A stretch of 64,000 bases of DNA from Ceratorhiza oryzae-sativae (lineage: Eukaryota; Basidiomycota; Agaricomycetes; Cantharellales; Ceratobasidiaceae): positions 372,001 to 436,000 of the forward strand of contig JARWMV010000008.1 of assembly GCA_030998015.1 (NCBI GenBank). The letters run 5' to 3'. Within the stretch, counting starts at the first letter, position 1; the number at the start of each line of letters is the position of its first letter. The notes under the pieces were generated by a model that was not told the origin of the DNA, searched no databases, and saw only the letters and a program-made list of their open reading frames with translations. A program made the translations under genes and the position numbers. This document shows positions 1 through 64,000 of this stretch, piece after piece.

Positions 1-1040
1 AGGGAAAGGACAGAAGAAACCAGGGGAAGAACTAGGGTGGTCATAGGAAGCCCCTCACGATCCCCCTCAGCCTCCCCAGTACGAACACCTTTTCTGGGAA
101 GAACCTTCCAGGCTGAGTCCACAATAAGACCCCGAACAGAACCTCCATCCCAAGCAAACCAACCTACCCTTGCTGCAAACCACACTCCTAAGGAGGCAGA
201 CTAGGGAGACCCAGCAAATTTAATGGGAAAAAGGGAAGGAAGCAGAGAACTTCATAATCAGCATGGAACTTTTCTTTGCTGACTATGACGAATCAGCCTT
301 TGATGACCGAAAAAAGATATCTGCTGTGCTAATGAACATGGAGGATGGGGAAGCAGCAAACTGGGCACAACCTTACCGCCGGAAACTACTAGCAGGCGAA
401 CACACAGGTATTCTTGCATCCTGGAAGGATTTCAGGAAGGGATTCCTGGATGCTTTTAATGACCCAGTCATAAAGGAAAAGACCATCCGGAAACTAAGGA
501 AATTAACACAGACCAAGAGTGCATTGGATTATGCTACCCAATTCCGGATCCTGATCCAAGAGGTAGACTGGAACCAGGAAGCCTCAAGGACCAATTCAGG
601 GAAGGGTTAAAACCCGAAGTACGACAAGAGATCTTAAGGATTGAAGTACTGGCAAATGAGGCTGAAGGTCCATCATATACCTTAGATCAATTAATTGACT
701 TTGCCTGCAAAATGGATGACATGCAGTTTGCAAACCAGAAAATGAATACAAGGACCAGCAACTCATCAAATTCAACCTGGGCACCAGCGAAATACAAACA
801 AGGGGGAACAAGCCTTTAGGGACCAGCGGCAAACAGGGGAATACCCAAACCAACAACATGGTAAGGATACCAAACAGTGAAAAGGACAGGCGAAGGAAAG
901 AAGGACTCTGTATCAAATGCGGTAAATCAGGGCATGTCCTGAAGGAGTGCCGAGGCCAGTGGACCTACGACAAAGCTAAGATACAAGGGAAGGCCAGCAG
1001 ACAAGTTGAGGAAGAAAGCAGCTCTGAGTCGGAAAACTAA
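1..1040 (+). pseudogene. gag of copy A (3' part, frameshifted)
   Basis: Nucleocapsid/capsid precursor of the chromovirus. The longest open pieces are 263-610 (retrotransposon gag core, residues like NWAQPY and DYATQF) and 858-1040, which holds a CCHC zinc knuckle (C-X2-C-X4-H-X4-C, nt 909-950) and a Ser/Glu-rich tail. Compared with copy B there are single-base losses near 197, 232, 574 and 812, so no continuous reading frame remains. The N-terminal coiled coil seen in copy B lies outside the window. The stop at 1038-1040 is followed 17 nt later by the first ATG of pol. Confidence 0.85.
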
Positions 1041-1057
1041 TTGGTCCTACCACTTCC

Positions 1058-4000
1058 ATGTTGGAGGACCCCAATATAACCCCTACCGCAGATGTATGTT
1101 ACCTCAAGAAGTCTAGTAATCAATCAATAATATACACTACGGTAGAGGGAATCATGGAACCAGCTAAAACGCTGATTGACTCAGGATCTTCAACCAACTT
1201 CATCGATAAGGCCTATTCAAGGGAAAAAGGGATTCCAACCACTCCCCTCAAACACAAGAAATCAATTGTGGCCATTGATGGAAATGAAATCAAGGATGCC
1301 ATAGAAGAAAGGGCAGAACTAAACATCGAAGTGGAAGGGAAGACACTAAAATGCTCCCTTTATGTAATGACCCTAGGTGACAGACATAGTCCTAGGGAAA
1401 GAATGGCTTGAAGAAGCAGAACCTATCATAGATTGGAAAGACCTTACCATCTCATACCCAGATGAAATCAAGGCAAGGGCAGCAAGTGAAAGCCTACAAA
1501 TCCCAGAAGAATTTAGGGATTTTGAAGACCTATTTGGGGAAGAAGGTTTCCGAGAACTTCCACCCCACCGAGGTAACCTAGACTTCAAAATGGACCTGAT
1601 CGAGGGAGCGGAGCTGCCAAAGCCTGCAAAGAGGTACAGTATGTCACTGGCAGAAACAAAGGCGCTCAGGGAGTACCTAGAGGAGGAACTAAGAAACGGG
1701 AAAATAAGGCCCAGCCAGTCAGTTGTAGCTGCACCCTGTTTCTATGTGAACAAAGCAGATGGAGGGCTTAGGTTGGTAGTCGACTACCGTAAGATGAATG
1801 ACATCACCAAGCCAGACAGGTTTCCACTTCCAATCCAAATAGAATTGATTGAGAGACTGAAGGATGCAACCATCTATTCAAAAATGGATGTTCGATGGGG
1901 TTTCAACAACATCAGGGTAAAAGAGGGAGACGAATGGAAAACAGCTTTCAGGACAGGAGAAGGCCAGTTTGAATGCTTGGTCATGCCATTCGGAGTAAAA
2001 GAAGGACCAAGAACCTTTACCAGGTTCATGATGGAAAAGTTCCGTGATATAATAGACGATTATGTGGTAATCTACATGGACGATGTACTAGTGTTTTCCA
2101 GAAACAGGGAAGAACACGTACAACATGTCAGGGAAGTGTTAAGAAGAATGAGGGAAAACCACCTCTTCCTCAAACCACACAAGTGTCAGTTCTTTGTGAA
2201 GGAGGTAAGCTTCATTGGAATTGTCATATCCCCAGAAGGGATATCGATGGAAAAGGAAAAGGTAAAGGCAGTTCTAGAATGGCCAGAACCTAACACAGTA
2301 AAAGAAGTCCAAGCCTTCCTAGGCTTCGTGGGGTTCTATAGAAGGTGGATAGAGAAGTTTAGCACCTTAGCCAAACCCCTCACAGATCTCACCCAAAAAG
2401 ATGTCAAATTCCTGTGGGAAAGAAAACAACAGGAAGCATTTGAAGCTATCAAAGAAGCAGTAGCAAGAGAACCAGTCCTGATCCACCCAAACCCAAACAG
2501 GCCATACATACTGGAAACAGACGCCTCAGGAGTGGCCATGGGGGCGGTACTAAGCCAAAAGGGTGATGACAACCGATTGCATCCAATTGCCTTCCTATCG
2601 AAGAGCTTCACCCCACCAGAGAAAAATTATGACACCTACGACAAGGAGTTGCTTGCAATTGTTAGGTCCTTAGAGCACTGGAGGTTATACTTAGAAGGGA
2701 CAGAGGAACCTATTGTGATATACACTGACCATAGGAACCTCCAGTACTGGCAAAATGCCCAGATGTGGAATAGAAGGCATGCCAGATGGTATCTCACTCT
2801 GGCACCCTTCAATTTTCAGATTGTGTACACCAGGGAAACTCTCACAGAAGCCAGATGCCCTTTCCAGAAGGAGCGACCATGGGGATACCCCTATGGAACC
2901 ACAGATCATGATTCCAGAAGAAAGGTTCATAGGTTTCATGGCAGAAGTACAGGGGAATTTCTGGGAAGAGCTTAAAGAAGCTCAGGAAGAAGACGAATCT
3001 ATCAGATCCTTAAGGCTGAGTGTGGCAAATAAAGAACAACTACCGCCCTCAGTACAGAAGGAATTTAGACGGTATGAAATGAAGGAGGGCCTATTAAGGT
3101 ATGACGATAGGCTCTACATCCCAGATGACAAGGACTTGAGGTTGAGTCTCCTTGAGGAGTGCCATGACGCCCCAGTGGCAGGTCATCAGGGACAAGCCCG
3201 AACACTAGAATTACTATCAAGGGATTACTATTGGCCAGGAATGAAGGCCCAAGTAAACCGATACGTGGAATCTTGTGAAACGTGTCAAAGAAGCAAAGGA
3301 CACAAACAAGGCACTCCCTGAAGTCCTTACCAATCCCATGGAAACCATGGGCAGATGTCGCATATGATTTCATCGTCAAATTACCTGTCTCAAAGGGGTA
3401 CGACAGTATTTGACAGTTGTAGATCGCTTCTCCCGGCAGGCCCATTTTGTACCATGTCTGGAGAGCACCAATGCAGAAGAACTGGCAGAAATATTCATAA
3501 GGGAAGTATGGAGACATCACGGGACCCCAGAAACCACTGTCTCAGACCGAGGGCCAACCTTTAACAGCCAATTCCTAAAGCCCTATACAAAGGAATTGGG
3601 ACAAAGCCCAGATTCTCCACTGCTTTCCATCCAGAAACAGATGGTCTGTCGGAAAGGACAAATCAATGGGTAGAAGGGTTCTTAAGAACCTTCTGCAATT
3701 ATAGACAAGATGATTGGGTAAAATGGTTACCCATTGCCGAATTCTGCCATAACAACCACGTAAATGCTACAACAGGACAAACCCCATTTGAAACAGTATA
3801 TGGAAAAAACCCAAGATGGGTTGTCCGAGAGGGAGAAGAACCATCTGAGGCACCCGCTGCAGACAACATGCGTAATCAAATGGAAAAGGTATGGGATGAG
3901 GCAAGAGCCTCAATGGAATTACACCAACAAATGGAAAAGAAAGGGAGGGAATTCAAGGTAGGAGACAAGGTTTGGCTGCTCCTAACAAACCTCTCGTCCA

Positions 4001-4463
4001 AGAGACCCTCCAAGAAACTGGACAACCGAAAAGGGGGGCCCTTTGAAATCACAGAAAAGATCTCATCCCATGCATATCGCCTGGACCTACCTAAAACCAT
4101 ACGTGTACACAATGTATTCCATGTAAATCTCCTCTCACCATTCACAGAAGATAAAGACTTCCAAGAAGGCAGGCCAAACCACCACCAATCATAATGGAAG
4201 AAGGAGAGGAGGAATATGAGGTGGACCACATTGCAAATTATGAATGGCGGAATGGCGAGCTGTTTTACCAAATCAGATGGAAGGGCTACGACCCAATAGA
4301 AGACACAATGGAACGTGCCAGCAAGTTTGCTGACATGAAAGAGGTTCTAAATGACTTGCAAAGGCGCTTACCAGACGCACCAATGCCAGTCAAGACAAGT
4401 CAGCACTCAGGTGACTCGAAAGGCAGGCCAAAGAGAACCAAACGAGGATCTGGAAAGCTTTAA
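1058..4463 (+). pseudogene. pol of copy A: protease, RT, RNase H, integrase, chromodomain
   Basis: Polyprotein of a chromovirus, broken into open pieces 1058-1411, 1377-2975, 2755-3321, 3410-3673, 3868-4194 and 4194-4463. The aspartic protease motif DSG is at 1178-1186. RT has the YMDD box at 2073-2084. RNase H has the ETDASG motif near 2514. The integrase HHCC zinc-binding region is at about 3157-3300, and its catalytic acids lie in TVVDRF (about 3410), TVSDRG (about 3537) and the ETDGLSERTNQ region (about 3636). A chromodomain (EYEVDHIANYEWR to about nt 4330) closes the protein; in this family it steers integration to modified histones. Breaks relative to copy B include a 2-bp loss in a GACACA run near 1380, and 1-2-bp losses near 2832, 3412 and 4165. 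Not translatable as one protein. Confidence 0.92.
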
Positions 4464-4550
4464 AAGAGCCATCCAAGATACCCAAGAAAGGCCAGAGCCT
4501 GCTCTACCACCTCACTTGCACCACAACACACCTGCGAAACCCCAAAAAAC

Positions 4551-5886
4551 ATGCCTTTCGTCACTCACCCAGTCGCACATCCCAACCGTTACACCCCACT
4601 TGCTGAAAATCAGGTGGCCCCACTTCGGCAGCCACCCACCACCAGGCGGCCAGCACCCTACCCTGGCAGGGAAAATCGTCCTAAACCAGGGATGTACTGC
4701 TCCAGTGTGGAAGACGCCCAGAAGTACACTGAACGACTGTTGCCAGGGGCTAACCTAGTATACATCCCAAAGAAGTTAAGTGATGAAAGGAACTGGATTG
4801 ACAATGACAAGTACCTGGATCCCAGGTTAGGGGTCCTGACATGGCATGGAAGCCGGAAGCCAACAACAAGAAACACCTTGTTAAGAACACCGATGTATGT
4901 TGTCAACAATATCGTGGGACCAACAGTCGACGTGGTGACCAAGGCAGCAAGACAACAGAGGAGGGCCACAGGCCAAATGGCAGACGGAGGGGACTGGGAG
5001 GTGGAGCGCCAGGCAAAGGCATTGCTGGAAGAATGGAAGTTGACTGTCAGAGCTACAACCTGAACAGTAATGCCAAACACCTAAGTGGTGATGACAAGCC
5101 TATGGGCAGCGATGCCGGAGGCTTTACTGACAACGTCTAAGGTGGGACGTGCAGTGAGGGTGCGATAAGACGCAAGAAGGTGGAGTAGTAAGTGCACTTG
5201 TCCTTAAGAGGACTGGGCAGGGACTATGGACTGGTAAGCCGCACAGGTAGTAGAGGGGATACGACAGGAGGTCGAGTTCTGAGGCTTAAGGCTCTCAGAC
5301 TCTCCCTTATATATTCATGGCTGAGGCAGTACAAATCAAATACCAGGACCAATAAGAAGCTAACAGTGCCACGTCACTACAGAACATTCCGGTAACACCA
5401 AACATTGAGTCAACAACAACAGGGTCACATGACATGAAGGTAAATAAACCGCATATATCTGAATAAACGGGACTTGTCCAAAGTATCGTAAAAGGAAGTT
5501 ATAAAATATAGAAAATTCATAATAAAATCGTGCTCATGGTCTAGGCCATGACATTGACACCAGCTGCACCGTATGTGGGACTGCTCGAAGCAACTACCAC
5601 TGATGAGATGTTTACTGCTATCAGGACAAAGCAGGCAAACATGAATGACTTCCAAAATTGGGTGAAGGTGCACCCAAACAAAAACACCAATTACGACACT
5701 GATATGACAAGCCTTACATCAAGCCTAGAATCACTGGTCGTGGCTGAGGAAGAAGCCAAGCCAGAAATAAAGGAACCCACCCTGGACCCAGCTGCGGAGG
5801 AAGCCAAACAGGACTGGGACCGGTGGGAAAACAAGCTTGTCGAAGCTCTGGAGGAGGTGCCACTGTTGGAACCAACCCCCATATGA
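4551..5886 (+). pseudogene. ORF3 downstream of pol, unknown function, split by solo LTR
   Basis: Extra sense-strand gene that starts 87 nt after the pol stop. If the LTR at 5045-5553 and one copy of its 5-bp duplication are discounted, the frame runs straight through (4551-5044 then 5559-5886) for about 273 codons. I do not recognise the protein. It has a Pro/Arg-rich start, a middle region with GMYCSS, a GDWEVERQAKALLEEWK stretch likely to be helical, and a very acidic C-terminus rich in Glu. Copy B holds the homologue at 28325-29179 on the - strand, also with small breaks. Position after the chromodomain is where extra or envelope-like genes sit in some gypsy elements, but no signal peptide or membrane segment is visible here. 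Confidence 0.7.
5045..5553 (+). mobile_element. solo LTR, family T, in ORF3
   Basis: 509-bp sequence starting TGTCAG and ending ATGACA, flanked by the perfect 5-bp direct repeat ttgac (5040-5044 and 5554-5558). It holds a TATA-like element (cttatatattcat, near 5303), so it is in + orientation. The 3' end carries an imperfect palindrome, catgg...ccatg. A near-identical relative with its own target duplication is at 10764-11286. No internal retroelement sequence remains, as expected after LTR-LTR recombination. Confidence 0.93.
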
Positions 5887-5968
5887 CCACTTTGCCTCCC
5901 ACAAATTGTCTCCCAAATGTATAAGAGTTTTATTTTTTCTTTTACACACCAAACTTAATACATTTCTT

Positions 5969-6510
5969 TTACTCTCTATTTTTACGTTTGCCCTTGAGGG
6001 GCCGGGTATAGGGCTTCTTGCCCCTGTTATCCTTCTTATTGGTCCAAACAACTGACCGGGTAGTGGGCTGCAGCCAAGGAGCCTCCCCCCCTGGGAGGTC
6101 GGCCATGTAGTTCTGGAAACACCCAGAACCAGACGCTGCAAAGGGCAAAGCCTCATCAAACAAGGGAGCAGAGCCCTCCTCGAAGAATTCGGCAAGAGCA
6201 GCCTGGTGAGACCGCTCCTCAAAGGACTTGTACTCCTGATCAACGAGCGCCCAGACATGCTCAAGGGTGGCCTCATGGGCCCGACCATCAAGGAGGATGC
6301 GCTCTTCTACAGAACGAGTTAGCTACGTGAGAATGACGAAGAACGAACACACATACCTGGCACCCCACAGAAGAACCAATCCCCAACACCTTGATAGAAG
6401 TCTTCAAGGGAGGTGTCGCACACAGCATCACAGTAGGCGCAGTACTCCCCCTCAGGGAGAGACCAGCAGGTGCAGTCAAGGGGATTGTAGTTAAGGGAAA
6501 TAACACGCAT
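5969..6510 (-). CDS. ORF4, antisense spliced gene of the retrotransposon, unknown function
   Basis: Runs against gag-pol. Exon 1 is 6510-6357 and exon 2 is 6306-5969; a 50-nt intron (6356-6307) has GT at the 5' and AG at the 3' end, and removing it gives a continuous 163-codon frame. I chose the ATG at 6510 because reading frame upstream of it is not conserved in copy B. The first half is Cys-rich (CTCW, CAYCDAVC, FFCG), which suggests metal binding or disulfides; the C-terminus is strongly basic (KGKRKNRE). No family recognised. It converges on ORF3 (82-nt gap) and diverges from rep. Copy B has the same exon layout (22253-22508 then 27969-28245) around a copia insertion. An intron on the strand opposite to the genomic RNA would survive reverse transcription. 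Confidence 0.65.
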
Positions 6511-6628
6511 AGTAAAGAACGGGATGAGGAAGGAAAACAACAAAACCACAAACATTAAAAAAATCACAGTGCAACACAATAACTTGCACAAACATCAAAA
6601 CAAGGACTGGTCAGGTCACACCAACAGA

Positions 6629-6764
6629 CACGTGACCATCTGCCAGAAAACAAACAACAAAGCATGGGAATCACATGACCTAGCCTAGTCACGTGACCAC
6701 CTGCCAGAAAACAAACAACAAAGCACAGGAATCACATGACCTAGCCTAGTCACGTGAATATATG
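6629..6764. repeat. 61-bp direct repeats with CACGTG cores
   Basis: Two full units begin at 6629 and 6690 (period 61) and a third begins at 6751 but diverges after about 7 bp. Each starts CACGTGA and also includes TCACATGACC near its end. Copy B retains only about one unit (around 22070-22145). Array position next to a Rep gene recalls iterons, but Rep binding is not shown. Confidence 0.8.
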
Positions 6765-6768
6765 CTAT

Positions 6769-6787
6769 CCCCTAACTACCGGAGGGG
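6769..6787. other. stem-loop (5-bp stem, 9-nt loop), candidate Rep origin
   Basis: CCCCT and AGGGG form a perfect stem around the 9-nt loop AACTACCGG. In copy B (22039-22057) the stem is unchanged and the loop differs by one G to A change at a CpG. A second perfect hairpin, GGTCGG/CCGACC, overlaps at 6786-6807. CRESS DNA virus origins have a stem with a nonanucleotide loop nicked by Rep; the loop here is not the geminivirus nonanucleotide, so the assignment is a hypothesis. Confidence 0.4.
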
Positions 6788-7053
6788 TCGGAGAGGGGGC
6801 ACCGACCAAAGTGGGGGAGCGGAGGCCCCAAGCGTAGCGAGGATCAAGGCCAACGCGGAGGAACGGATGGGAGGGCACCCCTCGGAGATGCGTCATCACC
6901 GAAATAAGGTCATGTGATCACAACAAATGCAAGACAGAGTCATGTGACAATCAAAACGGACCTTGCAGCTTATATAGACAAGCACAAGGCCCGAGATAAC
7001 CCGCACTCTCATGCTCTCTTCCCAGTCCCCAAATACCTCTAAAACTGTAAACG

Positions 7054-8292
7054 ATGCTAAGCGGAAATGGATCGAACGCGGCAACACCCCAGCCAAGCAG
7101 ATCAAGCGAAGGGCAGAGGTCGGCGTCGCCATCGCCAGCGCCCTCGGTATCAAGCCGAGCCCCCTCACCTGCTTCTATGCGGCCTACGCCGACGGATCGA
7201 GGGTCCAAAGAGCTGACCGAAACCGCGCCGGCCCCTTGGTTCCGCGTCCAGACCAGGGCGGTGCTGCTGACCTGGTCGAAGCTACGCGATCAGCCCTCAA
7301 GTGGGCTCGTCGCCTGATACGAGGCGTTCTGCCGCCAACGGCCAAATCATTGGGCGACTTTGGCGGTGGTGGAACGCCACAACCCCAAGGAACTGAACTA
7401 CGACCCGGCCTGGCCCCTCCATGTCCACGCCCTCTCCATCAGTCAAGAGCGGAAGGGCGGCTGGAACACCCAGAACACCCGGTTCTGGGACTTCGAGGGG
7501 CAACACCCCAACATCCTGCCGAAGGACCTCAAGGACGGACCAGGAGGCAACCCAGCAAGGGATGCCTTCAACTATCTTTGGAAGGACGTTGGAGCTAATG
7601 GCGAGGAGATAGAGGACCTGATGGCGGGGGACCTGACCTTGGAAAGGTTGGAGGAGATTTTGGTAAAGGGAAAGGGTGGAAAAAGGTCAAGGATGGAGGC
7701 AGACTTGGAGGATGGGACGGAGATTGTTGCCTCAGCAACAAAACAGGAGTACTACCAGGCGTTCAAGCGCCTCCCCCCCCTCCAGATGGTGACGACGTGG
7801 AACTCGGTACGAGCATATGCCAAGTACACATACAAGGAAGACCGGGAGCACATCGACCAAGCAGACAGATGGTTTGCCGAGGAAGTCGAGAAGAAGGGAA
7901 GAGGGGTGCGCCATCGCATCCTGGTGATAGAAGGAGAAACTGGAACAGGGAAAATGGCATATGCACGATCCAAGGGCTGCCACAGCCGGATGTGCAATGT
8001 GTGGAATATGGGCAACTTGTTGGAAGATGCTGACATTTGGATCCTGGACGACATGGTCCAGTTGAACGGGAAGTACTTGCTCAAGGCCCTGAGCCAGTAC
8101 GAGGCGGACTTCACAGGCAGGTACGCACATGTGAAATCGATGAAGGTACAGCCAACAGTCATTCTGGGAAATAGCCGGTCGGCAATCATGAAATGTTGGT
8201 CGGACATAGAGGGGGAAGAAGGGGACCTATGGGTATCAAGAAATGTGGAATGGGTGTATGCAGGAGGAAAGCCATTCTTTGTATTCCCTTAG
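7054..8292 (+). pseudogene. rep: Rep-like protein (HUH endonuclease + SF3 helicase), one in-frame TGA
   Basis: Homologue of the rolling-circle replication initiator of geminivirus-like CRESS DNA viruses. 412 codons. Rolling-circle motif I is VLLTWSK (about residues 70-76), motif II the HUH pair HVH (123-125), motif III YLWK with candidate nicking Tyr174 and Lys177. The helicase part has Walker A GETGTGK (294-300), Walker B WILDD (to 333) and motif C VILGN (Asn373). The N-terminal 60 residues are Ser/Pro-rich and not part of the known fold. A TGA at 7315-7317 (codon 88) interrupts the endonuclease domain; copy B has CAA there, so the ancestor was probably CGA. Copy A also lacks 48 bp present in copy B, between 9-bp direct repeats (gaagaccgg, 7837-7845). 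The start ATG follows an in-frame stop by one codon, so it is well fixed. Confidence 0.88.
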
Positions 8293-8601
8293 AATAATTT
8301 ATGGTACTGTACAACTTCTGCTATGCCCATCCAAACAGTTGGGGCTTTCTGAGAAGAAGCAGACAAATCCTCGCCCCTAAATAACCTCCACAACAAAGAA
8401 AAGAAAAACAATCTCATGTAACGGAGAGGTTAAGGGGTCTAGCCTGACTCAGCCTGACCTCATCGAACGATACTGAATCAGCCGAAAGGTTGTTGGTTCG
8501 AGTCCAGCACCCTTAACCTCCTTGGTGCATGAGATTCCTTTTGCATAAGGGACTAAACCATGTCTCGAGGTCCCCCAAGACATGTCCAAAGGGGGGGATA
8601 A
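8293..8601 (+). promoter_or_regulatory. rep 3' region with polypurine tract
   Basis: 309 nt between the rep stop and the 3' LTR. It contains the tRNA-like hairpin (8410-8536) and ends with a purine run (aaaggggggga, about 8588-8598) placed directly before the LTR. In LTR elements this is the RNase H-resistant primer for plus-strand DNA. Copy B has the same run, inverted, at 20198-20213. Confidence 0.85.
8410..8536 (+). ncRNA. tRNA-like hairpin with Pol III B box
   Basis: Outer arms aatctcatg (8410-8418) and catgagatt (8528-8536) are perfectly complementary, and inner arms gaggttaaggg (8426-8436) and cccttaacctc (8510-8520) form an 11-bp stem. Inside, GTTGG-TTCGAGT-CCAGC is a standard T-arm, and GGTTCGAGTCC (8495-8505) matches the Pol III B-box consensus exactly. 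I could not fit a canonical anticodon arm, so a functional tRNA is not claimed. Copy B keeps the structure at 20263-20389. It lies between rep and the polypurine tract in both copies. Confidence 0.6.
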
Positions 8602-9383
8602 TGTTATGACCTGTCAAACGGACATAACAAAACAACCAAATATTTCTACAGATTTATGGCATTTTTCCTAAGCGGAACAAGCCATAAACAAGGTCACATG
8701 ACCTCGGCGCTTAGCTGGCGCTTACAGTGGTTACCCTGAACTTGCTCCAGCATTTCTCTCCATTGTTACTTGGAGCGAGGAGCGAGTTGTCACGTGATCT
8801 CGGCGCTTACAGCAGGATCACGTGACCTCAGCGCCTACGGTGGTTACCCTGAACTCGCTCCAGCATTTCTCTCCCTTGTTACTTGGAGCGAGGAGCGAGT
8901 TGTCACGTGATCTCGGCGCTTATGGAAGGGTCACGTGATCTCGGCGCTTACAGTTGTTACCCTGAACTTGCTCCAGCATTTCTCTCCCATGTTACTTGGA
9001 GTGAGGAGCGAGTTGTCACGTGATCTCGGTGCTTACGGAAGGGTCATGTGACCTCAGCACCTACCCCTCGGACCTTGCACGGCTCTATAAGATTCGGAGC
9101 CGCACAAACTTAAGACAAACAATTACCTAACCCATAGTACTATACATAACCTACACCTACTGCGGAGTGTGCTTAGATAATACATCTGCAGCCACCGCAG
9201 CCACAGGTATATATAAGGAGGATAAAGCAAGACTGGACACCTCAGCTTGCTTTATCTTGTCAACCACCATAGACCATAGCAAACACTGTAACTAGAACAC
9301 TCAATACATACTGCATAGCACCAAACCGTCAACGCAGCCACTACTTAAGTGCTCCACAAGGGAGCCTCCAGAGGGTCACGACA
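8602..9383 (+). repeat. 3' LTR of copy A
   Basis: 782 bp, TGTTATGACC...GTCACGACA. U3 contains three tandem units of about 115 bp (roughly 8690-9060), each with a TCACGTGA-type core and the segments ttaccctgaac and tgttacttggag. A TATA box (gtatatataagg, from 9208) is followed by the inverted pair gataaagcaag (9221-9231)/cttgctttatc (9246-9256); transcription probably starts near 9244. Confidence 0.92.
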
Positions 9384-9635
9384 TTCAGGGTAACCACCAT
9401 AAGCGCTGAGGTCATGTGATCCTGCAGTAAGTGCCAAGATCATGTGACAACTCACTCCTCGCTCCAAGTAACAATGGAGAGAAATGCTGGAGCAAGTTCA
9501 GGGTAACCACCATAAGTGCTGGTTAAACACCAAGATCACATGACCTTGTTTATGGCTTGTTCCACTTAGGAAAAATGCCATAAATCTGTAAAAATATTTG
9601 GTTACTCTGTTATGTCCATTTGACAGGTCATAACA
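9384..9635 (-). repeat. inverted LTR fragment of the Rep element family
   Basis: U3 part of the same LTR family in opposite orientation, ending in the LTR terminus cataaca at 9635. It abuts the 3' LTR of copy A on its left and truncates the pol gene of the second gypsy element on its right, so LTRs of opposite orientation meet at 9383/9384. Confidence 0.85.
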
Positions 9636-12136
9636 TCCTTAGGGATGTGCCTTGACAGCCTAGAGAGTATGACTGCCTGGCCATTCTTTGCCCCTTCGAT
9701 GTATAGAATCTTGAATTCAAATCTGGATAGGAACTTGTGCCATTGCATGACCTGGCCATTTAGTGGCTGATTTGTCTTCCAATACTCCAAATTTTTGTGA
9801 TCACAAACAATGTTTACTGGGTGTTCAGCCCCTTCCAACAAGTGATGCCAGTGTTTTAGAGCCTTTATGATTGCCAGCATTTCTTTGTTGTAGATGTCAT
9901 AGTTCCTTTCTGCCAGGACCATAGCTTTGGAATAGTAGGAGATTGGGTGGAGCATTCCATCTTCTCTGTATTGCAATAGTACAGTGCCTGTGGCATAGCC
10001 TGAGGCGTCTGTCTCCAGAATAAATGGTTTACTAAGTTCTGGTTGAATTAGGAGGGGGGCTTCCTGTAATTTCTGCTTTAGTAAGTTCCATGCCCTGTCC
10101 CTCTCCTCTGTCCATTCCCACTTTACATCCTTCTTGACTAATTCGTAAAGACATTTTGTAATTTTTGAAAAGTCTTTTATGAAGTGCCTTAACCAGTTTG
10201 CAAATCCCAGCCCTTCCAAGACTTCAGTTGGGTTGGTAGGGGTTGGCCATTCAACAGCCTTTTCAACCTTGGCTGGGTCCACTTTAATTCCCTGGGGAGT
10301 TGCTACTATTCCCAGGTAATCAACCTTGGTAACATCAAAAACACATTTTTCCAGCACACAATACAGGCCAGCTTTTTGAAGATGATGCAGGACTTCTCTG
10401 ACATGTTTGTCATGCTCTTCTTGGTTTTTAGAGAACACCAGTATGTCATCCATATAAATTACAACATAGATGCCCTCAATGTCTTGGAATTCTTCTCAGA
10501 TCATAGCCATGAATGTTCCTGGTGTGTTCTTCTGGCCAAATTGCATGACTAAGGGTTCATACAACCCATACTTGGTCTTAAAAGCAGCTTTCCATTCATC
10601 TCCTTCCCAGATCCATATAAGATTGAAACCCCACTTTAAATCAAACTTGATGAATATCTTTGCCCCATGCAGGGTCTCCACAACATTGTTGATGTGTGGG
10701 AGTGGGTACACATTGGAGACAGTCATCTCATTTAGCTGCTGGTAGTTGATGCACATGCACAGCTGTCAGAGCTACGACCTGAACAGTAATGTCAAACACC
10801 TAAGTGGTGATGACAAGCCTATGGGCAGCAATGCCGGAGGCTTTACTGACAACGTCTAAGGTGGGACATGCGGTGAGGGTGCGATAAGACGTGAGGAGGT
10901 AGGGTAGTAAGTGCACTTGTCCTTAAGAGGACTGGGCAGGGACTATGGACTGGTAAGTCACACAGGTAGTAGGGGGGATACAACAGGAGGTTGAGTTCTG
11001 AGGCTTAAGGCTCTCAGACTCTCCCTTATATATTCATACGATGAGCTATGTCAAATACACGTATGGTGCGAGACAACTATCGTACGATGTGAGAATGGTG
11101 CCATGTAATGGAATATTCCAGAAGGTACAAACAGAACATAAACAACAACAAGGTCACGTGATCATGTAAGTAATTCTATGCATATATCCAATTAAACAGG
11201 ACTTGTCCAAAAAATATGAAAAGGAGAGATTTTATAAAATATACAAAAATCATAATAAAATCCGTGTCATGGTCTAGGCCATGACAACAGCTTCCCATTC
11301 TTCTTTTTAACAAATATGACAGGGGATGCCATTGGTGATCTAGAGGGTCTAATATGCCCTGCTTTCAATTGGCAGTCTAAGGTCTTGTGCAATTCTGCAT
11401 CTTCCTTGACACCCACACTATATATGGGGCCATGTCTTAGCTTAGCATCTGGTTTTAGGTCTATCTCCATATCCCACTTTCTATGGGGTGGTAATGGCTG
11501 GACATTGTCTTCTTCGGCAAATATTTTCTTGAATTCTTTATATTCTGCCAGGGGTGAGTCTAGGGAGTCCAGCTGGAGTTCCTTGGGTTCATTTGCTTGC
11601 ACATGTAGGGGTTTGGTGATGCAATGATTTAAGCATATTGACAAGTTAAATTTCATGTCCTTTCCCTCCCAATCAATGTCAGGATTATGGAATTTGAGCC
11701 ATGACATGCCCAGGACTAGATCATTTTTGCCAACATTCACAACATAAGCACTGAGAATCTCTTGGTGCTCTTGGATGCACAACTCAAAGGTGCAATAATG
11801 GGTCACAGACCCAGAGTCAATCTCCCTTCCATCAATTACTCATAGTTTCTTGGGTGTTTTTAGGGCAACCATAGGGATGCAATATTGTTTGACAAGGTTT
11901 TCATGTATAAATACTGATGTGGCCCCTTAATCAATCATGGCCCATCCACTGAATTTTTTCATATTGTATGCAGACTTGTATTCAGGGGTTACGCACAGAG
12001 GAAATGCATGAAAGAAAAACTGAAGTTGTGATTGGTTTCCTAATGACATACATTCCATTTCCATATTTTTATTTTCATTCTGCACATTTTGTAACATAGT
12101 GCCCAAGACCGCCCCCTTGGCACAGTTTGAGCTCAT
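9636..12136 (-). pseudogene. pol of second gypsy element (protease-RT-RNase H)
   Basis: Reads from 12136 leftward. The protease region around 11930 has MID-stop-GATS where an active site DSGA is expected. RT follows at 11806-11287 and, after a solo LTR, at 10756-9636; it contains YMDD (near 10450) and the RNase H segment FILETDASG (near 10020). In-frame stops occur near 11927, 11840 and at 10496 (TGA in an otherwise conserved MI-EEF context). Integrase and any chromodomain are absent because the frame is cut at 9635. The pol ATG overlaps the gag stop (ATGA), a stop-start arrangement. Confidence 0.85.
10764..11286 (+). mobile_element. solo LTR, family T, inside pol
   Basis: 523 bp, TGTCAG...ATGACA, flanked by the perfect 5-bp duplication acagc (10759-10763 and 11287-11291). 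Same family as 5045-5553. It splits RT between KKNGKL and the following CINYQQLN segment. Confidence 0.95.
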
Positions 12137-13521
12137 TCTTTTACCAACTCATCATCAGTTGTTTCTACATCCTCTACAACCACCTTGTATCCTGACATCT
12201 TGGCTGAGGGACATTTGGCAGCAATATGGCTGTGCCCTCCACAATTGTAGCAGGTATTCATCCCCTTCCGTTTTCCTGCACTATCCAGGTCCATTGTGTC
12301 TGGGTCTTTTGCCTTGGAGGCTGCTGGAGGGTGGTTGTCCTTCTTTATGTCCTTAAAGGACTCTTGTACATTAGAGTTGCTACTGTCATAGCAAACAGTA
12401 GGAACTGTGAAGCCCTTTGCATTGGGCCTGATGGCCACAATTTGGCCCTTCACTGCTTTACTGTCCTTGATCTTGTATACCCACTCCCTGTTCTTGAACT
12501 TTTCCCTTGGGGGATTGCTTTGGGTGGTTGTTGGCTTACTGGATGAGGCATTATTGCTGCTAGACTTGTTGCCTCCATGGGATGTCCTTTTGCTACCAAA
12601 CAAGATAAGGTGATGGTCAATTTCTAGGGCCTGCTGGGTGAGCTGGGTGAAGGTCTTAGTGCAGGGATCATAGTTTTGGGCCACAATGCTGTCTGTTACA
12701 TCAGATGATAGGCCATTGTAGAACTGATCATGCATGGCTGCATCATTGTAATTGAGTCTGGTTGAGTATAGGTTGAACAGGGTGAGGTAGTCTTGGACTG
12801 TCTTGGATTGTTTCAATTTCCACCATTTATCACAGTTGTTTTCAGTGCAGTTCAAGTCCCCATAACAGGTGGTGAATTCCTGCCAAAACAGGTTGGCATT
12901 GTGAAGCCATGGGATTGTGGTCCCAGGGTTTAGGATTTCAAACTCTTCATACAAGTTAACCCATTCAGCAGCAGATCCTTCTAGGTAGGATGTGATAAAG
13001 GCGACCACCTGATCAGCAGAGTGCCCACTCATGTTTGTGTTGATATATTGAGCACATGCAATTCTAAAGGAGATAGCATCTTCATGCTTTGTGCCATCAA
13101 ACTTTTGGGGGGCAGCCATTTTAACCTTGGCAGTTGATCCACTAGTGGTAATTGCAGCTGTAGGTTGTGGCTGGGTCACGATGGAGGAAGGTTGTACTTG
13201 GGTGGCACCTGAGCCACCCAAGGAAGAGTTGATTTGCACCTCAATGCATGTGATAGTGGTTTGGAGTATTGCTAACATGCCAACTAGGTTGTTAATGTTG
13301 GTGGCCAGCCTGGCCACATTGGCATCTATCTTTGTTTGGTTTGTTGTGAGTTTTGCTTCGAGCAAGTCTGTGTAAGTTTTGTTATTATGTTTGACGTCTC
13401 CAATGTCATTTTGGAGGTTGTTGGTTTGTTCTTGTAGTTTGTCCATTGACTGAAGCATATAAATGACCTTTTCCCCATTGGACATGTTTGCCCAAGCAGG
13501 GGTAGGGGTTTGTGATGCCAT
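12133..13521 (-). CDS. gag of second gypsy element
   Basis: Intact 462-codon frame. Order: short Ser/Thr/Pro-rich start, a coiled-coil-like segment (about residues 20-90, many Gln, Asn and Leu), a central gag capsid region (about 130-300, with FNLYSTRLNY and a QFYNGL segment), a Ser/Asn/Lys-rich linker and a CCHC zinc knuckle CYNCGGHSHIAAKC near the C-terminus. This is the structural protein that packages element RNA. The stop overlaps the start of pol (ATGA), compatible with termination-reinitiation. It is the only full-length gag in the window. Confidence 0.88.
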   Translation of the reverse strand: MASQTPTPAWANMSNGEKVIYMLQSMDKLQEQTNNLQNDIGDVKHNNKTYTDLLEAKLTTNQTKIDANVARLATNINNLVGMLAILQTTITCIEVQINSSLGGSGATQVQPSSIVTQPQPTAAITTSGSTAKVKMAAPQKFDGTKHEDAISFRIACAQYINTNMSGHSADQVVAFITSYLEGSAAEWVNLYEEFEILNPGTTIPWLHNANLFWQEFTTCYGDLNCTENNCDKWWKLKQSKTVQDYLTLFNLYSTRLNYNDAAMHDQFYNGLSSDVTDSIVAQNYDPCTKTFTQLTQQALEIDHHLILFGSKRTSHGGNKSSSNNASSSKPTTTQSNPPREKFKNREWVYKIKDSKAVKGQIVAIRPNAKGFTVPTVCYDSSNSNVQESFKDIKKDNHPPAASKAKDPDTMDLDSAGKRKGMNTCYNCGGHSHIAAKCPSAKMSGYKVVVEDVETTDDELVKE

Positions 13522-14117
13522 TGCAGGGAGATCTCAGATAAATTCTAAAAATGATGGAGGCGATAGGGAAGTACAGGGAATTGAGAGTTGTTTTGATAGT
13601 AGAAGATTTCTGTACCCTGCAAGAGTCTATAGATTTTGAAGCCTTCAATTCCCCCAAATCTCAGCCACATATCATCCAAGTCCCAACTCTTGGTGTCCTG
13701 GCAATGATATGGTGGTACCACCCTTTTTAATTTAGTTTGGTCCTGAAGGAGTGCTTCCTTCAGGAAAATCAATTTGGGCTGTTGGAAAGTGCTTCTTCCT
13801 GAATTGGCGAGCTTGTGCCACTTAGAAAGAGGGGATGAGGGAGGTCTGAAGGAGTTGAGAAGGTAGGGAAGGCATACTTGTGGGGTGCAGCTGTTTCTTG
13901 GACTTATGCTTGTAGTTCAAGATGGTTGTGGAGGAGGGATAGATAGTCCTCTTGGTGTTCACGCAACCGCTTGGTTAGGTATGTGCAGTGGGCCTTGGCT
14001 TCATGGAGTTTTTCACAAGTTTCTTTGTACCTATTGTGGTAATGACAATACCTGTTTTGGAAGTTTTTGATGGTATCTAGTAGGTGATGAAGGAGTTGTT
14101 GGCCAAGGTTCTCCAGC
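13522..14117. other. leader between small zinc ORF and gag
   Basis: About 600 nt inside the second gypsy element. Only short overlapping frames; I see no convincing gene. A - strand frame here (from about 14110 to 13904) has a coiled-coil-like composition but starts in a foreign LTR, so I leave it uncalled. Confidence 0.5.
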
Positions 14118-15748
14118 TTATAGCTGGCGACAGGGGATGATGTAATAGTATAAAAATTTGTCCTTCTTAGGACAGTAAGGGCAGCACACAGGGAAGGTGG
14201 CTCCATTTGCCTGATGGCAGATTTTGCACTCAGGGGCACCTGGCTTGGTAACGAAGGCTTGTTGGGCTTGTTGTTATGGATCACTAACATTTTCTATTAT
14301 TTTAGTCTGCTCTGCCAACAAGCGATGCCTCTGTAATTAAATTGTGAAATACTCGAATTTGTATGCGCTCTGAATTGTACTATTTTCTGTTTCATTAAAT
14401 AGTACAAAATTCCCGCTCTCCAACGCATATTTTATTAAGTTTTTACAATAAGATCTCAGAGAGATACAGAGGTTGCAATATTTCCTCTTATCAGGAGATA
14501 TTGATTACAACATCGCACCGCTCATATCTCGGCAACCGCTTACGCTATCAAAGCGATCTTGTGCTCTATCGATAGCCAATCTTCGGCGGTATCTGCTGCC
14601 CGAAGATCGTCGCGATCCACCGGATCCTCGCGCCGGAATGGCCCGAAGATCATTAGAATCTTACTGGACCATCAATCAAGATCTAATGACTCCAGTGAGT
14701 CAGGAGAGCTTCCCAAATTGATCCAGAAGCTTCTCTGACTCACTTTATGACTCACTGAGATGTAGCCTCCATTCATTACATGTATATACTATGATAATAT
14801 GATCTACAAGCCAATAGCAGGTCTCAGATGCATCAATGCCTTCGATCCACACCCTGTCTTTACTCTTTTATCCTATACTGGGCTAGGGTGTACCCCAAGT
14901 ATAGCAGTACCCTCTTTTGATGATCGCACTGGCATGCATGTATCTATTTGGCTCTGGAATGCCCTCCTCAGGGTATAAAAGGACCTCCTCTGAGGCCCTT
15001 CCAGACCACCTCCCTTCACTACTCAACCCAGACCGGTTATTGGTTTCTTTTTCTCTTTCTATTTCTCTTGTCTGTGTGTGATTTCCTATATAACTAGTAC
15101 TGAGGAATATAGTACCATATTAGTTATATACTGTCTGAGTCATTGTATCTTATATACAGAGATATATAAGGATACAATATTGCCTGATTGAGCGTGACAT
15201 TAAGTACCAGCTATTAGAGGAAATCTAAGTACCTGTAGCTGAGGAAGTACACGCATTAGGCAGCCCACCATTTATCCTATAAGCTATCACTTAAGCCTAG
15301 TATTAAGATTAGTATCAGTTAGTCCAAGCGACTAGGGCTGAACTACATTTAAGATATCTAAGGGAACCTGACCATAGTAGTCTTGCTCTTTATACCTATA
15401 AATTAGTCAGTTTACACTGTGAAAGATTAAGACTACCTTGAGTGTTACTTGATTGCATTGCAACTACTTTGAGCCTTCTTGCTCTAGTCTAAGAAGTATT
15501 GAGTACGATTAGTGTATACTAACATATCTACATTTGCTTAAGCTCTAGATATTCAAGTGTACCCTGACCCGTAACACTTGTCCAACTTTTTGGGGACAGA
15601 CTTTGACAATCTTCATGTGGTTGAAGTTAATGTGCCTGGCCTCTTCAAGGATGTTTTTGACCAAGTTGAGAGTGAAGCAATGGATAGACAGGTGTCCAAA
15701 CCACCCATGCGAATGGCAGCACTGGTCTTCTGTAAAAGGTTGTGCCAC
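14118..15748 (-). pseudogene. small Cys/His-rich ORF upstream of gag, split by solo LTR
   Basis: Reads 15748-15577, then, with the LTR and one duplicate removed, 14266-14118: exactly 107 codons in one frame, stop TAA. The N-terminal half has CCHSHGWFGH; the C-terminal half has CKICHQ and, eleven residues on, CCPYCP, resembling a treble-clef or zinc-ribbon metal site. Not a family I can name; the first half faintly recalls the pre-integrase zinc region of copia elements. The exact in-frame rejoining supports that this was a real coding region before the LTR came in. Confidence 0.5.
14272..15576 (+). mobile_element. solo LTR, family L (1.3 kb), young
   Basis: 1305 bp, TGTTAT...GTAACA, with perfect 5-bp duplication cttgt (14267-14271 and 15577-15581). 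A TATA-like box (gtataaaagg, about 14975) gives + orientation. It is rich in CpG (for example around 14560-14640), unlike its relative at 52137-53440. U3 holds an 82-codon open frame (14473-14721) also present, with changes mostly at former CpG sites, in the other copy; I treat this as a passenger frame. Confidence 0.93.
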
Positions 15749-16175
15749 TGAGGGCTGTGCATTCCATCAGAGATGTACTTGAGCAAAGGCAAGATAGAAC
15801 AAGAAGAAAAATAGACCCTTTCCCAAGTCTATTGGAATAGGAAGGTGACCTCTGTTGCTCAGCTACTTAAGGGCAATGAGCGACCCCACCTCTTGTTGAT
15901 GAAAGAGATTAGAGAACTGAAGCTTGTTACAATGTGTGAGGGACCCAACCTTTGGTCAGTGAGCAGCCACGTCTGTGAAGACCGGTAGCACTTCAACTGA
16001 TATAGGTATACAAGGTTTCACAGAGGCATGTATAGGGTGACAATGTCTTGTGGCTGTGGATAAGTGGAGTGGGATTGGGGAAGGCAATGGAGAGTTATCT
16101 TGAGACAATGCCAGTGGTGTTCCAGACATATCCCAGATGACACTGAGACTTACAATTGAAAAGAACTTGACCTGA
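15749..16175. other. 5' leader of second gypsy element, no gene seen
   Basis: 427 nt between the small ORF and the candidate 5' LTR. No open frame of note on either strand. Confidence 0.5.
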
Positions 16176-16536
16176 TGTCAACAACAACAAGTCAGGCAAC
16201 AAGGAAAATGGTAAGAAAGAACTTGTATTCGATGAGAGGTCAAGTTCTTGAGGAGTCCTCTGCAAACTTGACCCACTTTATATACATGATACAAGCCACA
16301 TCATAACAAACAAGTCCATACAGTGAGTCATGACTGATAAGAGATAGAAGCAACTGCGGAACTGTGGAATTTCACATAAGAGTTGAAATACATCTTGGTT
16401 ATTGGTCTGGAACATCCTTTGAATCACATGACACAGATATACCATAAAAGGCAAGTATGTTTCAAAAATGATCTCATAAAATGTAATAAATTGAGAAAAT
16501 ATTGTAGAGTGGATATATGCATGTCAGTTTGTGACA
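16176..16536 (-). repeat. candidate 5' LTR of second gypsy element (family Z)
   Basis: Homologous, in opposite orientation, to 35713-36060: both have TGTC at the outer end, a shared block caagatgtatttcaac, a TATA-like tatata near the middle and a pyrimidine-rich end closing in ttgaca or tgtgaca. Inner boundary is placed at the tgtcaacaacaac terminus. No target duplication found, so limits are approximate. Confidence 0.5.
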
Positions 16537-16757
16537 CCTCAGAACTTGACCTCCTGTCAAATCATCCCTTCTACCTGTGTTGGTCATCAAGCCACATAGT
16601 TCCTGTCCAGTGCTCTTTAGCACAAGTGCACATCTGAAACCCCTCTGCATGTCATCACATTACATCCCTTCACTGCATGTATCCACTAGACATTGCAGTC
16701 TTGATCTGCCATTGCCTCACAAGCATTTGGTATTGTTGTTCAGGTCATCAGCTCTGG
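16537..16757 (-). repeat. family T LTR fragment
   Basis: Matches the 5' part of family T LTRs in reverse (cctcagaacttgacctcctg, then cagtgctctt and ctctgg at its end). Truncated by the family Z LTR at its left. Confidence 0.7.
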
Positions 16758-17030
16758 CAGAACCTGTTTCAATCATTTTGAGTGATGTAATGCATATGGC
16801 AATCCCCTCATCAATACCCCCACCTATGTCTCATGCACACATACCACTATAAAAATGGTGGCTTGAAAACCATCAAGCAAATACATATGAGCTGTCTAGT
16901 ATAAGAAACAAAGAATGACTGATTATGCTGCAGCTGAAAAGATTAGGGGATCAGCTGTGCTGCACTCAACTGGATCCTTACAGATTACATGAATGGAGAG
17001 GAAGTTATGATTCCTCAAGGTAGTACTGGG
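16758..17030. other. spacer, nothing recognised
   Basis: 273 nt, AT-rich and CpG-poor. No coding frame or repeat boundary recognised. Confidence 0.4.
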
Positions 17031-17573
17031 TGTCATGAACCAACATCATGAGCACCATTTATTATATTTTATTTTCATTTTTCATCTTTTATATTTTTCT
17101 CTAAGTTGAGTTTATTCTATTTTTTACAATATATGCATTGCCACATTATGTAATAGTGCCATGGTGCTTATTTTGAGTATTTTCATCTCAGCTTGCTCTA
17201 ACACTGTATTTGTCTCATCTCAGTTACTCTCTTGCAGTTGTATCTCACCTCTGTGCTGTATGGGAACTTTCACACAGTAGTTAGCTGAATATATAAGGGA
17301 GAGTCTGAGAGCCTTAAGCCTCAGAACTTGACCTCTTGTCCTGTCATCCCCTCTACCTGTGTGGTCACCAAGCCATAACAGTTCCTGCCCAGTACTCTTA
17401 AGTACAAGTGCACCTCTGATAACTCATATCCTTGGCACCTCACTGCCTTCTACCCCTTCCTCCTTCCCTGCATGTCCCTTAGACATTGCAGGTTGACTCT
17501 CTGTATTTACTGCAGTAGAGTCAGGTGTTACCCTTTGAGGTATTTGCCCCTGTCTAAGGCTCTGGCCTTGACA
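17031..17573 (-). mobile_element. solo LTR, family T relative
   Basis: 543 bp, TGTCATGAAC...CTTGACA, flanked by the 5-bp duplication ctggg (17026-17030 and 17574-17578). The block atatataagggagagtctgag is shared with other reversed family T copies. Confidence 0.85.
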
Positions 17574-18508
17574 CTGGGCAGCCCAGAAAGATATCCAAAT
17601 GCTCAGGCAATTGGGCTATCTTGTTGGTTGATCAGGGGCTTGCTAGATCTGCTGCAGAGCTACAGCATCAATACTTCCCAAATTTCATGCTTCCACAGTT
17701 CAACAAATGCTCAGGGATCTTAGGTGTTGACCATACAAGCAATGGATGGTCCCTCTGGTTACAAAAAAAAAGAAAACTTGTTGATTGGCTTGGGCTTGTG
17801 TCATGAGCCAAGGTGGCTCATGACTGGAACTGGTGGCTATGACTATAAATCTTACTAATATTGTATTTTGGATGAGTAATGGGGCTGACTGATGGAATCA
17901 GTCAGCCACTGATGGTGCATTAGTCATGTGGCTAGAGGGATTAGTAACTGCCAATCACCTGCTTACTGATCCACCATTCATGCTGGCTCACTCCCTCCAC
18001 TTTGCTTACTGATCTGCCATTCATGCTGACTGATACCAAATCATGTATGCTTATGTGATCATGTACATAGAGGAGTATAAATACAGCCATGAAGCTACTC
18101 TGGGTCCCCCAGACTGCTTCATCTTGACATCCCCCCCACTGTACTAGGGGGCAGGCTGGTTTCACCAGCCTGTCCCCATCACCCCTACTACACACACACA
18201 CCCAAGCAAGCAGTGGGCTGTGACAGCTTGGAAATTCTACACATGGACCAAACTTGACTGGGCTAGAGTGGCTTTTTTGGACAAGTCAAAATTCCTTGTT
18301 TTTGGGTTTGTTGGGCCAATATCTCCTGGAAGGAAATAGGCAGCCCTCTGAAACCAGAACACTTCAAACAAGTTGTGAAATACAACAGGGCAAGTGTGAT
18401 GGTTTGGGGATACATTATATTCAAGGAGGTTGGCAAGTTGAACCTTATCAAAGGCACCCTGATGTCCACCAAATACACCAAGATACTGTCAAGAGAGTAC
18501 CTCAAGAC
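17574..18508 (+). pseudogene. Tc1/mariner-like transposase remnant
   Basis: Two pieces around a solo LTR. The right piece (18226-18508) contains, across frames, FLDKSKFLVFG (the SDESKF-type first catalytic block of Tc1 transposases) and SVMVWGYIIFKEVGKLNLI, the hallmark second-Asp region. The left piece has KKKRKL, matching the end of the DNA-binding part. Stops and frameshifts are frequent and the C-terminal third is lost at the LTR that starts at 18509. Dead copy. Confidence 0.7.
17799..18225 (+). mobile_element. solo LTR, family G
   Basis: 427 bp, TGTCATGAGCC...GCTGTGACA, with perfect 5-bp duplication gcttg (17794-17798 and 18226-18230). TATA-like tataaatac near 18077 sets + orientation. 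Begins with a small inverted repeat (catgagccaaggtggctcatg). Inserted in the Tc1-like transposase. Confidence 0.92.
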
Positions 18509-19225
18509 TGTCATGACCTACTCAGCAGTCATAACAGAACTAGGGAGTCAATCTACTATAAGTAGCATTACCCCCCAAGACAAACAGGTGGTAAACAAGA
18601 TCATGTGACCTTGGTGCTTATCTCAGTGCTTACCAAGTTGCTCCTCTTGAATCTCTCCTTTGTAATGAGGAGTGAGGAGTGAGTTATCATGTGACCTGGG
18701 CACTTAGCTGAGTGCTTACTAAGTTGCTCCTCTTAAATCTCTCCTTTGTAATGTGGAGTGAGGAGTGAGTTATCACATGACCTTGGTGCTTACCTCAGTG
18801 CTTACCAAGTTGCTCCCCTTAAATCTCTCCTTCATAATGAGGAGCAAGGAGCAAGTTATCATGTGACCTCAGCACTTAAATCATGTGACCCTGGGACCTT
18901 GCACAGCTCTATAAGATTCAGAGCTGCAGAAACCCCAAGAGTGACTTACATAAGGGTTGTAGACAATCATGTGAGGTATCCACACTGTTTACTCATGACT
19001 GAACCACTCATGTGACCTGTAAACACTGCAGACTGCAGAAAGGTATGACTCACACCTTGTGGAGTATATAAGAAATAGGGAGCAAGGTGGAGGACCTCAG
19101 CTTGCTTTATCTTGTCCACCACAGGGACCTTGACCATATACTGTAGAATAGAGACACACAATAGATAGAAATAGACAACACAACCAACATATCCACTACT
19201 TAAGGAAGACCAAAGGATAGTAACA
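18509..19225 (+). repeat. LTR related to the Rep element LTR
   Basis: About 717 bp, TGTCATGACC...GTAACA. Carries three degenerate units of the same tandem repeat type (cttaccaagttgctcc, tgtaatgaggagtgaggagtgagttatca), a TATA box and the conserved cagcttgctttatcttg block. No target duplication (aagac on the left, ggggg on the right), so it may be the remnant of a longer, deleted element. Confidence 0.75.
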
Positions 19226-19651
19226 GGGGGGTCTCAACAAAGACCCTCTCTATTGCTGACCCCCCCTTTTAATACCTACAATAAATGGTGGGGGGTGTTG
19301 ATTATAGGCAATAACTGTGGACAAACCAGGATTATAGCAATAACAGAATTTGAAATTCCCCAAAATTAGTGCCAAAGTGCTTCCAGTGGGAAGAGGACAG
19401 GAGAAAGGACCACATTCAGCTCATGGCTTAACACTGTGCTATGGGGAGCATGGGCTGGGAGGTGGCCAGGTTTATTAAAACTGGATTTCACAAATTGCCT
19501 ATAATTGCCCATAATCTGTGAAATCCAGGTTTATAAATAACCCAGTTTTTTCTGATGAACTATGCAATAGTCTTAGCTATTAATTACATCACTACACAAC
19601 CAACACAAATGTGTATATTTAACAAATCCTATGAAAATGCACTGTGGATTG
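19226..19651. other. spacer with perfect 12-bp inverted repeat
   Basis: No gene. ctggatttcaca (19481-19492) and tgtgaaatccag (19517-19528) can form a hairpin. The last five bases, gattg (19647-19651), are the target duplication of copy B. Confidence 0.6.
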
Positions 19652-20197
19652 TGTTGTGACCCTCTGGATGCTTCCTTGCAAAGCACTTAAGTAGTGGCTG
19701 CATTGACAGTTTGGTCCTATGCAGTATGTATTGAGTGTTCTAGTTACAGTGTTTGTGATGGTCTATGGTGGTTGACAAGATAAAGCAAGCTGAGGCGTCC
19801 AGTCTTGCTTTATCCTTCTTATATATGCCTGTGGCTGTGGTGGCTGCAGATGTATTATCTAAGCACAATCTGCAGTAGGTGCAGGTTATATACAGTACTA
19901 TGGTTTAGGTAATTGTTTATCTTAAGTTTGTGCAGCTCCAAATCTTATAGAGCTGTGCAAGGTCCAAGGGGTAAGTGCTGAGGTCATGTGGTCCTGCTGT
20001 AAGCACCAAGATCACATGACAACTTGCTCCTCACTCCAAGTAACAGGGTAGAGAAATGCTGGAGCAAGTTCAGGGTAACCACTGTAAGCACCAAGATCAC
20101 GTGACCTTGTTTATGGCTCATTCCACTTGGGAAAAAATGCCATAAATCCATAAAAATATTTGGTTACTCTGTTATGTCTGTTTGACAGGTCATAACA
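19652..20197 (-). repeat. 3' LTR of copy B
   Basis: 546 bp. Same termini as the 5' LTR (TGTTGTGACC...CATAACA on the + strand) but only one 115-125-bp repeat unit in U3, against two in the 5' LTR and three in copy A. Confidence 0.93.
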
Positions 20198-20213
20198 TTA
20201 TCCCCCCCTTTGG
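20198..20213 (-). promoter_or_regulatory. polypurine tract of copy B
   Basis: On the - strand reads aaagggggggataa immediately before the 3' LTR; identical placement to copy A. Confidence 0.88.
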
Positions 20214-20262
20214 ACATGTCTTGGGGGACCTTGAGACATGGTTTAGATCCTTATGCAAAAGG

Positions 20263-20389
20263 AATCTCATGCACCTAGGAGGTTAAGGGTGCTGGACTTG
20301 AACCAACAACCTTTCAGCTGATTCAGTATCATTCAATGAGGTCAGGCTGAGTCAGGCTAGACCCCTTAACCTCTTTGTTACATGAGATT
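20263..20389 (-). ncRNA. tRNA-like hairpin of copy B
   Basis: Counterpart of 8410-8536. The outer arms (aatctcatg/catgagatt) are unchanged. The inner stem is conserved, and the T-arm reads GGTTCAAGTCC after one CpG to CpA change in the B box, which would weaken Pol III use. Confidence 0.6.
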
Positions 20390-20506
20390 GTTTTTCTTTT
20401 CTTTGTTGTGGAGGTTATTCAGGGGTGAGGAGTTGTCTGCTTCTTCTCAGAATGCCCCAACTGTTTGGATGGGCATAGCAGAAGTTGTACAATACAGTAA
20501 ATTATT

Positions 20507-21859
20507 CTAAGGGAATACAAAGAATGTTTTTCCTCCTGAGGACACCCATTCTACATTTCTTGATACCCATAAGTCCCCTTCCCCCTCTATGTCCAACCAA
20601 CACTTCATGATTGCCAACCAGCTATTTCCTAGAATAACTGTCAGTTGTACCTTCATTGATTTCACATGTGTGTACCTGCCTGTGAAGTCTGCCTTGTACT
20701 GGCTCAGGGCCTTGAGCAAGTACTTCCCATTTGACTGGACCATGTTGTCCAGGATCCAAATGTTGGCATCTTCCAACAAGTTGCCCACATTCCACACATT
20801 GCACATCCAGCTGTGGTAGCCCTTGGATTGTGCATATGCCATTTTCCCCGTTCCAGTTTCTCCTTCTATCACCAGGATGCAATGGTGCACCCCTCTTCCC
20901 CTCTTCTTGACCTCCTTGGCAAACCATCTGTCTGCTTGGTTGATGTGCTCCTGGTCTTCCAGGACCTCTAACTCCACAGGGATTGCAGGCATGCAACCCT
21001 GGTCTTCCTTGTATGTGTATTCAGCATATGCTTGTACCAAGTTCCATGTTGTCACCATTTGGAGGGGGCAGAGGCGCTTGAACACCTGGTAGTACTCCTG
21101 TTTTGTCACCTTGGTGACAATCTCTGTCCCATCCTCCAAGTCTGCCTCCATCCTTGACTGTTTTCCACCCTTTCCCTTCACCAAAATCTCCTCCAACCTT
21201 TCCAAGGTCAGGTCCCCCACCATCAAATCCTCTATCTCCTTGCCATTAGCTCCAATGTCCTTCCAGAGATAGTTGAAGGTGTCCCTTGCTGGGTTGCCTC
21301 CTGGCCTGTCCTTGAGGTCTTTGGGCCATATGTTGGGGTGTTGCCCCTTGAAGCCCCAGAACCCTGTGTTCTGGGTGTTCCACCTGCCCTTCCATTCCTG
21401 ACTGATGGAGAGGGTGTGGATGTGCAGGGGCTGGGTCGGGTTGTAGTTCAGCTCCTCTGGGTTGTGCTGTGCAACCACAGCTAAGGTTGCCCAGTGATTG
21501 GGCCAGTGGCAGCAGAACACCTTGTATTGGGCAGCAAGCCCACTTGAGGGCTGATTGCATAGCTTCGACCAGGTCAGCAGAACTGCCCTGGTCTGGACAT
21601 GGAATTGGGGGGCCAGTGCAGTTTTGGTCAGCTCTTTGGACCCACAATCTGTCAGCGTAAGCTGTGTAGAAGCAGGTGAGGGGGCTTGGCTTGATTCCAA
21701 GGGCACCAGCAATGGCAATGCTGACCTCCGCCCTGTGCTTGATTTGTTTGGCTGGGGTGTTCCCACATTCAAGCCATCTTCACTTAGCATTGTTGGTGTT
21801 TTTAGAGGTAGATGCGTCTTGTGGGGAGGGCATGAAATGATAGCCCCTTTTACCCCCAA
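20507..21859 (-). CDS. rep: Rep-like protein of copy B, open but with altered motifs
   Basis: Open for 450 codons; alignment with copy A suggests the true start is the second Met at about 21790 (428 codons). Motif I VLLTWSKL, the HUH pair HIH, FNYLWKD with Tyr and Lys, Walker A GETGTGK and motif C VILGN are all kept. Walker B reads ILDN instead of ILDD, and many Arg have become Trp, Cys, His or Gln, all explained by CpG decay, so the protein is probably inactive although unbroken. It has a 16-residue segment (nt about 20950-21000) missing in copy A. Function as for copy A: rolling-circle initiation by nicking and helicase action. Confidence 0.87.
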   Translation of the reverse strand: MGVKGAIISCPPHKTHLPLKTPTMLSEDGLNVGTPQPNKSSTGRRSALPLLVPLESSQAPSPASTQLTLTDCGSKELTKTALAPQFHVQTRAVLLTWSKLCNQPSSGLAAQYKVFCCHWPNHWATLAVVAQHNPEELNYNPTQPLHIHTLSISQEWKGRWNTQNTGFWGFKGQHPNIWPKDLKDRPGGNPARDTFNYLWKDIGANGKEIEDLMVGDLTLERLEEILVKGKGGKQSRMEADLEDGTEIVTKVTKQEYYQVFKRLCPLQMVTTWNLVQAYAEYTYKEDQGCMPAIPVELEVLEDQEHINQADRWFAKEVKKRGRGVHHCILVIEGETGTGKMAYAQSKGYHSWMCNVWNVGNLLEDANIWILDNMVQSNGKYLLKALSQYKADFTGRYTHVKSMKVQLTVILGNSWLAIMKCWLDIEGEGDLWVSRNVEWVSSGGKTFFVFP

Positions 21860-22252
21860 AGGCGTCCCCTAGATATACCCTCTCTGGTTGTTGTGATCAC
21901 GTGGCTTCCTGATGAAGGCTTGTGCTGGTTGTGATGCATCTCTGAGGGGTGCCCTTCCTGTGTTCCCCCCCGTTGGCCTTATTCCTTGCTACGCTCAGGG
22001 CCTCTGCCCCTCCACTTTGGTTGGTGCCCCCTCTCTGACCCCTCTGGTAGTTAGGGGATAGTGTATATTCATGTGACTAGGCTAGGTCATGTGATTCCCA
22101 TGCTTTGTTGTTTGTTTTCTGGCAGATGGTCACATGTCCATTGGTGTCACCTGACCAGACTTTGTTTTGATGTTTGTGCAAGTTATTGTGTTGCACCATG
22201 ATTTTTTAATGTTTGTGGTTTTGTTGTTTCCCTCCCTCATCCCATCTTTACT
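21860..22252. promoter_or_regulatory. ORF4-rep intergenic region of copy B
   Basis: Counterpart of 6511-7053. The CCCCT/AGGGG stem-loop is at 22039-22057 with a 9-nt loop; about one 61-bp unit remains (22070-22145). Confidence 0.6.
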
Positions 22253-22508
22253 ATGCACATTATTTCCCTTAACTACAATCCCCTTGACTGCACCTGCTGG
22301 TCTCTCCCTGAGGGGGAGTACTGTGCCTACTGTGATGCTGTGTGCAATGCCTCCCTTGAAGACTTCTATGGAGGTGTCGGGGATTGGTTCTTCTGTGGGG
22401 TGCCAGGTACGTGTGCCTGTTCTTTGTTGGTCTCACATTGCTAACTCACTCTGTAGAAGAGTGCATACTCCTTGATGGTCAGGCCCATGAGGCCACCCTT
22501 GAGTGTGT

Positions 22509-22749
22509 TGTAGAATATTCATGTACATACTCAAATGATCTAGAATGTGTATGAGTCAGTAATCAAGTCAAGTGTGAATGTGTCATGTATGCACAGTATA
22601 TGTGCAGCAGCAGAGCAAATGACTCATGTGAATACGTTGGGTATAAATAAGGACTCTACAAGCCCCCCATACTCCATCTCTTCACTTACACTCACACATT
22701 CTTTTGTAAACTGTTTCTATATAATAAATATATACATTTGATTTCTATA
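22509..22749 (+). repeat. copia 5' LTR
   Basis: TGTAGAATATTC...TTTCTATA, 241 bp, with TATA-like gtataaataagg near 22640. The sequence after it, ggttatgagccctgcc, is in the PBS position; I cannot assign its tRNA. Confidence 0.9.
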
Positions 22750-22827
22750 GGTTATGAGCCCTGCCCATACATTTTAAACCAGAAGAGACAAATATATATA
22801 CCTGAGTACTCAAAACAAATTAGCATA

Positions 22828-24242
22828 CCATGACTGATAGCATGCAAACAACCGTAGCTAGCAGTCTACACTGCATTGAGCCATTGCAGGGGATGGAGAA
22901 CTATAACGTTTGGCATGTGCAAATGGAGGACATACTCACTGACCTTGATTTGTACAGATACGTCGACTGATCTAAGTCACTACCACCCAAAACACTCAAA
23001 GTTACCCTTTCGGACAGGAAAGATGCTGCAGGGAAAGCCTTACTGGACAAGACAAAAACCATGGATAACAAAGAATATAATAAATGGTTAAAGTCAGACC
23101 AGAAAGCCTTATCAAATATAAGACTACAAGTAGACAGAAACATACTCACACACATACAGACATGTGAGTATTCCACTGACATGTGGGATCTCTTGGTGTC
23201 CACCTTCCAAGTCAAAGGCACAGTTGGACTAATTGATCTGCAAAGAAAATTCTTTAGTCATTGCATGGCCAAGACTGACAATATTGAGGAACACATACAG
23301 CACATGCGCAGCTGGTTCCAACAAATAAATCTAATTGCACCAAGGTCAATAACTGAAGTGGATTGGATAACAACTTTAGTAGCCAGCTTACCAGATTTGT
23401 GGGATATGTTCACTCAATCCATAAGCTTCTGATTTGAAACAGATGACGTGAACAAGCTAGCAGATCAAATAAGTGATCTATGCTCAAGGATATTAGCCAA
23501 GGCACACTGAAGAAGTAATCATAACAACAAACCAAAAGTGTTCTTCAGTACAAATAAGTTCCAACAGAATAGGCCTACACATACCAATACAAAACCTCTA
23601 GACAAGTCAAAGTTGAAGTGCAAGAATTGCAGAAAGATCGGGCACTGGGCAAACAAATGCCAAAGCCTGGGAGGAGGTGCATACAAGCGAAGTCAGCTCA
23701 ACAAAGCAAACAAAGGAAATTTCCATAACCAAAGATTTGACTCACCCAATAAGAGTCAAACTGGCAATGCACATACACATATAGCCATGTCAAACAACAG
23801 CAAGACCCCTGAGTACACCTTTTCAACCTATGAAGATCAACTGACATTAGTAAGTATTGACCATAATATGTGGCTAGCTGATAGCAGAACTACGACTCAC
23901 ATTGCTAGGGACCTAGAGGCATTTACTATGTATAGTAAATTGTCTGGTTACATCACTGGAGTCACTGGTAAAGAGCCAATTCTAGGCCGAGGCTCGGTTA
24001 GACTCAGATGTAAAATAGATCCAAACAAAGATCAATACAAGACTATTGTCCTGACAAATGTAGTGCATGTACCTGGATCACCTGCTAATCTAATCAGCTT
24101 ATCGCTGATCCCTGATAAGGGCATGCAGGTCTCATTGGACCACAACAAGCTAATCATAACAGACACAAATAATCATAAAGTAGCGATTGGGTCAAAACTT
24201 AATGATCACATACAGGGCAGTTTGTGGAAGATCGACACTTGA
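22828..24242 (+). pseudogene. copia gag and protease region
   Basis: ATG at 22828. UBN2-type gag core (YNVWHVQMEDIL, then WLKSDQKALSNI and TFQVKGT, nt 22900-23430), CCHC knuckle CKNCRKIGHWANKC (about nt 23620), then a protease-like segment WLADSRTTTHIARD where the active-site DSG has become DSR. Stops at 22968 and near 23430 and 23508 break the frame. Confidence 0.82.
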
Positions 24243-24290
24243 ACAATAAGCAACCCTGTAGACAGTAGAACAATAAAGAAGGTTGCACTC

Positions 24291-27200
24291 GTGAAACAAA
24301 CTGGCCAAACCTGGTATGATTGGCATAGGATTCTGGGTCACCTAAATGCGCAGACACTCAAGCGATTGAAAAGTACTAATGCTGTCAAGGGAATGGAAGT
24401 TGCCAATGATAAAATAGGCTTGAACTTGGAATGTGAAGCATGCATGCAATCAAAAGCGCATATAAAGCCCTTCCCAAAACGGTCACAAACAATCATGAAT
24501 GAGATAGGTGAACTCATAGTTACTGATGTGTGGGGACCAGCTTGCATCACATCCATCAGTAAATATAAATATTATGTATCATTCACAGATGTAGCTACAT
24601 GTTTTACAAAACTAGGTTTCCTGAGACACAAAGATGAGACTTTGAGAGAATACAAGGTGTTTGAAGCAACGTTAGAAACACAGAAATCCAAGAAAATAAA
24701 ACACATACAATTTGATAATGGAGGTGAGTTTGTAAATAAAGAATGGTTTGAGCATGCCGCTCTGAAAGGAACTATTTTGGAAACTACAGCCCCATATTCA
24801 GCTCAGCAAAATGGAATCGCTGAACAGCTAAACAGGGCACTTACCGAAAAAGTGCAAGCAATGATGCTTGAGTCAGGAGCACCAAAGTTCTTATGGAATG
24901 AAGCAATAGCATATGCATGCTATCTAAAGAACCAGGTGCCCACACAAGTACATGGAGCATTCTGGAAAACACTGTACAAGCTCTTTTGGGGTAAGAAACC
25001 AAACTTTAGCCAATTAAGGCTGTGGGGAACAAAATGTTACATACTTAATCAAGGAGAGAACATATCAAAATTAGACCCCAAAACTTTTACAGGTATATTT
25101 ATGGGAATATTGGATGTACAAGGTAAAAGTTGGAGATATTACAAGCATGGAGCTAATCTCATAATGCACTCACAGAACATCTTGTTTATGCAAGTATATG
25201 TGCAGCCTGCAGGTGTGCAAGATGATCCAGAATGGGTAGAAACAGTTGTTCCACCTGCTGAGGGGGAGTCAAGTCAGAATAGCAGTGCTGTGGAATGAAC
25301 TGTAGAACTTACTGGAACAGGGGGAGATACCAAGCTGAGCAGCGAGCAAAAGAATGACTCAGTAGATGCAGGAGAGCAGAAAGGTATAAAAGAGGAGACT
25401 AAGAGCATGAGGAAAGCATCCAACTCACAACTTTCATCTACTCTTATTCACTCTGTTGCCTCTAAACCACCCAACTGCTCTATTATGCTTAACACCCATT
25501 GCCCTGATACTTCTATATTGCTTAATTGAATTAATGCTGTCAACCAACACACTGGCATGCGAACCCATCGCAACAACCCCAATGCTCCAGCTATCACTTT
25601 GGAACAAGAGCGTGGAGGAGTCAAAATCAAGATTGACAACTCCACCACAACAGGTAAGCTCATGTATGAGGATAAAAATGAGGTATCTAACCTTGTATTA
25701 GGACTCACCAATACCACAGGTGATAGCTCAGGCAGCAAGTTTGACACCAACGACACATACAGCATTACTTCCAACATACCATCCCTTACTGACGCTCCCA
25801 CCATATCCTTGACCAGCAAGAGCCCAACCTCCAAAGCCATTGAACTACCTGTATACAATGAGCTTGATGGATTGGAGGAAGTGTTCTTCAAGCTCACCCT
25901 TGACAATCCCATTCCACCAAAAGCAGAACTGTCCATGGCAACTCCTGACGCCCCCAAAATGCATTGGTCCTTCCCCACTCAACATATACTGTCTGAAGAC
26001 AACCCAACCATTGAGCAAGCATTATCCAGACTGAATGCAACTGAATGGAAGTCAGCCATGGAAGCAGAAGTGGCCACCCTTGAGAAAATGGGAAGTTATG
26101 AACTTGTCAACCTCCCAGCCAATCGAAAAGCCATTGGAAACAAATGGGTACTAACCATTAAACATGACGAAAATGGTAAGCCTGTTTGTTATAAGGCTTG
26201 ATTAGTTGCGCAGGGATTTAGTCAGCAACCAGGAATCGACTTTGGACATACTTACACACTGGTTGTACAACTTGATTCTATTCATATCATTGCATCCTTG
26301 GCAAATCAATTCGATTGGGACTTGAGGCAGCTTGATGTAACTTCCACTTACCTACATGCAAACGTAAATGAAGAACTTTATATGTGTCAGATACTGTACT
26401 TCAAGGACAAAACAAATAAGGTACTTTGTCTTAAACATTCAATTTATGGACTGAAACAAGCAGGTCGAATGTGGAATCAGTTATTTGATAATAAACTGAA
26501 GTGACTCAGATACGTACCTTGCAAAACCGACATGTGTGTTTATTGATGTATAATCAACATTGAAGATGAACTCTTTGTTGCAATACTTGTGATTCACATT
26601 GACAACATTATGGTTGCAAGCTTGCACAACCATACCAACTTTGTTATTGAAGAACTAATGGAAGCCTTCAAAATGCACAACCTAGGTTCCATCTGACACT
26701 TCTTAGGTATAAGCTTTACTTGTGATCATGAGCAAGGCACTTTAACTTCAAGTCAAAAAGCATATATTGACTCTATAGTTGAATCTGCAGGTTTGCAGAA
26801 TGCCTACACCACTCACATGCCCATGACACCAAATATTCAACTCACTCGATTTGAAGGTACAAAACCCAATTTTAATTATGGAATGTACATTGGTAAGCTA
26901 CTATATGTGGCCCTTTGCACAAGGCCCAACATAGCTTACGTCGTTACATTCCTAGCCCAATTCACAACATGCTTTGGATCGGCACACATGACAGCTGTGA
27001 AGCACATGATCTGTTACCTAAAGGGCACTGCTTCACATGGGATAATGTACTGTCGATCCAATGAAGGATTTGGAGAGTTAGGATATTCAGACACTGACTG
27101 GGGGAGTAACTTACTTGAATGTAAGTCCATCTCTGGTAATATATTTTTACTTGGAGGTGTGGCTATTTCTTGGTCCACTAAGAAGCAAGCCACTGTCGCT

Positions 27201-27572
27201 TTATCAACAATGGAAGCTGAGTATATGGCACTTTCACATGCATGTACTCAGGCACTATGGCTGTGCCAGTTTCTCAAAGAGTTATACTATGAAGCTGATG
27301 CACCAACCCTAATACTTTCAGATAATCTTGCTGCACTTACGCTTTCAGTTGAGTCACAATATCATGGACACTCGAAACACATCAACATTTGCCATCACTT
27401 CATGCGCAATGTTATTGAGCAGTGCAAGGTATCTACTTTGTACATACCATCCAAAGAGAACCTTGCCAATGCACTAACTAAAGCATTGCTGGCTCCCCAA
27501 TGTAGTTATCTTACTAAGCCAATTATGGGGGAGCCATACACAATGATTACTGAAGTTGAAGAGGACAAGTAA
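24291..27572 (+). pseudogene. copia integrase, RT and RNase H
   Basis: 24291-25298 is open: pre-integrase zinc region (WHRILGHLN, CEACMQSKAH), then integrase core with the catalytic acids in IVTDVWGP, IQFDNGGEF and the SAQQNGIAEQLNR block. After a low-complexity linker with stops, RT pieces lie at 25557-26504 (NATEWKSAMEAE, QLDVTSTYLHANVNEELYM) and near 26600, where the YVDD box reads HIDN. RNase H (ISWSTKKQATVALSTMEAEYMAL) ends at 27572. Defective. Confidence 0.88.
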
Positions 27573-27722
27573 TCAACCCATATAATCAATATAATAGTTG
27601 AATTGAAATAATGGAATTGTTCTGAATGTTTGAAAGTCTGATATGGTCTTTGGAATTGGTTATATTCATGTAGTAAATTTCTAATCATTCCTGTAGTTTA
27701 CACTTGCTTGATTAAGGGGGAG

Positions 27723-27963
27723 TGTAGAATATTCATGTACATACTTGAATGATCTAGAATGCGTATGAGTCAGTAATCAAGTCAAGTGTGAATGTGTCAT
27801 GTATGTGCAGTATATGTGCAGCAGCAGAGCATATGACTCATGTGAATACATTGGGTATAAATAAGGACTCTACAAGCCACCCATACTCCATCTCTTCACT
27901 TACACTCACACATTCTTTTGTAAACTGTTTCTATATAATAAATATATACATTTGATTTCTATA
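27723..27963 (+). repeat. copia 3' LTR
   Basis: 241 bp, same termini as the 5' LTR. A purine-rich run (aagggggag) precedes it at about 27713-27721. Confidence 0.92.
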
Positions 27964-28324
27964 TGTGTCTGGGCACTTGTTGATCAGGACTACAAGTCCT
28001 TTGAGGAGTGGTCTCACCAGGCCACTCTTGCTGAATTCTTCAAGGAGGGCTCTGCCCCCTTGTTTGATGAGGCTTTGCCCTTTGCAGCATCTGGTTCTGG
28101 GTGTTTCCAGAACTACATGGCCAACTTCCCAGGGGGGGAGGCCCCTTGGCTGCAGCCCACTACCCAGTCAGTTGTTCAGACAAATAAGAAGGATAAAAAG
28201 GGCAAGAAGCCCTATACCTGGCCCCTCAAGGGCAAATGTAAATAGAGAGTAAAATGTATTAGGTTTGATATGTAAAAATAAAACTCTTATACATTTGAGA
28301 AAAAATCCATGGGAGGCAAAGTGG

Positions 28325-29179
28325 TCATATGGGGGCTGGTTCCAACAGTGGCACCTCCTCAAGAGCTTCAACAAGCTTGTTTTCCCACTGGTCCCAGTCT
28401 TGTTTGGCTTCCTCCACAGCTGGGTCCAGGGTGGGTTCCTTTATCACTGGCTTTGCTTCTTCCTCAGCCACAACCAGTGATTCTAGGCTTGATGTAAGGC
28501 TTGTCATATCTGTGTTGTAATTGGTGTTTTTGTTTGGGTGCACCTTCACCCAATTTCAGAAGTCACTCATGTTTGCCTGCTTTGTCCTGATAGCAGTAAA
28601 CATCTCATCAGTGGTAGTTGCTTCGAGCAGTCCCACATACAGTGTGGCCAGTGTTAACTTCCACTCTTCCAACAATGCCTTGGCCTGGCGCTCCACCTCC
28701 CAGTCCCCCCCATCTGCCATTTGGCCTGTGGCCCTCCTCTGTTGTCTTGCTGCCTTGGCCACCACATTGACTGTTGGTCCCACAATATTGTCAATGGCAT
28801 ACATCAGTGTTCTTAGCAAGGTGTTTCTTGTTGTTGGCTTCTGGCTTCCATGCCATATCAGGACCCCTAACCTGGGATCCAGGTACTTGTCATCGTCAAT
28901 CCAGTTCCTTTCATCCCTTCACTTCTTTGGGATGTACACTAGGTTAGCCCCTGGCAACAGTTGCTTGGCATACCTCTGGGCGTCTTCCACACTGGAGCAG
29001 TACATCCCTAGTTTAGGACAATTTTCCCTGCCAGGGTAGGGTGCTGGCTGCCTAGTGGTGGGTGGCTGCCAAAGTGGGGCCACCTGATTTTCAGCAAGTG
29101 GTATGTAATGGTTGGGATGTGTGACTGGGTGAGTGATGAAAGGCATGTTTTGGGGTTTTGCAGGTGTATTGTGGTGCAA
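28325..29179 (-). pseudogene. ORF3 of copy B
   Basis: Homologue of 4551-5886 without the solo LTR. Reads from 29179 leftward; frame broken by a stop at 28919 (KK-stop-RDERNWID), and by stops or frame changes near 28823 and 28553. The uninterrupted WKLTLATLYVGLLEA junction here shows what the solo LTR split in copy A. Confidence 0.72.
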
Positions 29180-29232
29180 GTGAGGTGGTAGAGTGGGCTC
29201 TGGCCTTTCTTAGGTATCCTGGATGGCTCTTT

Positions 29233-32200
29233 TTAAAGCTTTCCAGGTCCTTGTTTGGTTCTCTTTGGCCTGCCTTTTGAGTCACCTGAGTGCTGACTTG
29301 TCTTGACTGGCATTGGTGCATCTGGTAAGTGCCTTTGCAAGTCATTTAGAACCTCTTTCATGTCAGCAAACTTGCTGGCACATTCCATTGTGTCTTCTAT
29401 TGGGTCATAGCCCTTCCATCTGATTTGGTAAAACAGCTTGCCATTCTGCCATTCATAATTTGCAATGTGGTCCACCTCATACTCCTCCTCTCCTTCTTCT
29501 GTTATGATTGGTGGTGGTTTGGCCTGCCTTCTTTGGAAGTCTTTATCTTCTGTGAATGGCAAGAGAAGATTTACATGGAATACATTGTGTACACATATGG
29601 TTTTAGGTAGGTCCAGGCGATACACATGGGATGAGATCTTTTCTGTGATTTCAAAAGGGCCCCCTTTTTGGTTGTCCAATTTCTTGGAAGGTCTCTTGGA
29701 CAAGAGGTTTGTTAGGAGCAGCCAAACCTTGTCCCCTACCTTGAATTCCTTCCCTTTCTTTTCCATTTGTTGGTGTAATTCCATTGGGGCTCTTGCCTCA
29801 TCCCATACCCTTTCCATTTGATTATGCATGTTGTCTGCAGCAGGTGCCTTGGACAGTTCTTCTCCCCCTTGGACAACCCATCTTGGGTTTTTTCCATATA
29901 CTGTTTCAAATGGGGTTTGTCCTGTTGTAGCATTTACGTGGTTGTTATGGCAGAATTTGGCAATGGGTAACCATTTTACCCAATCATCTTGTCTATAATT
30001 GCAGAAGGTTCTTAAGAACCCTTCTACCCATTGATTTGTTCTTTCTGACAGTCCATCTGTTTCTGGATGGAAGGCAGTGGAGAATCTGGGCTTTGTCCCA
30101 ATTCCCTTGTATAGGGCCTTTAGGAATTGGCTGTTAAAGGTTGACCCTTGGTCTGAGACAGTGGTTTCTGGGGTCCTGTGATGTCTCCATACCTCCCTTA
30201 TGAATATTTCTGCCAGTTCTTCTGCATTGGTGCTCTCCAGACATGGTACAAAATGGGCCTGCCAGGAGAAGCAATCTACAACTGTCAAGATGCTGTCATA
30301 CCCCTTTGAGACAGGTAATTTGACAATGAAATCATATGCAACATCTGCCCATGGTTTCCATGGGATTGGTAAGGGCTTCAGGGGAGCACCTTGTTTGTGT
30401 CCTTTGCTTCTTTGACATGTTTCACAAGATTCCATGTATCAGTTTACTTGGACCTTCATTCCTGGCCAGTAGTAATCCCTTGATAGTAATTCTAGTGTTT
30501 GGGCTTGTCCCTGATGACCTGCCACAGGGGCATCATGGCACTCCTCAAGGAGGCTCAACCTCAAGTCCTTGTCATCTGGGATGTAGAGCCTATTGTCATA
30601 CCTTAATAGGCCCTCCTTCATTTTGTACCATCTAAATTCCTTCTGTACTGAGGGTGGTAGTTGTTCTTTATTTGCCACACTCAACCTTAAGGATCTGATA
30701 GATTTGTCTTCTTCCTGAGCTTCTTTAAGCTCCTCCCAGAAATTCCCCTGTACCTCTGCCTTGAAACCTATGAACCTTTCTTCTGGAATCATGATCTGTG
30801 GTTCCATAGGGGTGTCCCCATGGTCACTCCTCCTGGAAAGGGCATCTGGCTTCTGTGAGAGTTTCCCTGGTCTATACACAATCTGAAAATTGAAGGGTGC
30901 CAGAGTGAGATACCATCTGGCGTGCCTTCTATTCCACATCTGGGCATTTTGCCAGTACTGGAGGTTCCTATGGTTGGTGTATATCACAATAGGTTCTTCT
31001 GTCCCTTCTAGGTATAACCTCCAGTGCTCTAAGGACCTAATGATTGCAAGCAATTCCTTGTTGTAGGTGTCATAATTTTTCTCTGGTGGGGTGAAGCTCT
31101 TCAATAGGAAGGCAATTGGATGCAATTGGTTGTCATCACCCTTTTGGCTTAGTACTGCCCCCATGGCCACTCCTGAGGTGTCTGTTTCCAGTATGTATGG
31201 TTTGTTTGGGTTTGGGTGGATTAAGACTGGTTCTCTTGCTACTGCTTCTTTAATAGCTTCAAATGCTTCTTGTTGTTTTCTTTCCCACAGGAATTTGACA
31301 TCTTTTTGAGTGAGATCTGTGAGGGGTTTGGCTAAGTTGCTAAACTTCTCTATCTACCTCCTATAGAACCCCACAAAGCCTAGGAATGCTTGGACTTCTT
31401 TTACTGTGTTAGGTTCTGGCCATTCTAGTACTGCCTTTACCTTTTCCTTTTCCATCAATATCCCTTCTGGGGATATGACAATTCCAATGAAGCTTACCTC
31501 CTTCACAAAGAACTGACACTTGTGTGGTTTGAGGAAGAGGTGGTTTTCCCTCATTCTTCTTAACACTTCCCTGACATGTTGTACGTGTTCTTCCCTGTTT
31601 CTGGAAAACACTAGTACATTGTCCATGTAGATTACCACATAATCATCTATTATGTCATGGAACTTTTCCATCATGAACCTTGTAAAGGTTCTTGGTCCTT
31701 CTTTTACTCCAAATGGCATGACCAAGCATTCAAACTGGCCTTCTCCTGTCCTGAAAGCTGTTTTCCATTCATCTCCCTCTTTTACCCTGATATTGTTGAA
31801 CCCCCATTGAACATCCATTTTTGAATAGATGGTTGTGTCCTTCAGCCTCTCAATCAATTCTATTTGAATTGGAAGTGGAAACCTGTCTGGCTTGGTGATG
31901 TCATTCATCTTATGGTAGTCAACTACCAACCTAAGCCCTCCATCTGCTTTGTTCACATAGAAACAGGGTGCAGCTACAACTGACTGGCTGGGCATTATTT
32001 TTCCATTTCTTAGTTCCTCCTCTAGGTACTCCCTGAGTGCCTTTGTTTCTGCTGGCAACATACTGTACCTCTTTGCAGGCTTTGGCAGCTCCACTCCCTT
32101 GATCAGGTCCATTTTGAAGTCCAGGTTTCCTTGGTGGGGTGGAAGTTCTTGGAAGCCTTCTTCCCCAAACAAGTCTTCAAAATCCCTAAATTCTTCTGGG

Positions 32201-32646
32201 ATTTGTAGGCTTTCACTTGCTGCCCTTGCCTTGATTGTGTCTGGGTATGAGATGGTAAGGCCTTTCCAATCTATGATAGGTTCTGCTTCCTCAAGCCATT
32301 CTTTCCCTAGGACTATGTCTGTGTCACCTAGGGTCATCACATAAAGGGAGCATTTCAGAGTCTTTCCTTCCACTTCAATATTTAGTTCTGCCCTTTCTTC
32401 TATGGCATCCTTGATTTCATTTCCATCAATGGCCACAATTGATTTCTTGTGTTTGAGGGGAGTGGTCAGAATCCCCTTTTCCCTTGAATAGGCCTTATTG
32501 ATGAAGTTGGTTGAAGATCCTGAGTCAATCAGTGTCTTTGCTGGTTCCATGATTCCCTCTACTGTAGTGTATATTATTGATTGATTACTAGACTTCTTGA
32601 GGTAACATACATCTGCGGTAGGGGTTATATTGGGGTCCTCCAACAT
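29233..32646 (-). pseudogene. pol of copy B with chromodomain
   Basis: Same domain order as copy A. Open pieces: 32646-31354 (protease DSG, RT with YMDN in place of YMDD near 31620), 31351-30439 (RNase H, integrase zinc part) and 30435-29233 (integrase core with DCFSWQAHF, TVSDQGSTF and the LSERTNQW block, then chromodomain EVDHIANYEWQNG). Breaks: TAG at 31354 (former TGG) and TGA at 30436 (CGA in copy A). Otherwise the frame is intact, unlike the indel-ridden copy A, so the two copies together define the family. Confidence 0.93.
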
Positions 32647-32668
32647 GGAAGTGGTAGGACCAATTAGT

Positions 32669-34499
32669 TTTCTGACTCAGAGCTGCTTTCTTCTTCAACT
32701 TGTCTGCTGGCCTTCCCTTGTATCTTAGCTTTGTTGTAGGTCCACTGGCCTCAGCAGTCCTTCAGGACATGCCCTGATTTACTGCATTTGATACAGAGTC
32801 CTTCTTTCCTTCACCTGCCTTTTTCACTGTTTGGTATCCTTACCACGTTGTTAGTTTGGGTATTCCCCTGTTTGCTGCTGGTCCCTGAAGGCTTGTTCCC
32901 CCCTTGTTTGTATTTTGCTGGTGCCCAGGTTGAATTTGATGAGTTGCTGGTCCTTGCATTCATTTTCTGGTTCGCAAACTGCATGTTGTCCATTTTGCAG
33001 GCAAAGTCAATTAATTGATCTAAGGTATATGATGGACCTTCAGCCTCATTTGCCAGTACTTCAATCCTTAAGATCTCTTGTCATACTTCAGGTTTTAACC
33101 CTTCCCTGAATTGGTCCTTGAGGGCTTCCTGGTTCCAGTCTAACTCTTGGATCAGGATCTGGAATTGGGTAGCATAATCCAATGCACTCTTGGTTTGTGT
33201 TAATTTCCTTAGTTTCTGGGTGGTCTTTTCCTTTATGACTGGGTTGTTAAAAGCATCTAGGAATCCCTTCCTGAAATCCTTCCAGGATGCAAGGATACCT
33301 GTGCATTCGCCTGCTAGTAGTTTCTGGTGGTAAGGTTGTGCCCAGTTTGCTGCTTCCCTGTCCTCCATGTTCATTAACACAGCAGATATCTTTTTTTGGT
33401 TGTCAAAGGCTGATTCGTCATAGTCAGCAAAGAAAAGTTCCATGCCAATTATGAAGTTCTCTGCTTCCTTCCCTTTTTTCCCATTAAATTTGCTGGGTCT
33501 CCCTAGTTGCACCTCCTTAGGAGTGTGGTTTGTGGCAAGGGTAGGTTGGTTTGCTTGGGATGGAGGTTGTGTTCAGGGTCTGATTGTGGACTCAGCCTGG
33601 AAGGTTCTTCCCAGAAAGGGTGTTTGTACTGGGGAGGCTGAGGGGGATTGTGAGGGGCTTCCTATGACCACCCTAGTTCTTCCCCTGGTCTCTTCTGTCC
33701 TTTCCCTTGGCCTTCCTGCTTCAGTTGTTTTCTGGAGCTCATTTCCTAGATCAGTTACCTGTTGTTCTAGTGCAGTCAGGATCTCCCCTGTGTTTTCAGT
33801 TTTCTTCTCTAAGCTTTCAAGCTTTTGCTCTTGCATTCCCAGTACCTGGTTTATTTCCATGGAGATGTCCTTTAATTCTTTTATCAGGTTCCCCATTTCT
33901 GCTTTTAGGTCGTCCTGGTTCTTTGCCACATAGAGGACATTTTTGTTGGATGTTTCCATTGATCTTACCATCCAGTCCACGTTTCCTTCTTGCCAGGTTA
34001 GTGATATTTGACACTGATTTATACCTGTGATTGCCTTTTCTAGTTCCCTATGGTTATTGTCTCTAAGTTCCTTGAGCCCCACCCTGATGGCAGTGGCAAT
34101 GGTGTGAATAGGGTTGGCAGTGGTTATGGTTCCAGGACCTGGCTGGGGTTGTGTCCTTGCCTCTTCTGCCAAGGCTGTGCCTTGTTCATATATGGTTCAG
34201 GTCATATCTTCTACCTCATCCCTCTCTGGATTTGAGATATCTTCTGGGTCTGGATTTATCAGGTGAATTGGTGGTTGAGGGCTGTGGAGTGGTATTCCCC
34301 CTATTTGCCCTCCCAGGATGGGGGCCTGAGTGGGGTTAGGTTGAGCCACTGGTTGTGGGTTTTGTGGCAACCCCCCAGGCATTCCTTGGAGGGTCTTGTC
34401 TGGGTTACCTTCAGCCTCTGGGGGAGTAACAGGTTTGGGTGATTGTGGTCTACTATTTGCCACTCTGCTTTGAGATCGAGTTTGTGGTCTCTGTGACAT
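32669..34499 (-). pseudogene. gag of copy B
   Basis: Starts MSQRPQTRSQ at 34499. Pro-rich N-terminus, then a long coiled coil (nt about 34090-33720), an Arg/Thr-rich linker, the gag core and a knuckle in which the second half has decayed. TGA stops at 34197, near 33573 (copy A reads CGA there) and near 33081 (CGA in copy A) are typical CpG losses. About 600 codons in the ancestral state. Confidence 0.88.
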
Positions 34500-34605
34500 A
34501 GTTTGTTTGTGTTCTCTTATGTATCACAGGAGTTAGCTGGTTTCTCATGTACTCAGCCCTTAGTATCTGTGTAGTATACTTATGTTCACCACTAGTTAAG
34601 TTAAG

Positions 34606-34617
34606 AGCTTGCTTTAT
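34606..34617 (-). promoter_or_regulatory. candidate self-priming PBS of copy B
   Basis: On the - strand ATAAAGCAAGCT begins two bases after the 5' LTR. It is complementary over 12 nt to AGCTTGCTTTAT in the LTR, about 36 bp downstream of the TATA box and so near the presumed 5' end of the transcript. No tRNA 3' end (TGG start) is seen. Tf1/sushi chromoviruses prime this way. Confidence 0.6.
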
Positions 34618-34619
34618 AA

Positions 34620-35288
34620 TGTTGTGACCCTCTGGATGCTTCCTTGCAAAGCACTTAAGTAGTGGCTGTGTTGACAGTTTGGTCCTATGTGGTATGTATT
34701 GAGTGTTCTAGTTTCAGTGTTTGTGATGGTCTATGGTGGTTGACAAGATAAAGCAAGCTGAGGCATCCAGTCTTGCTTTATCCTTCTTATATATGCCTGT
34801 GGCTGTGGTGGCTGCAGATGTATTATCTAAGCACAATCTGCAGTAGGTGCAGGTTATATACAGTACTATGGTTTAGGTAATTGTTATCTTAAGTTTGTGC
34901 AGCTCCAAATCTTATAGAGCTGCATGAGGTCCAAGGGGTAAGTGCTGAGGTCACATGGTCCTGCTGTAAGCACCAAGATCACATGACAACTTGCTCCTTG
35001 CTCCAAGTAACAATGGAGAGAAATGCTGGAGCAAGTTCAGGGTAACCACTGTAAGTGCTGAGGTCATGTGACCCTGCTGTAAGCACCAAGATCATGTGAC
35101 AACTTGCTCCTTGCTCCAAGTAACAAGGTAGAGAAATGCTGGAGCAAGTTCAGGGTAACCACCATAAGCACTGGTTAAGCACCAAGATCATGTGACCTTG
35201 TTTATGGCTTGTTCTGCTTAGGAAAAAATGCCATAAATCTGTAAAAATATTCAGTTACTCTGTTATGTCCGTTTAATGGGTCATAACA
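34620..35288 (-). repeat. 5' LTR of copy B
   Basis: 669 bp with two tandem units in U3. Shares terminal sequences, TATA box and the gataaagcaag/cttgctttatc pair with the other LTRs. Outer flank gattg. Confidence 0.95.
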
Positions 35289-36237
35289 GATTGACTCTGC
35301 CCCTTGTTTGCCTTGGAGCTTGTTTGGTTACAACTCCAAGCACAGGTGGTAAGACATTCAGTGATTGGATGAGAGATAGAGCTTTTCATTATCCATCACC
35401 TTATTAAGTGGTGACACACAGTTGAAATAGGTAGTTTGTCAGTTATGTCTCTCCTGGGATGCCTGTTCTACAGCCTGCTCTCTGGGTAGCCTTGCATCAT
35501 GTTGTTTCTCAGCCAATCCCCAAATATTTAGCCAGCATGTGATAAGTCCCCACTGGCTAACAATGCTCCTGAGTGCTAACTAGGTACCAGTAGCCCCAGT
35601 AGCCCATGCCACTTTGGATCTAGCAACTGCTCAGAAGCATTGTTAGACAAAGGGAAATTGTGCATACTAGGTAGATTTCTGGGGTTTGGCTGAGTTTGCC
35701 TTTTTAGCTTATTGTCATGACCTGACACACATATATTCACCATATAATATTTTGCCAACTTATTACAAATTTTAAGAACATTTTTCAAAACACACTTTCC
35801 TTTTATGGGACAACTGTATCATGTGACTCATGGAATGTTCTAGACTACTTACCAAGATGTATTTCAACTTTGATGTAAAATTCTGCAGCTCTGCAGCAGC
35901 TTCTATCACTTAGTGATGTGACTTGTAGTATAGTTGTGTTTGTTTTGATGTGGCTTGAAGATTGTATATAATCCAGGTCAAGTTTGACAAGGCCCCCTCA
36001 TGAACTTGACCTCCTTGTCAATTACATGTCTTGTTCTTTCTTGCTCACTACCTTGTGACATGTTGCTATTGCCCTTACACTGATCATGACCATTGCCAAA
36101 GTCACCTACAGGCTCTGCCCTTGCAACCTAAGGCATCCACACCATTGCTTGACTTGTTGCTGCTGACACTTATCCTCTCACACCCTTTTCCCAATCTCTC
36201 TGGTGTTGAGACCCCTCCATCTCCTTGTCTCTGTTGA
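35289..36237. other. spacer with one family Z LTR
   Basis: No gene. 35713-36060 matches the LTR at 16176-16536 in opposite orientation (TGTCATGACC...TTGTGACA, about 348 bp, no clear target duplication). The rest, 35289-35712 and 36061-36237, holds nothing I recognise. Confidence 0.55.
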
Positions 36238-36588
36238 TTCCTTAAGTAGTGGCTATGTTGTCAGTGGTAATTTGCAGTATATATTGATAGTATTTAGGTA
36301 GTATGTACAGATAATCCCTGTGGTTGACAAGATAAAGCAAGCTGAGGCCTTCAGGCTTGCTTTTGATGAGTTATATACCCCTCTAGGTATGAGTCAGATT
36401 GTTCTGCAGTCTGCAGTAGGTTATGGGTCACATGTGGTGTAAACAAGTATTAAGTAAGTTGCTGTTAGGGTTGTTGTAGCTCCAAATCTTATAGAGCCAC
36501 ACAAGGTCCAAGGTTCATGTGATTTAAGCACTAAGGTCACATGATAACTTGCTCCTTGCTCCAAGTTACAATGGAGAGAATTGCAGGA
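36238..36588 (-). repeat. left part of an LTR split by the 15-kb DNA transposon
   Basis: Relative of the Rep-element LTR in reverse: cttaagtagtggc, gacaagataaagcaagctgagg, tatata and one repeat unit. It breaks at 36588 inside the block gagagaattgcaggagcaag, and the rest of the block resumes at 51627. Confidence 0.85.
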
Positions 36589-36602
36589 CATCAGCAAAAC
36601 CA
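36589..36602 (+). repeat. left terminal inverted repeat of the 15-kb transposon
   Basis: catcagcaaaacca, perfect inverse of 51613-51626. Subterminal GCTAC motifs run to about 36850. Confidence 0.85.
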
Positions 36603-38080
36603 ACTTTTTTGCTGTAGCATGAGCACACTACATTATGCTACCAAGAGCTATTTATTGTTGTTTCTATACTACAGCCAAGTCGTGTGTCTACCGCTCGTTT
36701 CATTTGACTACTACACTACTACTAGTTTTATCGCTACTACTGCTCGTGACCTCTACTACCGTCGGTCTCATGTCCGCTACCGTTGTACTATTTTTGTCTA
36801 CCAGACGTCTACCTGTGCGTGGGACCGTTTGAGTGTCAAGTACATGTGGTGACACGTTTGTTACGCTCGGCGGGCTGGTTTGAGTCCCCTAGCACAAATT
36901 TCTGGAGCAAACAGTAAATAGTGAATGCCAAGTAAAATGCGCGCATCGAGCTTACCGTAAACAACACGCGCTCTCCTATATATGTGGAGATCGATGTTCA
37001 AGTTGGTGGACCCAAACGAAGTGCAAAATTTTGGCTCAGGTAGAACCAGGACGTGGTTAGCAATGGCCGACGCAACACTGTTCTATCGATGAGTTTATTG
37101 TGAGCTTCAAAGCAATACTAAGAACCGCAATGCTCTGAACCTTCTTCTACCCTTTATCCCTAGGCCCAGCGCATGCTTGTCGAGCGAGGTTGGGTAGATA
37201 GATATTGAGGAGATAGCCTAGTGACGCTGCTTTCAGAGTGTGCTACGACAAGTGTAATATAAGAACATACTGCGTTCTATAGACCGGCTGTCCAGATTCA
37301 AGCTCAACGTTGGGATTCAAGGTGTGTCGCCATCAGGAGCTGATGGTGGTGGGATAGGTGGAAATGACCAAGGTCGTGGTGGAATGGAGCCAAGGGAAAA
37401 TTGATGTGGCATGATTACATTATCATCAGGGTGGCACTTATTCTGTGCATGAGCAGACAGGTGGAATAATAAGTACTTACAGAAGTGAGCCGAGGGCGAT
37501 TGAAGAGACCCAAAAAGCCTAGCAAGTTGTCGTAAATACAAGTCCGGTATGCAGAAGAGTCTGATAGGGGTGGAAGACAAAGTTGTTGATATCACGGGTG
37601 TAACTACATACAAAAAACATTACAGACTAACAAAACAAGCTTACTTGCAATGGATGAAGTTCAATGAGCTGTTCAAGTGAGGATAGTCAGGATGAGGAAA
37701 AAACAAAAATAAAACAAGGCACTTGCCTAGGTTGGCAGCAAAGAGGGTATTCAGGTGCCGAGCAAGCCAACCCTTGTCAAGGAGCATAACGAGAGTGTAT
37801 GCCTATGCAGTCATCATTGAATGCCTTGTTCGGCAACGATCGAATGATCAAGAACAGGGGCTGCAAGAAGATACAAGTTACAACACCAAAACACAGTCCG
37901 ACCTGAATGTGAGCAACAACCAAAGAGGACGGATGAATGCGAAGCAGAAATACTAGAAAGAAACCAGGGTGACGCTGTAGTTGGTCGTTACAATACAATT
38001 GGCAGGGAAGGGCAAGTTGATATAATACGAGAATGTGGGATAACGAAGAAACGAAGCGCCCCGACACACCGAGTCACCTA
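36603..38080. other. transposon left arm, no confident gene
   Basis: Subterminal repeat zone to about 36850, then 1.2 kb with only short frames. A - strand frame at 37317-37613 ends in a Pro-rich stretch but has no homologue I know. Confidence 0.45.
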
Positions 38081-41000
38081 TTACATCCCGTACGAGAAAT
38101 TGGCGAGCTGATAGGGATTGGTCGTGCCCGCTGAGATACCAAGAGCACCGCAGTTGTTGGGCATCGGACTCAAGAAACCAGACACGTTCGGGAAGACGGA
38201 GGTAGCAGTCATTGGAGAGTGATGAAGGTTCGAAGGCATCATATGAGGGGTGATGCAGTGCTCTGTCGACTGCTGCTGGAGACCGGGGTGCATTGGCTAG
38301 GGCATGTTGTACAAATTAAGTTGATTATAGGTGTCAACAAGTGGGTTGTGATGGATCTATAGCTGCGAGAAGTGACGGGTGCCCCTGTCTATGCTGTTTC
38401 CATTCATGGCGGAGAAATTGGCAATAGCGGTGTGCTGGTTGAAGTTATGGTCGTCGTACTACTGGTGGTGGCTTTCCATCTGTTCACACCGAAGTGTCGA
38501 CTGAATGTGCTTAACGTACGGAGTGTTTCAAATCATCTGGAGGATAGACCGGATACCCCCAACGAGAAGCACGCGCCGTGTCAGTTCCGTGTAGTCCAAA
38601 GTAGTCTGGTACGCCGCATGAGTTAATTGGATTCAATTGTTAGGATGTAAATTGTACACACCTGCACACAATAATTGCGAAATGAATAATGCAGTCGCTT
38701 CTCCAAGCGATTTCGGTGAAGGAGTTCTTCTATCAACATCTTGTGCATGTTGTGTTCCGCCATGCGGATACACTGTCAACCGGCCATTAATTATGAGCAA
38801 GATGTCAATGTAGTGGCACAGGGGGAACGTACTTTTTCGATCGCGTTCGGACTGAATTTCTGGACGGAAACGGCGCAGATGTTTCTAACGAACTGCCTAA
38901 TGACGGCGTCGCTGAAACGATTGTTGTTAAAATCAAGAATATATTGAGCGACCTAGAAGTTGGGTTAGTACTGACGCATACAACGTAATATGAAGGCGCG
39001 TACATAGTTCCCATATGAGTCTTGAAAGGGTCAACACGTTAAACGTAATTTCAGCTACAAGCTGAATGCGTTGCAAATCAGATGTGTGGTCAATGCAGCG
39101 CCCATGACAATGAGTTGCAATCTCTATGCAATGCGTGGTGACGGCGTTGTAAATAAACTAACAACAATGTTCAATGCGACAAGCAAAAAATAGAGCTATG
39201 AACGTACCTGGTTAACTTCTGAAATCAGGCGGTTCAAACACTTTTAGACAACGTGGTTCCTGTTCAAATCCTTGATGAGCGTAACAATATGCATGCTCAA
39301 CACCATAATAATGTAGTTTATCTGAACATCATAAGATGATGGATTAGCCTACGAAGTCCGATACGCCACGAAATAATTTTAAGCACACACGTTTTAAGAA
39401 AAATGGTGTTTGCATACCTGGTATCGCGTTGACAAGAAGTCAATCGTTTCCTGCATAGCGCGAGTACTGTGCATGTTCAAAGAAATTCTCCCAAGATCGT
39501 GCGCGATAGATTCACAGATTGTGTCCCTTTGCTCATCAGCTGCCTTTTGGCAGAGGTAATTGTCGGAAGGGTCTGACAAATATTAGATGAGATTGATTTC
39601 AGCTTGTAGAGTCCCTCAATTCCTACTGGAAGAGGTTAAAGATCTTGCAGAGAAAGATGTCGCGGTGCTCTGGGACGCTCCCTTCGAGCTTCTTCTGGAG
39701 ATAGCGACAGCCATGCTGATCCTTGCACATGGCTGGTATCTCGTCAACGAGGTCTTCCAAGCGCGTGCCTGTGAATCGGTTGACTAATTCCAGCTTAGAG
39801 TGTGGTCGAAGACGAATGCAGGGAGGCGTGACTTACACTCTTGGTCAATATTGCCGCGTTTGTCCTTGGTGCCATGGAGTCCACCAATATTGTTGTTGTT
39901 TTTCTGGGACATGAATCTTCTGTTATCCGGAGCCAATCCATCGCAGGAGCCGTTATGATGATAGAGTGCAGTCGAGCCACTCCGAGCTCCATTATGCGCA
40001 CCGCCCTCATAGTCGTAGGATCCAAACGCAGGAGTGCCGTTTATCTCGCCGTTCATGTTACCAACGAACTATCGGTTCGAGTGTTAGTCATCATTCGATA
40101 AAGGCAAATACGAAGACTCACGTTCTCTTCGTTGCCTTGAATCGAGTTAAATGCGACAGGGGCACTGTATGCGCTGGACAAACGGTCCACATTGAAAGAA
40201 CAGTTTGTCTCCTGTGCAAACGACGCCTTGTCTCCACCTCCCAGTCCCACGGGTTTTCCAGCCAGGCTACCAACGCTTTAGCGCGACGACATTAGAGAAC
40301 CAGGTATACTCTTCGCGGAAGCGTTGAGTATAGCACTGCCGTCTGGAAGACCCGTGGGACTTGAAGAAGAATTTTGACCATACCCAATGAGGGCCTCGTT
40401 CTGCCAATGGGTCCGGGGTTAGTGGTGTTCTGTATACGCGGCTGCGCAATGGCGTCGCTTGGACAGGGAGCTCCGGAGAACTGGGGCCACTCGGAAGATT
40501 CAAAAGCGGGATCCATGTGGCTGTTAGGACCAGGACTACGAAGAGGGGTTTGGCAAAGAGGGGCGAAATCAAGCGCTGCACTTGATGCGGATAGCTTGGA
40601 GTAAGGATTGGATCGGAGCAAAGACTTGGAGTCATCTTCGGACGACAGAGGTAAAAGGTCGACCGATTCTATGGAGCAAAGTCAGTGTGATGTTAGTGAG
40701 TAATTAAAGTGACCGTATTACGCATATCTCGGGACAATTCCTTGTCGAGCTCCTCGTCCAACAAAAAACCAGGGTTAAAGCCTTCAATGGCTGTGAAGCT
40801 GTAGGGCTGAAAATGCCACCAGCACCGCTCTTTAGTATCCCGCCCTGTCCAGCCTGACCTGTAGAGCTTCTGTCACGGATCGACAGTCCCTGCGTGTTAA
40901 TTCCGGGTAAATCCAAATGGTTGCCAGAGCCGCGGCAAGAGCCAGGCATGCTTTTAGCACCAGCGGTATGTGTATGAGAACCAAACTGAGAGACGCTGGG

Positions 41001-41438
41001 CAAGTTGACGGTGTAAGCATGAGTGGCTGAAGTGTCGAGGGAGTAGGTTGTGTATCCTGTGTAATCCGCGTAGTCAACCGATTTACGCTTCTTGGTTGTG
41101 TTGGCTGGACTGTGAAAGGCGCTCTGAGGCGTGCCGAAGCTCACACCACTGAAGAGCGAGCCATTGCTGATCCGGCTTCCGGGAGCAAGCCTGTGAGAGA
41201 GCATGTTGGCAACATTGTTGTCATGGATCGCGTGGCTACCCAACAAGGGCTGGAGAACGCTGTTCGTTCGCACAGGGGTGGTAGGAGCAGACATGGCAGG
41301 ATGGTGCTGCAAAGCGCCACCGCCAATGAGGGAAAGCGCAGGATTCATCGGACCACTTCCGATAGCCGGACTGCCCATGAGCTTTTGTCCCTCAAGAGCC
41401 TGCTGGTGTTCGAGCCTGCGCATTTGGTCTTCAAACAT
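38081..41438 (-). pseudogene. Pumilio (PUF) RNA-binding protein, decayed cargo copy
   Basis: Spliced gene read from 41438. The first exon (to about 40740) is Gly/Ser/Ala-rich with KKRKSVDYADYTGY, a typical disordered PUF N-terminus. PUF repeats follow: CKDQHGCRYLQKKLEG (about nt 39720), NYLCQKAADEQR and ISLNMHSTRAMQETIDFL (about 39540-39430), LNRNHVV-stop-KCLNRL (about 39270), then worn repeats and IRMAEHNMHKMLIEELLHR (about 38750). A His/Met/Pro-rich tail ends at 38081. PUF proteins bind 3' UTRs to repress or localise mRNAs. Breaks: frameshifts near 40790 and 40390, TAA stops near 40280 and 39260 where CAA is expected, and lost repeat residues. As it lies inside the transposon termini it is probably a captured host gene. 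Confidence 0.75.
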
Positions 41439-42238
41439 CTTGCGATGCTACAAGCGCTAGCGTTCGTGCTCGAGTTGTGTCTATTTGATATGCTGAGAAG
41501 TCGGGTGTCAGGCCAAACTTGTCACGCAAGGTGAAAGTGGTGTACTGAGTTTACATCTGGCAAATTAGCACCCTGTCGCGCCACCTGGTACACGATCCAA
41601 ATTCACGTCAGCACCATGCGAAAAGGGCTATGAATGCGGACTGTGGTTTTTCTCTGAGCTGGCCCTGTTGGTGGCCCCGTGTTGTTCCAAGGCAGGAACC
41701 ATGATTGACGTGTTGGGAGAATGTAGAGAGTTTAAGTAGAGCAAGACAAACTAAATAGGAGTATATATAGCGAGTTGCTGGGTTATTGTGGCTTGCCAGT
41801 TGCATGAAATATGCCTAAGCAGACAGCTAGTCAGCAAACCGACCGAGGCGGACGCGGGAAGAAACAAGAAAGCCACATATATACTCACCTATAGGCTCGC
41901 ACGTGTTGTACGAATCCTGCAATCGTGCTTGGAATGAGGAAGCCTTGTCGTTTCATTCTCGTTCTCAGATTGTGTGAATCAGATGTAACCTAGAGCCAGT
42001 CCGTGGCGGAAACTGTCGTACTACAGAGGAGTGTTGAGATCTCTGAACAGAAGAGACACAGGACAGTCATGAAAGAAAAATAAAATTATGTTTTTTCTGC
42101 AATAATACATAATCAGCAAACACTTTCCAGGCACAGCCAAATTGTTGTATACAAATGCCGAGACCGTGTGAGAATTCACGATGAGGGGATCAGAATAAAA
42201 ATGAATAATGGGGGGTGGAATTGATTGGGGCAAGAAAT
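41439..42238. other. region between PUF start and next frame, no gene
   Basis: PUF 5' leader (to about 41550), then 0.7 kb without a convincing frame. Confidence 0.45.
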
Positions 42239-42954
42239 TCATACGTGTACTACACCATCAGCATTGAAATCCCAATGAGCTTGACCACTGATCATTTCCC
42301 AATGCCTCACGAAATCCGCATACGAGAGGGGATCCTCATTCGATGCACGTTTGAAACACACCGCTAGCATATGAACGCGGTTCATATTGCTGTCCATCCA
42401 AGGCGTCACCATATTCGACGGGCCTTGGTGCGTGGGCAGATTGTCCAACGTGACCGGAAGGGAGGCAAGACCCGGTGGGCATGCCTGTGTTGCGCGTTGA
42501 GCTGCTGATCGCGGCACTTGGGAACCCAGATGGGCTCCTGCGCAGCGTGTTCTCTGGTTTGCTGACCAATTCGGGGGTCTGATGGGTCCATACGCTGAGC
42601 TTGTCGTAACCATAGGGAATGTCTGCGTCGGAACCGGGTTTGGACTTGATGTAGCACATGAAGGATGGGTCGAGCTTTGGGCATGAATTGTCAAGATGTG
42701 CAAGATAGAACGGGTCGGGCTGGTGTTGCCGCAGAGACTTGAGAGGATCGGATTCTTGCAGACACCAGTGCGCGCGCAAAAGCAGCAGCAGGCGAGAAGC
42801 TAAGCATGGAATTTATGGGCGATGGACAACTGGGCTGGACTGGAGCTGGTGCAACGCATTTGCGCGAGGCCTCCCTTCCAGCCCAAAGACCCAAGTCAAG
42901 AGCAGGGGCCGAGAGCGTGTTCGGTCTTTCCAACCTCAACAGCCCCAAGACCAC
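42239..42954 (-). CDS. hypothetical, possibly spliced or broken gene
   Basis: Overlapping frames 42954-42691, 42779-42336 and 42703-42239 suggest one coding region with introns or frameshifts. Visible parts include FYLAHLDNSCPKLDP, YGYDKLSVWTHQTPEL and a C-terminal FVRHWEMISGQAHWDFNADG. The last has an EF-hand-like D-x-N-x-D-G spacing, which may be chance. Not recognised. Confidence 0.3.
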
Positions 42955-43196
42955 TAAGACTGCTGAGAAATGAATTTATACTTATTCATAGAGCTGAGCC
43001 CACTAAAAAACGGTACTTACTCGCTCCAGGTTCCATCCGAAAAAGTCTTCTCCATCAAAAACTTCGACGTGAGTATAATTGACGTGGGGGACGCCCCGCG
43101 AGGATCAACAAGAGGTGATGGAAGGAGCTGGGGCGAGCTAATCCATATGGAACTGGGGGCATTGTGTAGTCGGGGTACCATAAGAAATGAGATATC

Positions 43197-43346
43197 ATGA
43201 GAGTCGAGGTTATCATTGGAGTCAAGGGTATCGTTGGAGTTGAGGGTATTGTTGGAGTTGAGTGTATTGCTGGAGTCGGGGGTATCGTTGGACTCAAGGG
43301 TATCGCTGGAATCAAGGTTATCGCTGGAATCGAGGGTATTGCTAGA
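43197..43346. repeat. minisatellite, 15-bp units
   Basis: About ten degenerate units of the type gtatcgttggagtcgag. One + frame reads as pentapeptides of the kind G-I-V-G-V/E. Lies just beyond the 3' end of the transposase gene. Confidence 0.75.
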
Positions 43347-43477
43347 GACTGGTGGCGTAGGAATTACAGTTTGAAGGAGTCGGTATGATTAGAATCTGGG
43401 GCATTATTAATTAATTCAAAAAGTATTGTTGAAATCGAGTGGAAAGCATATGTATGAGCGTATAATAACCAATTGCA

Positions 43478-46400
43478 TCATGTTATGCCGCCCACCTGAC
43501 GCCAATGTTGAAACAGTTCGTAGAGGAAGTAGCTAGCAAAGATGTTGATGTAGAAGCTGTTGCAAAGCTGTAGGACATCCGAGTACTGAATCAATGGAGT
43601 TTCTGGCTGAAAGCGGTTGAATCGAGGTGCAAGATGACAAGTCATGGCTATACAGGAAAGAGGGATGATGACTGATATGCGAATGCCGTTGTGGAGAGTG
43701 CGCATGACGGTGTACAATCCAACGTCCTCTTCGGGGTTTTGGCTCGGGGAATAAAACATGTCAACGTGTGCTAGTTTTTCGTTGGAAAGGTGGTGAAGGT
43801 GGCGGGGGAGCTCAATGATGGCACGAACGCGGGCTGGTGTGTATCCTGAAATAAATAGCTTAGCTGATTCCACTGTAAATGGGAGAGGGGAGAGGATGGT
43901 GTACGATGAATTCCCTGTCTCCACCCCTTGTTCGAAATGAGCACCGTGTCGAAACATGCCGGTCGGCTAATGCAGTCGAATCAGTTGAACTTGGTGGGTT
44001 GAGCTCGTATGACGTCGATATGGGGACCTTCAGAGGGCTTGAAGGGCGGAGGCACGTGGAAAAGTCGAGCACAAGACCAACTCTGGACCCTGGTTTCAGG
44101 CGTGACCAGGTCGGGTATTTGGGCTCTGAGATCGGGGCATGCGGCCTTGAGGTACTTGGTGAGTGAGGTCAAGAGCCGAGGTGCATCGTTTCGTTCCTCG
44201 AGGTCGCCGAGCTTGATGCGGGCGTCCATGGGAGTCTTTGCGATCACAACTTCAGGGACAGGATGGAAGCGTGCAGGCTCAGGTTCGGCCTCAGGGTCCT
44301 GATCTGCATGTTCCTCCTTCTCCCACCGACCACCAACCCTGGTTTGCTTGTCCCTCAAGAACTTGTCTAGCATAACTGCAAGTCTGGTCTGGATCTTTGC
44401 ATCGTTCAGGTCATCTAGGTCCTCCTCTTCCTTGTCCTCGTCCTCCCATGCGTCGTCGTTCTCTATATCCTCAGCGTTTGCTTCTTGTATGGCGGCTAGT
44501 ATGTCTACTCAATCGGCTTTCTCCCCTATCTCGTCTAGGTATTCTTCATGCATTGCTAGGGCTTTGATTTGCTGGATATACATCGCCATCTGCTTGATTG
44601 CGTTGACCTGATTCGACGCCTTGTATCCTATCTTCGCGAAGTCAATGTGCAATCGTTCCGACGTCTCAGCATTGTACCTGTCAGGTGTCCCGAGCATTCG
44701 AATGAGTTGGACATAATGCTGGATCATGTGGATCTTCGGTATCCCATGAAATGCCTCCCTAGTCTGTAATGCGGGGAGTCGTCTGAAAACAGACTTGTTC
44801 CGATGAAATGTTTGTAAGCATTGTTCCATTCCATTGAGCTCGCTGTCGGTTAAAGACGAAGAATGAGCCAGATACATAAAGTCGAGTAGAGCACGAGCCG
44901 CCAACACAACACGTTGTTCTTGATCTGATACTACTGGTAAGAGAATTTTCGCCATCTCTTTAAGTTCGCGACTGGTCCATTGGGAGACGCCAGTAATCCC
45001 GTTCTTGAAGTGGCGCAAACCATGATGCTCAGGCATTGTCGAGTATCGCTCGTCCAAGATCTGCTTCCCAAGGATTTCGGTCACCCATCTGGTAAGATGA
45101 TCCTTCATGACGCCCTTGTGTAGCTGATGCAGTAGGTCTGGCGTCATCAGGCAGTCGACGCGCACATGGGGATAATTCTTCCAAAACGGATTGATATTGA
45201 ATAACCCCATCCGTTGGAACTTCACAGATCCTTTACCCCGATGTTCGTCAAGAGCCTCAACAACATTGTTGTGGGTTCGCACGGGGGAATCGCCGAGATC
45301 ACCCTTTTTTCACGGATGGACAGTGCACAAAGGGCAGTGTGTCTGCTTGACGCATGCGACTTTGCACTGTTCCGGAAAATCGGCGACATACGAGGCGAGG
45401 AGTGGGTATATGTGTTGGACTCCGCCGTCAGCGCACGGAACTTTGACACTGGTCTTGGCCGCCTCTGCGAGAGGTTTCACAAGTGCACGCATGCACTGAT
45501 GAAATAGGTGACGCCGTTGTATCCGTCGCTCCTCCTTGTCTGATTCGCAATCGAGTTTAGGTACCGGTAGGTATCCCAGCAGGACGTTGACGCGCTTTGA
45601 AGTGCGTCTTCGAAGGCATTTTGGCAGATTTCCAATTGTTAGGTAGATGGGATGGGCTTTTTTGTTGCCGCTGAAGTTGGTGAGTTTGGTCTCGTCCGAG
45701 GAGATAATAACCGGAATGATTGTTCCAAATTCATCTTCAATTTCGCCCTAGCAGCAATTGATATGTCGCTTCAAGTACAAGGAATGCAAGGTCTAGTATC
45801 GCTCACCTGCATTTCCCACATCCAGTCGGCAGTATGGATATCGTCTTGTATCTGGTTGGTCATATTTTTCGATGTCCATTTCTTTATTGGTCTAAACTGC
45901 ATGAATTTTCCAAGTCGTTTATTTCGCAGGAGCTGCTTAATGATTTCAAACGCATCACGCAACCATAGCTCGACGATTTCTATTCCTTGATCGCCCTCTA
46001 TCACAAGCGCCTGAACGGTCCACCCCGCCCCGTGCAGTAATTTATCGATATCTATAACCATCGCCTGGTTGCCACCCCAAGGCATGCTGTCGCGAAGCTA
46101 CACACAGTGAGTGAGCTTCATACGTGTCCATCAAGAAACACTCTCACTTGTTGCAAACGCATCAATTTATTCCAGTGTTTTCCGCTCATGCCTGACTCCA
46201 TCAAGAGTTGAGCTAGGTCGAAGCACTGCTGGTTTGATAGTGCCCCCACATTTGGGTACTTGCCTCGGCTGAGCTCCTTTTCTGTGGCTCTCCGAATGGG
46301 CTTTCCTGCTGTCGGTATGTGGTATTCTTGAACATAAAATGTTTGTCCGTGGTGATCTGTCTCTTCATACAGTTCGACTGTTACGCTGCTGCTGCTGGAA

Positions 46401-47011
46401 TGGTCCGATGGTGCAGGCCGTGGACTTGAGCGTGGGGGTAGTTCATTGTCAAATGGTATGTTCGCCATTTGAGCGTCGTCCTCATTGTCTGAATCGATTG
46501 GCCCTTGTTGCGATTCGGCCTCAGAGTCTACATCGTCACCATAGTCACTTGGCACCTCATCCTCCTCAATTTCATCTGCTGACCCTAATTCCATTGGTTC
46601 CTCGTGCCACCCCGCACCTATCACATCTTCATCCTCTTCCTCTATGTATTCTTCACCTTTGTCGTTGTCTGCTGCCATCTCAATATCACTGCTCGAATGA
46701 GCACTTTGTGAATGAGACCCTGGAGTGTTAGCACATCATCGAGACCATGGGGACATGCCTGCTAGCTGAATCTGATATTCAAGCCATTCCTCCTGAAGCT
46801 CTCGACACTCGGCCTTCCTGCGTATATGCTGGCTGATCCCTCTGTGCGTAGGTCTCCACATTCTGCAGTGACGGCAATAAAAACTCGGGTCCCCCAAATT
46901 GGGTCCAGGGGATGATGGACCAGCCCCCTTGTGTGCGTCGACCAGGTGTACAGTATGGGCCTGAGTATTTGTGAATAGGGCAGGACATTGCAGGCACTTG
47001 TACTCTCGCAT
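43478..47011 (-). pseudogene. Plavaka-type transposase, four in-frame TGA codons
   Basis: Starts MREYKCLQCPALF at 47011 with an N-terminal C2H2-like zinc finger region (CLQC...H...H, then FYCRHC...H), a Glu/Asp-rich linker (46678-46500), and the transposase core: SSDETKLTNFSGNKKAHPIYLTIGN (about nt 45700; catalytic Asp candidate), DCLMTPDLLHQLHKGVMKDH (about 45130) and an acidic C-terminal region ending at 43478. Introns with GT/AG lie near 46138-46090 and 45810-45755. Four TGA stops (46736, 45310, 44509, 43981) break an otherwise continuous frame of over 1000 codons; each can be a former CGA. Family assignment rests on the zinc finger plus the DLLHQLHKG block; I cannot run a profile search. 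Confidence 0.72.
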
Positions 47012-47315
47012 TGTAGGTATATGCGTGAGTCAGTCGGGTGTGTAGCAGGGTATAGAGTGTTGTAGTAGGGTGTAGCACGGAATAAGATCGGTAGCACAGT
47101 GCAGTTTAGGATTGCTAAGCAAACAAAGACCCTGATGTTGACGTGATCTACTGTTTCAGGTAAAGGGTCTCAAATGACAGCCTTTCTCACAACATCGGCC
47201 CTACGGCTCAACTACAATGGCCAGCCCCGAAAAACACAAAATTGTGAGAACGGAGAAGGGGGCAGATTGGGGTACGTATTATTATTATTAATTCTCTGTT
47301 TAATTACAGGTGCTG
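47012..47315. promoter_or_regulatory. divergent promoter region of transposase and partner gene
   Basis: 304 nt between the two divergent ATGs; no clear TATA box recognised on either side. Confidence 0.45.
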
Positions 47316-50300
47316 ATGTCGCGTTTAGACGTGGGACGAGCCAAGTATTGGGCGACAAGTGTAGCCATCACTTGGACCAAGAACGTTTGAGTGCAGGACA
47401 CAGAGCTCGAGGCGCTGGAGGACACTGAACCCACGATAGAAAGTCCAGTCAAGAAGGCTCCTAAACCGAAGGTGAAGGTAGTGGTGAAAAAAGCTGCGCC
47501 ACGTCTTGAAAGCGAGGATGAAGGTACGTACAGTAACCAGATACGGTATCCAACTCAAGCTAACATCTTTCTCTAATGTTCGTAGTGGAGGCGCGTAATG
47601 TGGCTCAAGTCGTAGAGGACGAAAGGCGATGCCTCCAACTTCAGTACATGATCCACGGCCGTGACAGCATGCCTCTTGACAAACTGCAAACCCTCGATCT
47701 CCCAGAGCTTGAAAAACTCTGGGAAGAAGGTCTCTTGGGAGCTTGCTCCACTGCTCCTGCTCAAGCCAAGGCCAAGGCACCAAGTGCTCCGGCTAAGAAG
47801 ACATCAAGTGTTCCTCCAAAGAAGCCTGCCACGAAGACGCCAGCTAAAATCCGAGCCTCCAAGGTATCGGTATCCAAGGTATGAACTATACCGTTTGTTC
47901 TTTCATATGCTAACTTGCTATTTAGGTCACACCTCTCGACTTGCCGCTCATTCCGTTTAAGCAAGCCCACGAACAATCCATGCGTGCCAATTCAACTCCG
48001 GTACCTTCCAAGCGCATCCGAGAGCTGTCAGTAGATAGTAATGTGGAGGTCCGCCGTCCCCGCTTGGACGTCCCTAGTATGTGTTTTTGGCATATTGCTT
48101 GGGTTTAACATCAATAACAAGTTTGATTACATTATAGCCAAATCCGGGATATCTCGGATCTTGGCTCCGGCCAGCAGAGCCCCGTCTTCCGATAGGCCCA
48201 CGACAGCATCCCGGGCTAACTCCATGGCACCAAGCACTATGTCAGCTCGCTCACAGTCGTCCGCACCTTCTAAGTCCGCCTCTTGAGGCGAAACCTTGGA
48301 TTACGACAAAGGAGAAGTCTTTAACCTCCATGTTGAAGACTTTGGAGTTGAGGATGAAGTCCAGGAAGTGCGTACGCTCAAGCCCAGTCAAGGGGGCGGC
48401 AAGGACAAGGGCAAGAAGGTAAGATCGTGACTCTTTTCCTTGTAATTGTTCGACATCTAATTGTTTTCCTGTCGACAGCAGCCAAAACCCCGCCCGAAGA
48501 AGGGAGACTACAACAACGACCCCCAAAGGAAGATTATTATCGAATGAACAGTGGAAGAGACCGTGGCTCTAATCACTCTAGATATGACCTGTACCGACCT
48601 TGAGCTTCCGATTCGGAAGGGGTGGATCAATGCCCTCAAGTACCTCCACCTAACGAGCGAGGAGTTCCCGATCACTCAACACTCGATCGAGGTGGTGAGT
48701 GGACTCGAATGCGATCGATTAGGTGCAATACTGACTACATATCGAATCAGTGCAAGTCGCTTGTGCATGGATTTCGTTCACATGGTCGCCAGTATCTCAA
48801 CCCCATCGTTCTTTCTCACTACAAACTTGACCTTGATGAGCTGGACATTGACGATGTCAAAGCCAAGGCTGCCAATCTGATACCTGACGAATTCCATCAC
48901 GACGTAAGTGTGATTTTATACGCCAATTGCAACTGTCACTTACTGTCTTTCAGCCAAAGGAACAGGATCCAAACGCCGGCCACTATCGAAACTCCATACT
49001 GCCTTGCGCAATAGTGGTAATTTGGATGAAAGGCAACAAACCTACCACAGTCCGCTTCCCCAATCTCTTGGATCCCGTACCTGATAAGTGTATCGCCTAC
49101 GCTGCTGCAATGGTGAGTAGGCACCGCTGGTACTCGAGATACATGGGTACTCAACATTGAACAGGTACATGATATCCTGAAGCGATTGGCTAAGGACAGG
49201 ATGATCAAGATTGAGAGCAGGGCAAAGACGGAGGAGGAGAAGCGGGAGAGGGAACAGGAGAAGGCAGCTGCGAAAGCTAGGGGGGAGGATGATATCGACG
49301 GCAACGAGGATCCTATGAGAGTATTGATGGAAGATCATCTTTACAACCTCAAGGTCTTCAAGGAAGTCATGGGGGGTGACTACCACGCCTGGCGAGCTGA
49401 GCTGTTCAAGGATGCTGCGTGAGTTTCTCTAGCTCGTTTGTCAATTTCGATTGACAAATTTATTCATTTAGCAAACGAGCCAGCATTTACAAGGGGGGCT
49501 TGGACATCGAGGAGAAGGAGCAGGAGAAGCCCCGCAAGTGGGGTAGGCTCACACCAGCATTGTTTGCAGGCGAACTGAGGCTTGCAAAAGAGCGGAAGGC
49601 GGCTCTCATGTCCACTTCTGACTCGAACGCACGAGCCAACAGCAAGTCGACTGCCAAACCCAAAGCCCTGCCTCCCCCACCATCAAAGCTACAACAGGTC
49701 GAGGAGCAGCCCAAGGTGCACCTGCCCTCCCGCTGCTCATCTAACAATCCTGTGAGTGGCTGTGCCTTGTTGGATCATGAGCGGCCGCGCTCAACAATTG
49801 TGCAGGGCTTTCTGGACACAGACGAAGACAACAAGACCCCTAGCAACAAAGAATCAGACGATGGAGGTGTGGGATGCATGAGCAAAGCCATCAAGCGTAA
49901 GGTTCGGCCTGCAAATAGTGACGAGGAGAGTGAAAGCGGGGATGAAACGGAGTCCGGGGAAGAGGCCAGGGAGGAGGAGGGGATTCAAGGCGGGGCTGAG
50001 GCTGAACTAGGTGGACTGGCCAAGGTGAAGGAACCCGACAGTACAAGCAGGATTGCTGCAAAGCAGAAGTCAAGCCCAGAGGAGACTAACACTGATGATG
50101 GACATGACCTGCAGGCCGACCAGGACCCGTTGGTGTCTCAGGAGGAGCCGCCCGTCAAGAAGCGTAGGCTCGACGAACCACCTGCACTTGACGCCCCTGC
50201 TTCCGACGAGGAGGCGCAGGAGCCACCTCCACTGGCTGTTGAAGGCCCTCCCAACGTGACTAGCAAGGCTGTCCCATCCTTGCCCCTTTCTGATTCCCCC

Positions 50301-50594
50301 GAAGACTTGCCCACTGTCCCTAAGTGCTTGACCCACTCATCCGAATCAACGAAGGACGCGCCCCCGGACCAGGAGGCAATGTGGCTTGCGCTCAAAAAGC
50401 ACCAGAAGATCAAATCCGAGAAACGCAAACATACAGTTCGGAAGAGGAAGGAGGAGGAGATGGAGAGCAAGAAGAACGATGCGGCCTGGGAGGAACTGGA
50501 GCGCAAGGTCAAGGAAGGAAAACCAGTGAAGGCAAAGGCAAAGGCAAAGGCAGCGAAGACAAGCCAGCCCTGCAAGAAGAAAGCTAAGACGTAA
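47316..50594 (+). pseudogene. divergent partner gene of the transposon, unknown function, three TGA codons
   Basis: Begins MSRLDVGRAKYW at 47316 and continues over about eight exons to a TAA at 50594 (last large exon about 49473-50594). Introns with GT/AG lie near 47525-47585, 47880-47925, 48077-48138, 48420-48480, 48694-48750, 48904-48953, 49112-49165 and 49420-49472. The protein has Lys/Ala/Pro-rich and Ser-rich linkers, a compact middle part (LPIRKGWINALKYLHL to FPNLLDPVPDKC, nt 48605-49090) and a Glu/Lys-rich, NLS-like C-terminus. TGA at 47388, 48284 and 48545 fall in otherwise conserved frame. No known family recognised. Position inside the termini suggests a transposon accessory protein. 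Confidence 0.5.
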
Positions 50595-51612
50595 TGGTGG
50601 CTTGCAGGCTACTTGTTTGGTGAGGATGCCCAGTACGTACCTGCTAGCTGTCAAACCTTCTCACTGCTGACATGACTAGTTGCCGGTTATGCCATCTATC
50701 CCGTCCGTCACCTCAATTCTTGCTTTGTCGTTTGCACAGCGGTATTCTCCTCTATTGTGTTTCTGTGTTCCGACTATGATCTGCCCTGCTGTGATTCGAA
50801 TAGCTCGCATAGTGTTCCTGTACATATATTCTATCATTCCGTATCAGCAACCACAGTATATCCATTTTCCGATCACTTAAAATGCTACATGCGCTACGTA
50901 CACTACGTGTATGCGCTACGTGTGCTACGTACACGAGATACATGTGCTACGCAAACTATTTGAGATACCTACACCTTCTATTTTTGTGCTATACTATTTA
51001 AGAGATCTGCTATGCGTAGTACTAAGGGTTTTAAGGGTAATATATTGCGAGTTTGGTGGTCTATACAGTGTTATATTTACTGCTACAGACACTACATTAC
51101 CTACAGTAAAGTTATAGGGGGTGCTATTAGTACTACGAGCTAACTAGACAGTGAGATTCTGCACTATAATAGTTTGTGTAGGCACTGCTATGCATAATAC
51201 AGTTTTCTATGTCCCATCTATAGACACAATACAAAGACTACACCACTTGTAGCAGCGTTCATGCCAAAAAAGGTGTGTTTTGTATGGAGTGATGAATTTC
51301 TTAGCCGATATCACACAGAGCACAACCTACAATTCATTGTTGCAAAAGCATTCCGGCAATGTAGTTTTCAAGTGCTATAAAGTCTACTGAAGCACTACAA
51401 TGTACAACAAATGCTACTATACCACTAAGATCGGTAGCAGAGCGGAAGGAAAATAGCAGGAAAAAGGCACAGCATCTTTTAGATGTAGTCAGAAAATACC
51501 GCACAGTAGCAATGCTTATCGCTATATAGCATCGAGCAAACTATATATGCTATAGTTGATACAGCTGCTATTTCTTGCTATGTAGCGCGCTGTAGCAGCT
51601 GTAGCGCAAGAG
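50595..51612. other. transposon right arm with subterminal GCTAC repeats
   Basis: No gene. From about 50880 dense copies of GCTAC/GTAGC (for example gcgctacgtacactacgtg at 50891-50909) match the composition of the left arm. Confidence 0.65.
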
Positions 51613-51626
51613 TGGTTTTGCTGATG
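51613..51626 (-). repeat. right terminal inverted repeat of the 15-kb transposon
   Basis: tggttttgctgatg, exact reverse complement of the left terminus. Confidence 0.85.
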
Positions 51627-51880
51627 GAGCAAGTTAGATAACCACCATAAGCACCAAGGTCATGTAATGTGTTAAGTGCCTGGGTCACATGATAACTTGC
51701 TCCTTGCTCCAAGTTACAATGGAGAGAATTGCAGGAGCAAGTTAGATAACCAACATAAGTGCCAGGATAAGCACCAAGGTCATGTGACCATGTTTATAGC
51801 TTGTTTGACTTAGGAGAAAATGCTATAAACTATAGGCTAATTCTCTTGTTATGTTGTGGCTGTCTGTGCAGGTCATAACA
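51627..51880 (-). repeat. right part of the LTR split by the DNA transposon
   Basis: Continues the LTR from 36588, with a second tandem unit and the U3 terminus cataaca at 51880. An intact gagagaattgcaggagcaag block at about 51724-51743 shows the unbroken target. Confidence 0.87.
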
Positions 51881-51951
51881 TCTGGTGTTTTGAACACAGC
51901 TACACTTTGCACTTGTATAGTCATTTTATATTTCTCCCTGCATACCTCAAG

Positions 51952-53664
51952 TGTCATGGCCTAGACCATGAGAACAAATTTACTCTGATTTATTATGATT
52001 TTATTTATCTCTATTTTTTGGACAAGTCCCATTTATTCAGATATATGCATAGAATTATTGACTGAGTCATGTGACCTTGTTGTTGTTGACCATTGTTGAC
52101 GTATTCTGGAATATTCTGTTGACACAGCACCATCCCTGTTACAGGTCAGGGTACACTTGGATATCTAGAGCTTAAACAAATGTAGATATGTTAGTATACA
52201 CTAATCATACTCAATACTTCTCAGACTAGAGTAAGAAGGCTCAAAGTAGTTGCAATATGATCAAGTAACACTCAAGGTAGTCTTAATCTTTCACAGTGTA
52301 AACTGACTAATTTATAGGTATAAAGAGCAAGACTACTATGGTCAGGTTCCCTTAGATATCTTAAATGTAGTTCAGCCCTAGTCACTTGGACTAACTGATA
52401 CTAATCTTAATTCTAGACTTAAGTGTTAGCTTATAGGATAGATGGTGGGCTGCCTAATGCATGTACTTCCTCAGCTACAGGTACTTAGATTTCCTCTAAT
52501 AGCTGGTACTTAATGTCACACTCAATCAGGCAATATTGTATCCTTATATATCTCTGTATATAAGATACAATGAATCAGACAGTATATAACTAATATGGTA
52601 CTATATTCTTCAGTACTAGTTATATAAGAAATCACACACAGACAAGAGAAATAGAAAGAGAAAAGAAACCAATAACCAGTCTTGGTTGAGTAAGAGTGGG
52701 TGGTCTGGAAGGGCCTCAGAGGAGGTCCTTTTATACCCTGAGGAGGGCATTCCAGAGCCAAATAGATGCATGTATGCCAGTGCAATCATCAAAAGAGGGT
52801 ACTGCTATACTTGGGGTACACCCTAGCCCAGTATAGGATAAAAGAGTAAAGACAGGGTGTGGATCAAAGGCATTGATGCATCTCAGACCTGCTATTGGCT
52901 TGTAGATCATATTATCATAGTATATACATATAGTGAATGGAGGCTACATCTCAGTGAGTCATAATGTGAGTCAGAGAAGCTTCTGGATCAATTTGGAAGG
53001 CTCTCCTGACTCACTGGAGTCATTAGATCTTGATTGATGGTCCAGTAAGATTCTAATGATCTTTGGGCCATTCTGGTGTGAGGATCTGGTGGATTGTGAG
53101 GATCTTCAGGCAGCAGATACTGCCAAAGATTAGCTATTGATAGAGCATAAGATCGCTTTGATAGCATAAGCAGTTGCCAAGATATGAGCAGTGCAATGTT
53201 GTACTCAATATTTCCTGATAAGAGGAAATATTGCAACCTCTATGTCTCTCTGAGATCTTATTGTAAAATATTAATAAAATATGCATTGGAAAGCAGAGAA
53301 TTTGTACTATTCAATGGAACTCAAAGTAGTACAATTTGGAGCACATACAAATTCAGGTAATTCACAAATTAATAACAGAGGCATTGATTGAGGTTGGCAG
53401 TGCAGACTAAAATAGGAGAAAATGTTAGTAATCCATAACAATCCCTCATATTGTATGATTTCATCTAGCTTCTCATTTCATATGTACAGCCTTCCTGTGA
53501 ATATACAAGGGAGAGTCTGAGAGCCTTAAGCCTCAGAACTCAACCTCCTGTTGAACATCACCTTCTACCTGTGTGGTCACCAAGGCAAGCAGCTTCTGCC
53601 CAGTGCTCTTAAGCACAAGTGTAACTCTTAAACCCCTCTGCATCCCATCACAACCATCCCCTTC
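51952..53664 (-). repeat. family T LTR, split by a family L solo LTR and truncated
   Basis: Starts tgtcatggcctagacc at 51952, is cut at 52136 by the family L LTR, resumes at 53446 (atgtacagccttcc, gggagagtctgagagcc) and breaks off at 53664 where another family T LTR begins. Confidence 0.8.
52137..53440 (-). mobile_element. solo LTR, family L, CpG-decayed
   Basis: 1304 bp, TGTTACAGG...CCATAACA, with perfect duplication atccc (52132-52136 and 53441-53445). Reverse orientation to, and same length as, the CpG-rich copy at 14272-15576; most differences are CpG to TpG or CpA. Confidence 0.95.
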
Positions 53665-54253
53665 TGTCATGGCCTAGACCATGACACAGATTTATTTCAA
53701 ATTTTTATAAATTTATTTCACATTTTTCTCCATTTTATTTTATATACTTTTTGGCCAAGTCACAGATATTAGGATATATGCATAGATTTACTTACATAAG
53801 GAAGTCATGTGACCTTCTTGTTGTTTGACCCTTGTTTGTATCTTCCAGAAATGTCTTTCTCTGATGACATGTCATTAGCACCCTGGTTACCATTGCCATC
53901 ATACCATAGTTGCAGATCATGCCATTGTTGCTACTTCTTATTTGTCCTTGGATTTGATATGTACAGCCTTGGACATGAATATATAAGGGAGAGTCTGAGA
54001 GCCTTAAGCCTCAGAACTCAACCTCCTGTCAAACCTACCTTCTACCTGAGTGGTCACCAAGCCAATCAGTATCTGCCCAGTGCCCTCAAGCACAAGTGCA
54101 TCTCTAAACTTCCCTGTGTGTCATTGCAACCACCCTCCTCACTGTGCATCCCCTCCTAGACATTGTGGTCTTGATCCTCAGTGTTACAGTCCCTTGGATC
54201 TGCCTTTGCCTCACAAGCATTAGGTGTTACCATCCAGGTCATTGGCTCTGACA
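53665..54253 (-). repeat. family T LTR
   Basis: About 589 bp from tgtcatggcctagacc to ggctctgaca, with atgaatatataagggagag in the middle. No matching 5-bp flank (ccttc against tcaga), so it may be left over from a deletion or recombination. Confidence 0.8.
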
Positions 54254-55170
54254 TCAGATCTCTCCAGTACTGTCCCAGCACATCACACCATAAGGCATAG
54301 CCTCAAAACAAAACAAAAATACTCAATTCCAAAAAAATAATTTACATCTCATCATTCATACTTGGCCCTATTTCATAGGAAATCTTATATGTAATTAAGG
54401 AAACAGTGAAATGCAGGGCATTTCAACCTTTTTTCTGTGCAATTAGTTTCAAGGTTTGGGATAAGGGATGTTACATGCATACTAAGATGTTCATGCTCTC
54501 ACCTGTGATTACTTGGTCCCTTGTAAGATAGTTATAAAGCTGCAACATGCTTCCAAGTCACAAGGGGCCTTTTTGACATCCCGATAAGTGCCATTTGTGT
54601 CTTGCATGGGGAGGACAATTCGGTTCAGCATATGATGCAAGGTGGGGCATCAGAACTGCGCCGTGCCACAGTCCGAGATTTTCAGGTGATCCACAGCTGG
54701 GTAACAGCCCACCTGCCAAGTAAGCTTACCATAAGACAGACCACTAAAGTGTTTTACAGGAGCAACTGCGGGGCGCAGTCCGGCTGGTCTAATGCTGCCG
54801 GCGTTGGCCAATTCTAAGCCATTCGCGCGGTGGAAATGCTTAGTCATGCTATGTTCGGCTCATGAAGACGACGTTTACTCTCGCATGGGCCGCAGTATTC
54901 TGGAATGACGAAGCAGTGGAGGCTATACTCTTACTTGTAGACTTTCATTCATTGGCATAGCATACGCATATTTCAGACGTCGTCGTTGGGGTGCCTGAAG
55001 GTTGGAGTGGAATTCGACAGCGTAGATCCTGGTCCGCAGTCTGATGCATGTCCTTATTTCAACCTCCCGCTCCGGAAACTTTCATTGCAGCAAACTTTCC
55101 CCTCTCGCTATTCTCTGCTTGACGCCAATTTATCAACCCTTACACAGCGATTATCATTGCGAACGAGCGA
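54254..55170. other. spacer at the transposon-chromosome boundary, no gene
   Basis: 917 nt. The first 300 nt are AT-rich and CpG-poor; after about 54590 CpG returns to chromosomal levels. A 71-codon + frame (54602-54817) has no features I trust. Confidence 0.5.
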
Positions 55171-58100
55171 ATGCGTTTGTCGACTCCACCGGCTTCATCT
55201 CAAACATGTTCCCCTCGGTCTCAGTCATTCGCTTTACGTGGTACTCCACATGATGATTTGGTGCTTGCTGGGCCTCCAAAAAACGTTGATAACATACGGC
55301 TTGGCGGACAGCCTCTTGGACGCTCATCTACCGGAGATATCCAACCGCTTGCTTATCCCCCTCGGGATGCATCGACTGGCTCCGAAACCTCAAGCAGAAT
55401 AGGTGAGCGACTTCGCCCGACAATACAAACTTAGCCGAAACACATGCCACGCAGACAAAACATCGCCCATAGTGACCGATTACGTCAAGGTTTCACTTGC
55501 CGACGCAGACGCGAAATTCCAAACCGATGGTCGTCTGCAAATTTCTTTCGATGAGAGATTTACTCGGAAGCTTCCAGACTCATATTGCGAGCCTGTGTCG
55601 GAACCGTCAATCGACGTGACTGGCTTTAGGGATGCACCAAAGATGAGCGTGAACATTATGATCGTTGGCAGCCGGGGTGAGTTCTTTCGATTTTATCTCA
55701 TTTATAAAAACTGAGAAAAAAAAAAGGTGATGTTCAACCATATCTTGCACTTGGTCAAAAGCTTCAGCAGTATGGTCATACTGTTCGCTTGTCTACCCAT
55801 GAAACGTTTCGCCAGTTGGTCAAGGACGCTGGTCTTCGTTCTTTAGCATCGGAGGCGACCCACACGAATTGATGAGCTACATGGTCCGAAATCCAGGTCT
55901 CATTCCGGGATTCGAAAGCTTGAAAAATGGTGACATTGGGAAGAAACAGAAGATGGTGGGAGAGGTAAGCGCTTTGTGCCGTTACTATCTCATTGTGTGA
56001 CGAGACCGATAATGATGACAGATACTGGAGGGATGCTATCAATCGTGTTTTGCACCTGACGCTGAGCAAGACGGTGGATCTTTGTTTTCTGCAGACGCGA
56101 TTATATCAAACCCGCCCACATTCGCTCACATACATTGCGCTGAAGCGCTTGGGATTCCATTATTACTATCCTTCAGTAAGCCCTCGGTCGCGATCTAAAC
56201 GCAAATGCTAATGGTATGTTTAAATCAGCGATGCCTTGGTGCGCAACCGCCGCGTTTCCCCATCCACTTGTAAACGTCAAGCACAGCCCGAAAGACGAGC
56301 CCAAGCTGGTCAATTATTATTCATATGGTCTAGTCGATATTATGACTTGGCAAGGGTACGTTATGACATAATGCTGCTCTTGAGATTTGACTCATGGTAT
56401 AATATAGACTCGGTCACACGATTAACAGATTTCGGTTGAAGCGTCTTGGACTATCATACCTCAATACGCAGTCGGCCATAGGGATCATTGAACGATGTGC
56501 GGTCCCGTGGACTTACTGTTTATCGCCTGCGCTAGTACCCAAACCTTCGGACTGGATGGATAATATTGGTATGTCACACTTCGAGAGCGCCAGAGCGGAT
56601 GCTGATGAAAGCGCGAGCAGATGTTGTTGGATTTTACTTCTTGGACTTGGCCAAGGGATACACTCCTCCGAAAAATTTGCAAGAATTTTTGGACGCTGGA
56701 GAACCTCCTATCTACATTGGGTTCGTTCCACTGCTTCTGTGCTAAATATATCACTCACCCCTGGTGTAGCTTCGGCTCGATTGTACTAGAAAATCCGCAG
56801 GAAATCACGAGTAGGCCATTTTTGTATTTTCCGCTCGTCTCCCCCTCAAGCCCATGCATATAGAATCGGTGCTTGCGGCAATTTCGCTCTGTGGTGTGCG
56901 GGCGCTCGTATCTCCCGGATGGGGTGGCCTCGACAAAGACATGATCGAGTCAGCAGGGCCGAACGTATTTGCGCTCGGAAATGTGCCCCATGATTGGCTC
57001 TTTGAGCGAGTTAGTGCTGTGTGCCATCATGGTGGAGCCGGTAAGCATATAGTCAATGGTCGATTGGATTTCATAGGCTCACGCACACACACAGGGACCA
57101 CAGCCATAGGGCTCAAGTGCGGGAAACCAACCATCATCGTGCCTTTCTTTGGAGACCAGGTATGTAAATCGTCCTGTCAGAAGCATTTTCCCGTTCGAAC
57201 ATTGCTCCAAGCCATGGTGGGCGGCCCAAATCGCTCGTCGTGGTGCGGGTCCACCCCCGATTTATCCAAAACAGTTGACGGCCGAGTCGCTTGCAACTGC
57301 TATTCGCATTGCGCTTTCACCACAAGCAAGAGAGGCTGCGTTGGCTGTTAGCCAATCGATTGAACAAGAGGTGCGTCCGCAATGCTTGGAACCTTCAAGT
57401 CGGTTTGATGATGATGGGGTTTCGTAGGACGGAACGAGGAACGGTGTCGAGTCGTTTCATCGGCATTTGCCTCTGTTGAACATGCGGTAGGCGTGCTTCT
57501 GTTTCTGTACGAAGCAAGATGATAATTTTACGTTTGTTGGGTACCAGGTGTGACCTTGATCATTCGAGGGTGGCGGTATGGTATTCAGAAGCGTTGAAAC
57601 TTCGGCTCAGCGCATTTGCCGCTCAAGTACTGGCTGAGCGCGGAGAGCTTGATCTGAACAAACTCCGGCTCCACCGTACGTGTTCCAGGATGCCCCTTTT
57701 TGACCATTACGTGACTCAATAATATGCTTCAGGTTCGCGCGAGTACGATACTCATATGTATGCTACGGATCCAGTTACTGGGGCGGTCTCTACTTCTCTC
57801 AGAACCATGAACGATATTACTCGAGGAATCGTTAACATCCCATCGGCAAGGCCAGGCAAGGCTTTGGCTGATATCGTTGGAGGTTCTGTTCTAGGTCGGT
57901 CCAGTCGGGTTTGATGGTATTCACGGCTCATGGTGTTCCTCTTGCAGGGAGCCAAGCGATTATTCAAGGTTTGACCGAAGGCATGCTTAATACCCCCAAA
58001 TTGTATGGTGGCCAGGTTCGGGAGATAGGAAAGGTCAAGGGTGTGGGGTCTGGCTTTGTGGAAGGTGGAAAGGTACTCTGGTTTGGTTTGACATCGGGAC

Positions 58101-58589
58101 CTTGCTTAGCGTACTCATGCGCCAATGTAGGCATTTGCGTTTGGCTTCTTGGACGGGTGTGCAGATGTAGTAAGGGAGCCGACGAGGAGGTACAAGAAGA
58201 GTGTGAGTCGGCCGTATGAATCTGCCTACTTTATATATTGAAGCTTGCAAAGGGTGTTCTCGGTGGAGTGGCTGGTGCGGCTATCGGAGGTAAATCTCTT
58301 CAGGCCATTGTTCTTATGGGTTGTCCCTGATATGCTGAAATTCCTAGTCACAAATTTGTGTTTCAAGCCCCTGGCAGGGACGATGGCGGCCTTTTCGCAT
58401 CCACTTCAAGGTACGGTTAAAGAAGTCCGGGAGTTGTTTCATAAAAAGACCAGCACACAATGGCACGGGACTCGTTATCAGCAGGGGGTGGTTGAGGTGC
58501 AGAGATCCTCGCAGGCAGAGCGAGATGCGGTGATCAGGGCATTTGAAGTGTATAAGTTTGAGAGAGACGCTAAGAAGAAAGCAATCTGA
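55171..58589 (+). CDS. sterol/UDP-glucose glycosyltransferase-like gene (GT-B fold), one frameshift
   Basis: Multi-exon gene. Supported exons: 55171-55402, 55455-55676, 55727-55964, 56022 to about 56175, then about ten more to the TGA at 58589. The N-terminal part has [17 protein letters not shown] and [11 protein letters not shown]; the Rossmann start is [17 protein letters not shown]; donor-side motifs are [42 protein letters not shown] and [11 protein letters not shown], the classic sterol 3-beta-glucosyltransferase signature (ATG26/UGT51 type). The C-terminal part has repeated Gly-rich [10 protein letters not shown] and [10 protein letters not shown] segments seen in fungal long forms. 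No PH or GRAM domain is seen. Near 55834 one T is missing ([11 protein letters not shown]), shifting the frame; it is either a real break or an assembly error. Transfers glucose from UDP-glucose to sterols or related lipids, probably at membranes. Confidence 0.82.
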
Positions 58590-60085
58590 GATGAGAGACG
58601 GGAACGGGTTGGGGGATTGGAACTTTCTCCATGGATCGAATGTTGAAATCAAATATCTACTATATTTGCGTATAAAAGCGAAGAGTATAAGAGTGTGATA
58701 AAATAGTGGGAGCGAGTGAGGCGACGGGCCGAGGAGGCTCGGAGACCCGCTATTTATCCTCTACAAATCGCTCCGAGTCATGATTGGCAATGCGCATATA
58801 TTGCGCAGATACGCTTGACTCGTTTACTGAATCATTTCTCTAGCACTTTCTACTATATAAAAGAACTTTCTACATCGATGAATGTGTTTGGAGTGTGATC
58901 TTATATGGCTAGGGGATATATCTACTGGACTGGATAGATGAACCTCGTGTGATTTGTTTCGCGAGAGGTGATGCGTGTGATGGCACCGATGCAGCAGATA
59001 TACAACCAGTCTGCCAGCTCCACGTGAGTGAATATCCACAACTTCGTGGTTCAGGGGGTTCCTTTTTAAACTGCGCGACCCTCAAGAATAGTCATTCTTG
59101 GGTGCCGTGGGAATTGGCACGGGGGTCTGAGGAACCCAATTGGGGGGCCGACACTGCCACTGATCAACCAACGCCATTAATACCTTGCCGCCGCTCCTTG
59201 AGGACGATCATTTCTGTTGAATTTACAATCATATGCATGTATGTATGCGCATATTTGTTTCTGTTTTGTATCCCCCCTCTCTGATATCATGCGCAAGTTC
59301 GTGGGAACCCCCTTTCTTCTTCCTTAGTTCTCTACCTTCGTAGTTAAGCTAAGGTATCGTATTTTCTTTCTTTTCTCATGTATTCTATTCACACTGTACT
59401 CTGTAGTACGATTTGTATCTTAGGTACAGTATATACACCAGTTCTCTACCTTCGTAGTTGAGCTAAGTACGATTTGTATCTTAGCCACGAATTACCTCCC
59501 TGCGTGAGAATTTCAACTTTGGATAAACACTCGCTCCACCGTCGTCGTCACGGTGAAGGTAACTTCCAGACACTCGAATTTATGGCCCATATAGTTGAGC
59601 CAGATGAGGATGTGGAAGAGACCGAGGCCCAAGCTTAGAGCTGTGACTTGCTTATCGGCACCATGTATATTCTGGTTTGTTTACAATTGATCTGTTGACC
59701 AGCTCCGGAACTGACAGGCAGGCAACCGGGTGTCCCTGAATCCAACGTCAGCTTATCTAGGAGCTGTCGATATGGGACGGATACGAGCTCGCCGAGTAAT
59801 TTGTATCGAGCCAGGTTCGATACAGCATCAGAGCAGCGCTAGCTGTGGAAGAGACTAGATTAGTAAGTTCGTCTTGCGACGTCTTGTCTTGGTCTTGCTC
59901 TAACGCTAAGTGAAAGGGCTTGGTTCCAACCACGATAACACATGACCTACGCGATGTTCCTTGCCACCAACAATCCCCACTCTCTGCCCTGCCTGCCTGC
60001 CATCCACTGCTCTGTCTCGAGCCCGCTCCTAGTTTTCCTATTTTTTCTCTTGCTCCGCCCCCCACCCCCTCCGGTACCCAGCCCT
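58590..60085. other. intergenic, short direct repeats only
   Basis: No gene recognised in 1.5 kb. Two short direct repeats occur: ttctctaccttcgtagtt near 59328 and 59440, and agtacgatttgtatcttag near 59406 and 59466. Confidence 0.55.
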
Positions 60086-61361
60086 ATGTCGCCAACGCGA
60101 CCTACCAAAGGCAATGGCAAGGGCGAGGCGCCCAACAACGATGGTGCGTCGCCTGGTAAAGCTAGCAGGCGAAAGCGCAAAGAGTCGGCGCGTGCTCGTG
60201 AGGGACGCAAAGAGCTGGCGAGGTCTTTGCCGTTCGCGACAATAACCAAAACGCTCAGCGAGAGCGCCATGAGGAGGGCCACCCCGAACGTATCAAGGGG
60301 ATGTCCGTAGAGATGGAGGGCGAAACCGAGCGTGAGACCCAGTATCAGGGTATGTGTCCTGTTCGTGCCCCCCGCTGTGCATTGAACTGACTTGACAGAT
60401 ATAGAATTTGCCTTTACGATGCAGGCCCAACACGAACGGATGGCGGGAAGGCTTTCTCGTATGGAAGCAAGCTTGGCTCAGCGGCAGGAGCTGGAGCACG
60501 GCTCGGCTCCTCGTGCGTCTGGTTTCTCGCGCTGTTGCTGCCTCGGCCCGTTCGGGTATTGACCACACCACTCCAGCTCCCGCCCCTGTCCCTGCACATA
60601 CCGCCGCTCCTTCTGTCTATACGTCTGCGCCCAGTTGCGTTATGCCCCCACCCGCGCCTTTTTCTGTTCGGCCGGCCCGCAAGTTGAGTGACGTCAATAT
60701 CGGCCAGATTCGTCAGCACTTCGGGCTTGAGGATGATAATTGCTGTTGGCTGGAAATCCGAGTGCGTACGGCTCCCTAGTGTATATTATATGACTTGACT
60801 AATCGCAGCTTCCGTCCAAGGCTACAATTCGCGACCTGATGGTATTGGCCATGCTCGATCTCAAGGCACCGTGGAAAAGGCAGAATATGACCAGGCTCAG
60901 CAACCCGTACGCTTATGTATGTTCGTATCTACACTCCGCCAAGATTTTCATTACTGAATCGTCAATATTGGTAGACCGTTGAGGGAATCTCTGATTTCCA
61001 GGGGTGCTTCAACAACTGGGCCGCTGAACTCATCGTTCCGAATATCTTCAATCACCACCGCACGTTCCACAACAGCAACGACCCCCCCCTCCCACTCACA
61101 CACCTTGGTGAAACGCCCACCCAGGGGCAAGGGTAAACGTAAACCGTCGCCGCGTATGAAATGTATTCCTTTGTATTGATTCAGCCAGTCACTCACGAAC
61201 TCGTCAGCCCATCGCCCGGCGATGGTGGGCACTTCTCCCACTCTGGCCTCTTTTCGGACCCTCCGAGCGATCCAGCCTCCAGGCCGGAGACTGGCCCAGC
61301 TGCAACACCATGCGACACCACAATGCCTTCGCTTCTGTCCCGTCATAACCTGTCGTCGTAA
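60086..61361 (+). CDS. hypothetical spliced gene, basic N-terminus
   Basis: ATG at 60086 (MSPTRPTKGNGKG) followed by a Lys/Arg-rich segment (SRRKRKESARAREGRKELA) that could act as a nuclear localisation signal. Later parts read FTMQAQHERMAGRLSRMEASLAQ (coiled-coil-like), a Pro/Ala-rich linker, RKLSDVNIGQIRQHFGLEDDNCCW, then GCFNNWAAELIVPNIFNHH and a Ser/Pro-rich tail to a stop at 61361. GT/AG introns fit near 60349-60400, 60762-60808 and 61136-61180. The frame changes near 60240-60290 and 60520 are not explained by introns I can see, so it may be broken. No family recognised. Confidence 0.45.
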
Positions 61362-62385
61362 TAAGACCCTGCCTCTTCAGGAGAAGGAAGAATCCAACGC
61401 CCGAAGACGATAGCGAGCCCCCAGTTCCGAACGCTGCGGTTGGTCGCAGCACGCATCATGCCACTGCAATTGCTGCCGCCGATTCGGCTGCCGATGACGA
61501 TCAGCGTGCCGCAACACGAGAGAATGCCAAGAAGGCGGGGACAGGGAAGAAGAGGGGGAGCGACTGTCGAACGAGGTCGACCTCCGCAGGGCGGCAAGGG
61601 CATGGGGAAGAGCCAGCAAAGACGAACTCCTCCCTACACCCATCGAGCCGTGCGTAAGCGGTGCCGTTATCATGTGCTCTTTCGCACGCTAACAAACACC
61701 ATAGGCGGCCTTCCCTTCGCCAGCTCGCCTATATGCGCGCGGTCTGGCGGCTATTCGTCGGCCCCGTTGGCCCCGGTTGCTCGTCGAGCACAATAACGTC
61801 TCTTTCATATCCACTGCATCATTGAGCGCTACTCGTGATAATTCTCACGACGTATAGGCGGCGCTGTACTGCCATGCTTGATCCGCATTTAAGATTGCCG
61901 GAATCTATTCATTTCCCTTCTCGACTGTGTGTAATCTGGCCTGTACCGCATAGATTTTAGGACGTCCGGACATATCGAAATGGACATTCATTCACCTCGA
62001 ATTCGTTGAACACGCTCACGTTCGACTCTCGGTACACAAAGTGTCGAATCGAATCGCTCAAAAATGTGTTCAATAGTGTTGCTTCAAAACAAGTGGATTA
62101 TTGAACAGCATCAAAAATGGCAAAAATCTGAAGATGTTGACAGGGGAATCAGCCGTTTTGTTGAATTTTGGCGAGAAAGAGCGGGCTATCCCAAGCAGAA
62201 AAATCGAAATTCGGGCAAGTTCGCCGCAAACATTCATGGTAGATTTCGCCGCTTCGGAGTAATTACGAGCGCAAACAAAGGTTTTAAAATATTCATTGAA
62301 TCAGGTGACACTGCATTGTGTAGATACAAAAGTGTCAAACATATGTTCTGTGACATCAATGGCTCTGCTGGGGGGCCCCAGACGC
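61362..62385. other. intergenic, weak frames only
   Basis: A frame at about 61377-61650 (Ala/Asp/Lys-rich) may be a last exon of the preceding gene. The rest, to the 3' end of the oxidase gene, shows nothing. Confidence 0.4.
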
Positions 62386-64000
62386 TTAGGGTTGCCGCTC
62401 ACGCCGGGCGCGAGCAGTCAATTCATAAATTTCTTGGTCGGTATAGTTGTCCGGGAGTCCTTTAAAGTATTTAGAAGGCATGGAATACTTGGACCAGTCC
62501 AACAGTAACTGTTTCGAAGCGGGAAGAGATCTAGCACACGCAACGACCCGGAAATTCGACGAACCAGCCCCTCGAACCGCGAGTTCCACAGAATTAGAAG
62601 AATCTTGATTATGCGGGCGAATCACGCCCTCAGGTTCAATGCTCTGGTCAAAGTGGAAGAAGTCATTCGGATCCCATTGGCTTTTAACCCGCTGCAAACG
62701 AGGGTAATTGTCGCCATAATATGCGTCTTGCCAATTATCGACGGTAGCATCAATATAGTTGATATATGCAGCCTTCTTATCGATGGCGAACGGCCCGAGT
62801 TGTTTTTTGCAGTCTTCACTGATATCCTCCATCGTCTTGTTGTCGGCTTCGTTATACCATACCAACTTCAGGTTGCTGATGTAGACACCTTGACGCCACG
62901 GGAAGGGAGTCGCACTTGAGTCGCGCGAAGCGGTCTTGCCGCCAATATGACTCCAGAGGAAATGCGCCCTCGCTCGCCCATCGACGCAATATTTCTCGTA
63001 CGCCTGATCGATGACTGCGTTGATGCGACCGACTAGTAGAGGAGTGATGTCCCCCTGAGCAAAGATGAAAGATGTATGGTGGTGGAATATTGTACTTTTG
63101 GGGTCAAACCCTTCTGACTTGAGCTCCCACTGAGGCCATGGCTTTGCTATAATATCTCCTTCATCGGGGTTGAACGCGAGAAGTGGAGCTATGGCCTTTT
63201 GACATTCATCCCGACCACCGTTGTATATGAAGGTCATCTGGCCAAGTCGTCCCTTTTCCTTCCGTGCTATCCACCTGGCATCTGCTGTGAGCTCGTTCGG
63301 CCATGTTTTGTTGTTGAAAACGGCTAGCATCTGGTTAAAGCGGTCGCGGCTTTTGTCAAGGTCCCAGGTGAATGTCCCACCCGAAACCATTCCCTCTTCG
63401 TCGCGAAGCCGCCAGACCTTTGACTTGAACTCGACAAGAACAGCGAAATTTCCACCACCGCCGCCGCAAAGAGCCCAGAAGAGATCTTGTTTACTAGAGT
63501 CTGTTTCATGATCGTTAAGCGTGACGACCTCCCCATAGGCCGTGACGACTGTCATTTCGGTCACATTGTCGATGCCAAGACCATAGCTACGGGAGAATGG
63601 GCTGACGCCCCCGCCAAGTGTAAAGCCTGAAACGCCGACGAGATTGCACAGTCCCCCAATCACGATGTTCGCCTTGTGCTTGCCGACGAGCGTTTGGTAA
63701 ACTTCCTTCCAGACTGCCCCGGCTTGAATCGTAACCTCGGTGTTGTCATCATTCACGTGGACGTGGTTCAGATTGCTCATGTCCATTACGACGCCGCCCT
63801 CGTTGAGGCAGTAGCCTTCGTACGAGTGTCCGCCATTCTTGACCGAGAGTTGGAGATCGTTCGACCGACAAAAGTTGACAATCTCCTTTATGTCTTGTAT
63901 TTTCTCTGGCTTGACGATCGCGGAAGGGGTTTTGAGCCGGTGAAGGAGGTTTCCGATGAATGCCGCTTGCTCGTAGGCCAGATCGCCCGGAAAAAGAATT
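62386..64000 (-). CDS. FAD-linked oxidase, berberine-bridge type (5' end beyond window)
   Basis: Open from the right edge to TAA at 62386, about 538 codons visible. FAD-binding PCMH domain: KNGGHSYEGYC (His candidate for covalent FAD attachment), VTIQAGAVWKEVY and GGLCNLVGVSGFTLGGGVS (Cys candidate for the second covalent bond), then LFWALCGGGGGNFAVLVEF. The C-terminal BBE motif is YYGDNYPRLQRVKSQWDPNDFFHFDQSI. Enzymes of this group oxidise sugars or small metabolites with O2, giving H2O2, and are usually secreted; the signal peptide would lie outside the window. The C-terminus extends some 80 residues beyond the BBE motif, longer than usual. No introns seen in this part. Confidence 0.9.
   Translation of the reverse strand, partial: ILFPGDLAYEQAAFIGNLLHRLKTPSAIVKPEKIQDIKEIVNFCRSNDLQLSVKNGGHSYEGYCLNEGGVVMDMSNLNHVHVNDDNTEVTIQAGAVWKEVYQTLVGKHKANIVIGGLCNLVGVSGFTLGGGVSPFSRSYGLGIDNVTEMTVVTAYGEVVTLNDHETDSSKQDLFWALCGGGGGNFAVLVEFKSKVWRLRDEEGMVSGGTFTWDLDKSRDRFNQMLAVFNNKTWPNELTADARWIARKEKGRLGQMTFIYNGGRDECQKAIAPLLAFNPDEGDIIAKPWPQWELKSEGFDPKSTIFHHHTSFIFAQGDITPLLVGRINAVIDQAYEKYCVDGRARAHFLWSHIGGKTASRDSSATPFPWRQGVYISNLKLVWYNEADNKTMEDISEDCKKQLGPFAIDKKAAYINYIDATVDNWQDAYYGDNYPRLQRVKSQWDPNDFFHFDQSIEPEGVIRPHNQDSSNSVELAVRGAGSSNFRVVACARSLPASKQLLLDWSKYSMPSKYFKGLPDNYTDQEIYELTARARRERQP

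Follow-up and report, generated by a model that had tools for sequence, protein, structure and literature searches.

The genome of Ceratorhiza oryzae-sativae contains a high-copy family of Ty3/Gypsy LTR retrotransposons of the chromovirus type in which a Rep-like gene is carried between pol and the 3' LTR. The anatomy of the element and the standing of Rep as a cargo of the family, as described below, are close to certain. That the captured gene is kept as a working accessory gene, whose product acts on the DNA of the element, is in our judgement a likely overall explanation.

Two copies of the family lie in the window, the 64,000-nucleotide stretch of contig JARWMV010000008.1 that was analysed. 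Element A occupies positions 19652-35288, has LTRs with TG...CA ends and is flanked by perfect copies of the 5-bp target-site duplication GATTG (19647-19651 on the left, 35289-35293 on the right). It reads on the minus strand, as do all its features listed here unless indicated otherwise. The 5' LTR (34620-35288; 669 bp) includes internal tandem units of 113 bp; the 3' LTR (19652-20197; 546 bp) directly follows the polypurine tract AAAGGGGGGGATAA (20198-20211). The gag gene was located at 32898-34013 by tblastn with the 376-aa gag protein of copy L043, which matches Retrotrans_gag. In pol (29236-32646), profile matches were obtained for aspartyl protease, reverse transcriptase, RNase H, integrase, SH3_Tf2-1 and chromodomain, spread over several frames as the reading frame is broken; the pol of copy L043 is 1137 aa long and has the protease-RT-RNase H-integrase order. 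The Chromo matches are marginal relative to the cut-off of 25.1 bits (23.4 bits in element A; 24.4 bits, E 2.7e-05, in L043), and the domain sits at the C-terminus of integrase, as expected. ORF3 (28328-29155) has a single homologue among the sequences found, from Ceratobasidium sp. AG-Ba. ORF4 runs antisense, on the plus strand, with exon 1 at 22253-22405 and an intron at about 22407-22456 (boundaries judged by eye); its exon 2 is cut by a 5.5-kb Copia element (22509-27966, plus strand, with its own LTRs at 22509-22752 and 27723-27966) that is nested between ORF3 and rep and is not part of the family. The open reading frame of rep spans 20507-21859; its first 23 codons precede the first ATG, from which the gene (20507-21790) encodes 427 aa with HxH, HPNI, YxxK, Walker A, Walker B and motif C. 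The first-pass annotation had correctly described a Ty3/Gypsy element with the order gag, pol, ORF3, antisense ORF4, rep, polypurine tract and LTR; its list of parts lacked the nested Copia element.

The second copy has the same gene order, as had also been proposed, but does not begin at base 1 of the window: its 5' LTR (L042 8194-9088) starts 1.8 kb upstream of that base, at C8:370194. Within the window lie the remainder of gag (1-816, plus strand, as are the following features except ORF4), a frame-broken pol (1058-4460), ORF3 (4476-5883, split by an inserted sequence at about 5044-5553), exon 1 of ORF4 (6358-6510, minus strand), a frame-broken rep (7054-8289) and the 3' LTR (8602-9383). 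This copy was inserted within another LTR of the same family, and the duplication TTCAG (9384-9388) is matched by the same 5 bp immediately before L042:8194.

Genome-wide pattern searches returned 154 rep, 139 RNase H and 136 chromodomain sites, and none with the reversed patterns; 100 sites of each kind were listed. A rep site lies downstream, on the same strand and within 15 kb, of 90 of the 100 listed chromodomain sites (controls, 2 and 2), at a distance of 2-4 kb in 80 of those 90. Conversely, a listed chromodomain or pol is found upstream of 82 of the 100 listed rep sites, and a listed pol upstream of 61 of the 94 rep protein matches (controls, 1 and 4). The 36 of 98 listed pol matches that have no listed rep represent an upper bound, since the lists hold 94 scored out of 251 and 95 out of 252 rep candidates, 98 out of 1075 pol candidates and 40 out of 672 LTR candidates; at least four gained a rep when the second rep list was compared by eye. 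The genome also contains a sister chromovirus family with 63-64% pol identity. In all ten 10-kb copies that were read, the place of rep is constant, some 310 bp ahead of the LTR. Target duplications were sought at the ends of 15 copies, four of which (C236A, C10A, C4A and C76B) were left out as no LTR match was present in the 5' stretch. Besides the two copies of the window, eight of the 11 others have TG...CA ends and perfect 5-bp duplications that differ from one another, while C20A, C206B and C233B showed no matching duplication. LTR-pair comparisons covered 130-460 aligned bases, a part of each LTR. Most copies thus do not lack rep, nor do they descend from one shared segmental duplication, the two outcomes that the first-pass annotation had named as speaking against a stable cargo. 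Similar copy numbers, fixed position and strand at 90 of the 100 listed chromodomain sites, different target duplications and purifying selection between rep lineages (see below) all support its view that Rep belongs to the family.

HxH, HPNI, YxxK, Walker A, Walker B and motif C, in this order, are the hallmarks of geminivirus and genomovirus Reps. Conservation was scored in 38 of 50 rep rows, leaving out L001 (the window copy) and L031-L041 (repeats of other loci). The active-site residues H, H, Y and K and the Walker A lysine are present in 38/38; the Walker A threonine is changed in 10 and kept in 28, and the two Walker B aspartates are changed in three (kept in 35) and 16 (kept in 22), respectively. 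Element A's own Rep, open for 450 codons, has a T-to-M change in Walker A and a D-to-N change at the second Walker B aspartate. Thirty-three homologues were found (49-70% identity), those with names all from Ceratobasidium, and the HUH, YxxK, Walker A and motif C patterns are retained in the seven that were checked. Among 62 relatives, Gemini_AL1_M matched 17 at E values up to 1; the best match (E 0.001; 19.5 bits against a Pfam cut-off of 24) is that of P0013, which covers positions 11-106 of the 107 in the profile and ends at Walker A. In the same set nSTAND3 matched 35 and AAA_22 20 relatives, both more than Gemini_AL1_M; unrelated Pfam models reached E 0.005, and the catalytic-domain model Gemini_AL1 matched one relative at E 0.23. 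As far as scores were shown, no Pfam model reached its cut-off in the Reps scanned. Searches of the PDB and of viral contigs returned no relative, PHROGs gave weak rows at chance level, and two plasmid matches (E 3 and 10) were taken as chance. At the genome level, Gemini_AL1_M gave three weak matches elsewhere and none at rep; Gemini_AL1 matched nowhere, the controls included, making this search uninformative. Structure predictions yielded no confident fold (pLDDT 32.1 for A2, with 13 sequences; 38.7 for A3, with 62 sequences and the first residues trimmed). Judging from motif order and the sub-threshold Gemini_AL1_M match, we consider it quite likely that the protein is a CRESS-type Rep resembling those of geminiviruses and genomoviruses; we stop short of a firmer assignment because other weak Pfam matches nearly equal the geminivirus one.

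Comparisons between rep lineages point to selection. In six B1-B2 pairs omega was 0.08-0.16 (bootstrap limits, 0.05-0.23). Over codons 231-442, the helicase half, the differences within pairs number 67.5-72 at 137-141 synonymous sites and 12-26.5 at 494-499 nonsynonymous sites; with about half of the synonymous sites changed and so few nonsynonymous ones, rep must have been under strong purifying selection. Omega was weaker in A versus B pairs (0.18-0.37) and reached 0.28-0.66 within lineages, where decay weighs more. Stops from codon 15 on occur in 28 of 29 A-type copies. B-type rep is open from codon 15 in six of eight copies, L046 and the second window copy being broken. In 25 rep rows a lone TAA is the only stop; four of these (L044, L045, L047 and L049) were read and have no stop from codon 15 on, and the remaining 21 are presumed to be alike. 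The conservation of an overlapping frame at the rep N-terminus was not accepted as proof of coding, since a recombination breakpoint near codon 160-165 accounts for the synonymous silence of that region. We are highly confident that Rep has been selected for a function in the element.

The copies are also mosaic. L043 and L044 are 96.8-99.6% identical in windows of pol and 84-94% identical in windows of rep, and the start of the 5' LTR U3 agrees with the rep type in five of six typed copies (C233 disagrees). Near-identical pol regions joined to different rep-U3 ends form the pattern that template switching would give.

Following the 5' LTR, a 31-base sequence is identical in all seven copies that were read. 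The primer-binding site noted earlier looks self-priming, a correction to that description. Twelve nucleotides of this putative site (ATAAAGCAAGCT, 34606-34617, minus strand) are complementary to the element's own LTR sequence AGCTTGCTTTAT (34748-34759, minus strand), downstream of TATATAAG, where R would start; three types of LTR have the complement, with a TATA-like box upstream of it. On sequence grounds, then, the family is probably self-primed, with the start of R at this position. The region between rep and ORF4 (21860-22252 in element A) contains TCAYRTGA palindromes: two in element A, six in L043 and seven in L044. In L043 the six compare with 0.04 expected, and the 3' UTR plus LTR has five, again with 0.04 expected; the remaining window also exceeds expectation (17 against 3.9). 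Palindromes of the TCACGTGA type cluster in the LTR and the rep promoter region, and may be host E-box sites. Neither a nonanucleotide origin nor a TAATATTAC-type site was found in a scan of L043, L044, the second window copy and, for element A, its rep part. TATTATTAT in L043 was rejected as a canonical nonanucleotide, being of low complexity.

These data bear on several other ways of explaining the gene. It might have been captured once in a progenitor and spread by a burst of transposition as a passenger devoid of function. The many decayed copies, the higher omega within lineages and the falling of the copies into few close groups, as bursts would give, are in line with such a history; the omega values between B1 and B2 contradict it, the helicase protein having hardly changed, and the HxH and YxxK residues are intact in all 38 copies and their patterns, with those of Walker A and motif C, in the seven homologues, so that we regard it as very unlikely. 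It is somewhat easier, if still unlikely, to picture some other P-loop protein with HUH-like motifs arisen by chance: no Pfam model reached its cut-off, general P-loop models match more relatives than the geminivirus model does, and both structure models are poor. Such a protein would hardly be expected to produce the near full-length P0013 match ending at Walker A, or to combine the complete canonical motif series with invariant nuclease residues.

Two further readings concern what the rep region is and does. Rep and ORF4 are divergent, as are genes in ambisense viruses, and they could belong to a separate element lodged within the retrotransposon, either a DNA transposon or an integrated CRESS virus, or owe their number to segmental duplications; a Rep-bearing transposon with inverted repeats does exist in Tuber (PMC3198968). 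The constant position of rep before the LTR argues against a nested segment and the differing target duplications against segmental duplication, while an integrated virus is at odds with the missing nonanucleotide and with a Pfam scan of ORF3 and ORF4 that gave no capsid-like match; we consider this whole class highly improbable. More weight attaches to a regulatory or host-directed Rep, which would repress its own promoter and the LTR, or drive the host into S phase, instead of replicating element DNA. Geminivirus Reps repress their own promoters, and the palindromes are common to U3 and the rep promoter region; in plant LTR elements, antisense accessory ORFs have been proposed as regulators (PMC7264820). 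DNA binding alone would not demand that nuclease residues and the Walker A lysine be conserved in every copy read, however, and the LxCxE retinoblastoma-binding motif is absent from the L043 Rep and the seven homologues. A purely regulatory role is possible, although we do not think it likely.

The explanation we prefer is that a Ty3/Gypsy chromovirus captured a Rep gene of the geminivirus/genomovirus type, encoding an HUH nickase joined to an SF3-like helicase, and retained it between pol and the 3' LTR, beside ORF3 and the antisense, spliced ORF4. The entire unit would move as an RNA that is reverse transcribed, with integrase inserting the product, as suggested by the LTRs, the different 5-bp duplications and the mosaic U3/rep ends. 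Expression of Rep would probably rely on a promoter region of its own, where TCACGTGA-type palindromes occur as they do in the U3 of the LTR, and the protein most likely nicks and unwinds linear or circular cDNA of the element and regulates this promoter. Whether Rep goes so far as to amplify LTR circles by rolling circle seems doubtful to us. More speculative still is a dual-mode element in which Rep, once reverse transcription is complete, binds to the repeated TCACGTGA-type palindromes of the LTR and rep promoter region, nicks the circularised DNA and amplifies it by rolling circle, the rep helicase half being exchanged as one module with the beginning of U3; if this were true, each RNA would give rise to many integration substrates.

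Tf1/sushi chromoviruses are self-primed, chromodomain-bearing Ty3/Gypsy elements. The present family shares with them the gag-pol layout, SH3_Tf2-1 plus chromodomain, 5-bp duplications and a putative primer site complementary to the LTR, and differs in the genes that follow pol ahead of the 3' LTR, namely ORF3, the antisense, spliced ORF4 and rep. Compared with Geminiviridae and Genomoviridae, its Rep has the same motif order and the weak Gemini_AL1_M match, but sits in a retrotransposon and has a low-complexity N-terminal extension; neither a capsid gene (Pfam) nor a nonanucleotide was found. An orchid LTR retrotransposon reportedly carries an m6A demethylase as an additional ORF (PMC9289625). 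LTR elements of bdelloid rotifers (PMC5408684) and plants (PMC7264820) likewise have additional ORFs, captured or antisense, which in plants mostly lie downstream of pol, before the 3' LTR, and in many elements are shared by all copies or by the majority of them; in the portions of these studies available, a rolling-circle Rep is reported for none of the three groups. A geminivirus-type Rep-like gene at high copy in a fungal transposable element is already known from Tuber melanosporum, for which Table 1 of Liu et al. (2011, PMC3198968) lists 42 Rep sequences. The Tuber element has 37-bp terminal inverted repeats, two transposase ORFs, an interrupted Rep and no obvious target duplications, and the accessible text describes no reverse transcriptase or LTRs; the present family is bounded by LTRs and encodes gag-pol, not Tuber-type inverted repeats and transposase. 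The novelty of the present family lies in an LTR retrotransposon that maintains Rep as an accessory gene, and limited literature searches agree with the earlier remark that no family of this kind has been described.

Retrotransposons copy themselves through RNA, CRESS viruses copy circles using Rep, and the present family points to a mobile element equipped with tools from both of these unrelated modes of DNA copying. A selected Rep inside more than 100 LTR elements would provide a natural and testable meeting of the two systems, with bearing on the exchange of replication genes between transposons and viruses, on the role played by the extrachromosomal circles that LTR elements form, and on the range of fungal hosts open to CRESS replicons. 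Seen alongside the Tuber transposon, the family suggests that Rep genes entered fungal mobile elements more than once.

The window (C8:372001-436000 of a 48.8-Mb genome) holds two copies of the rep-bearing chromovirus family. Element A lies on the minus strand at 19652-35288, flanked by GATTG, and the gene order described for it in the first-pass annotation was borne out: 5' LTR (34620-35288, minus strand), gag, pol, ORF3, antisense ORF4, rep, polypurine tract and 3' LTR (19652-20197, minus strand). A Copia element with its pol in broken frames (22509-27966) is also present, following ORF3 and nested inside ORF4. Copy 1, on the plus strand, ends at 9383 as initially annotated but begins 1.8 kb upstream of the window rather than at position 1. 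TTCAG flanks it on either side, and its host site is another LTR of the same rep family. The unlike duplications and this location identify element A and copy 1 as separate insertions, contrary to the possibility, raised at first pass, of one shared segmental duplication. Remnants of a different chromovirus (9602-13521, minus strand; pol 32-44% identical to that of the rep family) adjoin copy 1. Tandem 113-bp units, variable in number and containing TCAYRTGA palindromes, occupy the U3 of LTRs (including 8717-9064 and 34938-35196), and an 86-bp tandem repeat at 18600-18878 is partly similar to them.

Rep is standard equipment of this retrotransposon family. Allowing up to 3 mismatches, a 35-base rep pattern was found at 154 sites genome-wide, the RNase H pattern at 139 and the chromodomain pattern at 136; the three reversed patterns gave no site in the genome. 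For at least 90 of 100 listed chromodomain sites, a rep in the same orientation lies no more than 15 kb downstream, in 80 cases at 2-4 kb (controls: wrong strand 2, upstream 2), so that the alternative of most copies lacking rep fails. Conversely, chromodomain or pol lies upstream of at least 82 of 100 listed rep sites. By protein matches, pol lies upstream of at least 61 of 94 listed rep sites, most commonly at 4.0-4.2 kb (controls 1 and 4). Ten 10-kb copies were read: an LTR lies 3' of rep in all ten, nine have antisense ORF4 exon 1 (displaced in the copy L034), eight have ORF3 and seven have family pol upstream, the parts not counted being missing, replaced by other elements or beyond the stretch read. 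The 5-bp duplications are perfect and different in 8 of the 11 copies with both ends readable. These counts uphold the earlier proposal that Rep is stable cargo. Over the parts compared, identity within 12 LTR pairs is 94.7-99.1%, transitions accounting for 109 of 118 differences.

The retrotransposon machinery is best seen in L043, a less damaged relative. Its 376-aa gag matches Retrotrans_gag and Ty3_capsid, and its 1137-aa pol matches protease, RT, RNase H, H2C2, rve, SH3_Tf2-1 and Chromo (rve and Chromo slightly below cut-offs). Directly 3' of the 5' LTR lies TTATAAAGCAAGCT, identical in 7/7 copies read; 12 of its bases form the complement of AGCTTGCTTTAT, which lies within the LTR 3' of a TATA-like box, as seen in three LTR types. 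This putative primer site can be read as a self-primer of the kind characteristic of the Tf1/sushi class.

Three rep lineages, A, B1 and B2, can be distinguished, and rep is under selection. Between L043 (B1) and L044 (B2), dS is 0.03 in pol and 0.40 in rep. Over codons 231-442, six B1-B2 pairs show 67.5-72 synonymous differences at 137-141 sites and 12-26.5 nonsynonymous ones at 494-499; whole-gene omega is 0.08-0.16 (bootstrap limits 0.05-0.23). Omega is 0.18-0.37 between A and B; comparisons within a lineage, more affected by recent decay, give 0.28-0.66. All 38 copies retain the catalytic HxH and YxxK motifs and the lysine of Walker A, but 10 copies have another residue in place of the Walker A threonine, and the first and second Walker B aspartates are replaced in 3 and 16 copies. 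Element A has lost this threonine and the second aspartate. Stops occur from codon 15 onward in 28 of 29 A-type copies, and 64 of the 77 stops are TGA where L043 reads CGA or CGG, indicating decay mainly of the CpG type. A function of Rep inside the element is very likely.

Exchange of rep-U3 ends between copies may have occurred by template switching, as the mosaic structure of the copies suggests. L043 and L047 show no synonymous change over codons 15-164, whereas in the 30-codon blocks beyond codon ~165 they differ at 21-72% of synonymous sites, as far as the end of the gene. In B2 copies a sharp recombination breakpoint lies at codon ~160-165, between the HUH and helicase halves (30-codon profiles of L046, L047 and L048). 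The foreign segment of B2 copies starts within rep and extends into the start of U3. Over its first 180 bases the 5' LTR is B2-like (94-96% versus 87-89%) in C251 and C57, the two B2 copies in which it was read, and B1-like in three of four B1 copies; the exception, C233, whose U3 start disagrees with its rep type, also has no matching duplication. All 11 5' LTRs compared are B1-like over the 150 bases that precede R. Since reverse transcription copies U3 at both ends from the RNA 3' end, these patterns link the 3' half of rep to passage through RNA. A further mosaic separates L043 from copy 1, which are 96-100% alike in nearly all pol and rep blocks but 66-82% in the 3' half of ORF3 and just behind it.

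Antisense ORF4 encodes 163 aa once a 50-base GT...AG intron is removed (copy 1, L044); its frame is not kept in L043 and is cut by Copia in element A. Being antisense, the intron is not spliced from genomic RNA and can persist. The named relatives of the window Rep are all from Ceratobasidium, which makes a basidiomycete close to Ceratobasidium/Rhizoctonia the probable host. P0025, a gene model of Ceratobasidium sp. AG-Ba, joins a Rep start to a tail resembling ORF4 (31% over 85 aa; E 3.6e-4 in a set of 75 proteins). A homologue of ORF3 is also present in AG-Ba (44% over 253 columns), so that, at the level of gene models and proteins, this fungus shares parts of the gene set. Among nine Rep relatives whose protein sequences were read, four (P0036, P0051, P0057, P0070) have an in-frame insert at LVAR/YEAF resembling a retained intron, which L043 and element A do not have; loss of a sense-strand intron here would fit RNA passage. 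An open frame overlaps the rep N-terminus in another frame (L044:7374-7961; window 7011-7598), and the N-termini of AG-Ba models such as P0023 and P0029 lie in the frame that corresponds to it (42-45% identity).

The protein is probably a CRESS Rep, as first annotated. In favor are the motif order and the position of HPNI ahead of the catalytic tyrosine, a feature typical of Reps from geminiviruses and genomoviruses, together with matches to the central-domain model of geminivirus Rep that are nearly full-length but below threshold (17 of 62 members at E ≤1, best 0.001). Tempering this confidence, general P-loop models match more members (35/62 and 20/62) and unrelated models reach E 0.005; no relative was found in PDB or viral contigs and none convincing in PHROG, and two structure predictions gave no confident fold. 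Very weak Gemini_AL1_M matches also lie apart from the family, at C242:160346-160474 (E 0.5) and C68:68292-68420 (E 0.8). A scan of L043, L044, copy 1 and the rep part of element A turned up no CRESS nonanucleotide. Between ORF4 and rep, TCAYRTGA occurs six times in L043, seven in L044 and twice in element A (expected 0.03-0.09), with five in the 3' UTR plus LTR of L043, three in that of L044, four in the 5' LTR of element A and 0 or 1 in each coding region counted. The motif is not unique to the family, being above expectation in the rest of the window (17 versus 3.9). These palindromes may be repeats to which Rep binds or else E-boxes recognized by a host factor, and rolling-circle amplification by Rep is a putative, testable idea.

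A search of open-licence PMC titles and abstract starts with a few terms found no description of a Rep gene in an LTR retrotransposon, in agreement with the initial impression that no such family is described. Accessory ORFs in LTR elements are already known (PMC5408684, PMC7264820), and the nearest system found is a Rep-bearing inverted-repeat transposon of Tuber (PMC3198968), unlike the LTR retrotransposon here. Within the literature searched, the Rep accessory gene is new to its retrotransposon class, and its union with this known class is a real, selected composite.
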